Assembly (NCBI RefSeq): GCF_030246885.1
Contig: NZ_CP126739.1
Location: forward strand, 2,852,001 to 2,916,000
Source: Microbacterium sp. zg-B185
Lineage (GTDB): Bacteria; Actinomycetota; Actinomycetes; Actinomycetales; Microbacteriaceae
DNA: 64,000 bases
Reading direction: 5' to 3'
The notes below the pieces were generated by a model, which ran no database searches, was not told the origin of the DNA, and worked only from the letters and a program-made list of their open reading frames with translations. Below are positions 1 through 64,000 of this stretch, in pieces; the stretch's first letter is position 1, and each line of letters begins with the position of its first letter. Position numbers and translations under genes: made by a program.

Positions 1-321
1 GCCGCGCTCGCGCTTGACCGGCATGCGGCGCGGCTCACCTTCGCGAGGATGCAGGGTCACGTACGGCGTCGCGGAGTACCGGTACCAGGTGACGACCCGG
101 GTGCACTCGCCGGCGTCAGTCGGCGCGATCTGCTCGCCCAGCATCGCGTTCAGCAGGGTCGACTTGCCGGCCTTGACCATGCCGGCCAGGGCCAGCCGCA
201 ACGGCTCCCGCAGGCGTCGGTCCAGGTCCTGCAGGACCTTGGTCGCCGCGGGATCGTCCTGGTAGACAGCGAAAGCGGACGCGATGAGATCGCTCGCGTC
301 GTCGCGCACCGTTCTGCTCAC
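1..321 (-). CDS. Dynamin-like GTPase, IniC-like, C-terminal part beyond the window
   Basis: First 107 codons of a second dynamin-like GTPase; the gene runs off the left edge. The G1 P-loop GMVKAGKS is at residues 47-54, and a Thr in GECTRVVT near residue 74 fits the G2 switch. The start is GTG at 321, whose GTGA overlaps the stop of the upstream dynamin gene, so the two are probably translationally coupled. Bacterial dynamins work in pairs on the inner face of the membrane (Streptomyces DynA/DynB; mycobacterial IniA/IniC). The order repeat protein, first GTPase, second GTPase matches mycobacterial iniB-iniA-iniC. GTPase family assignment is firm; the IniC equivalence rests on synteny. Confidence 0.85.
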   Translation of the reverse strand, partial: MSRTVRDDASDLIASAFAVYQDDPAATKVLQDLDRRLREPLRLALAGMVKAGKSTLLNAMLGEQIAPTDAGECTRVVTWYRYSATPYVTLHPREGEPRRMPVKRERG

Positions 322-2273
322 CGGCTGATTGCCTCCCTGCGCACCGGCGGCAGCACGGGGATCTCGGAGCGCAGCGTCTCGAGCTGCTTGATCTGAGTCC
401 GCAGCTGCGTCATCCGCTGGTCCGTGTCCGCGGCGAACGTGCCGGCAGCCTGCTTGGCGGCGAGCACCGACTCCGACAGCGAGCGGTGGAACTCGTCCGC
501 GATGCCGCCGAAGTGGTCGCGCGCGGAACGCTGCACCAGGCGGAGCCGGTCCTTCAGCTGCTTGCTGACCTGGAAGGTGACCTCGTCGATGTACCGACGG
601 ACCAGGTTCTTCGCCTCGAACTGCCGGCGCGAGAGCCGCGAGCCCATGTCCTCGCGGTACGCGCGACGCCCCACCAGGATGCCGGCGAGCAGCGAGAGCG
701 GGTTGATCAGGCTCAGGCCGATCAGTCCGGTGGCCAGGCCCACCATCAGCACACCACCGTACGAGCCGCGGACACCGATGTAGATCTTCTCGCCCGCGCC
801 CATCTGGCCGGCGTTCAGCTTCGCGATGCCTTCGACCGGGTCCAGGACACCCTCGGTGTTGCCGACCTCGATGAGGGGCAGCTCGTTGCCGCCCTCCGCG
901 AACAGCTCGGCGACCTCTTCGGACAGCCACCGCGAGCGCTCGTCGGTCCACACGAACGTCTCCGAGATGGCGGCCGCGACGCGCTGGTCGAGCCACTCGG
1001 TGATCTGGTCCCAGATCGGGCCAGGATCGCCCTCGTCGATGGATTTCTCCGCCTCGCGCTGCACCTTGCGCAGACGGTCACGCAGGTCGTGCTCCATATC
1101 GGAGATGAGGTCGGCCACGCCGTCGCTCAGGGTGACCTGCCACCGGGAGGAGCGGCCGCGGAACTCGTCGGCCCGCGCCTTCGCATCCTCCAGCTGCGCG
1201 ATCATCCGGGGGGTGTCCTCGGGATGCTCCAGCGCGTTCAGTTCGGAGCGCAGCGACATCGTCAGCTGATCGACGACCGAGGCCAGGTCGTGCACGGCGG
1301 CACGCTCGTGGATGACCTCGGCGCGCTCCAGCACCTCCCGGCGCAGGTGCGCGACGAGCGCCGGGAACCCGGACTCGTCGTTGAGTTCGCGATCCTGCAG
1401 CTCCGCCGCCATCATCCGAAGGTCGCTGGAGACCGTGAACATCGGCACCTCGCCGACCTCGCCCAGGTGCGAGCGGTCGAGGCGCTCGATCTGCCGCCAG
1501 TCCGGGTAGAGGTCGGTCTTGGCCAGCACGGCCGCGACGTTCGGGGACACGCGCATCGCGTGCTTGAGGAACTGGATCTCGGGCTCGGTGTACTCCTGCG
1601 AGGCATCCGAGACGAGCAGCACGGCGTGCGCCGACGAGAGGGCGGCCAGAGTGGTCAGCGAGTTCGACGAGTCCAGTCCCCCGACGCCGGGTGAGTCGAC
1701 GATCCGCAGACCGCCTTTGAGGATCTCGCGGGGCAGCAGCACTTCGGCCGACACGATCTGGCGCTCGTTGCCCGGGTTGCCCTTCTCCGAGACGAGATCA
1801 CCCAGATCCTCGAGCGCGATCTCCTGGCGCTGGATGACGCCGGGACCGTCGGACTCGTGATGGATCAGGATCGCCGCAGAGGCCGTCTCGGCGTATCCGA
1901 CCGACGTCGGCACGCTCGTGGCCACATCGTCATCGACCGGGCACGCGGGTGCGTTGACGAGCGCGTTGATGAGCTTGCTCTTGCCCTTCTTGAACTCGCC
2001 GACGACGATGACGCGCACATTCGGGTCGCGCAGCCGCTCCTGCGTCTGCTCCAGCCGGGCGGCGAGGTCCTCCCGTCCTGAGGACGCGGCCAGCCGACCG
2101 ACGTTTCCGATGACCCGGACCAGTGCTTCGGCCTTGGTGGTCTGCGCCGGCTGCGCCACGGGGGCGGCGTTCTGCTGCACGGGCGCGCCCTTCTGACCAG
2201 CCGAGTTCTTCTGCGGCGGCGCTGCCACATTCCCCTTATCGGCCGCGCGCTGAACTTCTTTGCTCTCTGCCAA
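318..2273 (-). CDS. Dynamin-like GTPase, IniA-like
   Basis: A 651-residue dynamin-family GTPase. With the start used here: P-loop GEFKKGKS at 92-99, G3 DSPGVGG at 193-199, G4 AKTD at 251-254, a charged helical middle, a hydrophobic membrane paddle-like segment at about 507-534, and a C-terminal helical stalk. This is the layout of bacterial dynamins that bind and remodel the cytoplasmic membrane. The start is uncertain: TTG at 2273 gives MAESKEVQ and has CGGGGG about 6 nt upstream, whereas the frame stays open to a TTG at 2309. The stop overlaps the next GTPase gene (GTGA). Upstream lies the repeat-protein gene, separated by a strong hairpin, so expression of the GTPases may be set partly by read-through. 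Confidence 0.9.
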   Translation of the reverse strand: MAESKEVQRAADKGNVAAPPQKNSAGQKGAPVQQNAAPVAQPAQTTKAEALVRVIGNVGRLAASSGREDLAARLEQTQERLRDPNVRVIVVGEFKKGKSKLINALVNAPACPVDDDVATSVPTSVGYAETASAAILIHHESDGPGVIQRQEIALEDLGDLVSEKGNPGNERQIVSAEVLLPREILKGGLRIVDSPGVGGLDSSNSLTTLAALSSAHAVLLVSDASQEYTEPEIQFLKHAMRVSPNVAAVLAKTDLYPDWRQIERLDRSHLGEVGEVPMFTVSSDLRMMAAELQDRELNDESGFPALVAHLRREVLERAEVIHERAAVHDLASVVDQLTMSLRSELNALEHPEDTPRMIAQLEDAKARADEFRGRSSRWQVTLSDGVADLISDMEHDLRDRLRKVQREAEKSIDEGDPGPIWDQITEWLDQRVAAAISETFVWTDERSRWLSEEVAELFAEGGNELPLIEVGNTEGVLDPVEGIAKLNAGQMGAGEKIYIGVRGSYGGVLMVGLATGLIGLSLINPLSLLAGILVGRRAYREDMGSRLSRRQFEAKNLVRRYIDEVTFQVSKQLKDRLRLVQRSARDHFGGIADEFHRSLSESVLAAKQAAGTFAADTDQRMTQLRTQIKQLETLRSEIPVLPPVRREAISR

Positions 2274-2384
2274 AACCAGCCCCCGTTGGTCGTCCCCCGT
2301 ACCGTACAACGCTACGCCATCGAGCGGTATTCAGTCCGGTCGAGGGGAATTGCTCGATATGTGAGTCATGCGGTGAAAACGCCG

Positions 2385-2420
2385 CTTGCCCGGCCACCCC
2401 CGAGAGGGTGGCCGGGCAAG
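2385..2420. terminator. Perfect 15-bp hairpin between the repeat gene and the GTPase genes
   Basis: Arms CTTGCCCGGCCACCC (2385-2399) and GGGTGGCCGGGCAAG (2406-2420) pair perfectly around a 6-nt loop. It lies 35 bp after the repeat-gene stop. Read on the minus strand it is followed by CGGCGTTTTC, a short T run, so it can act as a complete or partial terminator. Confidence 0.7.
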
Positions 2421-2454
2421 TCAGTGTGTGTCGGTTACTTCGTCCCGATTCGGT

Positions 2455-3429
2455 TTAGAGATCGATGACGCCGCTGCCGTCGTTGGCGCCGCCGGGGCTG
2501 AAGAAGTTGCCGCTGTTCTCCCACGAGACCTCGGTGTCGACGTCCACGTCGGAGCTCCACTCGTCGTTGAACGCGTCCTCGACCGCGACGTCGACGTCGT
2601 AGTTGTCCGAGAAGTCGTTGAACGAGTCGTTGATCAGCGTGTTCGTGGAGGCGTCGGTGTTGACCGAGTTGTCCTGGAAGGAGTCGCTGATCGTGGTGGT
2701 GTTCCACTCGTTGCCGGCCCAGATGTCGCCGATCTCGACGTTGACCACCGAGTTGTCGACCGTGGCGTCGTCGCCGGCAGCAACGGCCTGGTCGCCCGAT
2801 GCCGTCTGTGCCTCGTTCTCGAAGCCCTGGAAGACGCTTCCACCACCGGTGTCGATGTTCTGGTTGACCGACTGGTCCACGATCGTGCTGCGGTTGTCGA
2901 GCGCCAGAGCGAAGTCGCCACCGCCGGCCGCGCCGCCCAGGCCACCCAGGTTGAAGTCACCGAAGCCGGTGTTGTACTGGCGGATGCCAGCCGAGACCGA
3001 GTTGTCGTTGAGGATCTGGGTGTTGAACGAGTTGGTGTAGCTCTCCGAGTTGTCGGAGTTGTTGGCGATGCCGTTCACCGAGTTGTCGGTGGAGTTGTCC
3101 GAGTTGTCGGAGTTGTCCGAGTTGTCGGAGTTGTCCGAGTTGTCGGAGTTGTCCGAGTTGTCGGAGTTGTCCGAGTTGTCCGTCGTGGAGTTGTCGGAGT
3201 TGTCCGAGTTGTCGGAGTTGTCCGAGTTGTCGGAGTTGTCCGAGTTGTCCGTGTTGCCCGACAGCAGGTTGTCGTTGTCCTGGTTGTTCGAGAGCAGCGT
3301 GGCCGAGTTCGTCGAGTTGTTCGAGTTGTCGTCGGTGTTGTTCGAGTCCACGACGTTGTCGTTGACCTCGAGCGAGTCGTCGACGTTGGTCTGGATACCC
3401 AGAACGTTGACGTTGTCGTCAGCAGCCAT
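2455..3429 (-). CDS. Asn/Asp/Ser-rich repeat protein, IniB-like position
   Basis: A 324-residue, strongly acidic, low-complexity protein with almost no Lys or Arg. Residues 61-81 are seven DNS tripeptides and 84-113 are ten more, flanked by Asn/Asp/Ser-rich sequence. The middle is Gly/Ala-rich (about 150-175) and the C-terminal half is irregular and rich in Asp, Asn and Val. There is no signal peptide or membrane segment, so it is predicted cytoplasmic and largely disordered. ATG at 3429 is preceded by AAAGGA at good spacing. It is the first gene before two dynamin-like GTPases, the position of the low-complexity Gly-rich IniB in mycobacteria. Function is unknown; scaffold or membrane-stress partner of the GTPases is an inference from position. 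Confidence 0.8.
   Translation of the reverse strand: MAADDNVNVLGIQTNVDDSLEVNDNVVDSNNTDDNSNNSTNSATLLSNNQDNDNLLSGNTDNSDNSDNSDNSDNSDNSDNSTTDNSDNSDNSDNSDNSDNSDNSDNSDNSDNSTDNSVNGIANNSDNSESYTNSFNTQILNDNSVSAGIRQYNTGFGDFNLGGLGGAAGGGDFALALDNRSTIVDQSVNQNIDTGGGSVFQGFENEAQTASGDQAVAAGDDATVDNSVVNVEIGDIWAGNEWNTTTISDSFQDNSVNTDASTNTLINDSFNDFSDNYDVDVAVEDAFNDEWSSDVDVDTEVSWENSGNFFSPGGANDGSGVIDL
3079..3249 (-). repeat. DNS codon repeat with 18-bp period
   Basis: The DNA encoding the DNS runs alternates two 9-bp units that differ only in the Ser codon (GACAACTCG, GACAACTCC), giving an 18-bp higher-order period. Two runs (7 and 10 units) are separated by TT. The strict alternation points to duplication of an 18-bp unit. 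Confidence 0.9.
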
Positions 3430-3464
3430 GATTTTTTCCTTTGTTCGAAAGATTGCCCGGCGGC

Positions 3465-3470
3465 GTATTA
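3465..3470 (-). promoter_or_regulatory. Candidate -10 box for the repeat-protein operon
   Basis: TAATAC on the minus strand, about 35 nt before the ATG at 3429, would give a leader of roughly 30 nt. No convincing -35 box is visible. Confidence 0.35.
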
Positions 3471-3640
3471 GTTAGAGTTTGGGCTCTCCGGCTGCCCCCC
3501 ACATCGGGGATGCCCCCCGCGCCTGCTACCCACCCCCCTGGGGGATTCGGCCGGGGGGTGGGTGCTCGAGTAGGGGTACCGGGATCCGCACCCCCGGCCG
3601 CGTGGGGACCGGACGCCGGGTCGCGAGTGCGCGCGACCGT

Positions 3641-3646
3641 AGGCTG
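3641..3646 (+). promoter_or_regulatory. Leaderless -10 box TAGGCT before the methyltransferase
   Basis: TAGGCT ends 5 nt before the GTG at 3652, so transcription would start at or next to the start codon. No ribosome binding site is visible, which agrees with a leaderless mRNA. Confidence 0.5.
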
Positions 3647-3651
3647 GATGG

Positions 3652-4860
3652 GTGGACCTGACCGAGTTGACCGCCCTGCTCACCCCCGAAGGGCTGCGGC
3701 TGCTGGATTCCACCGACGCCGTCGATTCGACCGAAGACGTGGCCCGCACCGTGACGCGGCTGCGCAAGGCGGGACACTCCCCCGAACTGGTCTCCGCGGT
3801 CGTCGGCCAGGCACGGCTGCGCGTGCGGGCTCGCGCCAAGTTCGGCGACTTCGCCGATCGGATGCTGTTCACCCGGGCGGGCCTGGAGCAGGCCACGCGT
3901 CTCGCGGTCGCGGCCGGCCACGCGGGCCGGTTCCGCGCCGCCGGGATCACCACCGTGGCCGATCTGGGCTGCGGGATCGGCGGCGACGCCCTCGGGTTCG
4001 CCGCGCTCGGACTGCGCGTGGACGCGGTCGAAGCCGACGAGGTGACCGCCGCGATCGCCGCGTACAACCTCGCTCCGTTCGGGGATGCCGTCACGGTCCG
4101 CCACGGCACAGCCGAGTCGCTCGCGCCGACCGTCGCGGCATCCGAGAACCCCGTCGGGGTGTGGCTGGATCCGGCCCGCCGCACCTCGGGACACTCCGAG
4201 ACCGCGCGCGTGCGCCCCGAGGATTACTCCCCCCCGCTGGACTGGGCGTTCGAGCTGGCGCAGCGCATCCCCACCGGGATCAAACTGGGGCCCGGGCTGG
4301 ACCGCGGGATGATCCCCGACAACGTCGAGGCGCAGTGGGTCAGCGCGGACGGATCGACGGTCGAGCTGGTCCTGTGGTCCGGGCGCCTGGCGCGCGAGGG
4401 CGTGCGCCGAGCTGCGCTCGTGCTGCGCGGCGACGACGCCTGGGAGTTGACCTCCGCCACGGATGCCGCGGACGAACCCGTCCGGCCCCTCGGCGCGTTC
4501 GTGCACGAGCCGGACGGCTCGGTGATCCGCGCACGTCTGATCGGCGACGTCGCGCGGGCACTGGACGCGGGGATGCTGTCGGATCAGATCGCGTACCTGA
4601 CCTCGGATGCGGCGCTGACCAGTCCGTTCGTCGCCAGCTTCCGGGTGCGCGAGGTGCTGCCGACCGAGGTGCGGGCGCTCTCGCGCGCGCTGCGCGATCG
4701 CGGCATCGGCCGGCTCGAGATCAAGAAGCGGGGCGTGGACATCGATCCGGCGGCTTACCGCAAGCAGCTGAAGCTCCGCGGGGACGAGTCGGCGACCCTG
4801 ATCCTCACCCGTGTCGGGTCCAAGCGGATCGCGATCCTCGCAGACCGGGTGCTCGACTAG
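3652..4860 (+). CDS. SAM-dependent methyltransferase with THUMP-like C-terminal domain
   Basis: A 402-residue protein. A helical N-terminal region (1-95) precedes a Rossmann methyltransferase domain with motif I VADLGCGIGGDALGF at about 103-117, the acidic motif II VDAVEADE, and WLDPARRT as the catalytic-loop equivalent. The C-terminal 120 residues, with IGRLEIKKRGVDIDP, match the THUMP-like domain of a widespread actinobacterial methyltransferase family. The substrate is probably a nucleic acid but not proven. GTG at 3652 is chosen because of the -10 box just upstream; an ATG 4 nt earlier is out of frame. It is transcribed alone, divergent from the dynamin operon, and ends 16 bp before the convergent DUF4190 gene. 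Confidence 0.85.
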   Translation: MDLTELTALLTPEGLRLLDSTDAVDSTEDVARTVTRLRKAGHSPELVSAVVGQARLRVRARAKFGDFADRMLFTRAGLEQATRLAVAAGHAGRFRAAGITTVADLGCGIGGDALGFAALGLRVDAVEADEVTAAIAAYNLAPFGDAVTVRHGTAESLAPTVAASENPVGVWLDPARRTSGHSETARVRPEDYSPPLDWAFELAQRIPTGIKLGPGLDRGMIPDNVEAQWVSADGSTVELVLWSGRLAREGVRRAALVLRGDDAWELTSATDAADEPVRPLGAFVHEPDGSVIRARLIGDVARALDAGMLSDQIAYLTSDAALTSPFVASFRVREVLPTEVRALSRALRDRGIGRLEIKKRGVDIDPAAYRKQLKLRGDESATLILTRVGSKRIAILADRVLD

Positions 4861-4876
4861 CCAGGGCGGATCGCCG

Positions 4877-5722
4877 TCAGCCGAACATGCCCATGCGCGT
4901 CGCGGCGAAAAGCAGCCAGCCCGCGCTGTAGAGCAGCGAGACCAGACCGAGCACGAGCGCCCACACCCCGACTGCCCGGCTCTCGATCGGTCGCCGCAGG
5001 GCGATGATCGCCGTCACGATCGCCGCCACGCCGAGCGGGATGCCCCAGCCCACGAACATCGACACGACGAATGCCACGATCGCAATCCCCAGCGCCCACC
5101 CGGCCATCCCGCGGGAGGGGACGGCCGGCTCGGCCTCGGCCCACAGCACCGGAGCGTCCAGGTCCGGGGCGGTCACGATCGGCGTGACACCGACCGGCGC
5201 GGTAGGCCACCGCTCGAACCCGCCGCGGTGCATTCCAGGCAGCGCCGACTCCGCCTGCACAGGCGCGACGTCGGGTGACGGGGGCTCGACGGCCGCCCGA
5301 GGTGCCGCGGGCTGGGGTGCGGGGGGCGCTGCCGGACGGAGGATCGCGGGCGAGGTCGCGTCCGGGCCTGGCCGTGCGGCGCCGGGTGCCACCGGCGGAG
5401 CCGGCATGCCAGGTGCGGCCGGCGTCACCGGTGCAGCCGGCGTCACCGGTGCAGCCTGCGTGACCGGTGCAGCCGGCGTCACCGGTGCAGCCTGCGTGAC
5501 CGGTGCAGCCTGCGTGACCGGCGCAGCCGGTGTGCCAGGGGCGGGGGAAGCGGGGGAACCGTCCTGCGCACGCGCCGTCTGCTCGCGTCCTGCGCGCCGC
5601 AGCGACGGCACCGCCGGCGGTCCGTGCGCGATGCTCTGTTCGGCATCGGCAGCGCCCGCGCCGGAGTCCTCCGCGCGCGCGGGCGCGGCATCCGAAGCCT
5701 TCTCGTCCCCTGCGTCGCTCAC
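4877..5722 (-). CDS. DUF4190 membrane protein with Ala/Pro/Val/Thr repeat linker
   Basis: A 281-residue protein. The N-terminal two thirds are disordered and Ala/Pro-rich, with about six copies of a hexapeptide of type PVTQAA or PVTPAA. The last 80 residues form two pairs of membrane helices with a short charged loop (ALRRPIESR), typical of DUF4190 proteins. It is therefore predicted to be anchored in the cytoplasmic membrane by its C-terminus. The start is GTG at 5722, which overlaps the tsaD stop (GTGA); the frame extends upstream inside tsaD, but that part is only a shadow. It is the last gene of the acpS-tsaD operon. Function is unknown. Confidence 0.8.
5413..5530 (-). repeat. Tandem 18-bp repeat encoding PVT[QP]AA units
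   Basis: About six and a half copies of an 18-bp unit related to GTGCAGCCGGCGTCACCG (plus strand), in frame within the DUF4190 gene. Copies differ mainly at the Gln/Pro codon. Copy number is likely to vary between strains. Confidence 0.85.
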
Positions 5723-6810
5723 GCCGCCTCCTCCGCGACCTGGATCTCGGTGACCGGCAGGGTGGAGTCCGCGCCGAATCCCCAGGCGGAGGGCTCGTTG
5801 CCGGCCATGATCAGCTCCGATGCCAGGGCCGCGATCATCGCACCGTTGTCCGTGCACAGCGACAGGGGTGGGATGCGCAGGGCGACGCCCGCGGCATCCG
5901 CTCGCTCGATGGCGACCTCGCGCAGGCGGCGGTTGGCGATCACGCCGCCGCCGAGGAGCAGGCGCGGAACGCCGTGGTCGGCGCAGGCGGCGAGCGCCTT
6001 GGTGACCAGCACGTCCACGACGGCCTCACGAAAGGATGCCGCGACGTCCGCGATCGGGACCGACCAATCGGCTTCGGGTTCCTGAGCCTGCCGAAGGGCG
6101 CGCTGCTCGGTCCAGCGGGCGACGGCGGTCTTCAGCCCCGAGAAGGAGAAGTCGTAGCGGTGCTTGGCCACATCGCTCGCCCGCGACAGTCCACGGGGGA
6201 ACGCGATGGCGCGCGGGTCGCCCGATGCCGCAGCCCGATCGATCTCGGGGCCGCCGGGGTAGGGCAGCCCGAGCAGGCGCGCGACCTTGTCGAAGGCCTC
6301 GCCGGCGGCATCGTCCAGCGTCTCGCCGAGCAGCTCGACGTCCGAGGTGAGGTCGCGCACGAGCAGGAGCGAGGTGTGTCCGCCGCTGACCAGAAGCGCG
6401 ACCGTGGGGTATTCCAGTGGCGGGGCTTCGGCGTCGAGGATGTCGGCGGCGATGTGCCCGACCAGGTGGTTGACGGCGTACAGCGGTGTGCCGAGCGAGA
6501 CGGCGAGCGCCTTCGCGGCGCCGATGCCGACCATGAGGGCGCCGGCCAGCCCCGGGCCGGAGGTCACGGCGATCGCGTCGAGGTCCGCGAGCGACACCCC
6601 GGCTTCGGCGAGCGCCGCCTCGATCGAGGGCGTGAGCGCCTCGAGGTGCGCACGCGCCGCGACTTCGGGCACGACGCCGCCGTAGCGCGCGTGCTCGTCC
6701 ATGCTGGAGGCGATCGTGTTGCTCAGCAGGGTGCGGCCGCGGACGATTCCGATCCCGGTCTCGTCGCAGCTGGTCTCGATGCCCAGAACCAGGGGCTCGG
6801 CGCGGTTCAT
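5719..6810 (-). CDS. tsaD: tRNA N6-threonylcarbamoyladenosine transferase TsaD
   Basis: A 363-residue ASKHA-fold protein that transfers the threonylcarbamoyl group to A37 of ANN-decoding tRNAs, working with TsaB and TsaE encoded just upstream. IETSCDET at 11-18 opens the family signature, the metal-binding histidines are H115 and H119 in NHLVGHIAA, and the nucleotide-binding [10 protein letters not shown] and [13 protein letters not shown] segments are present. Length is normal. ATG at 6810 is chosen because its ATGA overlaps the rimI stop; an in-frame GTG lies two codons upstream. Cytoplasmic; part of the tsaE-tsaB-rimI-tsaD group. Confidence 0.97.
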
Positions 6811-7436
6811 GTGCACGCTCCCGCGTCGGTCTCCGGGGATCCCGGCGCATAACTCCTCACATCCGCGGCGGTGCCGGCGGCGGACGCGCGGGATTCCGCG
6901 GGTGTCGGATCGGTCTCGGACGTTTTTGCAGGAGTTATGCGCCGCGCGTCCGGCGCACCGGCGCCGGATCGGGTCGGCCGGGCACTCCAGCCGCGCAGAT
7001 CCAGCCGCATCACGATGGCGTCCACATCGTCGGGCTGGTAGTACCGCGGCCGGCGCCCCACCTCGGCGAAGCCCTCCGAGGCGTACAGCGACTGTGCGAC
7101 GGGGTTGTCCGCGCGGACCTCCAGGAACACGTCCCGCACGCCGCGACGCACCGCCTCGTCCAGCAGGGCGGTCAGCAGCGCCCGCCCGCGCCCCTGACCG
7201 CGGAATCCTTCGGCCAGCGCGATCGTCTGGATGTCCGCATCCGTGCCGCCGCGCACGGCGCGCAGTCCGCCGTATCCGATGATGCGGCCCGCCTCCTCCA
7301 CCACGACGTACCAGCCGTGCGGCGAGGCGAGTTCCTCGCGCATCATCGCCTCCGACCACGCGTCGGTCGGGAACGATGCGCGCTCGAGAGCCATGATCGC
7401 CCCGAGGTCGTCCGCCGTCGCGGCGCGCCGAGTCAT
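6807..7436 (-). CDS. rimI: Ribosomal-protein-alanine N-acetyltransferase RimI, C-terminally extended
   Basis: A GNAT acetyltransferase of 209 residues. The catalytic domain occupies about 1-150: motif A reads [17 protein letters not shown] (acetyl-CoA pyrophosphate loop), followed by [15 protein letters not shown] and [12 protein letters not shown], as in RimI enzymes that acetylate the N-terminal Ala of ribosomal protein S18. RimI is usually about 150-160 residues; here roughly 50 extra residues follow, and codons 165-198 coincide with a 98-bp inverted-repeat element. The tail (Ala/Ser/Thr/Pro-rich) is thus probably the in-frame translation of an inserted repeat. ATGA overlaps exist with both tsaB upstream and tsaD downstream. 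Confidence 0.93.
6843..6944. repeat. 98-bp element with 15-bp terminal inverted repeats, copy 1 (inside rimI)
   Basis: Left arm CGGCGCATAACTCCT (6843-6857) and right arm AGGAGTTATGCGCCG (6930-6944) are exact complements; the core from GCGC to GCGC is 98 bp. A second element with related arms and the same length lies at 10375-10476. No transposase is encoded, so a REP/MITE-like miniature element is likely. Confidence 0.75.
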
Positions 7437-8095
7437 GCCGTCACCCGCTTGGGTCCGTGCGGCATCGTCACGTCGGGCGAGCGCAGGTACAGCGGCTCGG
7501 TGCGGTCCGAGACGCGACCCGCTGCCACGGCCCGGCCGGCGACGATCGCGAGCATCGCGGCGGAGACCGCGGCGGCGTCACGCCGCTGCGCGCCCAGCTC
7601 GGCCAGCCGCGCGTCGAGCTCCTCTCGCGGGATCAGGGCCGGCTCGGCGGCGCGCACCGGGAGTCCGTCCGGGTCTATCCCGTCGTACACGGTGAACGCG
7701 AACTCGCGGCGGCGCGCATCGGTCACGACGGCGAATCGGGCGATCTCGGTGCCGCTCAGCGCGCCGGACAGGTAGACCTCCAGCGCGACGGCGTCGTGGC
7801 TGACCACCGGCACCACCGGGATGCCGCGGCCCAGCGCGAACGCGCGTGCTGCCGCGATCCCGACCCGCAGGCCGGTGAACGGCCCCGGGCCCATTCCCGC
7901 GGCGACGTGTGTGAGGGCTTCGGCGGAGGACTCGGGTGCGACGGATGCCGCGGCCAGCGTCGAGTGCAGCATCCCGCCGATCACCTCGGCGTGACCGAGG
8001 GGGTTCTCGCTCGCGGACTCGGCGAGCACCACCCCGTCGTCTTCGGCCACCGCCACAGCGGTGCCGACCGAGGTGTCGATGGCGAGGATCACCAT
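7433..8095 (-). CDS. tsaB: tRNA threonylcarbamoyladenosine biosynthesis protein TsaB
   Basis: A 220-residue ASKHA-fold paralogue of TsaD that lacks the metal site and acts as its scaffold partner in making t6A. ILAIDTS at 3-9 is the opening strand and turn, [19 protein letters not shown] (about 69-87) is the TsaB signature, and [15 protein letters not shown] follows. ATG at 8095 starts the gene. Its stop overlaps rimI (ATGA). A 117-bp gap separates it from tsaE upstream, the only real gap in this operon. Confidence 0.95.
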
Positions 8096-8149
8096 TCCAG
8101 GGTAGTCGGCGACCGGTGCGGGGGCCTCCGACGGCGTCGCGGCTGCTGG

Positions 8150-8188
8150 CGGGCTCGCACGCGCGCCGTCGGGCTCGCACGCGCGCCG
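8150..8188. repeat. Short tandem repeat in the tsaE-tsaB gap
   Basis: CGGGCTCGCACGCGCGCCG occurs twice with a 20-bp period (8150-8168 and 8170-8188). It sits in the only intergenic gap of the operon and has no visible open frame. Confidence 0.75.
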
Positions 8189-8212
8189 GCGTGCTCGATC
8201 GACCGGGAACGC

Positions 8213-8716
8213 CTACGGCCGACGCGAGACCGTGAGGATGCGCGGCGCGTCGGCGTCCAGCTCCTGCGCGGCGCGCGACGGGTCGCCGCACATCGTCTCG
8301 GCGCCGAGTCCGCCGAGCTGCCGCTCGAGTTCGACCTCCCACCACTGGTCGCGCAGTCCGTCGACCATGCCACTGCCCCACTCGACGATCACGACCGACC
8401 TGTCCACGTCGATGTCGAGGTCGTCCAGCTCGAGCGCCGAGCCGAGCCGGTACGCGTCGACGTGCACGAGCGGCGCACCGCCGACCAGCGACGGATGCGT
8501 CCGCGCGATCACGAAGGTCGGGCTCTGCACCGGTCCACGCACGCCGAGCCCGGCCGCGATGCCGCGCGTCAGGGTGGTCTTTCCCGCCCCGAGCGCGCCG
8601 GTCAGGACCACCAGATCCCCGGGGCGCAGCATCCCCCCGATGCGTTCGCCGAACGCCTCCATGTCGTCCGGGCTGCCGATCTCGTAGCGCCCCACGAGCG
8701 GATCCAGCCCGCTCAT
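8213..8716 (-). CDS. tsaE: tRNA threonylcarbamoyladenosine biosynthesis ATPase TsaE
   Basis: A 167-residue P-loop ATPase that energises and resets the TsaB-TsaD complex. Walker A TGALGAGKTTLTRGIA lies at 39-54, followed by the family motif VQSPTFVI, then LVHVDAYRL and VVIVEWGSG as the Walker B region. ATG at 8716 is fixed by the ATGA overlap with the alr stop. Length is normal for TsaE. A longer upstream frame is a shadow of alr. Confidence 0.96.
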   Translation of the reverse strand: MSGLDPLVGRYEIGSPDDMEAFGERIGGMLRPGDLVVLTGALGAGKTTLTRGIAAGLGVRGPVQSPTFVIARTHPSLVGGAPLVHVDAYRLGSALELDDLDIDVDRSVVIVEWGSGMVDGLRDQWWEVELERQLGGLGAETMCGDPSRAAQELDADAPRILTVSRRP

Positions 8717-9837
8717 GCCGACACCTGTCGCCGGCCGACGCGCGGTCCGATGCGCGTGACGATCTCGTAGTTGATCGTGCCCGCGGCATCGGCCCATTCG
8801 TCTGCGGCCGGTGCGCCCAGCGTGGGGTCGCCGAACAGCACCGCCTCGTCGCCGACGGCCACCTCGGCGTCGCCGACGTCGACGACGAACTGGTCCATCG
8901 CGATGCGTCCGGCCACCCGGTGGCGGCGGCCGCCGATCAAGACCGGCCCGGCCCCCGATGCCTGCCGCGGGACGCCGTCCGCATAGCCGAGCGGCACGAG
9001 CGCGAGGGTCGTCTCGCGGTCGGTGCGGTAGGCGTACCCGTAGGAGACCCCGTGTCCGGCGGGCACGCGCCGCACCGCCGCGACCGCGGCGCGCAGGGTC
9101 ATCGCCGGCCGCAGGCCCAGCTCGGCCGAGGAGCGATCCGCGAACGGCGAAAGCCCGTAGAGCCCGATTCCGATGCGCACGCAGCCCAGCCGCGCCTCGG
9201 GCAGCGCGATCGCCGCGTGCGTGGCGGCGATATGGTGCAGCGGCGGGGCGAGTCCGGCGGATGCCGCGATCCCCACGCCCTCGTGGAACACCCGCAGTGC
9301 GGCCCGGTCGTCCTCGGCCGACGTGTTCGAGAGGTGGCTGAACAGTCCGATCACCCGCAGTTTGCCGATGCGCTCCAGCCGCGCCGCTTCGGCGAAGACG
9401 ACCCGCTGGTCCTCGGGCGCGACGCCGTTGCGGGCCAGCCCGGTCTCCAGCTTGAGGTGCACCCCCACGGCACGATCGGCGGATGCCGCGGCCGCGGCCT
9501 GCAGCAATTGATCGACGTTCGAGATGCCGAGCTCGATCCCGGCCGACGCCGCCTCGACGAAGGAGGTGCCGGGGGCATGCAGCCACGCGAGGATCGGCGC
9601 CGTGATGCCGGCGCGGCGGAGGGCGAGCGCTTCGCCGATGTCGGCGACGCCCAGGCGGCTCGCGCCTCCCTCGAGCGCGGCGACGGCGGAACGCACGGCG
9701 CCGTGGCCGTAGCCGTCGGCTTTGACGACGGCGATGATCTCCGAGTCGGTGAGCGCCCGCAGGTGCCGGACGTTCGCCGTGATCGCCCCGACGTCGATGG
9801 TCGCCTCGCGCAGCACGCCCGCCGGCAGCCGGGTCAC
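8713..9837 (-). CDS. alr: Alanine racemase
   Basis: A 374-residue fold-III PLP enzyme that makes D-alanine for peptidoglycan. The Schiff-base lysine is K39 in VVKADGYGHGA, the second catalytic base is Y266 in GHGVSYGYAY, and GRIAMDQ near the C-terminal beta domain contributes to the active site. Length is typical. GTG at 9837 overlaps the acpS stop (GTGA). This order, acpS-alr-tsaE, is common in actinobacteria. Confidence 0.97.
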   Translation of the reverse strand: MTRLPAGVLREATIDVGAITANVRHLRALTDSEIIAVVKADGYGHGAVRSAVAALEGGASRLGVADIGEALALRRAGITAPILAWLHAPGTSFVEAASAGIELGISNVDQLLQAAAAASADRAVGVHLKLETGLARNGVAPEDQRVVFAEAARLERIGKLRVIGLFSHLSNTSAEDDRAALRVFHEGVGIAASAGLAPPLHHIAATHAAIALPEARLGCVRIGIGLYGLSPFADRSSAELGLRPAMTLRAAVAAVRRVPAGHGVSYGYAYRTDRETTLALVPLGYADGVPRQASGAGPVLIGGRRHRVAGRIAMDQFVVDVGDAEVAVGDEAVLFGDPTLGAPAADEWADAAGTINYEIVTRIGPRVGRRQVSA

Positions 9838-10268
9838 GCCGGCGCCTCCGCGTCGCGAGGAGCAGAGTGCGCCGCGGATGCGGGCGGGTTCACGGCGATC
9901 GGGTGCGCGGCATCCCCCGACGCCTCGGCGATGACGAACGCGGTCGCGAACCCGGCGTCATGCGACATGGACAGGTGCAGCCCCGTGATGCCGCGCGCGG
10001 CGATGACGGCCGCGGTCGAGCCGGTCAGGGTGAACCACGGCCGCCCGGAGGCCTCCGGCGTGATCTCGATCTCGGTCCAGTGCACGCCGTCAGAGCCCCC
10101 GAGGGCCTTGATCAGCGCTTCCTTGGCTGCGTAGCGGGCGGCGAGGGAGCGGGGTGCGCGCGTCTGCTCCGCGGGCGAGAAGAGGCGGTCCAGCAGACGC
10201 GGCGTGCGCTCCACCGTCCGCTCGAAGCGGGCGATGTCGACCAGGTCGACGCCGATTCCGACGATCAC
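9834..10268 (-). CDS. acpS: Holo-[acyl-carrier-protein] synthase
   Basis: A 144-residue 4'-phosphopantetheinyl transferase that activates acyl carrier proteins with CoA. Metal ligands D8 (IGVDLVDIARF) and E50 (RYAAKEALIKAL) are present, as is the downstream LSMSHDAGFATAFVI strand. The GTG start at 10268 has AGAGGG just upstream. AcpS is normally 120-130 residues; the last 20 or so (Ala/Pro/His-rich) are an extension. It could serve the fatty-acid ACP and the small ACP encoded in the EPS locus at 28356-28619. Confidence 0.95.
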   Translation of the reverse strand: MIVGIGVDLVDIARFERTVERTPRLLDRLFSPAEQTRAPRSLAARYAAKEALIKALGGSDGVHWTEIEITPEASGRPWFTLTGSTAAVIAARGITGLHLSMSHDAGFATAFVIAEASGDAAHPIAVNPPASAAHSAPRDAEAPA

Positions 10269-10374
10269 GGTCGCCCTCTCTTCAGCACCCCGCCACTGTA
10301 TCCCGCCGAAGCGGACGTCCCGCCCGCTGCTCGCCCGCGGACGCTCCCGACCCGTCCCTGATCCCGACCCGACG

Positions 10375-10476
10375 CGGCGCACAACTCCTGCACATTGGTG
10401 TCGCCGCCGGCGCGAATGGCCGCAGTCGCCACCCACGCAACCGAAGGGTCCCCAGGATTGCAGGAGTTACGCGCTT
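10375..10476. repeat. 98-bp element with terminal inverted repeats, copy 2
   Basis: GCGCACAACTCCTGCA (10377-10392) and TGCAGGAGTTACGCGC (10459-10474) are inverted with two mismatches, spanning 98 bp, the same length as the copy in rimI. Interiors differ apart from a shared CGCCGCCGGC stretch. Confidence 0.75.
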
Positions 10477-10625
10477 TGCGCGACCGAAGTTCCCGTCATG
10501 CCGGGGACGGACCACGCAAGAGCGCCCGATTGCCACGCAGACTGCACACCTGAACCCACGGCTGCCGCGGCAACCCCGCGCCGCCCCGGGGACCGCGGGC
10601 GCTGGAACCGCTCACCCCCGCCATC

Positions 10626-10715
10626 GTCCGCACGCACCCGCACGCAACCGCACGCAGCCGCACGCAACCGACCGCAGCCGCCGCGCAACCGACCGCCGAC
10701 CGCGCAACCGCCCGG
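10626..10715. repeat. Degenerate CGCACGCAACC-type tandem repeat
   Basis: Short overlapping units such as CGCACGCAACC and CGCAGCC recur about eight times between the 98-bp element and the glmS stop. Nothing indicates coding; it may be a small slippage-prone tract. Confidence 0.55.
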
Positions 10716-10726
10716 CCGGCGAAGCC

Positions 10727-12580
10727 CTACTCGACCGTGACCGACTTGGCGAGGTTGCGGGGCTGGTCCACGTCCAGGCCCTTCGCCGTGGCCAGCCCCA
10801 TCGCGAAGATGTGCAGCGGCACGACCGCCAGCAGCGGCTCGAAGAGGGGGCCGGCCAGTGGGATGCGCAGCACCTCGTCGGCGTGCGGCAGCACCGCGGC
10901 ATCGCCCTCTTCGGCGATCGCGATCACTCGCGCGCCGCGCGCACGGATCTCCTCGATGTTCGAGACGACCTTCTTGTGCAGCTCGGCGGACTCCCGCGGC
11001 GAGGGCACGATGACGAACACCGGCTGACCGGCCTCGATCAGCGCGATCGGGCCGTGCTTGAGCTCGCCGGCGGCGAAGCCCTCGGCGTGGATGTAGGCCA
11101 GCTCCTTGAGCTTGAGCGCACCCTCCATGGCGATCGGGTACCCGACGTGGCGGCCGAGGAACAGCACCGAGCGGGTGTCGGCCATCCAGTGCGCGAGCTG
11201 CTCGATGCGCTCCTGCTCTTCGGTGAGGATGCGACGGATCTTGTCCGGGATCGCCTCCAGCTCGTCCACGAAGACCGCGGCGGCCTCGGCGTCCACGGTG
11301 CCGCGGACGCGGCCCAGGTGCAGCCCGAACAGGTAGAGCGCGGTGATCTGCGCGACGAAGGCCTTGGTCGACGCGACGGCGACCTCGGGTCCGGCGTGCG
11401 TGTAGACGATCGCGTCGGATTCGCGGGGGATGGTGGCGCCCTGCGTGTTGCAGATCGACAGGGTCTTGGCGCCGTGCTCGCGGGCGTACTTGACGGCCAT
11501 CAGCGTGTCCATGGTCTCGCCGGACTGGCTGATCGAGACCACCAGGGTGTCCGGGCCGATCACGGGATCGCGGTAGCGGAACTCGTGCGCGAGCTCCACG
11601 TCCACGGGGACGCGCGCCCACTGCTCGATCGCGTACTTGCCCACCGCACCGGCGTACGCGGCGGTCCCGCACGCGACGATGATGATGCGCTGGATGCCGG
11701 CGAACAGATCGTCCATACCGTCCAGCTCCGGGATGACCACCTGGCCGCCGCGGGTGCGTCCGAGGACCGTCTTGAGCACGGCCTCCGGCTCTTCGCTGAT
11801 CTCCTTGGCCATGAAGCTCGTCCAGCCGCCCTTGTCCGCGGCCGCGGCATCCCACAGCACCTCGAACGGCTCCACCTCGACGGCGTTGCCGAAGAAGTCG
11901 GTGACCGAGACGCCGTCGGGAGTGATCGCGACGATCTGGTCCTGGCCGATCGCGAGGGCGTTGCGGGTGTGCTCGACGAACGCGGCCACGTCGGAACCGA
12001 GGAAGTTCTCGCCCTCGCCCAGGCCGATCACCAGCGGCGAGTTGCGCCGCGCACCGACGACCAGGCCGGGGTGGTCTTCGTGCATGGCCAACAGTGTGAA
12101 CGCGCCCTCGAGCCGGCTGACGACGGCACGGAACGCGGCGACGAGGTCACCGCCGGCCTTCTGGTACTCCCGGCCGAGGAGCACCGCGGCGGCCTCGGTG
12201 TCGGTCTCGCTGCGGAAGACGTAGCCTTCCGCGACCAGCTCCGCCTTGATCTCGGAGAAGTTCTCGATGATGCCGTTGTGGATGACGGCGAGCTTGTCGT
12301 CATCGGCCAGGTGCGGGTGCGCGTTGGTGTCGGTGGGGCCGCCGTGGGTCGCCCACCGGGTGTGCCCGATGCCGGTGGTCCCGTCGGCGAGGGGGTGGTC
12401 GACGAGGTCGTCGCGCAGCACCTTGAGCTTGCCGGCGCGCTTGCGCATCCCGAGCCCGCCGTCGCCGTCGATGACCGCGACCCCGGCGGAGTCGTAGCCC
12501 CGGTACTCGAGCCGCGCCAGCCCGGCGAGAAGGATGGCCTGGCTGTCGCGAGGGCCTACGTATCCGACGATTCCACACAT
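10727..12580 (-). CDS. glmS: Glutamine--fructose-6-phosphate aminotransferase (isomerizing)
   Basis: A 617-residue enzyme making glucosamine-6-phosphate, the first committed step to UDP-GlcNAc. The N-terminal glutaminase begins MCGIVGYVG with nucleophile Cys2; two SIS sugar-isomerase domains follow, with ISQSGETMDTL and PLLEVLP-type loops. The C-terminus NLAKSVTVE is characteristic. ATG at 12580 is required to expose Cys2, so the longer upstream frame is not real. It lies next to the EPS locus, for which it supplies precursor. Upstream TAGGAT at 12589-12594 gives a near-leaderless transcript. Confidence 0.98.
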   Translation of the reverse strand: MCGIVGYVGPRDSQAILLAGLARLEYRGYDSAGVAVIDGDGGLGMRKRAGKLKVLRDDLVDHPLADGTTGIGHTRWATHGGPTDTNAHPHLADDDKLAVIHNGIIENFSEIKAELVAEGYVFRSETDTEAAAVLLGREYQKAGGDLVAAFRAVVSRLEGAFTLLAMHEDHPGLVVGARRNSPLVIGLGEGENFLGSDVAAFVEHTRNALAIGQDQIVAITPDGVSVTDFFGNAVEVEPFEVLWDAAAADKGGWTSFMAKEISEEPEAVLKTVLGRTRGGQVVIPELDGMDDLFAGIQRIIIVACGTAAYAGAVGKYAIEQWARVPVDVELAHEFRYRDPVIGPDTLVVSISQSGETMDTLMAVKYAREHGAKTLSICNTQGATIPRESDAIVYTHAGPEVAVASTKAFVAQITALYLFGLHLGRVRGTVDAEAAAVFVDELEAIPDKIRRILTEEQERIEQLAHWMADTRSVLFLGRHVGYPIAMEGALKLKELAYIHAEGFAAGELKHGPIALIEAGQPVFVIVPSPRESAELHKKVVSNIEEIRARGARVIAIAEEGDAAVLPHADEVLRIPLAGPLFEPLLAVVPLHIFAMGLATAKGLDVDQPRNLAKSVTVE

Positions 12581-12588
12581 GCGCCCAA

Positions 12589-12594
12589 TCCTAC
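12589..12594 (-). promoter_or_regulatory. -10 box TAGGAT before glmS
   Basis: TAGGAT on the minus strand ends 8 nt before the glmS ATG, implying a leader of only one to three bases. Confidence 0.4.
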
Positions 12595-12905
12595 GGTCGC
12601 GCGGCGCGCACATCCTGAGCGGCGGCCCAGGACACGGGATGCCGCGGCCACCCCTGGACGCAAAGCGCGGGCCTCCTCGGCCGGTCCGTGAGGAACGGAA
12701 GCGCGAGGAGGCCCACTTCCCCCGGATGGCCAACCCGAAGCGGCATCGCTGGGGAGCGAACCGCGGTACTGCTGGGGACAGTCGGGGAAGCATGAACGGA
12801 GGCGGTCCGAGTGTATCGGGATGAGCGGGGGCCGCACGCCCCTTTTTTGCGGCGCGTCCCGCGAACAATTCCGGTACCTCCGTGCACATCCCGGAAAGAA
12901 TTTCC

Positions 12906-12925
12906 TGTCCCCCATTTGGTGGACA
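12906..12925. promoter_or_regulatory. Palindromic operator candidate TGTCCCCCATTTGGTGGACA
   Basis: A 20-bp imperfect palindrome that matches the perfect palindrome at 60190-60209 at 18 of 20 positions. It overlaps the -35 region of the promoter candidate at 12916-12943. Confidence 0.6.
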
Positions 12926-12943
12926 AGGATTCCGGTGTAGTGT
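12916..12943 (+). promoter_or_regulatory. Candidate promoter TTGGTG-N16-TAGTGT
   Basis: -35 TTGGTG (12916-12921) and -10 TAGTGT (12938-12943) with a 16-bp spacer, reading toward the EPS locus. The predicted leader to the sugar transferase would be about 670 nt. Confidence 0.35.
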
Positions 12944-13040
12944 GATGCGCGCAGGCAGGCTGTCGCCTATGGGGGAAGCACGATGTGGGCTCTTTCTGCC
13001 GAGCTTTCGCGGGCGATCTGGGGGGAACCTCGCGAACCCT

Positions 13041-13084
13041 GACCCTGTGCGTGGGCCACCCGAATGGGCCTTAGGCACAGGGTC
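13041..13084. promoter_or_regulatory. Hairpin in the EPS leader
   Basis: GACCCTGTGC (13041-13050) and GCACAGGGTC (13075-13084) form a 10-bp stem; inside it GGGCC and GGGCC/TTAGG stretches leave a 24-nt loop. If the upstream promoter is used it lies in the transcript and could act as an attenuator. Confidence 0.4.
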
Positions 13085-13316
13085 GGGTGCTGTCCGGGCT
13101 CTGGCTCTGCACGGGCGACCGAGTGAGCGTGGGCACCAGCACCGCTGCCGCCGCTTCGCCCCGGCTCGCCGAACGCCGACCGGGAGGACCGGCGACCGGC
13201 ACCGTCACCCCCGTTACCCCGGCCCTTCGCCGGTCATGCCCATCGCAGATGCGGCCACGGCCACCCCCCGTCAACCGCGGAACGACGCCCGACACGCCGG
13301 TGGCCGGAAAAAAGTC

Positions 13317-13346
13317 GGGACAGATGACCGGTCTTGGGGTTAGGCT
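13317..13346 (+). promoter_or_regulatory. Candidate promoter GGGACA-N18-TAGGCT
   Basis: -35 GGGACA (13317-13322) and -10 TAGGCT (13341-13346) with an 18-bp spacer. A start near 13353 would give a leader of about 265 nt, containing the phased ACTGGGGAA repeats. Confidence 0.4.
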
Positions 13347-13475
13347 TCGAACCGCACATCCGTCATCGCAAGATGCCGAGAGTGCACTGCCGAGGGGTCG
13401 GCAGTGCAGGACCTCCCGATCTGGGGTCGGGGACGAGGCCTTCTCTTCGATGCGCACGCGGGTATGGGGCCCGCA

Positions 13476-13508
13476 ACTGGGGAACACTGGGGAAGTACGT
13501 CATGGGGA
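13476..13508 (+). promoter_or_regulatory. Helically phased ACTGGGGAA repeats before the EPS starter gene
   Basis: ACTGGGGAA occurs at 13476-13484 and 13486-13494, exactly 10 bp apart, followed by ATGGGGAG at 13502. Similar TCCCCAGT/TCCCCAGA sites, inverted, precede the opposite end of the locus at 41287-41306 and 41436-41458. Confidence 0.45.
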
Positions 13509-13617
13509 GACGTCTATTGGCGTACCCGCGCACCGTTGGAGGTGCGCGGATGCGCAGTTTCGACGATGCACGGGTGCGTCGCCACTTCGCTCGCGCGCTC
13601 CGATCCGGGACGCGCGG

Positions 13618-15198
13618 ATGACCACCGTCGAGGTCGGCGCCGCGCCGTGGGTCGCGCCCGTCCCCGAGCTGCCGGTCCGGCCGCAGGCGCCGACCGACCG
13701 CATCGAGTCCGATGCCGCCCGCAGCAGCGCGCTCGCGGCCGGAGCCGCCGCCCGGCGGATCACGCCGGCGCTGGAACGCCGGCGCCGCGAGCAGCGCCGC
13801 TACCGGCGGCGCCTGGTCGCAACCGATACCGCGGTCATCGTGATCGTCACCGCGAGCGCTTCGCTCCTGCACCTGCTCGCCGCCGGCGCGCCGGCGCTCG
13901 CGGCGGATCCGTGGGTGATCTTCCGGCTCCCGTTCACCGCTGCGGTGGCGTGGACGGTGATGCTGTGGGCGTTCCAGACGAGGTCGCCGCGGGTCATCGG
14001 GGCCGGCAGCACCGAGTACAAACTGGTCGCCCACGCCACCGGTCTGGCATTCGGATTCCTCGCGATCGCGTTCATCGTGCTGCAGTGGGACGGGTTGCGC
14101 GATCAGCTCATCCTGGCGCTGCCGGTGGGTCTGCTCATCCTGCTGATCACCCGCCGCGGCTGGCGGCGCTGGCTGATCGCCCAGCGACGCGGCGGCAACC
14201 ACGTCTCCCGGGCCATCGTGGTCGGCCGCCGCGCCGACATCGAGCACGTCATCAGCACGCTCGAGCGGGACAACCAGCGCGCCTACCAGGTCGTGGGAGC
14301 CGCGCTGGATGACGCGCCCGCCGGCTCCGCCGTGGCCGTTCCGGCCGGGACATACCCGGTGGTGGCGACGCCGGCCACCGTCGCCGAAGCGGCGCGCGAG
14401 ATGGGCGCCGACACGATCATCGTCGCGAGCCAGCTGGAGGATGCCGAGTACACCCGCCAACTGAGCTGGCAGCTGGAGGGGACCGCTGCGGACCTGGTGC
14501 TGTGCAGCAGGCTGACCGATGTCGCCGGGCCGCGGATCTCGTTCCGTCAGGTGGAGGGGCTGCCCCTCGTCCAGGTGCGGATCCCGTCGTTCGAGGGGGC
14601 CCGGCACGCGTACAAACGCGCGCTTGACCTGCTGGTCGCCGTCGTCGCGCTGGTGCCGATCGCGCTGGTCACGCCGGTGATCGCCCTGCTGGTGATGCTC
14701 GATTCTCCGGGCGGTGTGTTCTTCCGCCAGCGCCGCGTCGGCCTGAACGGTCAGGAGTTCGACATGCTCAAGTTCCGGACGATGCGCGCATCGGCCGAGC
14801 AGGAGCTGCCCGCCCTGCTGGCGCAGAACGAGGGCGCCGGCCCGCTGTTCAAGCTGCGCAGCGATCCGCGGGTCACGCGCGTCGGCGCTGTGCTGCGACG
14901 GCTCTCGCTGGACGAGCTGCCGCAGTTCTGGAACGTGCTGCGCGGCGACATGAGCGTCGTCGGCCCGCGCCCGCCTCTGCCGAGCGAGGTGGGCGGCTAC
15001 GACGGGGCCGTCTTCCGGCGGCTGTACATCAAACCGGGGATCACGGGCCTGTGGCAGGTGAGCGGGCGCAGTGACCTGTCCTGGGAGCAGAGCGTCCGCC
15101 TCGACCTGCACTACGTCGAGAACTGGTCGCTCATGACGGACCTCATGATCATCTGGCGCACCGCCCGGGTGATGATCCGCCCTCAGGGTGCGTACTGA
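13618..15198 (+). CDS. Polyprenyl-phosphate sugar-1-phosphate transferase (EPS initiating enzyme)
   Basis: A 526-residue membrane enzyme that starts repeat-unit synthesis by moving a sugar-1-phosphate from a UDP-sugar to undecaprenyl phosphate. Four predicted membrane helices lie between about 70 and 180, then a CoA-binding-like regulatory domain (about 205-320), then the catalytic domain after a fifth helix (KRALDLLVAVVALVP). Catalytic signatures are KFRTM, DELPQFWNVLRGDMSVVGPRP and PGITGLWQVSGRS. This is the WbaP/CpsE-type layout. ATG at 13618 is the best in-frame start near a plausible RBS (CCGGGA); the open frame continues far upstream without coding character. First gene of the plus-strand EPS operon. 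Confidence 0.93.
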   Translation: MTTVEVGAAPWVAPVPELPVRPQAPTDRIESDAARSSALAAGAAARRITPALERRRREQRRYRRRLVATDTAVIVIVTASASLLHLLAAGAPALAADPWVIFRLPFTAAVAWTVMLWAFQTRSPRVIGAGSTEYKLVAHATGLAFGFLAIAFIVLQWDGLRDQLILALPVGLLILLITRRGWRRWLIAQRRGGNHVSRAIVVGRRADIEHVISTLERDNQRAYQVVGAALDDAPAGSAVAVPAGTYPVVATPATVAEAAREMGADTIIVASQLEDAEYTRQLSWQLEGTAADLVLCSRLTDVAGPRISFRQVEGLPLVQVRIPSFEGARHAYKRALDLLVAVVALVPIALVTPVIALLVMLDSPGGVFFRQRRVGLNGQEFDMLKFRTMRASAEQELPALLAQNEGAGPLFKLRSDPRVTRVGAVLRRLSLDELPQFWNVLRGDMSVVGPRPPLPSEVGGYDGAVFRRLYIKPGITGLWQVSGRSDLSWEQSVRLDLHYVENWSLMTDLMIIWRTARVMIRPQGAY

Positions 15199-15201
15199 TC
15201 C

Positions 15202-15405
15202 ATGACCGCACTCATCGCCCCTCTGACACCGGCCGCTGCGCCGGGCACAGTCTCCCCCCGACACCGAGACCGGATCCACGGCTGCGAACCCCCGATCCCC
15301 GGCCGGCCCGCCCGCTTGCGCGTTCAGGCGCCGGCTGCCGCGGTCGTGGATCCCTCGGTATCCGTACACCTCTGCCTCCGTCCGAACTCCGACACAGAAG
15401 GATGA
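15202..15405 (+). CDS. Doubtful 67-residue frame between EPS genes
   Basis: An open frame of 67 codons starts 3 nt after the sugar transferase stop and ends inside the RBS of the next gene. Composition is Pro/Ala/Arg-rich, no motif or membrane segment is visible, and no RBS is evident. Its position would allow a coupled leader peptide, but it may just be a 200-bp gap. Confidence 0.2.
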   Translation: MTALIAPLTPAAAPGTVSPRHRDRIHGCEPPIPGRPARLRVQAPAAAVVDPSVSVHLCLRPNSDTEG

Positions 15406-15407
15406 GC

Positions 15408-16877
15408 ATGTTCCAGAGCACCAGAAGCGGGTCCGCGAAGAGGCGCCCGCACATCCTGATCATCGTCCAGAACCTGCCGGTACCACTGGACCGGAGGGTG
15501 TGGCTGGAGTGTCAGGCTCTGGTCACCCGCGGGTACCGGGTCAGCGTGATCTGCCCCAAGGGTCCCGGCGACGCCGCTCGCGAGCACCTCGAGGGCGTGG
15601 ACATCTACAAGTACGCCCCCGCGCCCGAGGCCAAGGGGCTGGGGGGCTTCGCGTGGGAGTTCGCCTACAGCTGGCTGCGCACCGCGTGGCTGAGCCTGCA
15701 GGTCCGCCGCGGAGGGCGGTTCGACGTGATCCAGGCGTGCAACCCGCCGGACACGTACTGGCTCCTGGCGCTGCTGTGGCGGATGGCCGGCGTCCGGTTC
15801 GTCTTCGACCACCACGACCTGAACCCCGAGCTGTTCCGCTCGCGCTTCGGAGAACCCACCGGGCGGCTGAAGAGGCTGGAGTACCGGGCACTGGTGTGGC
15901 TCGAGCGACGCTCGTTCCGCGCCGCCGATCACATCATCTCGACGAACGAGTCGTACAAGGCGATCGCGGTCAGCCGGGGCGGTCGCGCCGCGTCCGAGGT
16001 GACCGTGGTGCGCAGCGGACCGGATACGCAGCAGATGCGTCCGATCTATCCGGACAGCCCGAGGCCGGCGGACGGCATCAACCTGGTCTACGTCGGGATC
16101 ATGGGCCCGCAGGACGGCGTCGACCAGGCACTGCACGTGGTCGACGAGCTGGTGCACCGTCGCGGACGCAACAACGTGACCGCGACGCTCCTGGGCTTCG
16201 GGGACTGCCTCGACGAGCTCAAAGCCGAGGCGAAGGCGCTTCTGCTGCACGATCACGTGACCTTCACCGGTCGCGTCGACCGGGTGCAGATGGCGGAGTA
16301 CCTCAGCCGCGGCGACATCGGGCTGTGCCCCGACCTGAAGACGCCGTTGAACGACGTGTCGACGATGAACAAGACCATGGAGTACATGGCCTACGCCCTG
16401 CCGTCGGTCGCGTTCGACCTGGTCGAGACGCAGGTCTCCGGCGCCGACACCGTGCTGTACGCCGCCTCCGGCGATGTGTCCGCGTTCGCCGATCAGGTGG
16501 AACGGCTGATCGATGACCCCGGCCTGCGCGCCCGTCTGGGACGCGCCGCCCGGCACCGCGCCACAGAGCTGATGGACTGGCGCCCCCAGGCCGAGGCCTA
16601 TGTCGCCGTCTACGACCGGATCACCGGGCACCATCTGGAGACGCCCGCCGTGCCCGAGACGATCTCGGACCGGCTCTTCGACGCGCAGGGCCGCCGCTAT
16701 GTGGACCTGGACGACGCACAGGTCTTCGACGCCTACCTTCTGGCTCGGGATGCCGAGCGGGCGGCACCCGTGCCGACTCCGGCGCCCGTCTCCGCAGCCG
16801 CACCCGTGCTGACTCCGGCGCCCGTCCCGGCGGTGGCTCGCGTGGCGGCGCTGGCTCGGGCCGAAGGCGGGTTCTGA
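15408..16877 (+). CDS. Glycosyltransferase family 4
   Basis: A 489-residue GT-B glycosyltransferase. The N-terminal Rossmann half has ILIIVQNLPVPLDRRVWLE and FDHHDLNPELF; the C-terminal donor half carries YVGIMGPQDGVDQAL and the family signature ending in NKTMEYMAYALPSVAFDLVETQ. No membrane helices, so it acts at the inner face of the membrane on the lipid-linked unit. ATG at 15408 is preferred over 15402, because AGAAGG at 15396 is 6 nt away from the former and abuts the latter. The last 60 residues are Pro/Ala-rich and probably disordered. Second gene of the plus-strand operon. Confidence 0.9.
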   Translation: MFQSTRSGSAKRRPHILIIVQNLPVPLDRRVWLECQALVTRGYRVSVICPKGPGDAAREHLEGVDIYKYAPAPEAKGLGGFAWEFAYSWLRTAWLSLQVRRGGRFDVIQACNPPDTYWLLALLWRMAGVRFVFDHHDLNPELFRSRFGEPTGRLKRLEYRALVWLERRSFRAADHIISTNESYKAIAVSRGGRAASEVTVVRSGPDTQQMRPIYPDSPRPADGINLVYVGIMGPQDGVDQALHVVDELVHRRGRNNVTATLLGFGDCLDELKAEAKALLLHDHVTFTGRVDRVQMAEYLSRGDIGLCPDLKTPLNDVSTMNKTMEYMAYALPSVAFDLVETQVSGADTVLYAASGDVSAFADQVERLIDDPGLRARLGRAARHRATELMDWRPQAEAYVAVYDRITGHHLETPAVPETISDRLFDAQGRRYVDLDDAQVFDAYLLARDAERAAPVPTPAPVSAAAPVLTPAPVPAVARVAALARAEGGF

Positions 16878-16880
16878 CCC

Positions 16881-17801
16881 ATGTCCGGCGCACGCGTGAC
16901 CGCGGCGCCCGTCGCGGCGCCGACCGCCGTCCGACCGACGTTCGTCATCGCCGCGCACAACGAGGAGCGCGTCATCGGCGCCTGCCTCTCCGCCCTGCTC
17001 CGCCAGGACGTGCACGGCGATCAGATCATCGTCGTCGCCAACGGCTGCCGGGACCGCACCGCGGAGGTCGCGGGCAGCTACGGCGTCACGGTGATCGACC
17101 GTCCCACGCCCGGCAAGGCCGACGCGCTGAACGCGGGCGATGCGGTGGCCTCCTCCTACCCCCGCGTCTACCTGGACGCCGACATCGTCCCGCCGCAGGA
17201 CGCGATCACCACGCTCGTGACCGCGCTGGAACGGACGCCCCGCGCGTTGGCCGTCGTTCCGCGACGGCGCATGAACACCGCGGGCCGCCCGTGGCCGGTA
17301 CGGGCCTACTTCTCCATCAACGAGCGTCTGCCCGCCTTCCGCGACGGCCTGTTCGGGCGCGGGCTGATCGTGGTCTCCGAGGCCGGTCGGTCCCGGTTCG
17401 GTGCGTTCCCGGCCCTGGTGGCGGACGACCTGTTCCTGGATTCGCAGTTCGACCGGACAGAGAAGGCGGAGGTGAGTGAGGTGTCGGTGGTCGTCGAGGC
17501 GCCGTACAAGACCCGCGATCTGATGAACCGCCTCGTGCGGGTGCGCCGCGGCAACGCCGAGATGCGCGCGGCCGCGGCGACCGGGCAGATCCCGCTCGAG
17601 GTGCGCCCCACCGACCGCTGGGCGTGGCTGCGCGTCGCACTGCCGCAGCCTCGGCTCTGGCCGGGCGCACTGGCGTACTTCTCGATCACGATGCTCGCCG
17701 CACGGCGCGCCCGGCGGACCCAGAGCGCTGGTGCGGGCTGGGGGCAGGACACCAGCACGCGTCGGCGGGCTCCTGTCCCGGCCGACGGAATGAGTCCGTG
17801 A
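16881..17801 (+). CDS. Glycosyltransferase family 2
   Basis: A 306-residue GT-A protein. The fold is marked by FVIAAHNEERVIGACLSAL at about 21-39, the nucleotide-binding ANGCRDRT, PGKADALNAG, and the metal-binding YLDADIVPP (DAD at about 97-99). A C-terminal amphipathic or single membrane-near helix follows. It starts 3 nt after the previous stop and overlaps the deacetylase gene (GTGA), so it belongs to the same operon. Sugar specificity cannot be read from sequence. Confidence 0.88.
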   Translation: MSGARVTAAPVAAPTAVRPTFVIAAHNEERVIGACLSALLRQDVHGDQIIVVANGCRDRTAEVAGSYGVTVIDRPTPGKADALNAGDAVASSYPRVYLDADIVPPQDAITTLVTALERTPRALAVVPRRRMNTAGRPWPVRAYFSINERLPAFRDGLFGRGLIVVSEAGRSRFGAFPALVADDLFLDSQFDRTEKAEVSEVSVVVEAPYKTRDLMNRLVRVRRGNAEMRAAAATGQIPLEVRPTDRWAWLRVALPQPRLWPGALAYFSITMLAARRARRTQSAGAGWGQDTSTRRRAPVPADGMSP

Positions 17802-18451
17802 TCACGAACATCTGCTTCCACGGCGTCGGAGTCTGCATCCGCGAGCGCGAAGAGGGCGAAGCCCGGTACTGGGTGCGCGAGACCCACTTCCTGCGGATGC
17901 TCGATGAGATCGCGACGCATCCGAACGTGGGCATCAGCTTCGACGACGGCAACATCTCGGATGCCGCGGTGGCGCTTCCGGCGATGGAGGACCGTGGCCT
18001 GACCGGGACGTTCTTCGCGCTCGCCGGCCGGCTGGAGGATCCGGCGAGCCTGTCGCCGGGCGATCTGCGGCTGCTGCGCACCGCGGGCATGCAGATCGGC
18101 AGCCACGGCTGGTCGCACATCTCCTGGCGGGGCATGTCGGACCAGGTCGCAGCACGGGAGCTGGTCGACGCGCGCGCCGAGCTCGCCGACGCCAGCCGCG
18201 GCCCCGTCGATGAGGCCGCGCTGCCCCTGGGCCAGTACGACCGCACGGTCATCAACCGGTTGCAGCTCAGCGGCTACGCCCGCGTGTACAGCAGCGACCG
18301 GTTCCCCGCCCGCCCGAACTCGTGGTTCCAGGCCCGCTACAGCGTGACCGCCGAGGACACGCGCGAGTCGATGCGCGAGCTCATCCTGGGCCGCCCCGGC
18401 CTGACCGCAGCCGGGCAGCTGCTCAAGAGCGCGATCAAGAGGCAGCGGTAG
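17798..18451 (+). CDS. Polysaccharide deacetylase family protein
   Basis: A 217-residue NodB-fold (CE4) protein. ISFDDGN (about 45-51) carries the catalytic/metal Asp pair and IGSHGWSHISW the zinc-binding His-x3-His, so the core metal site is present. It probably removes N-acetyl groups from the nascent EPS or from a precursor. No signal peptide is visible, so it may act in the cytoplasm or be exported by another route. GTG at 17798 overlaps the preceding stop (GTGA); the longer frame is a shadow of the GT gene. Last gene of the plus-strand run; the next genes converge. Confidence 0.85.
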   Translation: MITNICFHGVGVCIREREEGEARYWVRETHFLRMLDEIATHPNVGISFDDGNISDAAVALPAMEDRGLTGTFFALAGRLEDPASLSPGDLRLLRTAGMQIGSHGWSHISWRGMSDQVAARELVDARAELADASRGPVDEAALPLGQYDRTVINRLQLSGYARVYSSDRFPARPNSWFQARYSVTAEDTRESMRELILGRPGLTAAGQLLKSAIKRQR

Positions 18452-18464
18452 CCCTGGGCGTGCG

Positions 18465-19361
18465 TCACCATTCCAGCAGCGTGAGCTCGCTGTACAGATA
18501 GTCGATGCGCTCGGGCGGGATGGTCCTGCCGCGGAACATCTTCGCCCGCGGCGCGGCCAGGGCGGTGCCCAGCCGCGGCGCGAAGCCCAGGATCCTCGGC
18601 TCGGCCAGTGTCGCGGCCAGACCGTGCCGCAGCAGCAGATGCGACGCCACCCGCGGCCACGCCGCGCGCAGCAGCGCGCGGCTGCCGCCGACGTACAGCG
18701 GCGTCGCGAACAGCGGCAGCCGCTTGCGGCGGTCCCGGCGGAAGACGAGATAGGCGTATCCGCCCGGCGCGGTCACCACGAGGTGACGCGCCGCTGCGGC
18801 GTTCCGATGATCGCGGTAGGCCACGGCATCCACCCCGGCGAGGGTCGCCTGGAGGACGGCCGGATCGCCGGAGACCCGGATGCCGCGACCGGGCATCGCC
18901 GGCAGGTTGACGCTCAGCCGGGTCGACGTGTCGAGCCGCACGAAACCGAGCCGCTCATTGAGGGCGACGACGTTGCCGCTCGGCGAGAAATCGGTGAACA
19001 CGTCGTCCTTCTGCGCGAGCAGCGCCCGCAGCAGCCGCAGGCTGTGGGCGCGGTACTCGTCCCGCACGCAGAACGCCGCGAGATTGCAGAACCGCACCGT
19101 CGCCCGGTCTATGTCGCGTTCGGAATACACCGCCGCGTAGACGCCGACGATCTGTGCGCCGGCCCTCAGCTGGAAGCCGCTGTTCGGCGCCGCCGCACGC
19201 CACGGGGGCGACAACAGGGCGCGCCATGCCACGTGGGGCACGCGAGTGTTCAGGTGCTCGTGCAGGAACGCGGCGACGGTCTCGGCATCCGCATCGAGGA
19301 TCGGCCGCAGCTCGAGTGACGCCTTGTCCGTTCCGGCGTCGTCCGCCCGCGCGCCCTCCAT
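18465..19361 (-). CDS. GNAT-like acyltransferase of the EPS locus
   Basis: A 298-residue protein. The first 150 residues look like a GNAT acetyltransferase fold: DADAETVAAFLHEHLN, then FQLRAGAQIVGVYAAVYSE, CVRDEYRAHSLRLLRAL in place of motif A, and SPSGNVVALNERLGF. The second half is less recognisable, with two hydrophobic strands (GGYAYLVFRRD and PLYVGGSRALL). ATG at 19361 overlaps the VanZ-like stop by one base (TGATG), so they are co-transcribed. Likely modifies a sugar or glycolipid with an acyl group; substrate unknown. Resemblance to FemAB-like duplicated GNATs is possible. Confidence 0.65.
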   Translation of the reverse strand: MEGARADDAGTDKASLELRPILDADAETVAAFLHEHLNTRVPHVAWRALLSPPWRAAAPNSGFQLRAGAQIVGVYAAVYSERDIDRATVRFCNLAAFCVRDEYRAHSLRLLRALLAQKDDVFTDFSPSGNVVALNERLGFVRLDTSTRLSVNLPAMPGRGIRVSGDPAVLQATLAGVDAVAYRDHRNAAAARHLVVTAPGGYAYLVFRRDRRKRLPLFATPLYVGGSRALLRAAWPRVASHLLLRHGLAATLAEPRILGFAPRLGTALAAPRAKMFRGRTIPPERIDYLYSELTLLEW

Positions 19362-19804
19362 CAGATCGTCGTCTCTTCGGGAACGGCGCTCCCGGCGGAT
19401 GCCGCGGCCCGCCGCAGCACGAGCGAGGCGAGCCCCGCCCCGAGTGCCGCCCCGCCGACGTTCGCCAGCACATCGCGCAGGCTGGGCTCGCGGGACGGGA
19501 TCAGGAACTGTGCCAGCTCGGCAGCCGCCGACACTCCGAGCGCCAGCATCACGCCGCGCCAGGGATGGGCGAACAGCAGCGTCAGCAGCAGACCGAGCGG
19601 AACGAACAGGACGACGTTGGCGGCGAACTCGAACCACCCGGACCCGAACCAGGCGATCTGCAGATCGCGGCGCACCCACGCGGAGAAGGCGTCCAGCCCC
19701 CCGGTGACCGAGAACGGCGCGACCAGAATCGCGGCGGCCAGAGCCGCATACACCGCGAGCGACACCAGCACCAGAGCAAGGGACGGGCGGGTATCTCGAG
19801 CCAT
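19361..19804 (-). CDS. VanZ-like family membrane protein
   Basis: A 147-residue protein with four membrane helices (about 8-31, 48-70, 76-97, 108-128). The VanZ family signature is visible as NVVLFVPLGLLL, then SAAAELAQFL, and RDVLANVGGAALG. Members occur in cell-wall and EPS loci without a defined reaction. ATG at 19804 has GGAAGG 8 nt upstream; the longer frame upstream is not needed. It is transcribed with the GNAT-like gene and diverges from the secreted protein gene. Confidence 0.85.
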   Translation of the reverse strand: MARDTRPSLALVLVSLAVYAALAAAILVAPFSVTGGLDAFSAWVRRDLQIAWFGSGWFEFAANVVLFVPLGLLLTLLFAHPWRGVMLALGVSAAAELAQFLIPSREPSLRDVLANVGGAALGAGLASLVLRRAAASAGSAVPEETTI

Positions 19805-20006
19805 TCCGGGCGCCTTCCCTGACGGGTCTCCGCGGCGTCGGGACCGCGCAGCCGGGATGGCCGAAATCCTACTCGCCGCCGAAAAACTCCGTGAGGCTTC
19901 TCTCATACCCGGCTCAAATGCACATGTCCTGGGCAATACTCCCAAGGAACCCGATTCAACCTGAATCCCATTCAACGCTCCCCCAGCGAAACCCCCTTGG
20001 ATTGAT

Positions 20007-21596
20007 ATGTCTCACAAAGCTCTCTCCCCCCATGCCCCGCTGCAGCTGCGACTGAAGCGGGGCCTGGCGGTGGCCGCGACTCTGGCGATCGCCCTCACCG
20101 GCGCGGCCATCGCTCCCGCCCTCGCCGCACCGACCACGACCGGCATCTTCGCCGACGACCTGACACCGACGACGGACGTCGACCGCGACCGGGCCGCGGT
20201 GGAACTGGGTGTCCGGTTCTCGCCGGACACCTCCGGGACCGTCACGGCCGTGCAGTACTACCAGAGCAGCGGTGCGCGCAACGTCACCACGGCCACACTG
20301 TGGACGGAGGGGGGAAGCGTGCTGGCGACCGTCGACTTTCCAGCCACCACCACCCCCGGCTGGCGAACCATCCCGCTGACGAACCCCGTCGGCTTGACCG
20401 GTGACCGCACGTACGTGGTGTCATATCAGGCGCCGAACGGCGGGTACCCCTCGATCGAACGCGACCTGAGCTCGGCCAGATCCCAGAACGGCTTCAGCCT
20501 GACCGCGAACGCCGGCGTCTACCGCTACGGCGACACCAGCACGGTGCCCACCTCGGCGTGGCAGGGCTCGAACTACCTCGTCGACGTCGTCTACGCACCC
20601 GGGGCACCGGCTGCGACGCCCGCCCCCACCGTGACGTCCGAGCCGACCGCGGAACCGAGCGAGGAGCCCACGGCGACGCCGACACCGACCGTGACGCCCC
20701 GGCCGACGCCGACGCCGACGGCCACGCCGACGCCTGCGCCGACGCCGACCGCCACCCCGGAACCACCCAGCTCAGGCGGGTTCGTCGCACTCGGTCGCAC
20801 CTTTCCGAATTCTGACACCACGGGCGTCCCGTCCGGCGTGGCCCTGACGGACTACACCGGTCCGTGCGCCATCCAGACCGCGGGGTACGTCATCGACGGC
20901 AAGCAGGTGAACTGCTCGCTGCGGATCCTCGCGAAGGACGTGGTGATCAAGAACTCGAGGATCAACGGGACCGTCTACGCCGACTACACCGCCGGCGCCG
21001 GCTCGTTCACGATCACCGACAGCGAGGTGTTCGCAGGCGACTACGTCGGAACGGGGATCGGCGACGCCTTCTTCACCGCTCTGCGGGTCGAGGTGACCGG
21101 TGGGACGCGTTCGATCAACTGCTACGCCGACTGCACGGTGCAGGACTCGTACGTCCACGGCCAGCTGCACGACACGACCGGCGTCAACCACGAATCCGGC
21201 ATCCGCGTCAACACGAACAGCAACCTGATCCACAACACCATCGCGTGCGACGCACCGGACTTCGCCCCGGATGCCGGCTGCTCCGCCGCCATCACGGGCT
21301 ATCCGGATTTCGATCCGGTGCAGAACAACCGGATCGACAACAACCTGATCATCGCGGGTTCGGGCGGCTACTGCACCTACGGCGGCTCCACGGCGGGCAA
21401 GCCCTACTCCGGTCAGACCCGTGACATCCGGTTCACCAACAATGTGTGGCAGCGCGGCACGCAGATGGGTGCGGGCGGCCGCGGGTATGTCTGCGGATAC
21501 TGGGGACCGATCACGTCCTTCGACATCAACGCGCCGGGCGCGGTCTGGACGAACAACCTGTTCGACGACGGCACGGTGGTCGCCCCGGCGAACTGA
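20007..21596 (+). CDS. Secreted protein: DUF4082 domain, Thr/Pro linker, beta-helix-like domain
   Basis: A 529-residue exported protein. Signal peptide 1-40 (positive start, hydrophobic core, ALA cleavage site at 38-40). A DUF4082-type beta-sandwich follows at about 43-195 (ELGVRFSPDTSGTVTAVQYY, PNGGYP). A Thr/Pro-rich linker with Glu lies at about 203-252. The C-terminal 270 residues hold repeated Asn/Asp turns (VVIKNSRINGTV, FTITDSEV, NTNSNLIHNTI, NRIDNNLIIAG) typical of a right-handed parallel beta-helix. Likely binds or cleaves the EPS made by this locus; lyase, hydrolase or structural role is open. RBS is weak. Followed by a strong terminator. Confidence 0.85.
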   Translation: MSHKALSPHAPLQLRLKRGLAVAATLAIALTGAAIAPALAAPTTTGIFADDLTPTTDVDRDRAAVELGVRFSPDTSGTVTAVQYYQSSGARNVTTATLWTEGGSVLATVDFPATTTPGWRTIPLTNPVGLTGDRTYVVSYQAPNGGYPSIERDLSSARSQNGFSLTANAGVYRYGDTSTVPTSAWQGSNYLVDVVYAPGAPAATPAPTVTSEPTAEPSEEPTATPTPTVTPRPTPTPTATPTPAPTPTATPEPPSSGGFVALGRTFPNSDTTGVPSGVALTDYTGPCAIQTAGYVIDGKQVNCSLRILAKDVVIKNSRINGTVYADYTAGAGSFTITDSEVFAGDYVGTGIGDAFFTALRVEVTGGTRSINCYADCTVQDSYVHGQLHDTTGVNHESGIRVNTNSNLIHNTIACDAPDFAPDAGCSAAITGYPDFDPVQNNRIDNNLIIAGSGGYCTYGGSTAGKPYSGQTRDIRFTNNVWQRGTQMGAGGRGYVCGYWGPITSFDINAPGAVWTNNLFDDGTVVAPAN

Positions 21597-21600
21597 CCGT

Positions 21601-21640
21601 TGACGGGTGGTGTCCGCTGCGCCGCGGACACCACCCGTCA
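21601..21640. terminator. Perfect 17-bp hairpin between convergent genes
   Basis: TGACGGGTGGTGTCCGC (21601-21617) pairs exactly with GCGGACACCACCCGTCA (21624-21640) around a 6-nt loop. The right arm includes the stop of the convergent Wzz-like gene, so the hairpin can serve both genes. There is no long T run. Confidence 0.75.
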
Positions 21641-22348
21641 GCGCCGGACCCGCTGCCGATCGGATCGAGCAGGCGCGGCTGCCTCTCCGTGGCGCAGCAG
21701 CGACCCTTGTTCGAATTCCCGGCGCAGGCGGCGGCGCTCCAGCACCAGGACTCCGGTCAGGATGGCGCCGACGCCCAGCGCCAGGGTCATTGCGAGGGCG
21801 CGCGGACGACTGCCTCCGACGTGGGTGATCACGGTCGTCTCCGGGGCAGCCAGCGCGGTGATCCGGTTGACGTCCGCGACGCCTCGCTCGCTCTGCAACG
21901 CGGACAATTCGCCCTGCACGCGGTCCAGGAGCTCATCCTGGCGCTCTCGGACCGCTTCGGCCGTGGGCCCGACGATGTCCAGGACGAGTCGCTGCGTGGC
22001 GAAATTCGAACTCCACTGGCCGCCCGTGTCCGGGAGGCGCAGCGACCAGCCGTCGCGGACACCGAGGCCCACGAGCGTGACATCCGGTGCCGCGAACTTC
22101 GGCACCTCGCCCGGGCCGGTGAGCCGCTTGGCCACGACGCCCGCCATGTCGATGACGTCCTCGGACTGGGTGCGGAGGGCGTTCGGATTCGACGGGCTCG
22201 TCGGCGCCAGGAACACGATCTCGGTGCGCGTGGAGTACACGCCTTCGTCGCTCAGAATCGCCAGGCCCGCCGCGGCCGTGCAGACCGCACCCGCCACAAC
22301 GATGGGCCAGTACCTGAGAACTGCTCGCAAAAGCCCCCAGAAAGTCAT
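21638..22348 (-). CDS. Wzz-like chain-length/co-polymerase protein, kinase-less (1)
   Basis: A 236-residue protein with an N-terminal helix (about 14-32), an extracytoplasmic middle with coiled-coil potential (TAEAVRERQDELLDRVQ), and a second helix (about 184-203). This is the topology of polysaccharide co-polymerases that set EPS chain length. No kinase domain follows. ATG at 22348 has GGGGGAG 5 nt upstream. It is transcribed opposite to the second Wzz-like gene with only 66 bp between them, and converges on the beta-helix gene. Confidence 0.75.
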   Translation of the reverse strand: MTFWGLLRAVLRYWPIVVAGAVCTAAAGLAILSDEGVYSTRTEIVFLAPTSPSNPNALRTQSEDVIDMAGVVAKRLTGPGEVPKFAAPDVTLVGLGVRDGWSLRLPDTGGQWSSNFATQRLVLDIVGPTAEAVRERQDELLDRVQGELSALQSERGVADVNRITALAAPETTVITHVGGSRPRALAMTLALGVGAILTGVLVLERRRLRREFEQGSLLRHGEAAAPARSDRQRVRR

Positions 22349-22414
22349 AGCTCCCCCCGATTAGACTAACCATGTCCGTGGCCTTCCGGGAATGCTCGTG
22401 GGGGGAGGAAGCCC

Positions 22415-23191
22415 GTGATAGCCGATGTCGTCAAGGCGCTGGCGCGCCGGTGGTACGTCGTGCTGCTCGGGCTGGCCCTGACCGTCGGCCTCGCCGTGAG
22501 CGCCTACGCCGTCACCCCCCCGGAGTACAACGCCCGAGCGCTGGTCCTCCTGCTTCCCGGCGCGAACGCGGTCGGTGACGGCGGCAACCCCTTCCTCGCG
22601 CTCAGCGGCCTGGAGCAGCCGGCCAGCATCGTCGTGGCCTACTTCGCCAGCGAGTCCGCACACACCGAGGTCCAGGAGCGGTCCGGAACCGCCGAGTACG
22701 AGGTCCTGCTGGATGAGTCCGTCCGCGGGCCGGTCATCTCGGTGGACGTGACCGACCGATCGGCGGAGGGGACCCTCTCGACGCTGGAGTTCCTGCTGAC
22801 CCGCATCCCCGAGGAGCTGGCTCGGCTGCAGGTCGAGGTGCAGGCGCCTGCCTCGTCGGTGATCACCTCGATGGAGCTGGCCCAGGACAGTGAGGCGACG
22901 GCGGAGACATCCGCGACGGTTCGCAACGTCATCGCCGCCATCGTCCTGGGCGTGGTCGTGACGGGCTTCGCCGCGTTCGCGCTGGACGGTCTTCTGCTGC
23001 GACGCCGGATGCGCCGGACGGCTCCCGCCGCATCCGTTGCCGCCGCCGGCGCCGACGCCGACGCCGAGAGCCCCCCATTCCGTCCCCGCAGAGGCCGCAC
23101 ACGGGGCGGGGCCGACGACGCCTCCCCCGTCGATCGAGGAACCCGAGGGCTCGGTCCCTGGCCCGCGGGAGGTCCGGGCGGGACGGGATAG
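22415..23191 (+). CDS. Wzz-like chain-length/co-polymerase protein, kinase-less (2)
   Basis: A 258-residue protein with helix 1 at about 14-33 (WYVVLLGLALTVGLAVSAY), an external domain, and helix 2 at about 169-191. The cytoplasmic C-terminus is long, Ala/Pro/Arg-rich and probably disordered, unlike the Tyr-rich tail of BY-kinases. GTG at 22415 has GGAGG 7 nt upstream. It leads the operon Wzz-Wzy-GT2-GT4, whose genes abut or overlap. Pairing two Wzz-like proteins without a kinase is unusual for one locus. Confidence 0.75.
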   Translation: MIADVVKALARRWYVVLLGLALTVGLAVSAYAVTPPEYNARALVLLLPGANAVGDGGNPFLALSGLEQPASIVVAYFASESAHTEVQERSGTAEYEVLLDESVRGPVISVDVTDRSAEGTLSTLEFLLTRIPEELARLQVEVQAPASSVITSMELAQDSEATAETSATVRNVIAAIVLGVVVTGFAAFALDGLLLRRRMRRTAPAASVAAAGADADAESPPFRPRRGRTRGGADDASPVDRGTRGLGPWPAGGPGGTG

Positions 23192-24499
23192 GTGACCGGA
23201 CTTCTGCTGCGCCTCCCGCAGACCAGGCCCACGACCGACTCGGTCGGATGGCTGACGCTGTATCTGGTGCTGCTGCTGTTCCTGCCCACCCGGCTGATCG
23301 TCGGACCGCTCGGAAGCGCGGGGGCTCCCTCGCTGCTGTTCGGCCTGGGCAGTCTGCTGCTCTGGCTGCTCACCTTCGTCGGCGCCGCCCGCCGGGCGGT
23401 CACCGAGCCGCAGCCCATCCGGATCGCCCTCGGCATCCTGCTGTTCTGCGTGGGGGTCACGTACGTGCTCGCCATGACGCGGCCCATCAGCGCGGACGAG
23501 GTGAGTCCTGCCGATGTCGGACTGCTCGCCCTGGCGTCGTGGTCGGGCACGCTGCTGCTCACCCACGACGGCATCCACCAGAGAAGCAGGCTCGACACCC
23601 TGATCTGGCGGTTCGCGGTGTGCGGCGGGCTTCTGGCGGCGCTCGGCCTGATCCAGATCGCCACGCGCCAGCTGTGGGTCGATCAGCTGTCGGTGCCCGG
23701 CCTCGTCAGCGGACCGTCGTACACCCTCGGCGCGCGAGGCGGCTATCCGCGGCCGCCGGGCACGGCCACCCATCCCATCGAGTACGGCGTCATCCTGTCG
23801 ATGATCCTTCCGATCGCGCTTCACGTCGGCTTCTCGCACACGCATCGCCCGCTGCTCGTGCGGTGGCTCCCCGCTGCTGCGGTCGCCGCGGTCATTCCCC
23901 TCACGTCCTCCCGCTCGGCCTACCTCGGGGCGGCCATCGCCCTGCTCGTCTGCCTGATCGGGTGGGCACCGGAACGACGACGACGGGTGGTGGCCGTGAC
24001 AGCGGCCGGTGTGCTGGCGATGGTGGTGCTCACACCCAACTTCGTCGGCTCGATCGTCGGCCTCTTCAGCGGGGCCGGCGATGACCCCAGCATCACCTCG
24101 CGCACCGACGGCTTCGCCTTCGCCGGCGACTTCATCGCCCGCGACCCCTGGTTCGGACGCGGCCTGGGCACACTGCTGCCCAAGTACCGCATCTTCGACA
24201 ACCAGTACCTCCTTCTTCTTGTGACGATCGGCATCATCGGCACGCTGGCATTCCTCGCGCTGGGGGTCACCGCCGCGGTGACGCTGTTCCGGCTCCGCGC
24301 CAGACTGCGGGCGGAATCCTCGCGCGACCTCGCGCTGGCGCTGGCCGCGGCGATCTGCGCCGGGTTCTCATGCCTGTTCATGTTCGACGCCTTCGCGTTC
24401 CCGATGACGATGGGCACCCTGTTCCTGATCCTGGGGCTGGCCGGTGCGCTGCGGCGGATAGAGGATGCCGATGCGAGCCTGGGAGCGCTGCTGAGATGA
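23192..24499 (+). CDS. O-antigen ligase/polymerase-like membrane protein (Wzy)
   Basis: A 435-residue protein with about ten to twelve membrane helices. A large extracytoplasmic loop (about 225-330) begins after LTSSRSAYLGA and contains GDDPSITSRTDGF and DPWFGRGLGTLLP, the Wzy_C-type pattern of O-antigen ligases and EPS polymerases. It would join lipid-linked repeat units outside the membrane. GTG at 23192 follows the previous stop directly (TAGGTG). The next gene overlaps by ATGA. Confidence 0.85.
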   Translation: MTGLLLRLPQTRPTTDSVGWLTLYLVLLLFLPTRLIVGPLGSAGAPSLLFGLGSLLLWLLTFVGAARRAVTEPQPIRIALGILLFCVGVTYVLAMTRPISADEVSPADVGLLALASWSGTLLLTHDGIHQRSRLDTLIWRFAVCGGLLAALGLIQIATRQLWVDQLSVPGLVSGPSYTLGARGGYPRPPGTATHPIEYGVILSMILPIALHVGFSHTHRPLLVRWLPAAAVAAVIPLTSSRSAYLGAAIALLVCLIGWAPERRRRVVAVTAAGVLAMVVLTPNFVGSIVGLFSGAGDDPSITSRTDGFAFAGDFIARDPWFGRGLGTLLPKYRIFDNQYLLLLVTIGIIGTLAFLALGVTAAVTLFRLRARLRAESSRDLALALAAAICAGFSCLFMFDAFAFPMTMGTLFLILGLAGALRRIEDADASLGALLR

Positions 24500-25404
24500 C
24501 CGACGCGTCCGTGGACGTCGCTGCCGTCGTCGTGACGTACAACAGCGAACGCCACATCGCCGACCTGCTCGACAGCATCCCCGCGGCGATGGGCGATCTG
24601 TCCTACTCGGTCGTGGTCGTGGACAACGGGTCCACCGACGGTACGCGGGAGATCCTGCAGACCCGTGCGGACTGCACGGTCGTCCTCTCCCGCAACGACG
24701 GGTACGCCGCGGGCATGAACCGGGCGGTGCGCCACTCCCCGGATGCTGCGGCGATCCTGATCCTCAACCCCGACGCCGTGCTGGATGCGGATTCGGTGCC
24801 GGTCATGTACGACGTGCTCCGCCGACCGGAAGTCGCCGTCGTGGCGCCGCGGGTTCGCGAGCAGGACGGCAGCCTGTCCCCGACGCTGCGACGCGGTCCC
24901 ACCATGGGGCGCGTCGGCGGGCTGAGCTTCACCGGCTGGCCGGTCTTCACCGAGCGCATCGAAGATCCCGAGCAGTACCAGACCGAGCACGAGGTGGAGT
25001 GGGCGGTGGGCGCGATCCTGCTGGTGGACAGCGGCCGCTACGCGACGCTGGGCGGAATGGACGAGTCGTACTTCCTGTACTCCGAGGAGACCGACTTCAG
25101 CCTCCGCGCCAAGGACGCCGGATGGGCGACGGTGTTCACCCCGGCGGCCGGCGCCATGCACGTCGGCGGCGGCTCCGGGGAGAGCGCGACGACGCACACC
25201 ATGAAGATCCTCAATCGCGTGCGACTGTACCGTCGGCGAACGGGCACGGTCCGCGCGACGGTCTATTTCTGGTTGACCGTCGCGACCGAACTGCGCCGCG
25301 CACTGCTGGGTCATGCCAAGTCCTGGCCGACGCTGCGGGCGCTGCTGAAACCCGCCGAGCGGCCGCCGCTGCTCGGGGCGAGTGACGCCCTGCTCCCCAA
25401 GTGA
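24496..25404 (+). CDS. Glycosyltransferase family 2 (rhamnosyltransferase-like)
   Basis: A 302-residue GT-A enzyme. VVVTYNSERHIADLLDSI and VVVVDNGSTDGT mark the nucleotide-binding half, NDGYAAGMNRAV and LILNPDAVLDAD (DxD-type) the donor site, and the C-terminal GGMDESYFLYSEETDFSLRAKDAG is typical of dTDP-rhamnose-using GT2 members, so rhamnosyl transfer is a reasonable guess. No membrane helix except a weak C-terminal one. ATG overlaps the wzy stop (ATGA). Confidence 0.87.
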   Translation: MTDASVDVAAVVVTYNSERHIADLLDSIPAAMGDLSYSVVVVDNGSTDGTREILQTRADCTVVLSRNDGYAAGMNRAVRHSPDAAAILILNPDAVLDADSVPVMYDVLRRPEVAVVAPRVREQDGSLSPTLRRGPTMGRVGGLSFTGWPVFTERIEDPEQYQTEHEVEWAVGAILLVDSGRYATLGGMDESYFLYSEETDFSLRAKDAGWATVFTPAAGAMHVGGGSGESATTHTMKILNRVRLYRRRTGTVRATVYFWLTVATELRRALLGHAKSWPTLRALLKPAERPPLLGASDALLPK

Positions 25405-25427
25405 ACCCATCGAGAGGGGCGGCCACG

Positions 25428-26660
25428 ATGAAGGTCCTGATGATCGCACCGGCCTGCGACGGCGAGGACGTCGGAGAAGCGTGGGTCGCCTTCCAGTGGG
25501 CGCAGATGCTGTCCGACGAACACGATCTGACCCTGCTGACGACCTATAAGCGGGGCCACACGCCCTCAGCGGTGCAACTGCCCGACGTTCGGGTGATCGA
25601 GTGGCAGGAGCCACCCGGGGTCGGCCGATTCGAGCGACTGAACAGCCTGATGCAGCCCGGCTACGTCCCGTTCTATCTCCGTGCTCGCCGATGGCTCCGC
25701 CGGCGGCTGGCCGACGGCGAGCGCTTCGATATCGCCCATCAGGCCGTACCGGTCGCGATGCGCTACCCGTCGCCCGCGGCGGGTTCGGGGATTCCGCTCC
25801 TCATCGGGCCGGTGGGCGGCAGCCTGGGCTCGCCCCCGGCATTCGCCGAGGACGAGGGAACGACCCCCTGGTGGCAGCGACTGCGCGCCCTGGACGCGTG
25901 GCGCATCCGGCGTGATCCGCTGCTTCGGCGGACGTACGAGTCGGCCGCGTGCGTGATCGGCGTGGCGCCGTATGTCCAGGACTTCCTGAGCGGGCTGACC
26001 CTGCGCCGGTTCGAGATCATGAGCGAGACTGCGGTCCACACCGTCCCTCCGCCGGTGGACCGTTCCGCGCACGAAGGGTCGGTCCGGCTCCTCTACGTCG
26101 GCCGGATCGTGCGCACCAAGGGTCTGCGCGATGCGATCACGGCCCTCGGCCTGACCCGCGACCTGGATGTGGTCCTGGACGTGCTCGGGGACGGCGACGA
26201 CCGCGCGGCCTGCGAAGCCCTGGCGGTGCGGCTCGGCGTCAGTGCCAGGGTGAGGTTCCACGGCAAGGTGCCCCGCGAGGCGGTGGATGGGTTTTACGAG
26301 CGCGCCGACGTCTTCGTCTTCCCCAGCTACCGCGAACCCGGAGGCAATGTGAGTCTGGAGGCGATGGCCTACGGGCTTCCCCTCGTCGTCTGCCGCCGCG
26401 GCGGGCCCGGCGCGAACGTCGACGACGCCTGCGCGTTCCGGCTCGACGCGGACTCCCCCGCGCAGCTGGCCGCCGATGTCGCCGGCGCGATCCGCACGCT
26501 GGTCGACGAGCCCGAGCTGCGGCGCCGCATGGGGGACGCGGCGCGCGAACGCGTTGCGCGCACCCACCTGTGGGCGCACCGCCTGGAGCGGATGAACCAG
26601 CTCTACGAAGACATCGCCACGCGCGCCGTCGGGTCCGCTACCCCCGGTCCGGCGAGCTGA
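25428..26660 (+). CDS. Glycosyltransferase family 4
   Basis: A 410-residue GT-B protein with LMIAPACDGEDVGEAWVAFQWA at the N-terminus and the donor-site block RLLYVGRIVRTKGLRDAI, then ADVFVFPSYREPGGNVSLEAMAYG with the EX7E-type motif. ATG at 25428 is chosen because GAGAGGGG lies 8 nt upstream; GTG at 25401 would overlap the previous stop and cannot be excluded. Its 3' end overlaps the convergent asparagine-synthase-like gene by 23 bp, so the two operons meet here without a terminator between them. Confidence 0.88.
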   Translation: MKVLMIAPACDGEDVGEAWVAFQWAQMLSDEHDLTLLTTYKRGHTPSAVQLPDVRVIEWQEPPGVGRFERLNSLMQPGYVPFYLRARRWLRRRLADGERFDIAHQAVPVAMRYPSPAAGSGIPLLIGPVGGSLGSPPAFAEDEGTTPWWQRLRALDAWRIRRDPLLRRTYESAACVIGVAPYVQDFLSGLTLRRFEIMSETAVHTVPPPVDRSAHEGSVRLLYVGRIVRTKGLRDAITALGLTRDLDVVLDVLGDGDDRAACEALAVRLGVSARVRFHGKVPREAVDGFYERADVFVFPSYREPGGNVSLEAMAYGLPLVVCRRGGPGANVDDACAFRLDADSPAQLAADVAGAIRTLVDEPELRRRMGDAARERVARTHLWAHRLERMNQLYEDIATRAVGSATPGPAS

Positions 26661-28359
26661 CGACGACCAGGTTCGTCACGAGCGCCACCGAGCTCGGACG
26701 CGGTTCCACGCGTCCCGCGAGCACGCCCTCGACCCACTCGGCGCGCACGAAGTCCATGTCGCGGACGGGATCGAGCACCCCCGGATGCTCCCTCCAGTGT
26801 GCGACCACCTTCGCCGTCATGATCGATCCGCCCGCAGGGGGGCGGTTGCCGCGCCGCACCCGCTGCAGCGCCTTGCGTGCCGCCTTGCGGCCGGTGCGCA
26901 CGGCGTCCAGCACCGGCTGCCACCGTGCGGGGTGCGCGTACGCCGATGGCGGCGGCCTGCCGTCCAGGGGCATCGCGCCGAGCTCAGGATCCAGTTCCAT
27001 CTGCAGCGCGCCGAGGAAGCGCGCGCCCGCCTTGTCCTGGGGGCGTAGCCGCGCCGCGATATCCAGGAAGCCCGGGTCGAGCATGGGGTTGATCACCACG
27101 CGCTGATCGGACACGGCCACATCGGTGGCGCCCGCCCACCGTTGCATGCGATGCGCGACATACAGCTCGTCGGCCGCCCGGAACCACTCGTCCCCGCCGG
27201 CCCTGAGCGCCTCGTACACGGCCCGGTTCGCGGCCTCCCGCGCCCACGTGCTGAAATCGTCCGTGAGCAGGCCGGGTTCGACCGCTTCGTTCACGAACAT
27301 CCGCCAGGACGCCAGCTGCTCGGCATCCTTCCTGGTGTAGGTCCGCTCCCGCACCGGCCCGAGGTAGTAGAACCCGCGGGCGATCTCGCCGCCCAGACCC
27401 GAGATGCGCACACCCTGGTCGAAGTCGCGCTCGGCGATCCGCTGCGCGGCCAGCGCGACCGGGTCGGCCATGCCGTCGAGGCGGACGGCGTCGGCACGGC
27501 ACAGCTCCCACGCCTGGTCCGGACTGACCGCGGCCACATCGGCCAGCCCGTGCACGGAGTGGCGGATGCCGTAGCGCGCCGAGATCGCGCGGGCCAGCGC
27601 GACATCGCCGGTCCCCGGCACCTCCAGCGTCATGGCTCGCAGCCCGCGCCGCCGACGCTGCGGAATGGCGCTGAGCAGCAGCCGTGAGTCCATGCCGCCG
27701 GTGAGCTGGAGCACCGCGTCGGGGTGGTCATCCAGCAGCGCATCGAGGGATCGTCGCAGAAGCGCGGCCGCCTCGTGCACGGCGTCGTCCAGCTCGATCG
27801 GGGATGCCGCGGGCGCACGCGACGAGGTGACCACCACCCCATCGGGTCCGAGCCGGGCGATCGCGCCGGCGTCCAGCTTGCGGATGCCCTCGAAGAGCGT
27901 GCGCTGGCCCAGCTGCCAGCCGAGCAGGGACTGGACGCCCACAGCGGTCCGATCCAGCGGCGCGGACGCGGCCCCGCCCGCGCGCAGCGCGGAACTGGAG
28001 AGCACTCCGGCTCCGGCGCGCCCGGTCTCCGAGTGGAACAGATGCTGGAATCCCAGCGAGTCCGCGACCATCGTCACACCGCTCCGGTCCGCCCCGACCG
28101 CGCCGAATGGCGGCAGCAGCCGGCTGAGTGCGTGCGGATCGACCCGCATCAGCTCGGCGACGTCGCCCTCGCTCACGCGTCCCCCGGCCCGTCGCACCAC
28201 CCGCGAGACGGCCAGCACGGGGTGCGGGTCCGGCGCCGCCCGCAGTCCCCAGTGATCCAGCGCTGCCGGGCCGCAGAGGACCCGGGTCATCCCGGCCGGG
28301 GGTGGGGGAAGCGGGCGCCGGGTGGTGGCGATGAACCCGGGCAGGGCGGCGGAGCTCAT
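26638..28359 (-). CDS. Asparagine-synthase-like amidotransferase of the EPS locus
   Basis: A 573-residue protein of the asparagine synthase ATP-pyrophosphatase class. The PP-loop LTGGMDSR is at 219-226, with KxxDAGAIARL and FDQGVRISGLGGE downstream. The N-terminal 200 residues resemble a glutaminase fold, but there is no Cys at position 2, so it cannot take nitrogen from glutamine in the usual way; the amine donor would be a small amine or an amine on a carrier. It is the last gene of the 13-gene operon and overlaps the ACP gene (ATGA). Related proteins occur beside exosortase-A EPS genes in Gram-negative bacteria. Predicted role: amide-bond formation on an EPS substituent. Confidence 0.75.
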   Translation of the reverse strand: MSSAALPGFIATTRRPLPPPPAGMTRVLCGPAALDHWGLRAAPDPHPVLAVSRVVRRAGGRVSEGDVAELMRVDPHALSRLLPPFGAVGADRSGVTMVADSLGFQHLFHSETGRAGAGVLSSSALRAGGAASAPLDRTAVGVQSLLGWQLGQRTLFEGIRKLDAGAIARLGPDGVVVTSSRAPAASPIELDDAVHEAAALLRRSLDALLDDHPDAVLQLTGGMDSRLLLSAIPQRRRRGLRAMTLEVPGTGDVALARAISARYGIRHSVHGLADVAAVSPDQAWELCRADAVRLDGMADPVALAAQRIAERDFDQGVRISGLGGEIARGFYYLGPVRERTYTRKDAEQLASWRMFVNEAVEPGLLTDDFSTWAREAANRAVYEALRAGGDEWFRAADELYVAHRMQRWAGATDVAVSDQRVVINPMLDPGFLDIAARLRPQDKAGARFLGALQMELDPELGAMPLDGRPPPSAYAHPARWQPVLDAVRTGRKAARKALQRVRRGNRPPAGGSIMTAKVVAHWREHPGVLDPVRDMDFVRAEWVEGVLAGRVEPRPSSVALVTNLVVVSSPDRG

Positions 28360-28619
28360 CGCACGGCCGGCGCCAGCTTCGCCTCGACGAACCGGGTCAG
28401 CGAGCCGACGGTGTCGAACAGCTCCGCACCGAACTCGTCATCGTCGATCGTGATGTCGAAGCGCTCCTCGATCGCCGCGACGAGGGCGACGACGCCGAAT
28501 GAATCCAGCTCGGGAAGAGCGCCGAACAGCGCCGTGTCCGGCGTGAGCTCGCCCGGGTCCTGCGGCAGCTCGAGCGCGTCGACGAGGACGGTGCGGACGG
28601 CATCCAGGGTGTCGGTCAT
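28356..28619 (-). CDS. Acyl carrier protein
   Basis: An 87-residue four-helix carrier protein. The phosphopantetheine-accepting serine is S40 in ELDSFGVVAL, followed by the acidic recognition helix (EERFDITIDDDEF). Length is typical of stand-alone ACPs. ATG at 28619 has the strong RBS AAGGAGA. Immediate neighbours are the PLP decarboxylase upstream (17-bp gap) and the asparagine-synthase-like gene downstream (ATGA), so it very likely carries the substrate of these enzymes rather than fatty acids. AcpS encoded at 9834-10268 could load the pantetheine arm. Confidence 0.9.
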   Translation of the reverse strand: MTDTLDAVRTVLVDALELPQDPGELTPDTALFGALPELDSFGVVALVAAIEERFDITIDDDEFGAELFDTVGSLTRFVEAKLAPAVR

Positions 28620-28636
28620 GTCGGTCTCCTTCGGTG

Positions 28637-29863
28637 TCAGACGAGCACTTCGGCGGGGGCGGCGTGCCCCAAGAATGCGGTGGGACTGGCGGTGAGCCCG
28701 TAGGCGCCCGCCTGGAAGATCACGATGAGGTCGTCGATCGCCGCCGGCGGCAGCGGGATGTCATCGCCGAGCAGATCCAGCGGCGTGCACAGGCACCCCA
28801 CGACGGTGACCGCATCGCCGGAATCGGCCTCGACGCGGTTGCCGACCACGACCGGGTAGTTCCGCCGGATCGCCTGGCCGAAATTCCCCGAGGCGGCCAG
28901 CTGATGGTGCATCCCGCCGTCCACGACCAGGTACGTCTTGCCGCGGGAGATTTTCCGGTCCAGCACGCGGGTGACGTAGACGCCGCATTCCCCGACGAGA
29001 TAACGACCCAGTTCGATCACCGGGTTCGCCTCGGGGAACCGCTCGGCGACCGGACCGTCGATCAGCTCGTGCAGGGCCGCCGCGACCGCGTCCAGATCCA
29101 GCGGCTGGTCCTTCTCGGTGTACGGGATGCCGAAACCTCCGCCGAGGTTGAGGTAGCGGACGGGGCAGTCGAGGTGGTCGGCGAGCGTGCTGACGAGCTC
29201 GACCGTCCGGCGCTGGGCCTCCGCGATGATCGCGGCGTGCAGGTTCTGCGAGCCCGCGAAGACGTGGAAGCCGAGCACGTCGACCCCGGCGCCGGACAGG
29301 TCGCGCAGCAACGCGGGCACCTCTTCGGCGTCGATGCCGAACTGCTGCGGTCCGCCGCCCATCCGCATCCCCGAGCCCTTCACCGCGAAGTCGGGGTTGA
29401 CCCGGATGGCGATGTCCGGGGTCAGGCCCAGCTCGTCGCCGGCGGCGATGACCCGACCCAGCTCGGTCCTGGACTCGATCTCGATGAGGATGCCGGCAGC
29501 GACGGCCTGACGGATCTCGGCGGGCGTCTTTCCCGGCCCGGCGAAGCTGACGCGGTCCGGACGGATCGTGGTGTCCAGCGCCACCTGCATCTCCAGGCCG
29601 GAGGCCACGTCGATCCGGTCCACCCGCCGGGCGAGGTGCTGCACGACCGCGGGCATCGGGTTCGCCTTCATCGCATAGCTCAGCTCGATGCGCGCCGGAA
29701 GCGCCGCGCGCAGGGCCTCCACCCGCGCGTCGAGCAGGCCGCGGTCGTAGGCGAAGAACGGCGTGGACCCGACGCGACCGGCCAGCCGGCTGAGCGGCAT
29801 CCCGCCCACCTTCAGCTGTCCGTCGATCGCCCCGAACGCGGCGACGTGGTCGTGCGGGCTCAT
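28637..29863 (-). CDS. PLP-dependent (fold III) amino acid decarboxylase
   Basis: A 408-residue enzyme of the diaminopimelate/ornithine decarboxylase fold. The Schiff-base lysine is K66 in LSYAMKANPMPAV; LNLGGGFGIPY binds the phosphate; GCLCTPLDLLGDD near residue 358 holds the active-site Cys from the partner subunit; and FQAGAYGLTASP is at the C-terminus. The family includes BtrK, which decarboxylates glutamate while it is tethered to an ACP, and a decarboxylase group found with exosortase-A EPS loci. With an ACP gene next door, an ACP-bound amino acid is the likely substrate. ATG at 29863 overlaps the ligase stop (ATGA). Confidence 0.87.
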   Translation of the reverse strand: MSPHDHVAAFGAIDGQLKVGGMPLSRLAGRVGSTPFFAYDRGLLDARVEALRAALPARIELSYAMKANPMPAVVQHLARRVDRIDVASGLEMQVALDTTIRPDRVSFAGPGKTPAEIRQAVAAGILIEIESRTELGRVIAAGDELGLTPDIAIRVNPDFAVKGSGMRMGGGPQQFGIDAEEVPALLRDLSGAGVDVLGFHVFAGSQNLHAAIIAEAQRRTVELVSTLADHLDCPVRYLNLGGGFGIPYTEKDQPLDLDAVAAALHELIDGPVAERFPEANPVIELGRYLVGECGVYVTRVLDRKISRGKTYLVVDGGMHHQLAASGNFGQAIRRNYPVVVGNRVEADSGDAVTVVGCLCTPLDLLGDDIPLPPAAIDDLIVIFQAGAYGLTASPTAFLGHAAPAEVLV

Positions 29864-31419
29864 GCGGGCACCTCGGCCTTCAGGAGGGCGCGGTCGAACT
29901 TGCCGTTGGGCGAGCGGGGCAGTTCGATGCGCGCGTCGATCTGCGAGGGGACCATGTAGAAGGGCAGGAGCCGGCGCAGGGCGGCGGTCAGGGCCGGGAT
30001 ATCCAGCTCGGGCTGGGTGGGCGTGGCGATCAGGACGACACGCTGTCCCAGCGCCGGATCGGGTACCCCGACGGCGACGGCGTCCCGGACGAGACCGGTG
30101 CTGTAGGCCGCTTCCTCGACCTCGGTCGGGCTGACCCGGTAGCCCGAGGTCTTGATCATGTCGTCGGCGCGTCCGACGAAGTAGAGGAAGCCGTCCTCGT
30201 CCGCCACGACCGTGTCCCCCGACCACACCGCCATCTCGGGTGCGCGCCACTCCTGATCGGGATGGTGCACGGGGCGGAACCGCTCGGCGGTGCGCACCGG
30301 GTCGTTCCAGTAGCCCAGGGTCACCAGCGCTCCGCGGTGCACCAGCTCCCCCGGCTCGCCCGGACCGCAGCGCGTGCCGTCGGGCCGGAGCACCAGGACC
30401 TCGGCGTTCGGGATGGCCTTGCCGATCGAGTCGGGCCGCCGATCCACTTCGGCCGGATCCAGGTAGGTGGAGCGGAACGCCTCGGTCAGGCCGTACATCA
30501 GGTACGGCGCGGCCTGCGGGAACGTGTCGCGGAGCCGGTCCAGCGTGGCGCGCGGCATCCGTCCCCCGGTGTTGGCGAAGTAGCGGAGGCGTTCGGCGGC
30601 CGCCTCCGGCCAGGGAACCTCCGCGATCTGCAGCCAGAGCGGGGGAACCGCGGTGATCCCGGTCACGCCATGCCGTGCGCAGAGCTTGGGCACATCGCGC
30701 GGGACGAGGTAGTTCATCAGGACGACGTGCGCGCCGACCGAGAACGCCGTGGTGACCTGGCTCAGCCCGGCGTCGAAGCTGAGCGGCAGCGCGCTCAGGA
30801 TCACGTCGTCCGGCGTGTTCTGAAGGTACGTGCTCACGCTCTCCGCCCCGGCCAGCAGGTTGCGGTGGCTGAGCACGACCCCCTTCGGTCTGCCGGTGCT
30901 GCCCGAGGTGTACAGGATCGCGGCGGGGTCGATGTCGAGGACAGCCGGCTCGATCAGTTCCTGGGCGACGGCGGTGCGCCAGGGGTGCACCGCCGCGTCG
31001 ATCGCGGGCTCGACGACGTCACCGACGACGATCAGATGCTCGACCGCGGTGTGCGGCAGCACGTCGGCGAGCGCACCGAGACGATCCGCCGAGGTGACCA
31101 GGACCCGCGCTCCGCTGTCGCCCAGAATGTGGCCGACCTGGGCGGATTTGAGCACGTGGTTGACGGGGACGAACACCCCGCCGGCGGCGGATGCCGCGAA
31201 CAGTGCCACGACGGTCTCGATCCGCTTCTCCAGGTACACCGCGACGCGGTCCTCGCGCACCAGGCCCAGTTCGCGCAGATGCGCGGCGACCGAGGCGACC
31301 GCCCGCCACGTGTCGGCGTAGGTGACGGTCTCGCCCTTGTACGTGAGAGCCGGCGCGTCCGGGCTCGCCTCGGCGGCCCGCGCGAGCAGGTGGTGGACGT
31401 TCGTGCGGATCGCGGTCAC
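29860..31419 (-). CDS. AMP-forming acyl-CoA/acyl-ACP ligase
   Basis: A 519-residue ANL-superfamily enzyme. The phosphate loop ILYTSGSTGRPKGVV (about 166-180), the YGLTEAFRS motif, and the C-terminal VGRADDMIKTSGYRVSP and PRSPNGKFDR (catalytic lysine in the last) are intact. It should activate a carboxylic acid as acyl-AMP and load it onto CoA or the ACP encoded two genes downstream. The family resembles the acyl-CoA ligase found with exosortase-A EPS loci. Start ATG at 31419 overlaps the stop of the upstream glycosyltransferase (ATGA). Substrate unknown; an amino or hydroxy acid is inferred from the neighbouring decarboxylase. Confidence 0.87.
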   Translation of the reverse strand: MTAIRTNVHHLLARAAEASPDAPALTYKGETVTYADTWRAVASVAAHLRELGLVREDRVAVYLEKRIETVVALFAASAAGGVFVPVNHVLKSAQVGHILGDSGARVLVTSADRLGALADVLPHTAVEHLIVVGDVVEPAIDAAVHPWRTAVAQELIEPAVLDIDPAAILYTSGSTGRPKGVVLSHRNLLAGAESVSTYLQNTPDDVILSALPLSFDAGLSQVTTAFSVGAHVVLMNYLVPRDVPKLCARHGVTGITAVPPLWLQIAEVPWPEAAAERLRYFANTGGRMPRATLDRLRDTFPQAAPYLMYGLTEAFRSTYLDPAEVDRRPDSIGKAIPNAEVLVLRPDGTRCGPGEPGELVHRGALVTLGYWNDPVRTAERFRPVHHPDQEWRAPEMAVWSGDTVVADEDGFLYFVGRADDMIKTSGYRVSPTEVEEAAYSTGLVRDAVAVGVPDPALGQRVVLIATPTQPELDIPALTAALRRLLPFYMVPSQIDARIELPRSPNGKFDRALLKAEVPA

Positions 31420-32627
31420 TGTCCGTACACCTCGTCCTCGATGATGCGGGTGACCGCGTCACGGGTGGGCTGCCACGATCGCCCGATCACCGACGCGGCA
31501 GCGGCGGCGGCGTTCGCGTCGATGTCGGCGGCGGTGACGGCCGCGCTGAGCGCCGCCGCGAGACCGTCGGCGGTGGGCTCGGCCCACCGCACGTGCGGGT
31601 TGGGCAGCACGAGGTGCGCGAGGGGCATGTCGTTGACGACCGGGATGTTGCCGGCGGCGAGCATCTCCTCGGCCACCAGCGTGATGTTCGTGAACGACAT
31701 CGCCAGCCCTGTGACCGTGCGACCGTACAGCTCGTTCAGTTCGCCGGTGGTGAGGCGGCCGTGGAACGAGTGCGGCACCTGCAGCCCCCGAGGCGGCGCC
31801 CCGTAGACGTGGATCGGCTGGTCCGGGTGCAGCCGGTGGAACCGGGTCAGTGCCACCCGGGCGAGCTGGTAGCCGCGACGTGCGTAGTCGGGGCGGGAGT
31901 AGAACACGACCCCGCGGCGGTGCGGCTGCGGCGTCGGCGGCCGGTAGGCCGCCGAATCGCAGCCGAACGGGACGACGTCCGTGGCCAGCCCGGTGTGCTG
32001 GCGGATCATTCCCTCCAGCATCTCGCCCAGCGCGATGAGCCGGAACGGAAGCCGGTAGGTCATCGCCGCGAACTCGTACTCGGCGCCGTGCCCGTAGAAG
32101 TGCGGCTCGTAGTCCTGGATGAAGTACAGCCGGCGCATCGGAGTTTGCCCGTACGCGACGATCAGGTGGGCGGACTCCCACCCCGACGCGACCACGGCAT
32201 CCAGGGCGCGGATGCCGGCGCGGACGTCTCGGACCTCCGCGCGCACCGTCGGCCAGTGCTCGCGCACGACAGCGTCCAGGGCGGCAGCGTCCAGACCGTG
32301 ACGGTCGTAGAAGTACAGGACGCACCGGTGACCGCGGGCTTCCAGCGCCTCCACCATCCGGAACAGCGTCGTGTGTCCGCCGGAGCCCGGCGCCGGTGCC
32401 GTCGAGACCCACCCGATCGTCAACGGCCGCCCGCGGTGCGGCCGGGTGGCCGGAACCGCCAGGTCCTCGGGGACGCTGCCCAGGATGTCCTCGTCCGCGA
32501 TCTGGAAGAACAGGTCCGCCGCGCCGGTGGCCCGGTAGACGCGCCACGCGATCCGCTGCGCGACGCCGCGGACACCGACGTCGCGGGCGCGGCCCGCTCG
32601 GGCGAGCACCGCGGTCACCCTGCGCAT
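31416..32627 (-). CDS. Glycosyltransferase family 4, WsaF/rhamnosyltransferase-like
   Basis: A 403-residue GT-B protein. IGWVSTAPAPGSGGHTTLFRM opens the N-terminal half, and VVFYSRPDYARRGYQLA with the C-terminal GLAMSFTNITLVAEEMLAAGNIPVV form the donor half; both are typical of the WsaF group that adds rhamnose. Cytoplasmic. Gap of 36 bp to the upstream GT2; overlap with the ligase downstream (ATGA). Confidence 0.85.
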   Translation of the reverse strand: MRRVTAVLARAGRARDVGVRGVAQRIAWRVYRATGAADLFFQIADEDILGSVPEDLAVPATRPHRGRPLTIGWVSTAPAPGSGGHTTLFRMVEALEARGHRCVLYFYDRHGLDAAALDAVVREHWPTVRAEVRDVRAGIRALDAVVASGWESAHLIVAYGQTPMRRLYFIQDYEPHFYGHGAEYEFAAMTYRLPFRLIALGEMLEGMIRQHTGLATDVVPFGCDSAAYRPPTPQPHRRGVVFYSRPDYARRGYQLARVALTRFHRLHPDQPIHVYGAPPRGLQVPHSFHGRLTTGELNELYGRTVTGLAMSFTNITLVAEEMLAAGNIPVVNDMPLAHLVLPNPHVRWAEPTADGLAAALSAAVTAADIDANAAAAAASVIGRSWQPTRDAVTRIIEDEVYGQ

Positions 32628-32663
32628 GGCCCGCGGCTCTCGGAGGCACGGATGCCGATCGGC

Positions 32664-33842
32664 TCACACACCGGACACCACCCAGCGGGCGTAGTACAGC
32701 CGCTGACGGATGCGGCGGGCTGCGCGGCGGGCCAGGGCCGCGGGGCGCGCCGCCCGGGCTCCGCGCTGGATGCGCCGGAAGCGTGCCCACTCGCTCGAGG
32801 GCGGCCACACGTCGGCGGCGAAATCCAGGAGCGCCGCGTACTCGGCGCGCGGGTGACCGCGGTCCACCGCCGCCGACGCGAACCGCAGCGCATCCTCGGC
32901 CAGAGCGCGGCGGGCCCGGTCCCGGAGGCTCGCCGCCTGCGGGATGCGCGCCCCGACCCGCTCGAACACGCTGGCGAAGGCGCCCGCCCGGGCGACCAGG
33001 TCCACCAGCGTGCCGGAACCGTCGTTCGCGCTCATGCTCGCGTCGTGCTCCCGGTGCAGCGCCTGGTCGGCGCCGCCGACCCATCCGACGTCGCTGACCG
33101 CCGCGACGCGCATCGCGATCTCCATGTCCGGCGCGTACGGCAGCGCCGGGTTCATCGGACCCACCTCCGCCAGCACCGCGGAGCGCAGGACCATCTCCGG
33201 GTTGGTGATCGCACTCACCCCGAGCCGGCAGCGCTCGGCCAGCCAGTCCCGGCCCGACCAGATCGTCCACCCCACCTCGTGCAGGCGCGTGGCAGGCGGG
33301 TGCGCGCCGGCGAAGTGCCGCGGGTGGCCGTAGACCAGACCGACGCGGGGATGCGCCTCGAACAGGGCGGTGGCACGGGCCAGGGCCCCGGCGGCGAGCA
33401 GGTCATCGGCATCCAGCTTCACGACGTAGTCGCCGGACGCGACCTCGCAGCCGGCGTTGAAGGCGCGGACATGCCCGCCGTTCTCCGGCCGGACCAGGAC
33501 CCGCACGTTCGGGTGCGTCGCCGCGAGACGGCGGGCGACGTGGACGCTGTCGTCGGTGGAGACGTCGTCGACGATGATCACCTCGACATCGACCGCCTGC
33601 TGCGCGACCGCGCTGCCGACGGCATCCGGCAGATACCCGGCGTAGTTGTAGCACGGGATCACGACCGAGACCAGCGGCCGCTCCCGCGGGGTGAGCCGGG
33701 GTGCGCGCACCCGCAGGAGCGGTCTCGGCTGGGCCGGGGTCGCGCGCGCCAGCACGCGCAGCGCACGCCCGGACAGCGCGTGCGTCTCGGCGTAGTCCTC
33801 CCACACCGCCGGGGCCGCGGTCGCGGCGGTCTCACGAAGCAT
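32664..33842 (-). CDS. Glycosyltransferase family 2
   Basis: A 392-residue GT-A enzyme with VSVVIPCYNYAGYLPDAV and VIIVDDVSTDDS, the acceptor-side NAGCEVASGDYVVKLDADD (DxD metal site), and a C-terminal arginine-rich amphipathic tail that may bind the membrane. It overlaps the 3' end of the flippase gene by 11 bp. It is similar in plan to the GT2 on the other side of the flippase (35299-36348), so the two may be an old duplication. Confidence 0.87.
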   Translation of the reverse strand: MLRETAATAAPAVWEDYAETHALSGRALRVLARATPAQPRPLLRVRAPRLTPRERPLVSVVIPCYNYAGYLPDAVGSAVAQQAVDVEVIIVDDVSTDDSVHVARRLAATHPNVRVLVRPENGGHVRAFNAGCEVASGDYVVKLDADDLLAAGALARATALFEAHPRVGLVYGHPRHFAGAHPPATRLHEVGWTIWSGRDWLAERCRLGVSAITNPEMVLRSAVLAEVGPMNPALPYAPDMEIAMRVAAVSDVGWVGGADQALHREHDASMSANDGSGTLVDLVARAGAFASVFERVGARIPQAASLRDRARRALAEDALRFASAAVDRGHPRAEYAALLDFAADVWPPSSEWARFRRIQRGARAARPAALARRAARRIRQRLYYARWVVSGV

Positions 33843-35277
33843 CTGCCACCTCCGTGCGGCGCTGGCCGCGGATCGCGCGTGCGTGGGCGCGCAGCCACGG
33901 CCAGCCCACCAGCAGGTACACCACGACCGCGCCGAGGCCGCCGACCAGGACGGCGAACACCGGGTCGCTCAGGAACACGCGGGCCGCGATCGCGACACCG
34001 ACCGCCGGGACGGCGGCGACGGTCGGCCACCATGCCGCGCGCAGGACCGTGGTGAATCGCACCCCGGCTGCTCGCAGCGCGATCGCGTAGGCGGGCAGGA
34101 TCACCACGACGGCCACGACCACGTGCACCCAGCCGGCGCCGATGATCCCGAAGGCCCGCGTCGCGAAGATCATGCCCACCACCAGGACGACCAGCCACAC
34201 GATCTGCACCCACAGCACCGGGCGGGACAGACCCCGGGCGTAGAGGAAGCCCGCGAAGATGTCGAACACGACGCGGAGACTTCCGTACAGCCCGAGGGCG
34301 GCCAGGACGGGCGCGGCCGGAAGCCACTTCGGGCCGTAGACGACCTCGATCAGCGGCGCGCTCAGCGCGGCCAGGACGGCGCCGGCGGGCAGAGCTCCCG
34401 CCCAGGCGACCGCCACGACGGACGAGAGACCTTCGCTTCCGCTGCCCGTGCGCGAGAAGTACGGCAGGGAGATGGATCGCACCACCTGCGACAGCGCGCT
34501 CATCGGCCAGCTGGAGATGTTGAACGCGAGCACGTAGTAGCCCAGGGCGGTCACCCCGGCCACCCGCGCCAGCACGATGTTGTCGACGTTCAGCAGCGCC
34601 CAGGACAGCAGATTCGCCGCGGCGATCGGCAGGCCGAACGCGAGCACGGGCCCCACGACCGACCGGTTCACGCCGAACCGCGGCACGACGCGCGCGAGGA
34701 GGAACTGCATGAGCGTGGACACGCACTGGGCCGCGACCCGTCCGATCGCAAGGCCCAACGGCCCCAGACCGATCGCGACCAGGGCGAGGGTCACCGTCGT
34801 GGAGACGACGAAGTCGGCCACCCCGACGTAGAAGAGCTCGCGCTGCTGGAATCGGCGCTGCAGCATCGCGTAGGGCACCACGGTCGCCCCGGCCAGGACG
34901 AGCGTGATGGACAGCACCGCGATGGTCGGGGCCGCCGCAGGCGAGCCGAGGAGCTCGGCGATCACGCCGCTGGAGGCCAGCGTGATCGCGGTCATGACAG
35001 CACCGCTGGTGAGGCCCAGCGTGGCGACGGTCGGCGCGATGCGCTCCGGGTCATCGGTGCGGATGAGATCGGCCGACAGACCCAGATCGGCCACCGTGAT
35101 CAGGATCGCCTGCACGGTGAGCGCGACCGCGTAGACGCCGAACTCCTCGGGGCTGAGCAGCCGGGCGAGGATGATGCCGACGACGAGACCGCCGAGGCGG
35201 AGCACGATCGTGCTCACCCCGCTCCAGGCCGCTCCGCGTGTCGCCTGCGCACGCAGCGACGCGCCGTTCACGCTCAT
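33832..35277 (-). CDS. Polysaccharide flippase (Wzx)
   Basis: A 481-residue MATE/MVF-type transporter with about 12-14 membrane helices. The N-terminus RGAAWSGVSTIVLRLGGLVVGIILARLLSPEEFGVYA is the family signature, and YYVLAFNISSWPM and SLPYFSR are conserved loops. It flips the lipid-linked repeat unit to the outside for Wzy. ATG at 35277 is well placed, 21 bp after the upstream GT2 stop. Confidence 0.92.
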   Translation of the reverse strand: MSVNGASLRAQATRGAAWSGVSTIVLRLGGLVVGIILARLLSPEEFGVYAVALTVQAILITVADLGLSADLIRTDDPERIAPTVATLGLTSGAVMTAITLASSGVIAELLGSPAAAPTIAVLSITLVLAGATVVPYAMLQRRFQQRELFYVGVADFVVSTTVTLALVAIGLGPLGLAIGRVAAQCVSTLMQFLLARVVPRFGVNRSVVGPVLAFGLPIAAANLLSWALLNVDNIVLARVAGVTALGYYVLAFNISSWPMSALSQVVRSISLPYFSRTGSGSEGLSSVVAVAWAGALPAGAVLAALSAPLIEVVYGPKWLPAAPVLAALGLYGSLRVVFDIFAGFLYARGLSRPVLWVQIVWLVVLVVGMIFATRAFGIIGAGWVHVVVAVVVILPAYAIALRAAGVRFTTVLRAAWWPTVAAVPAVGVAIAARVFLSDPVFAVLVGGLGAVVVYLLVGWPWLRAHARAIRGQRRTEVADAS

Positions 35278-35298
35278 CGGATGCCCATCGTCGTGGCC

Positions 35299-36348
35299 TC
35301 AGAGACCGACTTCGAGGTGCCGACGGGAGCGGATCTTCCACCGCAGATTCTCCACGGAGCCGACCAGGCGGGCCGGCGCACCGTCCTGCGCGGTCAGTTC
35401 CGCCCACCGCCACACCGCAGACCGGACGATCTCGGGGGCGGTCGCGCGGGCGAAGTCCTGCATCTGCACCAGCACCTCGGTGGGGGCCCCGTCCGCGGTC
35501 AGCAGCGCCCCCCGCAGCAGGGCTTCGCGGGCCACCGACCGCTTCGCCGTGCGGATCAGACCGGGCGCGCGCCGGATCACCGCGCCGTCGTGGGCGAAGA
35601 ACCGCTCGTACACGCCGAGGACCTGCGCCATGTCATCCAGCAGCCCGCCGTGTTCGGTGGAGTGCATGTTCTGGCCGTGATCGCGGTAGTACGCCTGGCG
35701 CGGCCCGGCCACGAACCCGACGTCGCTGACGGCCGCGGCCTGCAGCCACATGTACATGTCCGCGGAGTGCGGGAAGTCCGGGTTATAGCCGCCGGTGGCC
35801 TCGTACACCGAGCGGCGCAGCACCGCTTCGGGGTTGACCACCGCATTGCGTCCGCGGCGCACGAGCCGCGCGGTCCACTCGTCACCGCCCCACACCTGCC
35901 ACCATCCGCGACCGCCGCGGGCGGCGGGGAGCTCTCCGTGGAACCACTCCACCCCGCCGTAGACGAGCCCGACCCGCGGGTGCGCCTCCATCAGCGCCAC
36001 CGACCGGGTCAGCGAGTTCGGGGTGAGTGCGTCGTCGGCCGAGAGGAGGACGACGTAGTCCCCGGAGGCTCGCGAGAGCCCGTCGTTGTAGGTGCGGATG
36101 TGCCGCATGTTCTGCTCGTGCTCCACCAGCGTGACGCGCTCGTCGGCGGACGCGATGCGGCGTGCCGCTTCCGTGCTGCCGTCGGTGGACCGGTCATCGA
36201 CGATGATGACCTCGACGTCCAGGCCGCGCTGGTCGAGGGCGGAGCCCACCGCGGTCGGCAGGTACTGGCCGTAGTTGAAGTGCGGGATGACGACGGTCAC
36301 GGTGGGGCGTCGTCGCATCGGCATCGGGCGATACACGCGCATGGTCAC
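35299..36348 (-). CDS. Glycosyltransferase family 2
   Basis: A 349-residue GT-A enzyme: VTVVIPHFNYGQYLPTAV, VIIVDDRSTDGSTE, SGDYVVLLSADDALTP (DxD-like metal site), and TGGYNPDFPHSADMYMWL. GTG at 36348 overlaps the aminotransferase stop (GTGA); an in-frame ATG at 36342, two codons later, is an alternative. Part of the 13-gene minus-strand operon, between the aminotransferase and Wzx. Confidence 0.87.
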   Translation of the reverse strand: MTMRVYRPMPMRRRPTVTVVIPHFNYGQYLPTAVGSALDQRGLDVEVIIVDDRSTDGSTEAARRIASADERVTLVEHEQNMRHIRTYNDGLSRASGDYVVLLSADDALTPNSLTRSVALMEAHPRVGLVYGGVEWFHGELPAARGGRGWWQVWGGDEWTARLVRRGRNAVVNPEAVLRRSVYEATGGYNPDFPHSADMYMWLQAAAVSDVGFVAGPRQAYYRDHGQNMHSTEHGGLLDDMAQVLGVYERFFAHDGAVIRRAPGLIRTAKRSVAREALLRGALLTADGAPTEVLVQMQDFARATAPEIVRSAVWRWAELTAQDGAPARLVGSVENLRWKIRSRRHLEVGL

Positions 36349-37460
36349 ACCAGCTCCCGGGCCACGGCGCGCACCAGCGCGTCCGCGACCCGCTCCTGCT
36401 GCGCCCCGGTCAGGTGCGGGAACATCGGCAGCGACAGGATGCGGCCCGCCGCAGCCTCCGCGACCGGGAACTGCCCGCGGCGGTGGCCGAGCGGCGCATA
36501 CGCGTCGGTCAGGGGCACCGGGGTCGGATAGTGGATGCCGGTGCCGATGCCCGCCGCGCCCAGCTCCGCCACGACGCGGTCGCGGTCCTCCACGCGCACC
36601 ACGTACAGGTGCCAGACGTCCGTGTTCCCCGGCCGGACCGCGGGAATCCGCACCTCGCTGTCCCGCAGCAGCTGCGCGTACCGTTCGGCAGCGACCCGGC
36701 GGGCCTGGTTCCACCCCTCCAGCCGGCGCAGCTTCGCGCGCAGCACCGCCGCCTGCACGGCATCCAGGCGCGCGTTGACCCCCACATGGGTGTGCACGTA
36801 TTTGGTCGCACTGCCGTGGCCGGCGAGGGTGCGCACGAGCGCCGCGACGTCGGGGTCATCGGTCAGGACAGCGCCCGCGTCGCCGGCCGCACCGAGGTTC
36901 TTGCCGGGGTAGAAGCTGGTCGCCGCCACGCGCGACAGTGCGCCGGCGCGGCCGGCCGCGCACGACGCACCCTGCGACTGGGCGGCGTCCTCGATCAGCA
37001 CCAGGTCGTGGCCCTGCGCGATCGGCAGCAGAAGATCCATCGGTGCGGTCTGCCCGAACAGGTGCACGGGGACGATCGCACGGGTGCGTGCCGTGATCGC
37101 GGCCTCGACGGCGTCGGGATCCATCAGGAGGTGCTCGTCGTCGACGTCGACGAAGACCGGCACGGCGCCGATGCGGGATGCCGCCTCGGCGGTGGCGATG
37201 AACGTGTTGGCGGGCATGATCACCTCGTCGCCCGGCCCCACGCCGGCCGCGCGGTAGGCGAGCTCGAGCGCGTCGGTGCCGTTGGAGACACCGACGACGT
37301 GCGTCACGCCGACGTAGTCCGCGAACTCCCGCTCGAAGGCGTCCACTTCGGCCCCGCCGATGAAGCCGGCGGACTCGAGCTGCGCGCGCCACACCGGCAA
37401 CACCTCGTCGACGATCTCGGCCTGCTGCGCGGCCAGATCCAGGAACGGGACGCCGGTCAT
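36345..37460 (-). CDS. DegT/DnrJ/EryC1-type sugar aminotransferase (1)
   Basis: A 371-residue PLP enzyme that aminates a keto sugar nucleotide. FLDLAAQQAEI starts the fold, GVSNGTDALELAYRAAGVGPGDEV binds the cofactor phosphate, LIEDAAQSQGA carries the PLP-stacking Asp, and the Schiff-base Lys is in SFYPGKNLGAAGD. ATGA overlap with the acetyltransferase gene upstream suggests they act one after the other (amination, then N-acylation), as in PglE/PglD or WbpE/WbpD pairs. Confidence 0.92.
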   Translation of the reverse strand: MTGVPFLDLAAQQAEIVDEVLPVWRAQLESAGFIGGAEVDAFEREFADYVGVTHVVGVSNGTDALELAYRAAGVGPGDEVIMPANTFIATAEAASRIGAVPVFVDVDDEHLLMDPDAVEAAITARTRAIVPVHLFGQTAPMDLLLPIAQGHDLVLIEDAAQSQGASCAAGRAGALSRVAATSFYPGKNLGAAGDAGAVLTDDPDVAALVRTLAGHGSATKYVHTHVGVNARLDAVQAAVLRAKLRRLEGWNQARRVAAERYAQLLRDSEVRIPAVRPGNTDVWHLYVVRVEDRDRVVAELGAAGIGTGIHYPTPVPLTDAYAPLGHRRGQFPVAEAAAGRILSLPMFPHLTGAQQERVADALVRAVARELV

Positions 37461-38083
37461 CGCGCCTCCTCCAGCCGGCGGGCCGGCACGCCGGCCCAGA
37501 TCTGATCGGACGGGACGTCCTCCAGCACGGCGGCGCCCATGCCGACCGTCGCGGCGGCGCCGATCTGCACGCCCTGGCGGATGGACGCGTTCATCCCCAG
37601 GTAGGCCGCTTCGCGGATGCACACGGATCCGCCGAGTGCGACGCCCGCGGCGAGGGTCGCGAAGTCCTCCACGACGTTGTCGTGCGCGATCGTGCAGTTG
37701 GGCATCACGACGACATGGCGCCCGAGGACCGCATCGGCGGTGACCACCGCGCCGTCCAGCACGATGCTGCCGGCCCCGACGGCGCTGCTGGCGCCGATCC
37801 GCGCCGAGCGCGCCACATAGGTGGCGAAGCGCTGCTCGGGCACCCCGAACTTCCGCAGCCGGCGCACCACCGTGCGGCGGCTCACGCTCGGCCCGATGCA
37901 CACCAGCAGCATCTCGTCCCGCCGCGTCGCATCGCCGGTCAGTCCGATCACCGGGACGCCGGCGATCTCGGTGCCCTGCAACTCGAGGTTGTCGTCCAGG
38001 ATGCCGGTGACCCCGACGATCCCGGCGGCCAGGACCTCGCGCGCCAGCCCGCTCGCCCCCACCAGCAGCACTCCCTCACTCAC
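37457..38083 (-). CDS. PglD/NeuD-like sugar O- or N-acyltransferase
   Basis: A 208-residue protein with an N-terminal sugar-nucleotide-binding alpha/beta domain (LLVGASGLAREVL) and a C-terminal left-handed beta-helix of hexapeptide repeats (VVMPNCTIAHDNVVEDFATLA, with the catalytic His in TIAHDN). It probably uses acetyl-CoA to acylate the amino sugar made by the adjacent aminotransferase. GTG at 38083 gives an 8-bp overlap with the upstream aminotransferase gene. Confidence 0.88.
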   Translation of the reverse strand: MSEGVLLVGASGLAREVLAAGIVGVTGILDDNLELQGTEIAGVPVIGLTGDATRRDEMLLVCIGPSVSRRTVVRRLRKFGVPEQRFATYVARSARIGASSAVGAGSIVLDGAVVTADAVLGRHVVVMPNCTIAHDNVVEDFATLAAGVALGGSVCIREAAYLGMNASIRQGVQIGAAATVGMGAAVLEDVPSDQIWAGVPARRLEEAR

Positions 38084-39224
38084 CGTCCGCGCTCCCCGCT
38101 GCGCGCAGCACCGCGATCACCCGGTCCTGGTCGGCGGCCGACAGGGAGTGATACACCGGCAGGATCAGGGTGCGATCGGTCAGGCGGTCGGTGACCGGGA
38201 GCCCCTGCGGCGGGGTGAGGCCGCGGTACGGCGGCTGGCGGTGCGAGGCCATGATGCCGCGCCGGGCGGAGATGTCCGCGTCGGCGAGCGCCTCCAGCAG
38301 CCCGTCCCGGTCGCTCGGGTACCCCTCGAGCACCTCGACCCAGAAGGACTGGTAGTTGCCGGTGCCGTAGGGCGGGTCGGTGACCGCGCGCAGCCCGGGG
38401 ATCTCGGCGATCGCACGCTGGTAGGTCTGCGCGATCTCGCGGCGGCGCGCCACGATCTCGGGCAGGCGGCTCAGCTGCACGATGCCCACCGCGGCCTGCA
38501 GGTCGGTCATCCGGAAGTTGAAGCCCATCTCGCTGTACTCCTCGGCGGCCGGCAGCACCGAGCGGTGCCGGTCGGAGGCCGAGACGCTCATCGCGTGCTC
38601 TCGCAGGTGCCGTGCGCGCAGCGCCCAGTCCTCCCGCGAGGTGGTGATCATCCCGCCCTCGCCGGTGGTCAGGAGCTTGCGGGGGTGGAACGACCATGCC
38701 GCGATGTCCGCCCCCGCCCCCACCGGGCGGCCCTTGTAGACGGATCCCGCACCGCACGCGGCATCCTCCACCACGACGATCCCCTCCGGGTCGGCCACCG
38801 CACGGATCTCATCCAGGTCCACCGGCACGCCGCCCTGGTCGACGGCGATGACAGCGCGGGTGGCCGAGGTGAGGACGTCCGCCACGGTGGCGCCGGTGAG
38901 GTTGCCGGTGGTGGGATCCACGTCCGCGAACACCGGGTTCGCGCCGACGTAGCGGACGGCGTTGGTGGTGGCGATGAACGAGAACGACGGCACGATCACC
39001 TCGTCGCCCGCTCCGATGCCGGCGACCAGCAGCGCGAGGTGCAGAGCGGTCGTGCAGCTGGTCGTGGCCACCGCGTAGGGCGCGTGCATCGCCGCGGCGA
39101 ACTCCTGCTCGAACCGCAGCACCCGCGGTCCCTGCGCGACCCATCCGCTGGCGATCGCGTCGGCGACGGCATCCGTCTCTTCCTGGCCCAGCCACGGGAC
39201 CATGACGCTGATGCGGTCGCTCAC
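38076..39224 (-). CDS. DegT/DnrJ/EryC1-type sugar aminotransferase (2)
   Basis: A 382-residue PLP aminotransferase: TTSCTTALHLALLVAGIGAGDEV (phosphate site), VVEDAACGAGSVY (Asp on the pyridinium), and WSFHPRKLLTTGEGG (Schiff-base Lys). GTG at 39224 overlaps the epimerase stop (GTGA), so the upstream extension of the frame is not used. It is clearly diverged from the first DegT gene, so the locus likely makes two amino groups or two amino sugars. Confidence 0.92.
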   Translation of the reverse strand: MSDRISVMVPWLGQEETDAVADAIASGWVAQGPRVLRFEQEFAAAMHAPYAVATTSCTTALHLALLVAGIGAGDEVIVPSFSFIATTNAVRYVGANPVFADVDPTTGNLTGATVADVLTSATRAVIAVDQGGVPVDLDEIRAVADPEGIVVVEDAACGAGSVYKGRPVGAGADIAAWSFHPRKLLTTGEGGMITTSREDWALRARHLREHAMSVSASDRHRSVLPAAEEYSEMGFNFRMTDLQAAVGIVQLSRLPEIVARRREIAQTYQRAIAEIPGLRAVTDPPYGTGNYQSFWVEVLEGYPSDRDGLLEALADADISARRGIMASHRQPPYRGLTPPQGLPVTDRLTDRTLILPVYHSLSAADQDRVIAVLRAAGSADGE

Positions 39225-40210
39225 GCGCGCACCAGTCGGCCGGCCGCGATCTGCTCGCGCAGCGGCGTCCACCACTCCACCAGCATCCGCAGTCCCTCGT
39301 CGATTCCGATCGTGGCCTCGAATCCGAGATCGCGCGCGGCGGCGCGGGTATCGGCGAGCCGGCGGGGGACACCGTTGACGGCGCGTTCGGGTCCGTGCTC
39401 GATTCCGAGCTCGGACCCCATCACGCGCAGCAGTGCCTCCGCAAGGTCCAGCAAGCTGGTTTCGGTGCCGCTCGCGATGTTGTAGTCGCCGTCAACGGTG
39501 TCGCTCTGCGCCGCGAGCACGTTGGCCCGGGCGATGTCCGGAACGCAGATGAAGTCCATCGTCTGCCGGCCGTCGCCGAAGATCAGCGGCGGCTTGCCGT
39601 CGGCGATGCGCTCCATCCAGCGCACGAGCACTTCGGTGTACAGGCCGTGCACGTCCATGCGCGGACCGTACACGTTGAAGTACCGCAGGATGACGTAGTC
39701 CAGGCCGTGCATGGCCCGGAAGCTGCGGATCAGTCCCTCGTTGAAGGACTTCGCCGCGCCGTACAGGGTGTCGTTGTTGTGGTGGTGGTGCCGCTCCGAG
39801 GTCGGGAACTCCTCGGCGAGGCCGAACACCGAGGCGCTCGAGGCCGCGATCAGCTTCGCGCGGTGCCGCGCCGCGGACTCGACGACGTTGAAGGTCCCGT
39901 CGACCAGCACCTCGAGGGCGAGCCTGGGCTCCTCCGCGCACTGCGTGATGCGGATCGCCGCCTGGTGGTAGACGAGGTCCTTGCCCGCGGTGAGCTCATC
40001 CACCAGCTGCGCGTCGCGGATGTCGCCCTCGACAAGGCTCACCCGCCCGGACGCGAGCGCGTCCTCCAGGTTGCCGATCCGGCCGCGCACCAGGTTGTCC
40101 AGCACGTCGACGTGCGCGACCCCGGCCGCCAGCAGCTGGTCGACCAGCGTCGATCCCACCGTCCCGGCGCCGCCGGTGACGAGGATGTCCGCGCCCTCCA
40201 GAGTGGTCAT
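39221..40210 (-). CDS. NAD-dependent sugar epimerase/dehydratase
   Basis: A 329-residue extended short-chain dehydrogenase. TGGAGTVGS at 13-21 binds NAD, AASSASVFG holds the catalytic Ser, and YGAAK the Tyr-x3-Lys pair. The closest pattern is UDP-GlcNAc 4-epimerase or a 4,6-dehydratase-like enzyme. ATGA overlap with the Gfo/Idh gene upstream. A run of four His in RHHHHNND is unusual but in a loop. Confidence 0.9.
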   Translation of the reverse strand: MTTLEGADILVTGGAGTVGSTLVDQLLAAGVAHVDVLDNLVRGRIGNLEDALASGRVSLVEGDIRDAQLVDELTAGKDLVYHQAAIRITQCAEEPRLALEVLVDGTFNVVESAARHRAKLIAASSASVFGLAEEFPTSERHHHHNNDTLYGAAKSFNEGLIRSFRAMHGLDYVILRYFNVYGPRMDVHGLYTEVLVRWMERIADGKPPLIFGDGRQTMDFICVPDIARANVLAAQSDTVDGDYNIASGTETSLLDLAEALLRVMGSELGIEHGPERAVNGVPRRLADTRAAARDLGFEATIGIDEGLRMLVEWWTPLREQIAAGRLVRA

Positions 40211-41262
40211 CGCGCCACCTCCAGCTTCATGGATGCCGCGGCCATCGACTGCGGCGCGCCGCTCGCTTCGAGGCTGCCGGTGGCGGCCTCGAGCACCGAC
40301 AGCACGCGCAGGCCGGCGCCGCCGCTGGTGCGCGCGGTGCGTCCTTCGCGGATGGCCGCGGCGAACTCGGCGACCACACCGGCCAGCGCCTCGCCCTCGC
40401 TCAGGGCCGGCGCCCAGGTGTCGCCGAGGCGGTACGAGATGTTCGCGGCGCGCGCGTCGACCGCGGTGGCTTTGGAGACCTCGGCGATGTCCACGCCGCG
40501 GTCATAGACGCTGACCCGCTGCTGCGGGTTGAGGTCGTCCCACACCAGTGTGCGCTTGGTGCCGCCGATCACCATCTGCCGGATCTTGGTCGGGCTGAGC
40601 CAGTTGACGTGCACGTGCGCCATCGCGCCTCCGCTCAGCGGCATCGCCAGATAGCCCACGCACGATTTGCCGGTGCGCAGCGGGTCGGCGCCGTGCGCGG
40701 ACACGCTGGTCACGTCCAGGCCGCCGGGCAGCACGAAGTCCATGATCGACAGGTCGTGCGGCGCGAGGTCCCAGAACACGTCGACGTCGGGCTGGATCAG
40801 GCCGAGGTTGATGCGCACGCTGTCCACGAACAGCACCTCGCCGAGGAATCCTTCGGCGATCAGGTCGCGGATCTTCAGCACCGCGGGGGTGTAGCAGTAG
40901 GTGTGGTCGGCCATCAGGACCAGGCGCAGCTCGCTGGCGCGTTCCACCATCTCCAGTCCGGCGGTGCGGCTGTCGGCGAGCGGCTTCTCGACGATCACGT
41001 GCTTGCCGGCCTCCAGCGCCGCCATCACGATCGCGTGATGCGTGCGCGCGGGTGTGGCGATGGCGACCGCATCGATCAGCGGATCGTTCAGCACGTCGCC
41101 CAGACGCGCGGTGACCGGGGCGCCGCCCACCGACTCCGCGACCGAGCGCGCCCGCTCGATGTCCAGGTCGCAGATCCCGGCCAGGTTCCACGCCGCATTG
41201 CCGCGGAAATTGCGCGCGAGGTTCGGCCCCCAGTATCCGGCCCCCACAACAGCGATGTTCAT
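40207..41262 (-). CDS. Gfo/Idh/MocA-family sugar oxidoreductase
   Basis: A 351-residue NAD(P)-dependent oxidoreductase: AVVGAGYWGPNLARNF (Rossmann), AIATPARTHH, EKPLADS (catalytic Lys) and the C-terminal alpha/beta domain with FWDLAPHDLSIMDFVLP. WbpB-like enzymes oxidise the 3-position of UDP-GlcNAc-uronate before transamination, which agrees with the aminotransferases that follow. ATG at 41262 is used; GTG at 41274 is possible. First gene of the 13-gene operon. Confidence 0.9.
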   Translation of the reverse strand: MNIAVVGAGYWGPNLARNFRGNAAWNLAGICDLDIERARSVAESVGGAPVTARLGDVLNDPLIDAVAIATPARTHHAIVMAALEAGKHVIVEKPLADSRTAGLEMVERASELRLVLMADHTYCYTPAVLKIRDLIAEGFLGEVLFVDSVRINLGLIQPDVDVFWDLAPHDLSIMDFVLPGGLDVTSVSAHGADPLRTGKSCVGYLAMPLSGGAMAHVHVNWLSPTKIRQMVIGGTKRTLVWDDLNPQQRVSVYDRGVDIAEVSKATAVDARAANISYRLGDTWAPALSEGEALAGVVAEFAAAIREGRTARTSGGAGLRVLSVLEAATGSLEASGAPQSMAAASMKLEVAR

Positions 41263-41286
41263 CCTGTGGTCCACGATGTCCCCGAC

Positions 41287-41306
41287 TCCCCAGTCATCTC
41301 CCCAGA
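41287..41306 (-). promoter_or_regulatory. Paired TGGGGA sites near the 13-gene operon start
   Basis: TCCCCAGT (41287-41294) and TCCCCAGA (41299-41306) lie 12 bp apart and 25-45 bp upstream of the ATG at 41262. Confidence 0.4.
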
Positions 41307-41435
41307 TGCGCGACGAAACGCCGGCTGGTGAGGCCGGTCGCGGTCACGCCGAGGATCGGGTCGGCGGCGGCAGAGCACGCACGCGCGAAAGCGCCGGCTG
41401 CCGTCGGCTGCGCCGTCCCTTTCAGGACGACGGAT

Positions 41436-41458
41436 TCCCCAATCCCCATTTTTCCCCA
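41436..41458 (-). promoter_or_regulatory. Triple TCCCCA cluster
   Basis: TCCCCA at 41436, 41443 and 41453: three sites in 23 bp, the last two 10 bp apart. Same motif family as the ACTGGGGAA pair at 13476. Confidence 0.4.
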
Positions 41459-41575
41459 GACTGCCCGCGGCACTGTGTGACAGTTCCCCGGGCCACCTGC
41501 CCCAGCAGGTGTCTTCTACCGACGACGGTGCGCGCGATCCCCAGAAAGCGCAGTCGCCGATATCCCCGCGTGCAG

Positions 41576-41581
41576 TATAAC
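41576..41581 (+). promoter_or_regulatory. -10 candidate TATAAC for the WbpD-like gene
   Basis: TATAAC is the most AT-rich hexamer in the gap and lies 55 bp before the ATG at 41636. No convincing -35 box. Confidence 0.4.
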
Positions 41582-41635
41582 GTTATGCGGTCATGGCGAA
41601 GCAATGCCTGGACCGCACTTTCCGAAGGGATGCCG

Positions 41636-42238
41636 ATGACCGACCCCCGCACCCCCTTCGTCGCGGCCTCCGCCGACGTCGCCGATTCCGCGTCGCTCGG
41701 CCCGGGGACACGCGTGTGGCACCTGGCCCAGGTGCGCGAGGACGCCGTGCTCGGCGCGGACTGCAACCTCGGTCGCGGCGCCTACGTCGGACCCGGAGTC
41801 CGGATCGGCGATTCCTGCAAGCTGCAGAACTATTCGCTGGTGTACGAGCCGGCCGTGCTCGGCGACGGGGTGTTCATCGGCCCGGCCGCGGTGCTCACCA
41901 ACGATGAGTTCCCGCGGGCGGCGAACCTGGATCTCACGGTCAAGACCGAGGGCGACTGGCACCCGGTCGGCGTGCTGATCGGTGACGGCGCCTCCATCGG
42001 CGCGCGCGCGGTGTGCGTCGCGCCGGTGCGGGTCGGAGCCTGGGCGCTGGTCGCGGCCGGTGCGGTGGTGACCAAGGACGTGCCGGAGTACGCGCTGGTC
42101 GTCGGTGTGCCGGCCCGCCGCATCGGCTGGGTGGGCCGTGCGGGCAAGCCGCTTCGGGCCGAGGCCGGCGCGTGGGTGTGCCCGGACACCGGCGAACGCT
42201 ACATCGAGACCGACGGCATCCTGCGTCCGGAGGTGTGA
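41636..42238 (+). CDS. WbpD-like sugar N-acetyltransferase
   Basis: A 200-residue left-handed beta-helix acyltransferase. Hexapeptide rungs run from residue 10 on; GRGAYVGPGVRIGDSCKLQNYSLVYEPAVLG and FIGPAAVLTNDEFPRA are close to the WbpD pattern (UDP-3-amino-GlcNAc-uronate N-acetyltransferase). ATG at 41636 is chosen, since AAGGGA is 5 nt upstream; ATG at 41630 overlaps this RBS. It faces away from the main operon but fits its Gfo/Idh-aminotransferase-acetyltransferase pathway. C-terminal CPDTGERYIETDGILRP is typical. Confidence 0.88.
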   Translation: MTDPRTPFVAASADVADSASLGPGTRVWHLAQVREDAVLGADCNLGRGAYVGPGVRIGDSCKLQNYSLVYEPAVLGDGVFIGPAAVLTNDEFPRAANLDLTVKTEGDWHPVGVLIGDGASIGARAVCVAPVRVGAWALVAAGAVVTKDVPEYALVVGVPARRIGWVGRAGKPLRAEAGAWVCPDTGERYIETDGILRPEV

Positions 42239-42251
42239 GTCGGGTGACCGG

Positions 42252-43253
42252 CTACAGCTTGCGCAGCAGGACCCGCTCGACCGTGTGCGTCGCGCCCTTC
42301 TCCAGCACCAGCGTCGCCTGGTGCTTGGTGGGCAGCACGTTCTCCTCGAGGTTCGGCAGGTTGATGTCGTTCCAGAACCCCATCGCGGTCTGCACGGCCT
42401 CGCCGTCGGACAGGTGCGAGAAGACGTTGAAGAACGAACTGGGGTTCGCGAACGCGCTGCGGCGCAGCGCCAGGAACCGGTCCACGAACCAGGAGGCGAT
42501 GTGGTCGGTCTCGGCATCCACGTAGATGGAGAAGTCGAACAGCTCGCTGACCGCGATGTCGCTCGGGGAGGGTGAGGGCTGCAGCACGTTGAGCCCCTCC
42601 ACGATCACGACGTCGGGGCGCCGCACGGTGACGTGGGCGTCGGGGACGATGTCGTACCGCATGTGCGAGTAGAACGGCGCGCGCGCTTCGGGCGCCCCGC
42701 TCTTGACGTCGGTGAGGAAGCTGACGAGGGCGCGGCGGTCGTAGGACTCGGGGAAGCCCTTGCGCGCCATCAGCCCGCGGCGCTCGAGCTCGGCGTTGGG
42801 ATACAGGAACCCGTCGGTGGTGACCAGCTCGACCCGCGGCGTGCCGGGCCAGCGGCTCATCAGCTCGCGCAGCAGTCGGGCGATGGTGGACTTTCCGACC
42901 GCGACGGATCCGGCCACGGCCACGACGAACGGCGTGGTCGTGTCGGGCTCGCCGAGGAACGTGCTCGTGTCGGCGCCGAGCCGCTTGGTCGCGTTGGCGT
43001 ACAGGCTCAGCAGCCGGCTGAGCGGCAGGTACACCTCGCGCACTTCGGCCAGGTCCAGCATGTCGCCGATGCCGCGGATCTGCACGATCTCGGTCTCGGT
43101 CAGCGGCTGCGGCGTGCCCGAGGCCAGTCGCGACCAGTCCCCGCGGTCGATCTCGCGGTACAGCGAGAATCCGTCCGTCGCCGCAGAGCCCGACACGGAG
43201 GCGGTCGGTGCGGGGGTGGTGTCGTCGGCGGGCATCCCGAACATCGTATCCAT
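42252..43253 (-). CDS. coaA: Pantothenate kinase, type I
   Basis: A 333-residue P-loop kinase that phosphorylates pantothenate, the first step to coenzyme A. AVAGSVAVGKSTIARLL holds Walker A, ELVTTDGFLYPN the catalytic Asp region, DVVIVEGLNVLQ and FSIYVDAETDHIASWFVDRFL are family signatures. About 20 residues longer at the N-terminus than E. coli CoaA. ATG at 43253 is used; another at 43244 is possible. Converges with the WbpD-like gene (13-bp gap). In related actinobacteria coaA lies close to glmS; here 29 kb of EPS genes separate them. Confidence 0.95.
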   Translation of the reverse strand: MDTMFGMPADDTTPAPTASVSGSAATDGFSLYREIDRGDWSRLASGTPQPLTETEIVQIRGIGDMLDLAEVREVYLPLSRLLSLYANATKRLGADTSTFLGEPDTTTPFVVAVAGSVAVGKSTIARLLRELMSRWPGTPRVELVTTDGFLYPNAELERRGLMARKGFPESYDRRALVSFLTDVKSGAPEARAPFYSHMRYDIVPDAHVTVRRPDVVIVEGLNVLQPSPSPSDIAVSELFDFSIYVDAETDHIASWFVDRFLALRRSAFANPSSFFNVFSHLSDGEAVQTAMGFWNDINLPNLEENVLPTKHQATLVLEKGATHTVERVLLRKL

Positions 43254-43606
43254 ACCGCGCCCCGCCCCCTCGCTCGCCCGCCCCTGCCCGCGAGAGTGCA
43301 AGTCCCGGCTGGCGAGAGTGCACGTCCCCGCTCGCGAGAGTGCGCATCCCTGTCGGCGGGGATGCACGCCGCCACTGCGGGCGCTTCTTGCGCGGGTGAC
43401 GAGATTCGAATATCGGCACGGCCTTCGGTGCGGCAACGAGCACCCTTGGCAGAGGCAACGTGCACTCTCGGCAGCCATGCCACCCACTCTCGACAGCCAT
43501 GCCACCCACTCTCGACAGCGGCAACGTGCACCCTCGGCAGCAGGGGCGGAGTCCGCGGGGCGGAGGCCGCGCGGGGCGGGCGCCGCGCCACGCTACGCTT
43601 TCCCCC
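43254..43606. repeat. Intergenic GAGAGTGCAC repeat array (1)
   Basis: 353 bp between divergent coaA and ppx. The left part has GCGAGAGTGCA-type units (near 43288, 43312, 43334); the right part has the inverse form (GTGCACTCTCGGC near 43461, CCACTCTCGACAGC at 43485 and 43509). A 24-bp stretch is tandemly duplicated at 43475-43522. The whole is an imperfect inverted repeat related to the array at 48174-48470. No gene seen. Confidence 0.65.
43594..43599 (+). promoter_or_regulatory. Leaderless -10 box TACGCT before ppx
   Basis: TACGCT ends 7 nt before the GTG at 43607, so the transcript probably begins at the start codon. No RBS is visible. Confidence 0.5.
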
Positions 43607-44551
43607 GTGCGCCTCGGAGTCCTCGATATCGGCTCGAACACCGTCCACCTGCTCGTTGCCGACGTGCGACCGGGAGGGCGTCCGCTCGCGACGACGAGCC
43701 AACGCACGATCCTGCGGCTGATGCGCTACCTCGCCCCGGACGGATCGATCACCGAGGAGGGCATCGTCGCCCTCGAGCAGGCGGTGCGCGAAGCCCGCGC
43801 GGTCGCGGCGACCGAGCGGGTCGACGAGCTGCTCGCCACGGCGACCTCCGCGGTCCGCGAGGCCGAGAACGGCGCCGCTGTCATCGCCCGCATCGAGGCG
43901 GCGCTGGGCCAGCCGCTGCAGGTGCTGGCCGGCGAGACCGAGGCGCGGTTCACCTACCTCGCCGTCCGGCGCTGGATGGGCTGGGCGGCCGGACAGATCC
44001 TGCTCCTGGACATCGGCGGCGGCTCGCTCGAGATCGCGGCCGGATCCGAGGAGCTGCCCGACGCCGCGGCATCCGTCCCGCTCGGCGCAGGCCGCATGAC
44101 CGTGCAGTTCCTACCCGACGACCCGCCCGGCGAAGCCGCGGTCGAGCGGCTGCGGGCGCACGCGGCGCAGACCCTGGCGCCGGTGCTCGACACGTTCCGC
44201 GCGCAGCCGCGCCCCGACCGGTTCGTCGGCTCGTCGAAGGCGATCCGCTCCCTGGCGAAACTCGCGGGCCGTCCGGTTCCCGGCTGGTCCAGCATCGAGC
44301 GGATGCTGTTGCCTCGCGCCGCGCTCGGCGCCTGGATTCCGCGGCTGGCGCGCATCCCCGCGCTCGCGCGGCAGGAGCTGCCGGGGATCACTCCGGATCG
44401 CACCTTCCAGATCGTCGCCGCGGCGGTCGTGCTGCACACCGCGATGACCGCGCTCGACGTCGAGGAGCTCGAGGTCTCGCCGTGGGCACTGCGCGAGGGC
44501 GTGCTGCTGCGGTACATCGAGTCCCTGTCCTGGAGCGCCCCGGCCGCCTGA
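43607..44551 (+). CDS. Ppx/GppA-family phosphatase
   Basis: A 314-residue ASKHA-fold phosphatase for polyphosphate ends or pppGpp. RLGVLDIGSNTVHLLV (2-17) is the first phosphate loop, TSAVREAENG and LLLDIGGGSLEI the second; the length matches the short actinobacterial type. GTG at 43607 is supported by the -10 box directly upstream; the longer upstream frame crosses the repeat array and is not coding. Confidence 0.93.
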   Translation: MRLGVLDIGSNTVHLLVADVRPGGRPLATTSQRTILRLMRYLAPDGSITEEGIVALEQAVREARAVAATERVDELLATATSAVREAENGAAVIARIEAALGQPLQVLAGETEARFTYLAVRRWMGWAAGQILLLDIGGGSLEIAAGSEELPDAAASVPLGAGRMTVQFLPDDPPGEAAVERLRAHAAQTLAPVLDTFRAQPRPDRFVGSSKAIRSLAKLAGRPVPGWSSIERMLLPRAALGAWIPRLARIPALARQELPGITPDRTFQIVAAAVVLHTAMTALDVEELEVSPWALREGVLLRYIESLSWSAPAA

Positions 44552-44720
44552 CCCGGCGCCCCAACCCGCGGCACCCGCTGCCCACCCCGCCACCACGCCG
44601 GCGCCCCCAACCGGCGGCATCCGCCGCCACCCGCCCCCACACGCCGCCCACCCACGCCCCACCACGCCCCACCCGTGCTGAACTCTGGCGCAACGGACCC
44701 ACCTGCGCCACACTTCAGGT

Positions 44721-47300
44721 ATGGACGCTCCTGCGGCGTCGATCCGCACTCCCGACCAGCGCATCCGGGTGTTCCTCAGCTCCACTCTCCGAGAACTCGA
44801 GCCCGAGCGCGAAGCCGCGCGTGCCGCGATCGAGTCACTTCACCTGGCCCCGGTCATGTTCGAACTGGGCGCGCGGCCGCACCCGCCCCGGTCCCTGTAC
44901 CGCGCCTACCTCGCGCAGAGCGACATCTTCATCGGCCTCTACTGGCAGAGCTACGGGTGGACCTCGCCCGACGAGCAGATCTCCGGGCTCGAGGACGAGT
45001 ACCTGCTCTCCGGCGACCTGCCCCACCTGATCTACATCAAGAGCCCCGCGCCCGACCGCGACCCGAAGCTGGCCGAGCTGCTCGATCGCATCCGCAGCGA
45101 CGACACCAGTTCCTACCGCAGCTTCGACACGCCCGCCGAGCTCGCGCAGCTGATCGTCGCCGACCTGGCCACCCTGCTCGCGGACCGCTTTGACGCGTCG
45201 CGGGCCGCACCGGCGGCCGTGCAGGTGGAGTCCGGCCGCGGCATCCCGGCCCCGTTCACCAAGCTGGTCGGTCGCGCCGCCGAGCAGCAGCGGCTGCTCG
45301 AGCTGCTGGACTCCCCCGGCGTGCGCATGGTGACCATCGTCGGCCCGGGCGGGATCGGCAAGTCCCGCCTGGCCATCGAGGTCGCCGGCGCGGTTGCGGC
45401 GAGCGGCCGCGAGGTCGCCTTCACGATGCTCGAGACGGTCATCTCTCCCGACCGCGTGCTGAGCATGATCGCGCGGGCCGCCGGCGTGCGCGAGACCGGC
45501 GAGGAGCGCGTCGAGACCAAGCTCGTCACCGCCCTGGCCGGCCGCGACATGCTGCTGGTCGTTGACAACATGGAGCACCTGCTCGACGCCACCGGCGACC
45601 TGGTCCGCCTGATCACCCAGCTGCCGCGCCTGCAGCTGCTGGTGACCAGCCGCTCCCCGCTGCGGGTGCGGGCTGAGCGGACCTTCGAGCTCGGCCCGCT
45701 GGGCCTTCCCGACCCGGATGCGTCATCCACGGATGCCGCGGACGCCAGCGCCGTCGCCCTGTTCATCGAGCGGGCCACCGCGATCAGCCCCACCTTCCGC
45801 CTCACTCCGGACCAGGCGCCGGCCGTCGCGGGGATCGTCCGGGCGCTGGACGGAGTGCCGCTCGCGATCGAACTGGCCGCGGCGCGCACCCGGACGATGC
45901 CCCCGCGGGAGATCCTCAAGCGGCTGGATTCCGCGCTCAGCCTGCTGGTCGGCGGCGCCCGCGACCTGCCCGAGCGGCAGCAGACCGTGCGCAGCACGAT
46001 CGAGTGGAGCGTCCGGCTGCTGGATGCAGAGGCGATCGCGGCCTTCGAGTCGCTCTCGGTGTTCTCCGGCCCGTTCACCTTCGCCGCGGCCGCGGACGTC
46101 CTCGGGGACGGCGCGGTCGCGGCGATGGAAGCGCTGGTGGACACCAGCCTGCTCTGGCAGCACGAACGCGACGGCGTGCAGGTGTTCGGGATGCTGGCGC
46201 TGGTCCGCGCCTTCGCACGCGAGCGCGCGCAGGCGCCCGAGGCGGCCGATGCCGTCGCGGCGGCGCAGGATCGCTGGGTGGCCCACTACATTGCCGTCGC
46301 CCACGACGCGGCGGCGCGCATGCGCACCGCCGAGCAGGTGGCGGTGATCCGCGAATTGGATGCCGAGCGCGAGAACCTCGCGGCGATCGTGCGTCACCTG
46401 CTGGACACCGCGCGCCTGGATGACGCCGCCGATTTCGCCTGGTCGCTGTACCTGTACGTGTGGATCGCGGGACTCCTCGGAGTCGTCCACGACTGGATGG
46501 CCGAGCTGCTCGAGCGTGCCGACCGCGACGGGATCGAGCTGAGCACCCGCACCGAGGCGATCGCGCTGTACTTCACCCGCGCGGTGACGTACTGGCAGGA
46601 TCCCGACGTCGATGTGCTGCCCGGGCTGCGGCGCGCGGCGGAGCTGTTCGAGAAGTGCGGGGAGCCCGAGAGCGCGGCCCTGACGCAGGTCTCGATCGGC
46701 CTGGCGTATCTGTCCGCCCCGACCGGCCCGGACCTCGCGTCCGGTCGCGCCGCCCTGGAAAAGGGACTGGCCGGGTTCCGGGGTGCCGGCGACCGCTGGG
46801 GGCAGGCGATGATCCTGGTCACGCTCGGCCGGATCGACATGGCGTCGCAGGATGTCGCTGCCGCAGCGCAGCGATTCGACGAGAGCCTCGCGTTGGCCTC
46901 GTCGGCGGGCGAGACGCTGGGGGTGGTCATCGCGCAGCATCACCGCGCCTGGCCGAGGTTCCTCCGCGGCGACCTGGACGGCGCCGAGAGCGATTTCGCC
47001 GAGGCCCTGGACACCTCGATGGCGATGCGCCACGACGAAGGCATCACCTACGGGCTCGAGGGGCTCGCGGCGGTCCGCGCCGCGCAGCGCAACGCCGAGC
47101 ATACCGGACTCCTGGTCGGCGCCGCGCAGCGCCTGCGCCGGCACACCGGCCTGGTCAACCCGGGCGGCCTGGCCTTCTACGGTCCGCTCGTCGACGCGCT
47201 CCGCGAGTCCGGTGAGGGACCGGTTCTGGATGCCGCAATGCAAGAGGGCGCGTCCCTGCCCGTCTCGGAGGTCGTCGCCCGTGTCACAGACCGACGCTGA
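44721..47300 (+). CDS. DUF4062-STAND (NB-ARC-like) ATPase with TPR-like C-terminus
   Basis: An 859-residue signalling ATPase. Residues 15-110 form a DUF4062 domain (IRVFLSSTLRELEPER, DIFIGLYWQSYGW, LEDEYLLS), a TIR/SEFIR-like fold. A STAND NTPase follows: Walker A GPGGIGKSR at 208-216, Walker B LLVVDN at 278-283, LLVTSRSPLRVRAER as sensor, and the GVPLAIELAAAR motif. About residues 450-850 are helical repeats of TPR type (FTRAVTYWQD, ALEKGLAGFRGAGDRWG). This is the architecture of bacterial NLR-like proteins, which oligomerise on sensing a trigger. No DNA-binding domain. It overlaps the next gene by 20 bp. Immune or stress sensor is an inference. Confidence 0.85.
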   Translation: MDAPAASIRTPDQRIRVFLSSTLRELEPEREAARAAIESLHLAPVMFELGARPHPPRSLYRAYLAQSDIFIGLYWQSYGWTSPDEQISGLEDEYLLSGDLPHLIYIKSPAPDRDPKLAELLDRIRSDDTSSYRSFDTPAELAQLIVADLATLLADRFDASRAAPAAVQVESGRGIPAPFTKLVGRAAEQQRLLELLDSPGVRMVTIVGPGGIGKSRLAIEVAGAVAASGREVAFTMLETVISPDRVLSMIARAAGVRETGEERVETKLVTALAGRDMLLVVDNMEHLLDATGDLVRLITQLPRLQLLVTSRSPLRVRAERTFELGPLGLPDPDASSTDAADASAVALFIERATAISPTFRLTPDQAPAVAGIVRALDGVPLAIELAAARTRTMPPREILKRLDSALSLLVGGARDLPERQQTVRSTIEWSVRLLDAEAIAAFESLSVFSGPFTFAAAADVLGDGAVAAMEALVDTSLLWQHERDGVQVFGMLALVRAFARERAQAPEAADAVAAAQDRWVAHYIAVAHDAAARMRTAEQVAVIRELDAERENLAAIVRHLLDTARLDDAADFAWSLYLYVWIAGLLGVVHDWMAELLERADRDGIELSTRTEAIALYFTRAVTYWQDPDVDVLPGLRRAAELFEKCGEPESAALTQVSIGLAYLSAPTGPDLASGRAALEKGLAGFRGAGDRWGQAMILVTLGRIDMASQDVAAAAQRFDESLALASSAGETLGVVIAQHHRAWPRFLRGDLDGAESDFAEALDTSMAMRHDEGITYGLEGLAAVRAAQRNAEHTGLLVGAAQRLRRHTGLVNPGGLAFYGPLVDALRESGEGPVLDAAMQEGASLPVSEVVARVTDRR

Positions 47301-48147
47301 GCCCGTCCGCCCCGCCCGGGTGCGCGATGACCGGGTGCTGCGGATCACGCGGATCATCGCCCTGCTCCTGCTGCCGTTCCTGATCGTCGCGGTCATCCTG
47401 CTGTCCGTGTTCCCGGACCGCACTGGCGAGCTGTTCGCGTGGCCGATCGCCCCGCCGCTGAGCGCGTATCTGCTGGCCTCCGCGTACGTCGGGGGCATCT
47501 GGGTCTTCGCCCGGATCGTGCGGACGCGGCGGTGGCATCGGGTCGTGGTCGCGTATCCGCCGGTGATCGTCTTCACGAGCGCTCTGCTGGTCGCGACGCT
47601 GCTGCACCTGGACCGGTTCTCGCAGAACGTGTCGTTCTACACCTGGTTCGTGCTGTACCTGACGACGCCGTTCCTGACCGCGTGGCTGTGGTGGCTGCAG
47701 CGCGGCCGCGACGACGGGGAACCCGAGGCATCCGATGCGCGGGTGCCGATCGTGGTGCGCGGCATCATGGTCGTCGTCGGCCTCGCGTCGCTGATGACCG
47801 GCGCGGTGCTGTTCCTGGTCCCGAACATCGTGATCCCGCTGTGGGCGTGGGATGTGACCCCGCTGACCGCACGGGTGCTCGGGGCGGTGCTGTCGCTGCC
47901 GGGTGTGGTGTCGCTGTGGTTCCTGCGCGATACCCGGTGGAGTTCGTTTCGGATCGTCTTCCAGGCGCAGATCGTGAGCCTGATCGCGATCGGATGCTCG
48001 CTGTTCGCGGGCCGCGACGCGCTGCACTGGGACCGTCCCGCGACCCCGGGTTTTCTCGCGCTCGTGGGCATCGCATTCGTAGGCTACGTGGCCCTGTACG
48101 TCGGGATGGAGATGCTGCGTCGGCGGGACGCGGCATCCGAGCCCTGA
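47281..48147 (+). CDS. Eight-helix membrane protein next to the STAND gene
   Basis: A 288-residue integral membrane protein with about eight hydrophobic helices and short loops; no recognised motif. GTG at 47281 starts inside the STAND gene (20-bp overlap), so the two are co-translated and may work together, for example as sensor and membrane effector. The C-terminus is Arg-rich (LRRRDAASEP). Function unknown. Confidence 0.75.
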   Translation: MSQTDAEPVRPARVRDDRVLRITRIIALLLLPFLIVAVILLSVFPDRTGELFAWPIAPPLSAYLLASAYVGGIWVFARIVRTRRWHRVVVAYPPVIVFTSALLVATLLHLDRFSQNVSFYTWFVLYLTTPFLTAWLWWLQRGRDDGEPEASDARVPIVVRGIMVVVGLASLMTGAVLFLVPNIVIPLWAWDVTPLTARVLGAVLSLPGVVSLWFLRDTRWSSFRIVFQAQIVSLIAIGCSLFAGRDALHWDRPATPGFLALVGIAFVGYVALYVGMEMLRRRDAASEP

Positions 48148-48173
48148 CGTTGCCGCGGGTGAAAGACCTGGCC

Positions 48174-48470
48174 CGAGAGTGCACGACGCGGCTCGCGAGA
48201 GTGCACGACGCGGCTCGCGAGAGTGCACGACGCGGCTCGCGAGCGCACGACTTCGCGTCGAGCGCACGACGTGTCCGCGCGCAGAACCCGTGCACTCGGC
48301 GCTAACCCGTGCGCTCGGCGAACAGCGCGGCGGCGGGACGCGGCGTCCAAGCGCTAAACCCGGAGCCGCGAGCGCCCGACCCGCCCGCGAGCGCACGACT
48401 TCGCGTCGAGCGCACGACGTGTCCGCGCGCGCGACCCGTGCACTCGGCGCTAACCCGTGCGCTCGGCGAC
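48174..48470. repeat. Intergenic GAGAGTGCAC repeat array (2)
   Basis: Three tandem 22-bp units of CGAGAGTGCACGACGCGGCT type (48174-48240), then an 83-bp direct repeat present at 48239-48321 and 48387-48469 with few differences. Each 83-bp copy is itself an imperfect inverted repeat (GCGAGCGCAC ... GTGCGCTCGGC). It fills the gap between the membrane protein and glmM, which converge here. Confidence 0.8.
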
Positions 48471-48500
48471 AACGGGGCAAGAAGACAACGCAAGCAGCAG

Positions 48501-49859
48501 CTACAGCGCGAGCCGCTCGCGCACCACGTCGGCAAGCTGCTCCGCGTACTCGGACGCGACCTCGGCCGAGGCGGCCTCCACCATCACGCGCACCATCTCC
48601 TCGGTGCCCGAGGGGCGCAGCAGCACGCGTCCGGAGTCGCCGAGTTCCGCGGCGACCAGGGCCACGGCATCCGCCACGCCCGAGTCGGTCGCGGCGAGCG
48701 TGCGATCCACGCCGCGCACGTTCACGAGCACCTGCGGGTACACCGTCATGACCGACGCGAGCTCGGCGAGGGTCTTGCCCGAGCGGGCCATCTCGGCCAT
48801 CAGGTGCAGGCCCGTGAGCAGCCCGTCGCCGGTGGTGGCGTACTCGCTCATGATCACGTGGCCGGACTGCTCGCCGCCGAGGGAGTATCCGCCCGCGTCC
48901 ATCGCCTCGAGCACGTAGCGGTCGCCGACACCGGTCTGCACGACGGTGATGCCATGGTCGGCCATCGCGCGGTGCAGGCCGAGGTTGCTCATCACGGTCG
49001 CGACGAGGGTGTCCTTCACCAGGTGTCCGCGGTTCTTCATCGCGACGGCGAGGATCGCCATGATCTGGTCGCCGTCGATGATGCGTCCGCGCGCGTCCAC
49101 GGCCAGGCACCGGTCGGCGTCCCCGTCGTGCGCGATGCCGACGTCGGCGCCCACGCGCACCACGTGCGCGGCGAGCGAATCCAGGTGCGTGGAGCCGACA
49201 CCGTCGTTGATGTTCATGCCGTCCGGGTCGGCGCCGATAACGGTGACGCGGGCGCCGGCGTCGCGGAAGGTCTCGGGTGAGACTCCGGATGCCGCGCCGT
49301 GCGCGCAGTCCAGCACGACGTGCAGGCCGTCCAAGCGGTGCGGCAGGGACGCGAGCAGATGGACGACGTAGCGGTCCTCGGCATCCGCGAACCGGCGGAT
49401 GCGTCCGACCCCTGCGCCGGTGGGCTGCAGCTTCGGTGCCGACATGGCCGCTTCGATGCGTCGCTCGACCACGTCGGGGAGCTTGACACCGCCGCTGGCG
49501 AAGATCTTGATGCCGTTGTCCGGGGCGGGGTTGTGGGATGCCGAGACCATCACGCCGAAGTCGGCGTCGATGTCGGCGATCAGATAGGCGGTGGCCGGGG
49601 TGGGCAGCACGCCCGCGTCGAGGACGTCGACACCGGACGAGGCCAGGCCGGCCGCGACAGCGGCGGAGAGGAATTCACCCGAGACGCGGGGGTCGCGTGC
49701 GACGACCGCGGTCAGGCGTTTGCCGGCGGCCCTCCGGGCCTCGGCGGTACGCCCCTGGCCCAGGACGACAGCAGTCGCCTGGGCCAGGGTCAATGCGAGA
49801 TCGGCGGTGAGGGGGCCGTTGGCCAGCCCCCGCACCCCGTCCGTGCCAAAGAGCGGCAT
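48501..49859 (-). CDS. glmM: Phosphoglucosamine mutase
   Basis: A 452-residue alpha-D-phosphohexomutase that converts GlcN-6-P to GlcN-1-P. The phosphoserine is in [16 protein letters not shown] (about residue 106), metal loop DGDADRC, sugar loop GGEQSGHVI, and phosphate loop [12 protein letters not shown]. Length normal. ATG at 49859 is 17 bp after rpsI. rplM-rpsI-glmM is the usual actinobacterial operon. Confidence 0.97.
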
Positions 49860-49876
49860 GCGGAGCGGAGAACCGA

Positions 49877-50356
49877 TCAGCGCTTCGAGTACTGAGGAGC
49901 CTTGCGGGCCTTCTTGAGACCGGCCTTCTTGCGCTCGATGACGCGGGCGTCACGCGAGAGGAAGCCGGCCTTCTTCAGGGTCGGGCGGTTGTTCTCCTCG
50001 TCGATCTGGTTGAGCGAACGGGCGATGCCGAGGCGCAGTGCGCCGGCCTGGCCCGAGTCGCCACCACCCGAGATGCGTGCGATGACGTCGTACGCGCCGG
50101 TGAGGTTGAGCACCGTGAACGGGTCCGTGATCAGCTGCTGGTGCAGCTTGTTCGGGAAGTAGTCCTCGAACTTGCGGCCGTTGACGGTGATGGTGCCCGA
50201 GCCGGGGATCAGTCGCACGCGGGCGATGGCCTGCTTGCGACGACCGACCGCGGCGCCGGGAACGCTGAGCACAGGGCGCTCAACGGTCTCGACGGTCTGG
50301 TCGGCCGGGGTCTCGGTCGAGAAGTTGCTTTCGTTGGATTCTTCGAGATTCGCCAC
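49877..50356 (-). CDS. rpsI: 30S ribosomal protein S9
   Basis: A 159-residue ribosomal protein. The conserved part starts at about residue 36 ([14 protein letters not shown]), with [14 protein letters not shown] and [21 protein letters not shown], and the C-terminal tail [12 protein letters not shown] reaches toward the P site. The first 35 residues (acidic, Thr/Glu-rich) are an extension common in actinobacteria. GTG start at 50356 with AAGGA upstream. Confidence 0.98.
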
Positions 50357-50386
50357 GAGTGTGTCCTTAGTCAGTCTGGGAGGCGC

Positions 50387-50833
50387 TTACTGGGCGACCT
50401 GGTCGAGGATGAAGGTCTTGGGCTGCTGTGCACCGTGGGGGTGCTCGGCGCCGCGGTAGACCTTGAGCTTGGAGAGCTGCTGCGCACCCAGGCTGTTCTT
50501 CGGGAGCATGCCGCGGACGGCCTTCTCGACGGCCCGCTCGGGGTTCTTCGCGAGGAGCTCTTCGTACGTGACCGACTTCAGGCCGCCCGGGTAACCGGAG
50601 TGGCGGTAGGCCTTCTTCTTCTGGAGCTTCTGGCCCGTCAGCGCGACCTTGTCGGCGTTGATGATGATGACGAAGTCGCCCATGTCCATGTGGGGGGCGA
50701 AGGTCGCCTTGTGCTTGCCGCGGAGGAGAACTGCCGCGTGGCTTGCCAGCCGGCCGAGAACGACGTCGGTGGCGTCGATGACCAGCCACTCACGCTGAGC
50801 TTCGCCAGCCTTGGGGGTGTACGTGCGCGTCAC
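50387..50833 (-). CDS. rplM: 50S ribosomal protein L13
   Basis: A 148-residue ribosomal protein. [45 protein letters not shown] and [17 protein letters not shown] are all conserved. GTG at 50833 starts the operon rplM-rpsI-glmM. The RBS is weak. Confidence 0.98.
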
Positions 50834-50888
50834 AATAGTGCTGCTTTCTTGATTCGAACGGAGATGTTCGTGAATCCCGCTCCGGGGG

Positions 50889-50914
50889 GTTTGGTTCGGG
50901 ATGCCGGACCAAAC
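50889..50914 (-). promoter_or_regulatory. Hairpin in the rplM leader
   Basis: GTTTGGTTCGG and CCGGACCAAAC pair in an 11-bp stem (one G-U type mismatch) with a GATG loop, about 55-80 nt before rplM. Could be an autoregulatory leader or an attenuator. Confidence 0.4.
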
Positions 50915-51127
50915 GCACCAGTGGAGGGCTCACGTTCGCGGTGCGAGGCCAGCAGGGCACAGGCACCAAGGGTCGATTCTACGGCATCGGGATGCCGGGG
51001 CCAAACACGCTGCGAAAAGCGGAGCGGTGCTGCTGCCGAAAGTCGGGGTGCTGGACTAGTCTCGCAGCACGGCCCGCGATGACGCGGTTGCCGCTGCGTC
51101 CGCGGATGACGAGAGATCCAGGCACCG

Positions 51128-51310
51128 ATGATGGATTCGAGTGGTTTTCGCCAGATAGGTGGGTTGAGCCCGATCGTGATACCCGCCGTGCTCGGATTGC
51201 TGGTCGCGTCGGCGATCGCCGTGTCGTTGGTGCGTGTGTCGGTTGCGCTGCGGGACGACGCCGAACGTGAGGCCGAGCTGGACGGCTGGGCTTTCGCGAA
51301 CCTGTCCTGA
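51128..51310 (+). CDS. Small single-helix membrane protein
   Basis: A 60-residue frame with one clear membrane helix (about 14-40, SPIVIPAVLGLLVASAIAVS) and a charged C-terminal tail (LRDDAEREAELDGW). Such a hydrophobic-then-acidic pattern is unlikely by chance. It is divergent from rplM. RBS is weak and the ATG at 51131 could be the start. Function unknown. Confidence 0.5.
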   Translation: MMDSSGFRQIGGLSPIVIPAVLGLLVASAIAVSLVRVSVALRDDAEREAELDGWAFANLS

Positions 51311-51917
51311 GCTGCCTTCTGCCTGGCCTTCGCCGTCGGGATGCCGCGGCCGAACACCCGATGGGCCTTTGGTCCCTTGACTCGGGTCCGCGCGAGGTTC
51401 ACGCTGTGTTCGATGGCGGTACTGGGGTCGCTGCGGGGGTTCCGACGCGCGGGGGTGCGTCGGAAGTTTGGGGGAATCGATGACCGTTCTGTGGTCGCGC
51501 TCGGCTGGGGTTGCGCGCGGTGGTCCGGGGGTTGTCGTTGTCGGTGGGTTTGCTGTCCCCGCCCGGGCGGATGTCCCGCCATCTGTTGATCGCGGACCGG
51601 CGGTGGGTTGACCGGTATCCGCGGAGATCTGACCGTGCACATCGAGCGAGGCTCCGGCGGTGCTTTCGTCGAGCCCGGACAACGGTCCGGGCCGACGCTG
51701 CTTCCGTATGGAGCTTCGGGTGACGGTCACTGGGCCAGCGAGCGAGGCGAGGCTTCTGGGGTGTCGCGCCTCGCTCGCTGTCAATCTGCCCCGCCCGGGC
51801 ACGCACGCGGTGCCCGGGCGCCACCTGTCCCGCGCTCGCCGCGCTCCACGAGCCCCCGTGCACGCCGGGCGCCGCCGGCACCGTCCCGCGCACACCGCGC
51901 TCGTGCTATCCCCCGAC
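51311..51917. other. Gap between the small membrane protein and the HNH gene
   Basis: 607 bp. Open frames here lack coding character. A 14-bp hairpin at 51736-51780 probably ends the HNH transcript. Nothing else identified. Confidence 0.55.
51736..51780 (-). terminator. Hairpin downstream of the HNH gene
   Basis: CAGCGAGCGAGGCG (51736-51749) and CGCCTCGCTCGCTG (51767-51780) are exact complements with a 17-nt loop. It lies about 140 bp after the HNH stop on the minus strand. No T run. Confidence 0.5.
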
Positions 51918-53426
51918 TCACGCCGCCCGCCAGCCTCGCCTCTCGGTCGGCGGCGGATCCCACGCCCACGCGATCGGCGACTTCGTCTTGAGCGCGATCG
52001 GATCACCCCGCCCGGGCGGTGGATGCAGAACGAAAGCTCCGAGATCCGCGCGCGTGATCCGCCATCCGTTGTTGTGAAGCAGCATGTGGTGGAACCGACA
52101 CAGCAGGATGCCGCGGTCCACGTCCGTTCGACCCTCATGCTCCTGCCAGTGATCGCAATGGTGCGCTTCGCAGTACGAGGCCGGGACGCAGCATCCGGGG
52201 AACATGCATCCGCCGTCGCGAACCGCCAGCGCGATCCGCTGCCGCGCCGAGTACAGGCGCTGTTCGCGACCGAGCTTCAGCGGATTCCCCTGCCGGTCGA
52301 AGATGATCTCCTGCGCGCCGACATCGCACAGCGCCCGGTCGATGACCGACCCGGGAACCGCGTCGCCCCGATCCTCGAAGTGCCCGGTCGCAACCATCCG
52401 ACCGAAGGCATCGCGGGGTCCGATCGCGTCCTTGATCACAACCATGCGCACCCCGGGCTGCCGCGCGCCGAACACATCGCTCGCCGACGCGAGCGCTCCG
52501 GCCTTCCACAGGTCCAGCATCAGGTCGTACGCGAGCTGTTCGTCCGTCCGCGGATCCTTCATCAGAGCGTCGGCGGCTGCCGCGGCATCCGAATCCACGA
52601 ACCGCGGACCACCCCGCCGCGGTCGCAGTGCGGAATCCCAGATCGCATCGACCCAGGCCCACCCTTCGTCCTCGAAGATGATGCTCGCCCGGTGCACACC
52701 GTCCTGGTCGGTCCACCTGCGGATCGACCGGTCCTCGTACCGACGCGCGAAGCGCTCCTCCGCGCCGACCGGATCCAGCGCGTCCCGCACCTGGCGAGCG
52801 CGGCGCAGCAGCTCTTCCACCGGCATCCCGTCGATTTCGGTCAGCAGTTGCTCGGCGGCGCACGACCACACCTCGCGCACCACGTCATCGGAGGCGCCGG
52901 CGGTCTCGAGCGGCGGCTCCCCCAGCCCGCGGCGAATCGCGTCGTGCTGCGCCGGTGTGATCCGTCCGCTCAGCATCGCCGCGCGCAGCGGCTGATGCCA
53001 CGGCCCACCCGCCGTCAGCGAGCGAGGCGCCGTCTCGGCCGCATCGGATGCCGGCGCCACCGTCGGCTCGCCCTCCAGCAGCGCCTGGCCGACGCGCACT
53101 GCGCGTGCGGCATCCGCCTTCGTGCCACCGGTGATCGACTGGATCAACGCAACTGGAGTGCTGTGCCCGTGCACCGCCGCGACACCGGAGTGACCGAGGT
53201 CGCGGGTCGACCGTTCGGCGAGGACTCCGGCGCCGACCGCCATCAGGTTCTCCACTCCGTTGTTCAGCGCAGCGGCCGTCGCCACGAACGACAGCGCCTG
53301 CTGGCTGTCCGCGCGACGCAGCAACCCGGACAGCTCCCCGAGCTCGAAGTCCTGCCCGAACTGCGCACGAAGCGAGTCGAGGTGACCCTGAAGCTCGGAT
53401 AAAAAACCCATAGTCCATGGTGACAT
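51918..53426 (-). CDS. DUF222/HNH endonuclease domain protein
   Basis: A 502-residue protein of the multi-copy actinobacterial DUF222-HNH family. The long N-terminal DUF222 part is helical (LSGLLRRADSQQALSF, ALLEGEPTVAP); the C-terminal HNH nuclease has GGCMFPGCCVP (zinc Cys), YCEAHHCDHW and RFHHMLLHNNGW. ATG at 53426 is chosen because GGGGG lies 4 nt upstream; ATG at 53411 lacks an RBS, and the frame beyond is not coding. Substrate and role are unknown; some members belong to mobile introns, but no intron is seen here. Confidence 0.9.
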   Translation of the reverse strand: MSPWTMGFLSELQGHLDSLRAQFGQDFELGELSGLLRRADSQQALSFVATAAALNNGVENLMAVGAGVLAERSTRDLGHSGVAAVHGHSTPVALIQSITGGTKADAARAVRVGQALLEGEPTVAPASDAAETAPRSLTAGGPWHQPLRAAMLSGRITPAQHDAIRRGLGEPPLETAGASDDVVREVWSCAAEQLLTEIDGMPVEELLRRARQVRDALDPVGAEERFARRYEDRSIRRWTDQDGVHRASIIFEDEGWAWVDAIWDSALRPRRGGPRFVDSDAAAAADALMKDPRTDEQLAYDLMLDLWKAGALASASDVFGARQPGVRMVVIKDAIGPRDAFGRMVATGHFEDRGDAVPGSVIDRALCDVGAQEIIFDRQGNPLKLGREQRLYSARQRIALAVRDGGCMFPGCCVPASYCEAHHCDHWQEHEGRTDVDRGILLCRFHHMLLHNNGWRITRADLGAFVLHPPPGRGDPIALKTKSPIAWAWDPPPTERRGWRAA

Positions 53427-53720
53427 CGGCCCCCGACATTCCGAGATAGGTCGCACCCTGTTGTGAACAACAACACCGCTCGCGATGCTGTGGAGGAATG
53501 GCCGCGCATCGACCGCGCACACGCCGCGCAACCACCGCACGACCGCGGCGTATCCCCCGCCCACGCGCCCCGCAGCCAGCGCCCACCCCCGTCCCACAGC
53601 CAGCGCCCACCACCCGCGCACCCACCCGTTCAAACAGCGCCCACCCCGGCACAGCCCCCACACACAGCCCCACCCGAAAATCGGCGATCATCCGTAACAC
53701 GCGACTGGCATGCTTACGCA
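53427..53720. other. HNH-acyltransferase gap
   Basis: 294 bp between divergent genes. C-rich with CCCAC and GCCCACC repeats at 53560-53670. No gene or clear promoter. Confidence 0.5.
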
Positions 53721-54746
53721 ATGACAGACGCCCCGGCATCCCGCATCGAGTGGATGGACGTGCTTCGGGGCACCTCGATCGTGCTCGTCGTGTTCAACCA
53801 CGCGATCCTGTTCGCGAGCTCCGTGCCGACCGGGTCGCCCGAGATCGCGTGGGCTCTGAATCAGGTCTTCGCGCCGATCCGAATGCCGCTGATGGTGTTC
53901 CTGTCGGGCCTGCTGGTCGCGCCGTCCCTGGCACGCGGCTGGAAGGTGTACCTCGGCGGCAAGGCCCGACGCGTGCTGTATCCCTACCTCGTCTGGTCCG
54001 CCATCGCGCTCGTGCTGCTCTACCTGTGGGGCATCCGCGATGGTCTCGTCGGGGGCGCCACCCCCGCCCCGGTGACGGCGTGGGAACCACTCCGGGTGCT
54101 GTACGACCCGCTCGAGCACCTCTGGTTCCTCTACGACCTGTTCCTCTTCTATGTGATCGCGCTGGCGATCACCCGCATCTCACCGCTGTGGATCGCCGCG
54201 GCAGCTCTGGTTGCGGCCGCCCTCGTGCCTGAGTTCAGCGTGCGGCGGTTCCTCTTTCTGCTGGTGTTCTTCCTTCTCGGCGTCTGGATGTCGCAGCATC
54301 CGGGAACGCTGAATCGGGTCTTGTCGCGGCGGTGGGTCCTCTGGGTCTGCGCGGCGGTGTCGGTCGGCACGGTGGCGGCTGTCGTCGTCGGCATCGGGTT
54401 GCGCTATACGGCGATCTCAGCGCCGTTCGCCGCCGCGGGCATCGGCTTGGCCATCCTGGCCGCGCGGCGGATCGGCAGCGCCGGTGTGCTGCGGCCGCTG
54501 CGGTTCGTCGGTCGTGACAGTCTCGTCTTCTACATCGTGCATTGGTGGCCGACCAGCCTCGGGGTCGCGATCGGCGCCGCAACGGGCAACGGGTGGGTCG
54601 CCCTGCTGGCCGGCACGGTAGTGGGACTGCTCGTCAGCACCGCAGTGGCGTGGCTGATCCGCGTCTGGCCACCGCTCAACTGGCTCTTCTCGGCACCCCA
54701 GCGTCACGTCGTGCCCACCGAGTCCCGCTCGCGGGATTCGTTCTAG
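53721..54746 (+). CDS. Acyltransferase 3 family membrane protein (1)
   Basis: A 341-residue protein with about ten membrane helices. IEWMDVLRGTSIVLVVFNHAI (9-29) contains the catalytic His, MPLMVFLSGLLVAPS the second conserved helix, and RRVLYPYLVWS the Arg motif. It likely moves acetyl groups across the membrane to surface sugars. ATG at 53721 directly follows CTTACGCA; the frame upstream is low-complexity and not coding. Confidence 0.88.
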   Translation: MTDAPASRIEWMDVLRGTSIVLVVFNHAILFASSVPTGSPEIAWALNQVFAPIRMPLMVFLSGLLVAPSLARGWKVYLGGKARRVLYPYLVWSAIALVLLYLWGIRDGLVGGATPAPVTAWEPLRVLYDPLEHLWFLYDLFLFYVIALAITRISPLWIAAAALVAAALVPEFSVRRFLFLLVFFLLGVWMSQHPGTLNRVLSRRWVLWVCAAVSVGTVAAVVVGIGLRYTAISAPFAAAGIGLAILAARRIGSAGVLRPLRFVGRDSLVFYIVHWWPTSLGVAIGAATGNGWVALLAGTVVGLLVSTAVAWLIRVWPPLNWLFSAPQRHVVPTESRSRDSF

Positions 54747-54806
54747 CTGCCCTCACCGAGCGGCGGATGCTGCCCTCACCGAGCGGATGCTGCCCTCACC
54801 GCGCGG
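54747..54806. repeat. Three imperfect GCTGCCCTCACCGAGCGG repeats
   Basis: The unit GCTGCCCTCACCGAGCGG occurs three times between the two convergent acyltransferase genes, the third (GCGCGG) reaching into the last codons of the right gene. May have arisen by slippage. Confidence 0.75.
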
Positions 54807-56079
54807 CGGGCACGCCCTCCCCCGGTCCAGCCGGTCGCGGAGTGGTGCGGTCCGTCCGCGACTTGCGCCGCATCGCCGGGCGTTCGACGAAGAAGTACGT
54901 GAGCGAAGCGAGCGCGACCGAGATCGCCGTCACCATCGCCAGGCTCATCGCCCAGCCCGACACAGAGGTACTGTCGTGCGGCACGTGCGCGCGAACCCAC
55001 CACGCGACCGGTTCGTGCCACAGATACACGCTGTAAGAGATGAGTCCCAGGTACCGGAGAGGCAACCACTCCAGAACCCGTGCCGCGGCGTTTGCCGTGT
55101 GGTCCGCTCGGCCGGGCAGGACGACGAACACGACCGCCGCTGCACTCACGCCGACGAGGGTGGTCGCTATGGGTCCGCCGTATCGGGCACCGACGAATGC
55201 AAACACGAGCCCGAGCGCGAGCCCGCCGTATCGCATCCACGAGCGGGTGCGCACGACTCCGCGCTGTTCCAGCCAGACGACGAGGGCGGCGATGCCCATT
55301 CCGAATCCGAAGAGCTCGGCCTGGGCGAGGACGCTGCGGTCCAGGACCGCGAGCCAGGTCGATCCCCACAGGGCTTCCAGCTGTGCGGTCGGTGGCTGTC
55401 CGGCCACCAGGACCAGGACGATCACCGACGTGACCACTCCGACGATCACCATCAACCAGACGGGGGCCAGCGCCGCCTGCACCGGCTTCCATCCCCTGGC
55501 GACCAGAAAGCTGCCCAGCCCGAACAGCGCCGGCAGCAGCAGATAGAACAGCAGTTCCGCGCCGAGCGACCAGGCCGGGCCGATTCCGGTCATGATCGTG
55601 CCGGGAAAGAAGCTCTGCAGCAGCGAGAGATTGGCGACGAACGTCCACGGGTCGGTGATCATCCCGACCGGAGGCGGGTTGCCGTTGAGGGTGGCGGTTA
55701 GCGCGTTCTCGGTCAGCAGAGTCTGCAGAACGAAGTTGGCGAGCAAGAAGATCACGATGTACGCGGGCAGGATGCGCAGCATCCGGTTCCGCAGATAGCC
55801 GCCGATGGTGGGGGCGCGCCGCCCCGCGATGAGCGAGTACACGAACGGCCGGTACAGCAAAAAGCCGGACAGCACGAAGAAGACCGTGAGCCCATGCTGC
55901 GCCATCTCGGTGAGGCTGAAGACGCCACCCACTGCGCTTCGTCCGTCGGTGAGATAACGGGTGGTGTGATGTGCCACGACGAGCAGAGCTGCGATGCCGC
56001 GGATGCCTTCGATGCCGGCCAGACGCCGACCCCACGATGGCTGCGCGGCGAGGTCGAGCTCACGAGGTGTGCTGGACAT
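54796..56079 (-). CDS. Acyltransferase 3 family membrane protein (2)
   Basis: A 427-residue OafA-like acyltransferase with about ten helices. RRLAGIEGIRGIAALLVVAHHT (catalytic His), GLTVFFVLSGFLLYRPF and RNRMLRILPAYI are conserved. ATG at 56079; weak RBS. C-terminal Arg/Pro-rich tail is cytoplasmic. Faces the first acyltransferase gene. Confidence 0.9.
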   Translation of the reverse strand: MSSTPRELDLAAQPSWGRRLAGIEGIRGIAALLVVAHHTTRYLTDGRSAVGGVFSLTEMAQHGLTVFFVLSGFLLYRPFVYSLIAGRRAPTIGGYLRNRMLRILPAYIVIFLLANFVLQTLLTENALTATLNGNPPPVGMITDPWTFVANLSLLQSFFPGTIMTGIGPAWSLGAELLFYLLLPALFGLGSFLVARGWKPVQAALAPVWLMVIVGVVTSVIVLVLVAGQPPTAQLEALWGSTWLAVLDRSVLAQAELFGFGMGIAALVVWLEQRGVVRTRSWMRYGGLALGLVFAFVGARYGGPIATTLVGVSAAAVVFVVLPGRADHTANAAARVLEWLPLRYLGLISYSVYLWHEPVAWWVRAHVPHDSTSVSGWAMSLAMVTAISVALASLTYFFVERPAMRRKSRTDRTTPRPAGPGEGVPAAR

Positions 56080-56762
56080 GCTCGGAGCATAGTGTCAGGC
56101 GACCTGAACAGTGGCGGGTGCGCGAGCAATCCGCCGAATTACGTGACCAGCCGGCGAAGGCCTCGCCAGGGACCGATGCTGTGGCGGAACCGCCGCAGAC
56201 CCGGGCGCAGCGCAGCCCGACCTATAAGAGTTGCCGGTGCCGGCGGACGCGCCGATGGTGTTGGAGACAGCGTCCGACGGCACCTACCCGACCGCTCCTC
56301 GCATCCGCCGCCTTGGAGGACAGCATCGTGCATGGTTCGGACCCGGGCATGAACGACCCTACGGGGCGCCGCGGACACGACCGGGGGCCTTGTCATCGCT
56401 GGCGGAGTTCGATACGGCACGCAACCGACGGCGCGGCGGCGGCGCCGTCGGCACGCTTGCTTGGGGGGCTGAGCGAGTTCCGACGGCACCTGACCGTCAC
56501 CGGTGATCGGCGTACCGCCGTGGGGCAGCGGTGTCCTGCGCGAGTTCGGGCTGGCACTCACCCTAGGACCACAATGCGACCGCTCTCATCGGGGGTTTCT
56601 ACGGGTGCGCGGTGGGGACCTACAGGGAAACGCGGCGTGCGTCCCCGGGCGATCCGATACTTTGCACGGTCGCGGCTGGTCATTTGTGTTCGGCGCACAC
56701 GATTATGCTCGCCGATATCCGCTCTGAGGCGGTGTTCGAGTTCGCGATTGCTGGGAGAGCCA
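56080..56762. other. 683-bp gap without a recognised gene
   Basis: Open frames on both strands are Arg/Pro-rich shadows. TATGCT at 56705-56710 is a possible -10 box for the small membrane protein. Possibly decayed coding sequence; no homology recognised. Confidence 0.5.
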
Positions 56763-56912
56763 ATGAACAGCCGACGCCGCCGAGGATCGCGCGACATCAC
56801 GCCGAGATGGTGGCAGCGCGAGGTGGGCGGCATGCCCGTGTGGGGATTAGTCGTGACCCTCGCCGTGCTGGTGATCATCGCGGTGTTCAGCCTGATCAAC
56901 GTGCCGCGCTGA
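56763..56912 (+). CDS. Small single-helix membrane protein, 49 residues
   Basis: ATG at 56763 with GGGAGAG 5 nt upstream. The 49-residue product has a basic N-terminus (NSRRRRGSRD), a Trp pair, and a membrane helix (VWGLVVTLAVLVIIAVFSLI). RBS, start and helix make it likely real. It resembles many actinobacterial small inner-membrane proteins without known role. Confidence 0.6.
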   Translation: MNSRRRRGSRDITPRWWQREVGGMPVWGLVVTLAVLVIIAVFSLINVPR

Positions 56913-56997
56913 CGCCTAACGAGCCCGCAAGTCCTCAGTGGAAAAGGCTGCGCTTTACGCCAGCAGACGTTACGAGTCCGATGGTGTGTAAAGCCGT

Positions 56998-57150
56998 TTG
57001 TGAAATCAGAGCGACACCCAGCCGCCAAATGATTTAGACCACGGTGGCGCGGCCCGCGCCCACGCCGAAGATCCCAATCGTCAGGAGAGCGCATACTTGA
57101 GCCCCCGCAGAAGCCTCAACGAGGAAACGCAAATGGGCCAGCTCGGCGGC
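56998..57150 (-). pseudogene. Remnant of a CPBP-family protease gene
   Basis: The minus strand reads LAHLRFLVEASAGAQVCALL, then TIGIFGVGAGRATVV, a TAA stop at 57034-57036, then IIWRLGVALIS. This aligns with the C-terminal part of the intact CPBP gene at 58636-59409 (FASLHF ... AIGTFGVGLG ... GRLGAALIAHASFN). The HxxxN motif is lost, no start or N-terminal part remains, and the DNA also lines up base by base over about 100 bp. A decayed paralogue. Confidence 0.65.
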
Positions 57151-57286
57151 GGTGCCGGCGCATAAACGCTGCTTGATAAACGCGTCGGGCGAAACAGGCG
57201 ACTGCGCTCGTATCTAAGCACGGTTGTGTACACAAGGCTGGTGGGTGGTTACAAGTCCGACACATGCTCGTGCGAGGATGCTCGGC

Positions 57287-58336
57287 ATGGCCGCTACCAC
57301 CAGCACCGAAGACACTGTTCCGAGCGCGCGACATCTGAACCCGCGCGTTCGGGCTGGCCTGGACGTTGCTCGCGCGGCTGCCGCTGTATACGTAGTACTG
57401 CATCACACGACGGCGGGTCCGCTCGCCGTCCTGTTCTCGTTTGGGCAGGAAGCGGTTCTGGTGTTCTTCCTGCTGTCCGGATTTGTCATCTTCGCGAACG
57501 AGCACGAACGCGTAATGCGGCCGGGTGGATATTATCTGCGACGCTTACGGCGCATCTATCCGCCGATGCTTTTCGCCATGCTCGTATCGACTGCGCTATG
57601 GGCAACAGGATTGATTGAGGCGGAGTTCACATGGCAAAGCCTCGTCGGGACCTTGGTATCCGTTCAAGACATCGCCTTCTTGAAGCCCGGTGTGATCAGT
57701 GACCCGTACCTTGGGAACGACCCTCTGTGGTCTCTGTCGTACGAGGTGTTCTTCTACCTCATATTTCCTCTAGTAATGATCCTTTGGCGGCGCTCACGGA
57801 GCGCGACCCGACTTCTCGTCCCCGTCGTAGCTGTGGTCGCGTATGGGACATTCCTAGTCTGGCCGAATCACTTGTCGCTCGTCCTGGCGTACTTCGTTGT
57901 GTGGTGGGTCGGCGGCATGGCAGCACATCTTTACCTAGATGGACGACTCACGATCAAAGACGCTGCTCCCGAACTAGTGGGTATCGGCTCACTGGTTGTC
58001 ACCACTGGGGTGGGTGTTGTCGCCTACGGATTCGCGGGCCTCGGGTACTTCCCGTTCCTCATACTGCGCCACTGCGTCGTGGTGTTCGCGCTGTTCCTTC
58101 TATTGCTCACGCCCGTGAGACACGGGTTAGCGGCGCTGAGCTATCGCGTTGCGCGGCCGGCCGCAGCTATCGCGGGGGTCTCGTACGGTCTGTATGTCGT
58201 GCACTTCCCGTTGATGGTTCAGACGGGCGCTATGGCCACGTGGTGGTATGTTCCCGCGCTCGTGATAACTGTCGGTGTCGCTTGGATTGCGGACAAGTGG
58301 GTTCCGTCACTAATGCCACGGGCGCCGCGGGACTGA
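57287..58336 (+). CDS. Acyltransferase 3 family membrane protein (3)
   Basis: A 349-residue protein with about ten membrane helices. GLDVARAAAAVYVVLHHTT (catalytic His), FFLLSGFVIF and YYLRRLRRIYPPM (Arg motif) are intact, and GVSYGLYVVHFPLM is near the C-terminus. ATG at 57287 has GAGGA 8 nt upstream; ATG at 57278 is possible. Codon use is clearly less GC-rich than in genes left of 55 kb (many codons end in A or T), so it may have been acquired with its right-hand neighbours. Confidence 0.88.
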   Translation: MAATTSTEDTVPSARHLNPRVRAGLDVARAAAAVYVVLHHTTAGPLAVLFSFGQEAVLVFFLLSGFVIFANEHERVMRPGGYYLRRLRRIYPPMLFAMLVSTALWATGLIEAEFTWQSLVGTLVSVQDIAFLKPGVISDPYLGNDPLWSLSYEVFFYLIFPLVMILWRRSRSATRLLVPVVAVVAYGTFLVWPNHLSLVLAYFVVWWVGGMAAHLYLDGRLTIKDAAPELVGIGSLVVTTGVGVVAYGFAGLGYFPFLILRHCVVVFALFLLLLTPVRHGLAALSYRVARPAAAIAGVSYGLYVVHFPLMVQTGAMATWWYVPALVITVGVAWIADKWVPSLMPRAPRD

Positions 58337-58635
58337 AGATGCCGGTTTCGACACAGGCGCCCTGCAGCGGGAACGGACGACGTGCGCTTGGCTCCTCCCG
58401 TCCGGAGTCAGGCCGGGCATGAGTGGGCCAAGCCAAAGGCTTGCCCAGCTACGCCAGTTGAGACGCGTGGGTGCGTCAGCGAGGCTCGGCGCAGCGCCGC
58501 AATTGGCAGACCGGAAGCGCAAGCCCTGGGGCCTGACATTCTCCCTTATCGTTTCGCCGGAACTGCAGTCATTGGCCGGCGCATCGCTGTCCATCATCGC
58601 CGAGTGACAAAGCCGCTGTCGCGGAGTCGTGCGCA
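58337..58635. other. Gap between acyltransferase 3 and CPBP genes
   Basis: 299 bp between convergent genes. A plus-strand frame of 62 codons (58419-58607) has no RBS or motif and I do not call it. No terminator hairpin stands out. Confidence 0.5.
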
Positions 58636-59409
58636 CTACCCGAGCAGCAACACAACTCCAACGGCGTTGAATGAGGCATGTGCGATCAGTGCGGCGCCGA
58701 GCCGCCCAGTGATCGCGTTCAGGATCCCGCACCCGAGGCCGACGCCGAAGGTTCCGATCGCCAGCGACACCGCGATATTCGAGCCCCAAGGCACGAAATG
58801 CAATGACGCGAACGCGAAGGTCGAGACCACGATCGCGATCACCGAAGCTACCCCGGCGCCGCCGACGATTTGCGATGCGCGGCCCTGCGATAACCCGTCG
58901 ACCAGCGCCCGCAGCACCAGCCCTCGGAAGAACCATTCCTCGGCGAACGGTGAGATCAGCACTGCGCCGACGACGACCACAACGGTCGTGGCCAGCGTGG
59001 GCTGGCCGAAGGGCCCGCCCAATGTCCCCGTGGTCGGCGCAACCAGCTCGACGATCGCGCGTATGACGAGCCCGACTCCCAGGCCGTACGCCAGGTCTAT
59101 CCACCGCCACGACCGGATGCCGGTGGCACGAGCTATCCCGACCCTCGACGCCGCGATACCCCCACCTATCACCGCGATTGCCAGCGGCAGGTTGATGAGG
59201 ACGAGATCGAGGACCGAGAGTAGCCATTCGGGGAGCGCGACCCATCGCGCACGGAGGTTGAGATAGACGGTGAGCAGCAGAAGAGTTCCGACGAACCCCA
59301 ACCCGGCAAACATAAGAGCAAGGCCGGGCCGCGAATACGCCCGAATGGACGCACCCCCTGGTTCCGACGAACCGGCGTGCTCCGCTGGCGCTCCCGCGCT
59401 TATCGCCAT
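58636..59409 (-). CDS. CPBP-family intramembrane glutamic protease (1)
   Basis: A 257-residue membrane protein with about seven helices. All three CPBP/Abi active-site motifs are present: SPFAEEWFFRG (EExxxR, about 155-162), FASLH (FxxxH) and HASFN (HxxxN). Such enzymes cleave in the membrane (Rce1-like, myxosortases). ATG at 59409 is chosen because AGAGG is 9 nt upstream; ATG at 59415 is 3 nt from it. It lies just downstream of the LPATG protein gene, with a terminator between. Confidence 0.88.
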   Translation of the reverse strand: MAISAGAPAEHAGSSEPGGASIRAYSRPGLALMFAGLGFVGTLLLLTVYLNLRARWVALPEWLLSVLDLVLINLPLAIAVIGGGIAASRVGIARATGIRSWRWIDLAYGLGVGLVIRAIVELVAPTTGTLGGPFGQPTLATTVVVVVGAVLISPFAEEWFFRGLVLRALVDGLSQGRASQIVGGAGVASVIAIVVSTFAFASLHFVPWGSNIAVSLAIGTFGVGLGCGILNAITGRLGAALIAHASFNAVGVVLLLG

Positions 59410-59441
59410 GCCCATCTACCTCTCAGCTCGAAAACCCACAG

Positions 59442-59473
59442 CGAAGGCCCCAGACTTGCGCCCGGGGCCTTCG
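59442..59473 (-). terminator. Terminator after the LPATG protein gene
   Basis: CGAAGGCCCC (59442-59451) pairs exactly with GGGGCCTTCG (59464-59473). On the minus strand it is followed within 11 nt by a TTTT run, a fair intrinsic terminator. Confidence 0.75.
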
Positions 59474-59488
59474 TTAGGTGCTGAAGTA

Positions 59489-60043
59489 TCAGTTGCTGGT
59501 GTGCGCGCGACGACGTGCGACGCCAGCTGCGATGGCGATGCCACCGATACCGATGGCGCCAACACCGAGCCACAGGGCTGCAGCCGGCAGCTCGTTACCC
59601 GTAGCCGGAAGGCCACCCGAACCACCTGTTCCGCCACCGGTGCCACCAGTGCCACCGCCGGCGCCGCTACCGACCGCGGAAACGCTGATAGCGACCGAGC
59701 CGAGTTCGAATCCATCGGCGTCACGTGCGAAGACGGTGTAGTTGCCCGGCTCGGATGCCGTGAACGTGACCGAAGCACTGCCGTTGGTGACCGGCTTGAT
59801 GACGGGTCCGACGGCCGCGAGCACGATCGAAGAGAGAGCGCCGCCGTTGGCAGTGAAGTACACGCTGTCGATGTCGTCGCCGAGGTTCGTCACGGTGACC
59901 GTGATCGGTTGGCCTACGGTAATCGTGGAGTCGGCGACGACAACAGCCGGCTCCTCGGAGCCCGAGTAGGCGGTAGCGGCAGAAGCGCCGCCGAGGACGA
60001 GAAGACCTGCGACAGCAGCCGCAGTGAAGACTTTTTTGAGCAT
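59489..60043 (-). CDS. Sortase-type surface protein with LPATG anchor
   Basis: A 184-residue exported protein. Signal peptide at 1-25 (LKK, hydrophobic core, ATA cleavage site), an Ig-like beta-sandwich at about 30-122 (TITVGQPITVTVTNLGDD, NYTVFARDADGFE), a Gly/Thr/Ser linker, then LPATG at about 146-150, a membrane helix and the tail RRRAHTSN. This is a classical sortase-anchored wall protein; no sortase is in the window. It is flanked by two CPBP proteases on the same strand. ATG at 60043. Confidence 0.88.
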   Translation of the reverse strand: MLKKVFTAAAVAGLLVLGGASAATAYSGSEEPAVVVADSTITVGQPITVTVTNLGDDIDSVYFTANGGALSSIVLAAVGPVIKPVTNGSASVTFTASEPGNYTVFARDADGFELGSVAISVSAVGSGAGGGTGGTGGGTGGSGGLPATGNELPAAALWLGVGAIGIGGIAIAAGVARRRAHTSN

Positions 60044-60189
60044 GTGGAGAACCCCCGGGGGAATGGTTTCGCGACTGGACGGCTGGCGGAACCCTCTATG
60101 GGATTCCTATGTCTTGGGAAACCTTAGCAATACCTCAGGACTTCTGACGAGTCGAATTCGTTTCAGCGAGGTAACAAATTATGCGCCAT

Positions 60190-60209
60190 TGTCCCCCATT
60201 CGGGGGACA
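60190..60209. promoter_or_regulatory. Perfect palindrome TGTCCCCCATTCGGGGGACA
   Basis: 20-bp near-perfect palindrome 147 bp upstream of the LPATG gene and 33 bp after the upstream CPBP stop. It matches the site at 12906-12925 at 18 of 20 positions. Operator candidate. Confidence 0.6.
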
Positions 60210-60241
60210 TGCCATGAACATATCGTGAATATTCCGCAGAT

Positions 60242-61072
60242 CTACACCAGGAACGCGCCCGCCAAAGAAATGACAACAAAAGTCAAATTGAAGCCGACGT
60301 GCGCCAGAACGGCACCCCAGATTCGCCCGGTCAACACAACGAGCATGCCGCAGGCCAGGCCAAGTAGTGCAAGCGACACGACCTGATCGGTCGATTCTCC
60401 GCCCGCTAACCCGTGCAGCAGAACGAACAGACCCGTACTGATGACGACCGCAACCAGACCCGCAGCAACCTGCCCGAAAGGGCGCCGCAGCACGGTGTAC
60501 AGGGCGACGAGTATCACCGCGCGAAAGTAGAACTCCTCGACGACTGGTGCGATCGTGATGACCGAGACCACATCGGTGAACCACCAGATACCCGACAGCT
60601 CACCGTTCACCAGCGGATAGGCCGGCAGAGCACCGGATCCTCCGGCTGCTACTTCAAGCCATCCCTGAATGACTCGCAGCGCTCCGGCCAACGCGACGCC
60701 GTACAGCAAGTCGAGCAGGCGGAAGCGCAGCAAGCCGGCCGGCCGCGACCGACTAAGAGCCCAGACCACAGGTACGAGCATCCCCATCCAAAGAACGGCA
60801 GTAGCGGATGCCGCACCCTCAGGTGTCGGCCATAACCACGACAGCAACGTCCCGGCCAGAATCGCAACACCCAAAGAAAAAAGCGCCGTCGCCAGCAGCC
60901 ATTCGCGCCACCGGCTTACCGTGCGGCCGCCTAGCCGCCAGTCGGCGCGCGGGTGCGGGAGCCTGTGCGATGCCTCACGTCGCACGGCTCGATCAAGCAT
61001 CGGCCCTGCGCCCCGCGTGGCCGCGCTGTTCGCGTGATCAGGCGTTGTTACGTCGATAGAGTGGTCGGGCAC
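60242..61072 (-). CDS. CPBP-family intramembrane glutamic protease (2)
   Basis: A 276-residue membrane protein. After a basic, His/Arg-rich N-terminal region of about 55 residues, seven helices follow. Active-site motifs are VVEEFYFRA (EE at 179-180, R184), FVLLH (216-220) and HVGFN (258-262). GTG at 61072 is supported by TAACGT ending 6 nt upstream (leaderless); ATG at 61000 would remove 24 residues. It is divergent from the phosphatase gene and upstream of the LPATG gene. Confidence 0.87.
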   Translation of the reverse strand: MPDHSIDVTTPDHANSAATRGAGPMLDRAVRREASHRLPHPRADWRLGGRTVSRWREWLLATALFSLGVAILAGTLLSWLWPTPEGAASATAVLWMGMLVPVVWALSRSRPAGLLRFRLLDLLYGVALAGALRVIQGWLEVAAGGSGALPAYPLVNGELSGIWWFTDVVSVITIAPVVEEFYFRAVILVALYTVLRRPFGQVAAGLVAVVISTGLFVLLHGLAGGESTDQVVSLALLGLACGMLVVLTGRIWGAVLAHVGFNLTFVVISLAGAFLV

Positions 61073-61078
61073 GCGCCC

Positions 61079-61084
61079 ACGTTA
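61079..61084 (-). promoter_or_regulatory. Leaderless -10 box TAACGT before CPBP (2)
   Basis: TAACGT on the minus strand ends 6 nt before the GTG at 61072, inside the 35-bp gap shared with the divergent phosphatase gene. Confidence 0.4.
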
Positions 61085-61107
61085 CCTCGCCTTGCGGAGG
61101 CCTCTTC

Positions 61108-61701
61108 GTGTTCGACATTCTCACGGTCTGCACGGGCAATATCGCCCGTTCACCCCTCGCCGAACAGCTTCTGCGCGCGCGCCTCGCCCCGCTCGAGGGC
61201 AAGGTTCACAGTGCGGGCACTAGCGGCCTCCGTGCAGTCTCAATGACGCCAGAAGCAGTCGAGATGGCCCGCCGGCTCGGAATCCCTGCGATGGACTCGG
61301 CGGCTCACCGTTCCCGATACTTGACTGAGGCAATGCTCGAATCCCCAGACCTCATTCTCACGATGACGCGCGAACACCGGCGCCTTGTCGCCGAATTGGC
61401 CCCCTCGCGACTGCGCAGCACGTTCACAGTCCGTGAGTTCGCCCGGCTCGCCACCACAGTGGCGGACGACGAACTGCGTGCGGCCGCTGATACGGTCGGC
61501 TCGGAACCGGCAGCCAGGGTTCGCGCAGCGGCGGCAGCGGTCGCATCCCAGCGCGGAATGCTCCCGCCACCAGTCGATCCGGCCGACGACGACGTGATCG
61601 ACCCGTATAAGAGGCGCATGGACGTTTACGAGCGCTCTGCCAATGAACTGGATTCGGCAATTGACGAAGTCGTTCGCGTACTGCGAGTGGTGCTGGCGTA
61701 A
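61108..61701 (+). CDS. Low-molecular-weight protein tyrosine phosphatase (Wzb-like)
   Basis: A 197-residue LMW-PTP. The P-loop CTGNIARSP has nucleophile Cys8, Arg14 and Ser15; the general acid is Asp165 in DPYKRRMDVY. Compared with the usual CxGNxCRSP loop, the second Cys is Ala. It would remove phosphate from the BY-kinase encoded next. GTG at 61108 has GCGGAGG 8 nt upstream. Gap to the kinase gene is 118 bp. Confidence 0.92.
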   Translation: MFDILTVCTGNIARSPLAEQLLRARLAPLEGKVHSAGTSGLRAVSMTPEAVEMARRLGIPAMDSAAHRSRYLTEAMLESPDLILTMTREHRRLVAELAPSRLRSTFTVREFARLATTVADDELRAAADTVGSEPAARVRAAAAAVASQRGMLPPPVDPADDDVIDPYKRRMDVYERSANELDSAIDEVVRVLRVVLA

Positions 61702-61819
61702 CGCCCCGGGCGCCACGCGCGCTGGGTTTTGGCTTGCGCCACGAACAAAGTCCTCTGCTGCCGCTGTGGCAGGATGAACGCAACTCGCGTTCCCCCACTC
61801 AGCGCGACCGAGAGGCACC

Positions 61820-63355
61820 ATGGAGCTCACCGACTACATCCGCATCCTGCGCAAGAACTGGCTCATCATCGTGGTCGCGACACTCCTTGGAGTGGGAGTT
61901 GCTGCCGGTTGGTCACTGACTAGGACACCACAGTACGAGGCGTCGAGCACCGTATTCGTCTCGACGCAGGCCGGTGGCACCATCGGTGAACTGCAGCAAG
62001 GCCAGAGCTTCACCCAGTCCCGTGTGACGACGTACGCGAACCTGGTCGCAACACCGATCGTGATGAACCCAGTGATTGCGCAGCTCGGCCTCGGGGTCAC
62101 CGCGGGCCAGCTTGCAAGGAACGTGACCGCGTCGAGCCCGGTCAATACGACGCTCATCACCATTACGGTTACCGACGATGACCCAGTCGCCGCCGCAGAC
62201 ATCGCCAACTCCCTTGGCGCGAGCCTCACCAGCGCGGTCGAGTCGATCGAGACGCCGAACGGAACGGAGACCAGTCCCGTGCGGCTGACGCGCGTGAAGG
62301 ACGCGCTTCCGGCGCTCGCACCGTCGAGCCCGAACGTCCCGCTCAATTTGGCTGTGGGCGCATTGGTGGGACTGGCTCTCGGCGTCGGAGTGGCGGTCCT
62401 TCGATCCATGCTCGACACGCGCATCCGCACCCCGCGCGACGTGGAAGCGGTAACCGACCGGCCCCTGATCGGCGCGATCGCATTTGATCCCAAGGCCAAA
62501 GAACGTCCGCTCATCGTGCACGTCGACCCGCTGAGCCCTCGGGCCGAGTCGTTCCGCGCCCTACGCACGAACCTCCAGTTCCTCGATATGGGTGGCCGCT
62601 CAAGCTTCGTGATCACCTCGAGCGTTCCGAGCGAGGGCAAGTCGACTACCACCATCAACCTTGCCATCGCCCTTGCTGACGCCGGCAAGCGTGTCGCGCT
62701 GCTCGACACTGACTTGCGCAAACCGAAGGTCGCCGAGTACCTGGGGATCGAGGGCGGCGTCGGACTGACGGACGTGCTCATTGGTCGCGCCCGCATTGGA
62801 GACGTCATGCTGCCCTGGGGTGGGCGCACGCTTTACGTGCTACCTGCAGGCAAAATCCCTCCCAATCCGAGCGAACTGCTTGGATCGAAGCAGATGCATA
62901 CCCTGCTGGAAGTACTCGAACGCGACTTCGACGTCGTTCTGTGCGACGCGCCACCGCTTCTGCCCGTGACCGATGGCGCGATCCTTGGGAAAGCGACTAG
63001 CGGCGCGATTGTTGTAGTGTCAGCCGGCCGCACGAGCAAGCACCAGTTGTCGGGCGCAGTCGATGCACTCGAAACGGTTGGCGCGAAGATTGCCGGCGTG
63101 GTGCTGTCGATGGTCCCCACCCGAGGCCCAGACGCCTACTACACATACGGGGCGGGCTACGGGTACGGGTACACCGCCGGTCGGGAGAACGGCCCGCGCG
63201 GTCCAAAAAAACGTCGCGCTAACCGTCGTCCAGGGGAGCGCCGGAGCGGCCCCGAACCGTTTGCCGGTCCTTCTAACTTGCTCCCACCCCAGAACGACCC
63301 ACGGGCGGCGACGCGTCCGGAGTCACTCCCCCACGGTTCAGCCCCTCCGGCGTAG
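61820..63355 (+). CDS. Wzz-BY-kinase polysaccharide co-polymerase
   Basis: A 511-residue protein joining a Wzz domain (helices at about 13-33 and 174-196) to a cytoplasmic tyrosine autokinase. Walker A SVPSEGKSTT at 268-277, Walker A' LLDTDLRKP at 294-302, Walker B VVLCDAPP at 372-379, and a Tyr cluster at 440-451 (six Tyr) as autophosphorylation site. The C-terminal 55 residues are basic and Pro-rich. It controls chain length of a Wzy-made polysaccharide and pairs with the phosphatase. RBS AGAGG 6 nt before ATG. Marks a second EPS locus to the right. Confidence 0.95.
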   Translation: MELTDYIRILRKNWLIIVVATLLGVGVAAGWSLTRTPQYEASSTVFVSTQAGGTIGELQQGQSFTQSRVTTYANLVATPIVMNPVIAQLGLGVTAGQLARNVTASSPVNTTLITITVTDDDPVAAADIANSLGASLTSAVESIETPNGTETSPVRLTRVKDALPALAPSSPNVPLNLAVGALVGLALGVGVAVLRSMLDTRIRTPRDVEAVTDRPLIGAIAFDPKAKERPLIVHVDPLSPRAESFRALRTNLQFLDMGGRSSFVITSSVPSEGKSTTTINLAIALADAGKRVALLDTDLRKPKVAEYLGIEGGVGLTDVLIGRARIGDVMLPWGGRTLYVLPAGKIPPNPSELLGSKQMHTLLEVLERDFDVVLCDAPPLLPVTDGAILGKATSGAIVVVSAGRTSKHQLSGAVDALETVGAKIAGVVLSMVPTRGPDAYYTYGAGYGYGYTAGRENGPRGPKKRRANRRPGERRSGPEPFAGPSNLLPPQNDPRAATRPESLPHGSAPPA

Positions 63356-63365
63356 GAGCCCACTA

Positions 63366-64000
63366 ATGACCAATCCGCCCGCCCCAAGGCGCGGATCGCG
63401 GCTGGTAAGTGTCGCCTCGCTGTCAGCGCTCGCCTCTGGGGTTTGCGTCCTCGCGGTCATGGCCCTGCTCCACGCGAACCCCTCCGTGCCGCAGGGTCCG
63501 CCCGCGACTACCCCCACTTTTGCCCTCGGGGTGCAAAGGCCGACTCCGACGCCAACTCCCACGCCGACACTCGCCGCCGAGAGGGACCAGGAGCGCTACC
63601 TTTCTAGCGTTTCTGGGAGTCTTTGGCGAGCAACTGCCGGGGCATGCGGCGGTGCGAGTCCGCATGTGGAGCGCTCGAGCGACGGCGGAGAAAACTGGGT
63701 AAACGTGACCCCTTTGTATACCGGGATCTCTCAAATTGCTTCCCTAGAGGGGATTACGGTTGACGCGGTAGCCGCCGTCGCGGCGGTTGGGCCGCTATGT
63801 GAAACGCAGGCCATGCGGAGCTTTACGAACGGTCAGTTCTGGGAGGCCTACCCGGATGCGTTGGGAGGATCGCATTACATCGATCCAGTTGACCCCGCTC
63901 TTATCCACATCGGGTCTTCGGACCTTGAAGCCCCATGCGCCGAACCGTACGGTTTGCGTGCAATTGGCGAAGTCGTGGGTCTCATCTGCACTAACGAGGC
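63366..64000 (+). CDS. Secreted protein, 3' end beyond the window
   Basis: An open frame from ATG 63366 to the right edge (211 codons, no stop). TAGGAG at the kinase stop supplies an RBS 7 nt upstream. Residues 1-36 hold a membrane/signal helix (LVSVASLSALASGVCVLAVMALL), then a Thr/Pro linker (PTPTPTPTP at about 59-67), then a globular part with RSSDGGENWVNVTP (Asp-box-like) and four Cys. Possibly a BNR/sialidase-fold or lectin-like surface protein; too short to decide. Probably co-transcribed with the BY-kinase. Confidence 0.75.
   Translation, partial: MTNPPAPRRGSRLVSVASLSALASGVCVLAVMALLHANPSVPQGPPATTPTFALGVQRPTPTPTPTPTLAAERDQERYLSSVSGSLWRATAGACGGASPHVERSSDGGENWVNVTPLYTGISQIASLEGITVDAVAAVAAVGPLCETQAMRSFTNGQFWEAYPDALGGSHYIDPVDPALIHIGSSDLEAPCAEPYGLRAIGEVVGLICTNE

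Follow-up and report, generated by a model that had tools for sequence, protein, structure and literature searches.

Several described systems carry out parts of the chemistry considered here. In rhizobial Nod factor synthesis by NodB, NodA and NodF, a glucosamine is deacetylated and then N-acylated from an ACP. Butirosin synthesis relies on BtrI, BtrJ and BtrK, of which BtrJ is an ATP-grasp ligase. The ligase and decarboxylase families of the XrtA/PEP-CTERM EPS set, TIGR03098 and TIGR03099, are of the NCBIfam kind hypoth_equivalog, and their names state no more than the class of enzyme and its gene context. For the starters of vicenistatin (VinN-VinO-VinL), fluvirucin (FlvN) and bolagladin (BolO-BolN-BolC), PMC11284099 and PMC7756342 describe an acidic amino acid that is loaded and then alpha-decarboxylated on the ACP, VinN, VinO and VinL producing 3-aminoisobutyryl-ACP (PMC11284099). 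In the Caulobacter holdfast system, HfsK was suggested to acylate amines bared by HfsH (PMC5362036); PMC8449245 reports that in Hirschia HfsK made no difference and gave no phenotype, and that hfsK lies outside the hfs locus.

The window, i.e., the whole 64,000-nucleotide stretch of Microbacterium sp. zg-B185 DNA analysed, contains a core of four genes, all on the minus strand between 26638 and 31419, whose existence and coordinates were confirmed:
29860..31419, minus strand, AMP-forming ligase, 519 aa (TIGR03098)
28637..29863, minus strand, fold-III PLP decarboxylase, 408 aa (TIGR03099)
28356..28619, minus strand, stand-alone ACP, 87 aa (PF00550), phosphopantetheine site Ser40 in LPELDS
26638..28359, minus strand, asparagine-synthase-like protein without the glutaminase Cys2, 573 aa (PF00733)

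The first-pass annotation had described four overlapping or abutting genes, and this was borne out by two ATGA overlaps, one joining the ligase and decarboxylase genes and one between the end of the ACP gene and the start of the asparagine-synthase-like gene. The codon-position GC of the four genes follows the pattern of real genes in a high-GC genome. In all 20 loci having both ligase and decarboxylase (19 actinobacterial, one from Sinorhizobium meliloti), the two are neighbours on one strand, with the ACP no more than 175 bp from the decarboxylase in 19 of the 20; this arrangement is thus not due to chance. The exception is locus G275, where the ligase separates the ACP from the decarboxylase and a condensation-domain protein stands next to ligase, decarboxylase and ACP. 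The stretches read comprised 19 kb for G275 and 20 kb of a 40.6-kb contig for G519. Matches to TIGR03098 above cut-off occur in 14 of 394 genomes of the host's class and in 6 of 249 genomes of its family, the own genome being counted in both.

With 735.0 bits against TIGR03098 (NCBIfam cut-off 592.35) and 559.7 bits against TIGR03099 (cut-off 478.45), ligase and decarboxylase belong to these families. The proposed kinship with exosortase-A-associated families therefore stood for these two but not for the asparagine-synthase-like protein, for which an identity as XrtA amidotransferase (TIGR03108) was rejected at 18.8 bits versus a cut-off of 816.9. Among solved structures, the pocket segment of the ligase matched VinN best (86.8 bits; next family 62.6), PDB entries 3wv4 and 3wvn presumably being VinN, with which the residue numbering agrees. 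Asp230, Ser299 and Arg331 of VinN align with Asp216, Thr284 and Arg316 of the ligase, Asp and Arg being identical and Ser replaced by Thr. When one best ligase per locus was kept, 30 of the 33 ligases aligned had the pocket Arg, and those without it were remote ANL enzymes with 24-28% identity. Judged by its pocket, the ligase is predicted to activate an acidic amino acid by adenylation at the side-chain carboxyl and then to load it on the ACP. The identity of this acid is uncertain because the position of VinN Phe231 is occupied by Ala; in loci L025-L034 it is Tyr. In locus G176, GNAT, decarboxylase and ACP are accompanied by a different ANL ligase (AA-adenyl-dom, 101 bits, below cut-off).

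Compared with solved structures only, the decarboxylase is nearest to BtrK (7ru7, 2j66) with 242.8 bits versus 146.6 for the best DAP decarboxylase, as the earlier likeness to BtrK had implied, and it shows BtrK-type motifs where DAP decarboxylases have their own. It is predicted to act on an ACP-bound amino acid. The ACP, recognised by PF00550 with 38.2 bits (cut-off 20.8), carries Ser40 as first described, and the serine of its DS motif is aligned in 27 of 27 rows. Its best NCBIfam match, at 47.7 bits and short of the cut-off of 80, was AmcB, a protein of cispentacin synthesis; the partner ligase of AmcB is annotated as loading 2-oxoglutarate, a point against the reading that follows. Given the VinN-like ligase pocket, together with the BtrK-like decarboxylase, an amine-bearing acyl group on the ACP, as suggested in the first-pass annotation, appears to be the best reading of these sequences. 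The likeness to the vicenistatin, fluvirucin and bolagladin systems extends to the pocket residues of the ANL ligase, the BtrK-like decarboxylase and the stand-alone ACP; those systems, however, feed polyketide or peptide assembly lines, whereas in the window the module is surrounded by EPS genes together with a deacetylase and a GNAT. The analogy to butirosin synthesis would comprise the decarboxylase and an ACP-bound substrate, but BtrJ is of the ATP-grasp type in contrast to the window's ANL ligase, and the setting here is an EPS cluster.

This setting and the further genes considered are as follows:
13087..15198, plus strand, initiating sugar-phosphate transferase of the EPS cluster (PF02397, 222.3 bits)
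16881..17801, plus strand, GT2 glycosyltransferase (PF00535, 72.2 bits), overlapping the deacetylase frame
17798..18451 (GTG start proposed), plus strand, NodB-family polysaccharide deacetylase (PF01522)
18465..19361 (start approximate), minus strand, tandem-GNAT protein (tblastn, two-GNAT-domain model), proposed N-acyltransferase
24370..25404, plus strand, second GT2 (PF00535, 66.5 bits)
31416..41274, minus strand, EPS context upstream of the ligase: a WsaF-like GT, a GT2, a flippase, a GT2, two DegT-type aminotransferases, a NeuD-type acetyltransferase, an SDR and a Gfo/Idh oxidoreductase

The sugar-phosphate transferase, flippase, polymerase-type and glycosyltransferase genes of the window confirmed the EPS operon setting. 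The Gfo/Idh enzyme gave a sub-cut-off match to UDP-GlcNAc 3-dehydrogenase. An acceptor dependent on the DegT, NeuD and Gfo amino-sugar genes was considered and rejected, no clear copies being present in the stretches read of loci G113 and G059. The reported lack of an exosortase holds genome-wide, as PF09721 found no match anywhere in the own genome.

Tandem GNAT and deacetylase lie outside 26638-31419 and were not mentioned in the earlier annotation. The deacetylase frame is open from 17624, and PF01522 scored 61.8 bits over 17624-18451 (cut-off 23.1). It contains the Asp-Asp and His-His motifs of its class (SFDDGN, GSHGWSH), and SFDDGN-type and HG..H stretches are kept among its relatives. 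The match to the HfsH profile was weak (32.5 bits, cut-off 400). No signal peptide was seen by eye, and the enzyme is probably cytosolic. The GNAT, 66% identical to that of locus L040 by tblastn, gave no match to Pfam and NCBIfam profiles or in a profile search of the PDB, and none at E 0.1 to the HfsK/FemAB-like N-acyltransferases, which we take to be Pfam family PF13480. No known acyl-ACP-dependent enzyme could thus be linked to it by sequence, which counts against the role proposed for it. Its predicted structure (pLDDT 86.2) consists of two GNAT domains.

The distribution of these genes ties them to the core. Within the same 394 genomes the ligase was detected in 14, the GNAT in 14 and both in 13 (Fisher 2.7e-22), and the 4 GNAT genera all fall within the 5 ligase genera out of 137 genera (3.6e-7). 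All 17 fetched loci that contain the GNAT also have a deacetylase, as does the window. In 15 of 19 loci no more than 1.1 kb separates the GNAT from the deacetylase or GT2; in loci G239, G328 and G176 it is more than 2 kb from both, in S. meliloti its distance to the deacetylase is 4 kb, and in the window it lies about 9 kb from the ACP. Relatives of the GT2 at 16881-17801 adjoin the GNAT in most loci. The S. meliloti contig carries GNAT, ligase, decarboxylase, ACP, GT2 and deacetylase in a consecutive run, the GT2 between ACP and deacetylase being a 34% identical relative of that at 24370-25404. GNAT and deacetylase are more constant partners of ligase, decarboxylase and ACP than the asparagine-synthase-like gene. 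The idea that the GNAT substitutes for the latter was dropped, as homologue searches placed the two on contigs of equal length and the GNAT is present in 13 of the 14 genomes including that of the window, which has both.

On balance, decoration of a polysaccharide by an aminoacyl-ACP, involving ligase, decarboxylase, deacetylase, GNAT and an accessory asparagine-synthase-like enzyme, seems the probable function of the module, if by little. Its basis in the sequences is enzyme membership, conservation of pocket and motifs and genomic co-occurrence, from which we infer every reaction, substrate, acceptor and the order of steps. An acidic amino acid, more likely L-aspartate, possibly L-glutamate, would be adenylated by the ligase at its side-chain carboxyl and passed to the phosphopantetheine on Ser40 of the ACP; the BtrK/VinO-type decarboxylase would then strip the alpha-carboxyl on the ACP, yielding beta-alanyl-S-ACP (or 4-aminobutyryl-S-ACP). 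The NodB-family deacetylase would bare the amine of a hexosamine on the nascent repeat unit that the GT2 lays down, and the tandem GNAT would move the aminoacyl group from the ACP onto this amine, so that an acyl arm bears the free amine outwards. Where it occurs, in half of the loci including the window, the asparagine-synthase-like enzyme may add a further amide, in the simplest case between the new amine and a carboxylate activated with ATP. Deacetylation followed by ACP-dependent N-acylation of glucosamine would parallel the Nod factor pathway, although a fatty acyl group is transferred there instead of the proposed aminoacyl group. The pair of polysaccharide deacetylase and tandem-GNAT protein may likewise be compared with HfsH and HfsK, but hfsK sits outside the hfs locus (PMC8449245), and the GNAT step is weakened because HfsK, its model, was without effect in Hirschia in that same account.

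The GNAT might instead N-acetylate the amine of the aminoacyl-ACP, or re-acetylate the sugar, with transfer left to another enzyme. Its fold neighbours among the matches listed are acetyl-/acyl-CoA enzymes, including the glucosamine N-acetyltransferase 5kf1, and there is precedent for protection of the new amine by VinM in vicenistatin synthesis (PMC11284099). We nevertheless regard this as unlikely, given that, of the acyl-group transferases among the window's EPS proteins, the GNAT alone is clearly represented by a relative in the minimal loci G113, G059 and L117, a comparison that covered relatives of these EPS proteins rather than other acyltransferase families, and that a sugar acceptor would agree with the position of the GNAT next to deacetylase and GT2.

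The first-pass annotation had assigned the transfer to the asparagine-synthase-like enzyme, which would join the ACP-borne amine to a uronic acid or other EPS carboxylate. The protein scored 21.0 bits with PF00733, exactly at the cut-off of 21.0. It starts with MSS and thus lacks Cys2 as first noted; the second residue is never Cys among 37 aligned rows, so that it is not a glutamine-hydrolysing asparagine synthase, whereas the LTGG.DS loop is invariant across these rows. A PDB sequence search gave one spurious match only, and the profile reached AsnB and carbapenam synthetase at no better than E 0.0016 and 0.0029, respectively. The predicted fold resembles TsnB9, carbapenam synthetase and beta-lactam synthetase, and with an AsnB-type fold, no Cys2 and an intact PP-loop the modelled protein would fall into the beta-lactam-synthetase-like class. 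That fold of ATP-dependent amide synthetases, the EPS amino-sugar genes including Gfo/Idh, and the position of the gene, which in each of the 10 loci having it is on the strand of the ACP and at most 300 bp away, and here overlaps the ACP gene, speak for a principal transferase. However, the gene was found in only 10 of 20 actinobacterial loci (9 of 19 others and the window), searches of 14 whole genomes did not find it in 8, and it was not found in the 20 kb examined of the S. meliloti contig with its consecutive run; moreover, this enzyme alone would not free the product from the ACP thioester. Its role as main transferase was therefore abandoned as distinctly unlikely, more so than the acetylation considered above, and the protein is better seen as accessory, possibly an ATP-dependent amide synthetase according to its modelled fold. 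In a last reading, the decarboxylase uses free diaminopimelate or lysine, while the ACP bears a fatty, keto or hydroxy acyl group of the ordinary kind. The breadth of the ANL and fold-III families, the match of the ACP to AmcB and the 230.9 bits of the decarboxylase with TIGR01048 (lysA), below the cut-off of 297.9, speak for it. It is highly improbable all the same: the motifs of the decarboxylase are BtrK-type, the own genome holds besides the one TIGR03099 match above cut-off a weaker one (153.8 bits) that is presumably LysA, and the ligase pocket has Asp216 and Arg316.

Returning to the aminoacyl-ACP pathway, its first half was compared with gammaproteobacterial XrtA-type loci. The ligase was detected in 34 of 274 gammaproteobacterial genomes searched, and 28 of these 34 were compared over stretches of 8 to 22 kb, several contigs being short. 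Within the stretches read, the 28 loci contained the decarboxylase in 24 cases, the ACP in 13, a deacetylase in 7 and a FemAB-like protein in 4, the deacetylase and FemAB queries having come from L025, one of the 28; the window's GNAT family was found in none. In an Alishewanella XrtA-type locus a polysaccharide deacetylase also follows ligase and decarboxylase. By sequence, then, only the ligase-decarboxylase half, above both TIGR cut-offs, appears clearly common to these loci and the window, which differs in its GNAT, in an asparagine-synthase-like protein outside TIGR03108 and in a genome without exosortase.

We know of no activity for any member of the module, and no description of it was found in open-licence PMC literature, although it may have been published elsewhere. 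The pocket and BtrK evidence supplies TIGR03098 and TIGR03099 with a concrete, testable reaction. Tentatively, and with somewhat more doubt than confidence, we propose a cross-phylum EPS modification in which a beta-alanyl or GABA group is N-linked by the GNAT to glucosamine unmasked by the deacetylase, placing positive charges on flexible arms, its first half being the function of the XrtA/PEP-CTERM ligase and decarboxylase. If GNAT and deacetylase finish the pathway, starter chemistry of the antibiotic type would charge an extracellular polysaccharide, and this, if true, would hint at the kind of acyl group used by GNATs such as HfsK. The module may thereby explain the function of a gene set present also in other bacteria.

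Profile searches and the window sequence confirmed four minus-strand genes at the positions claimed by the first-pass annotation, with ATGA overlaps in the ligase/decarboxylase and ACP/asparagine-synthase-like pairs; three further genes lie at some distance:

29860-31419, minus strand: ligase, TIGR03098 over the curated cut-off
28637-29863, minus strand: decarboxylase, TIGR03099 over the curated cut-off
between the decarboxylase and asparagine-synthase-like genes, minus strand: ACP, PF00550 over cut-off
last gene of the four, minus strand: asparagine-synthase-like protein, PF00733 cut-off barely reached
18465-19361, minus strand: tandem-GNAT protein, start approximate
17798-18451, plus strand: deacetylase, start proposed
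16881-17801, plus strand: partner GT2

Ligase and decarboxylase thus belong, as surmised, to families associated with the exosortase A (XrtA) system, and the module is not a member of that system as a whole. An exosortase, which the first-pass annotation did not see in the stretch, was not found in the organism's genome either (3.57 Mb, one contig). The proposed EPS setting was borne out by nearby genes for an initiating transferase, a flippase, a Wzy-type protein and several glycosyltransferases, together with genes for two DegT-type aminotransferases, a NeuD-type acetyltransferase, an SDR and a Gfo/Idh enzyme. The cluster also encodes a DUF4082 surface protein (20007-21596; PF13313, 136.1 bits) with relatives in most related loci, some directly 3′ of the asparagine-synthase-like gene. 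Immediately preceding the Wzy-type gene is a conserved protein without Pfam or NCBIfam match (22415-23191), kept in most related loci. A PF00485-family kinase just beyond the cluster (42252-43505), pantothenate-kinase-like by eye, is probably housekeeping, and a DUF4062 protein (44721-47300) with weak AAA/NB-ARC and TPR matches may be a STAND-type ATPase, which makes its gene a candidate for a role in defence.

Compared with solved structures, the pocket segment of the ligase matched 3wv4 (86.8 bits) and 3wvn (86.3 bits) best, the next family reaching 62.6; when the full-length ligase was searched instead, these entries ranked below the rows of two-domain gramicidin synthase and below one further peptide synthetase. 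Both entries, named only "Non-ribosomal peptide synthetase" in the PDB, we take to be VinN. After subtraction of 16 from the chain numbering, the aligned positions fell exactly on Asp230, Ser299 and Arg331, the VinN residues named in the available text of PMC7756342. Their equivalents in the window ligase are Asp216, Thr284 and Arg316; Asp is kept in 32 and Arg in 30 of 33 aligned ligases, the three without Arg being remote ANL enzymes (24-28% identity). In the actinobacterial ligases Ala replaces VinN Phe231, which makes the identity of the loaded acid uncertain.

For the decarboxylase, BtrK was closest among solved structures (7ru7, 242.8 bits; 2j66, 242.1 bits), followed by DAP decarboxylase (146.6). 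The stretches G.QNL and R.NYP, shared with BtrK, are kept in all 22 aligned rows; a third, MGG.P.QFG.D, deviates in three actinobacterial genomes (G239, G176, G275) and in Alishewanella jeotgali. According to the accessible part of PMC11284099, VinL is loaded with 3-methylaspartate by VinN, and VinO decarboxylates it there. Given this chemistry, the VinN-like pocket and the BtrK-like decarboxylase, the module would work like VinN/VinO/VinL, and its predicted product is taken to be a beta- or gamma-aminoacyl-ACP.

Across 20 actinobacterial loci (the window and 19 others), decarboxylase and ACP were present in all, the ligase in 19, and GNAT and deacetylase in 18 each. In G176, the locus without the module ligase, GNAT, decarboxylase and ACP are followed by another ANL ligase (12031-13464), which is not of TIGR03098 and scores 101 bits, a value under the cut-off, with AA-adenyl-dom; a swap of the loading enzyme seems to have taken place. 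GNAT and deacetylase were not found in G519, whose contig of 40.6 kb was covered over 20 kb, nor in G275, where GNAT was not found genome-wide and no other window EPS protein had a match in the 19 kb covered. The ACP, ligase and decarboxylase of G275 (5353-11432), of the same families, adjoin a stand-alone condensation-domain protein, to which an extra stretch is 25% identical; use of the module for a natural product is possible there. Of 19 GNAT-bearing loci (Sinorhizobium meliloti included), 15 have GNAT no more than 1.1 kb from the deacetylase or partner GT2, the exceptions being G239, G328, G176 and S. meliloti. Both the Asp-Asp and the His-His stretch are conserved in the deacetylase. The start proposed for the window protein leaves a few residues ahead of the first conserved block, which by eye makes it probably cytosolic.

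The asparagine-synthase-like protein, 98% identical to its relative in Microbacterium sp. zg.B48, scored far under the cut-off of TIGR03108, the XrtA-associated amidotransferase family. Its predicted fold (pLDDT 87.0) matches TsnB9, carbapenam synthetase, beta-lactam synthetase and AsnB. Alignment showed a conserved PP-loop and upheld the reported lack of Cys2. The modelled protein is likely an amide synthetase using a substrate amine as nucleophile. Because its gene was found in 10 of the 20 loci and not in the other half, it is very unlikely to be the principal transferase that it had been taken for; that it caps the new amine is a guess.

On a contig of S. meliloti 4H41 (4470-10154), the genes for GNAT, ligase, decarboxylase, ACP, a GT2 and the deacetylase all point in one direction, next to ORFs resembling transposase/integrase genes by eye. 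No asparagine-synthase-like gene was found in the 20 kb covered. Its ligase and decarboxylase share ~65% identity with the window proteins, a hint that the whole unit moved between phyla.

The ligase occurs in 34 of 274 gammaproteobacterial genomes searched. In 28 of these 34, compared over stretches of 8 to 22 kb and including A. jeotgali, the source of two queries, we found the decarboxylase in 24, the ACP in 13, the deacetylase in 7, a FemAB-like protein in 4 and the window-type GNAT family in none. The A. jeotgali locus combines ACP, ligase and decarboxylase with PrsK and PrsT; a PF01522 deacetylase follows directly 3′ of the decarboxylase, and 5 to 7 kb onward, past an IS66 transposase, come a DegT-type enzyme and a PF13480 protein. 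Only the ligase-decarboxylase half of the module is clearly shared with gammaproteobacterial XrtA-type loci.

In NodB/NodA logic, deacetylation is followed by N-acylation, and the module may work like this pair, less surely than like VinN/VinO/VinL. The same order is proposed for HfsH/HfsK in the available portion of PMC5362036; in that of PMC8449245, HfsK made no difference in Hirschia. Deacetylation of a sugar and subsequent N-acylation, joined to VinN/VinO/VinL chemistry, would make up a consistent route by which N-(aminoacyl)glucosamine could arise in the EPS.
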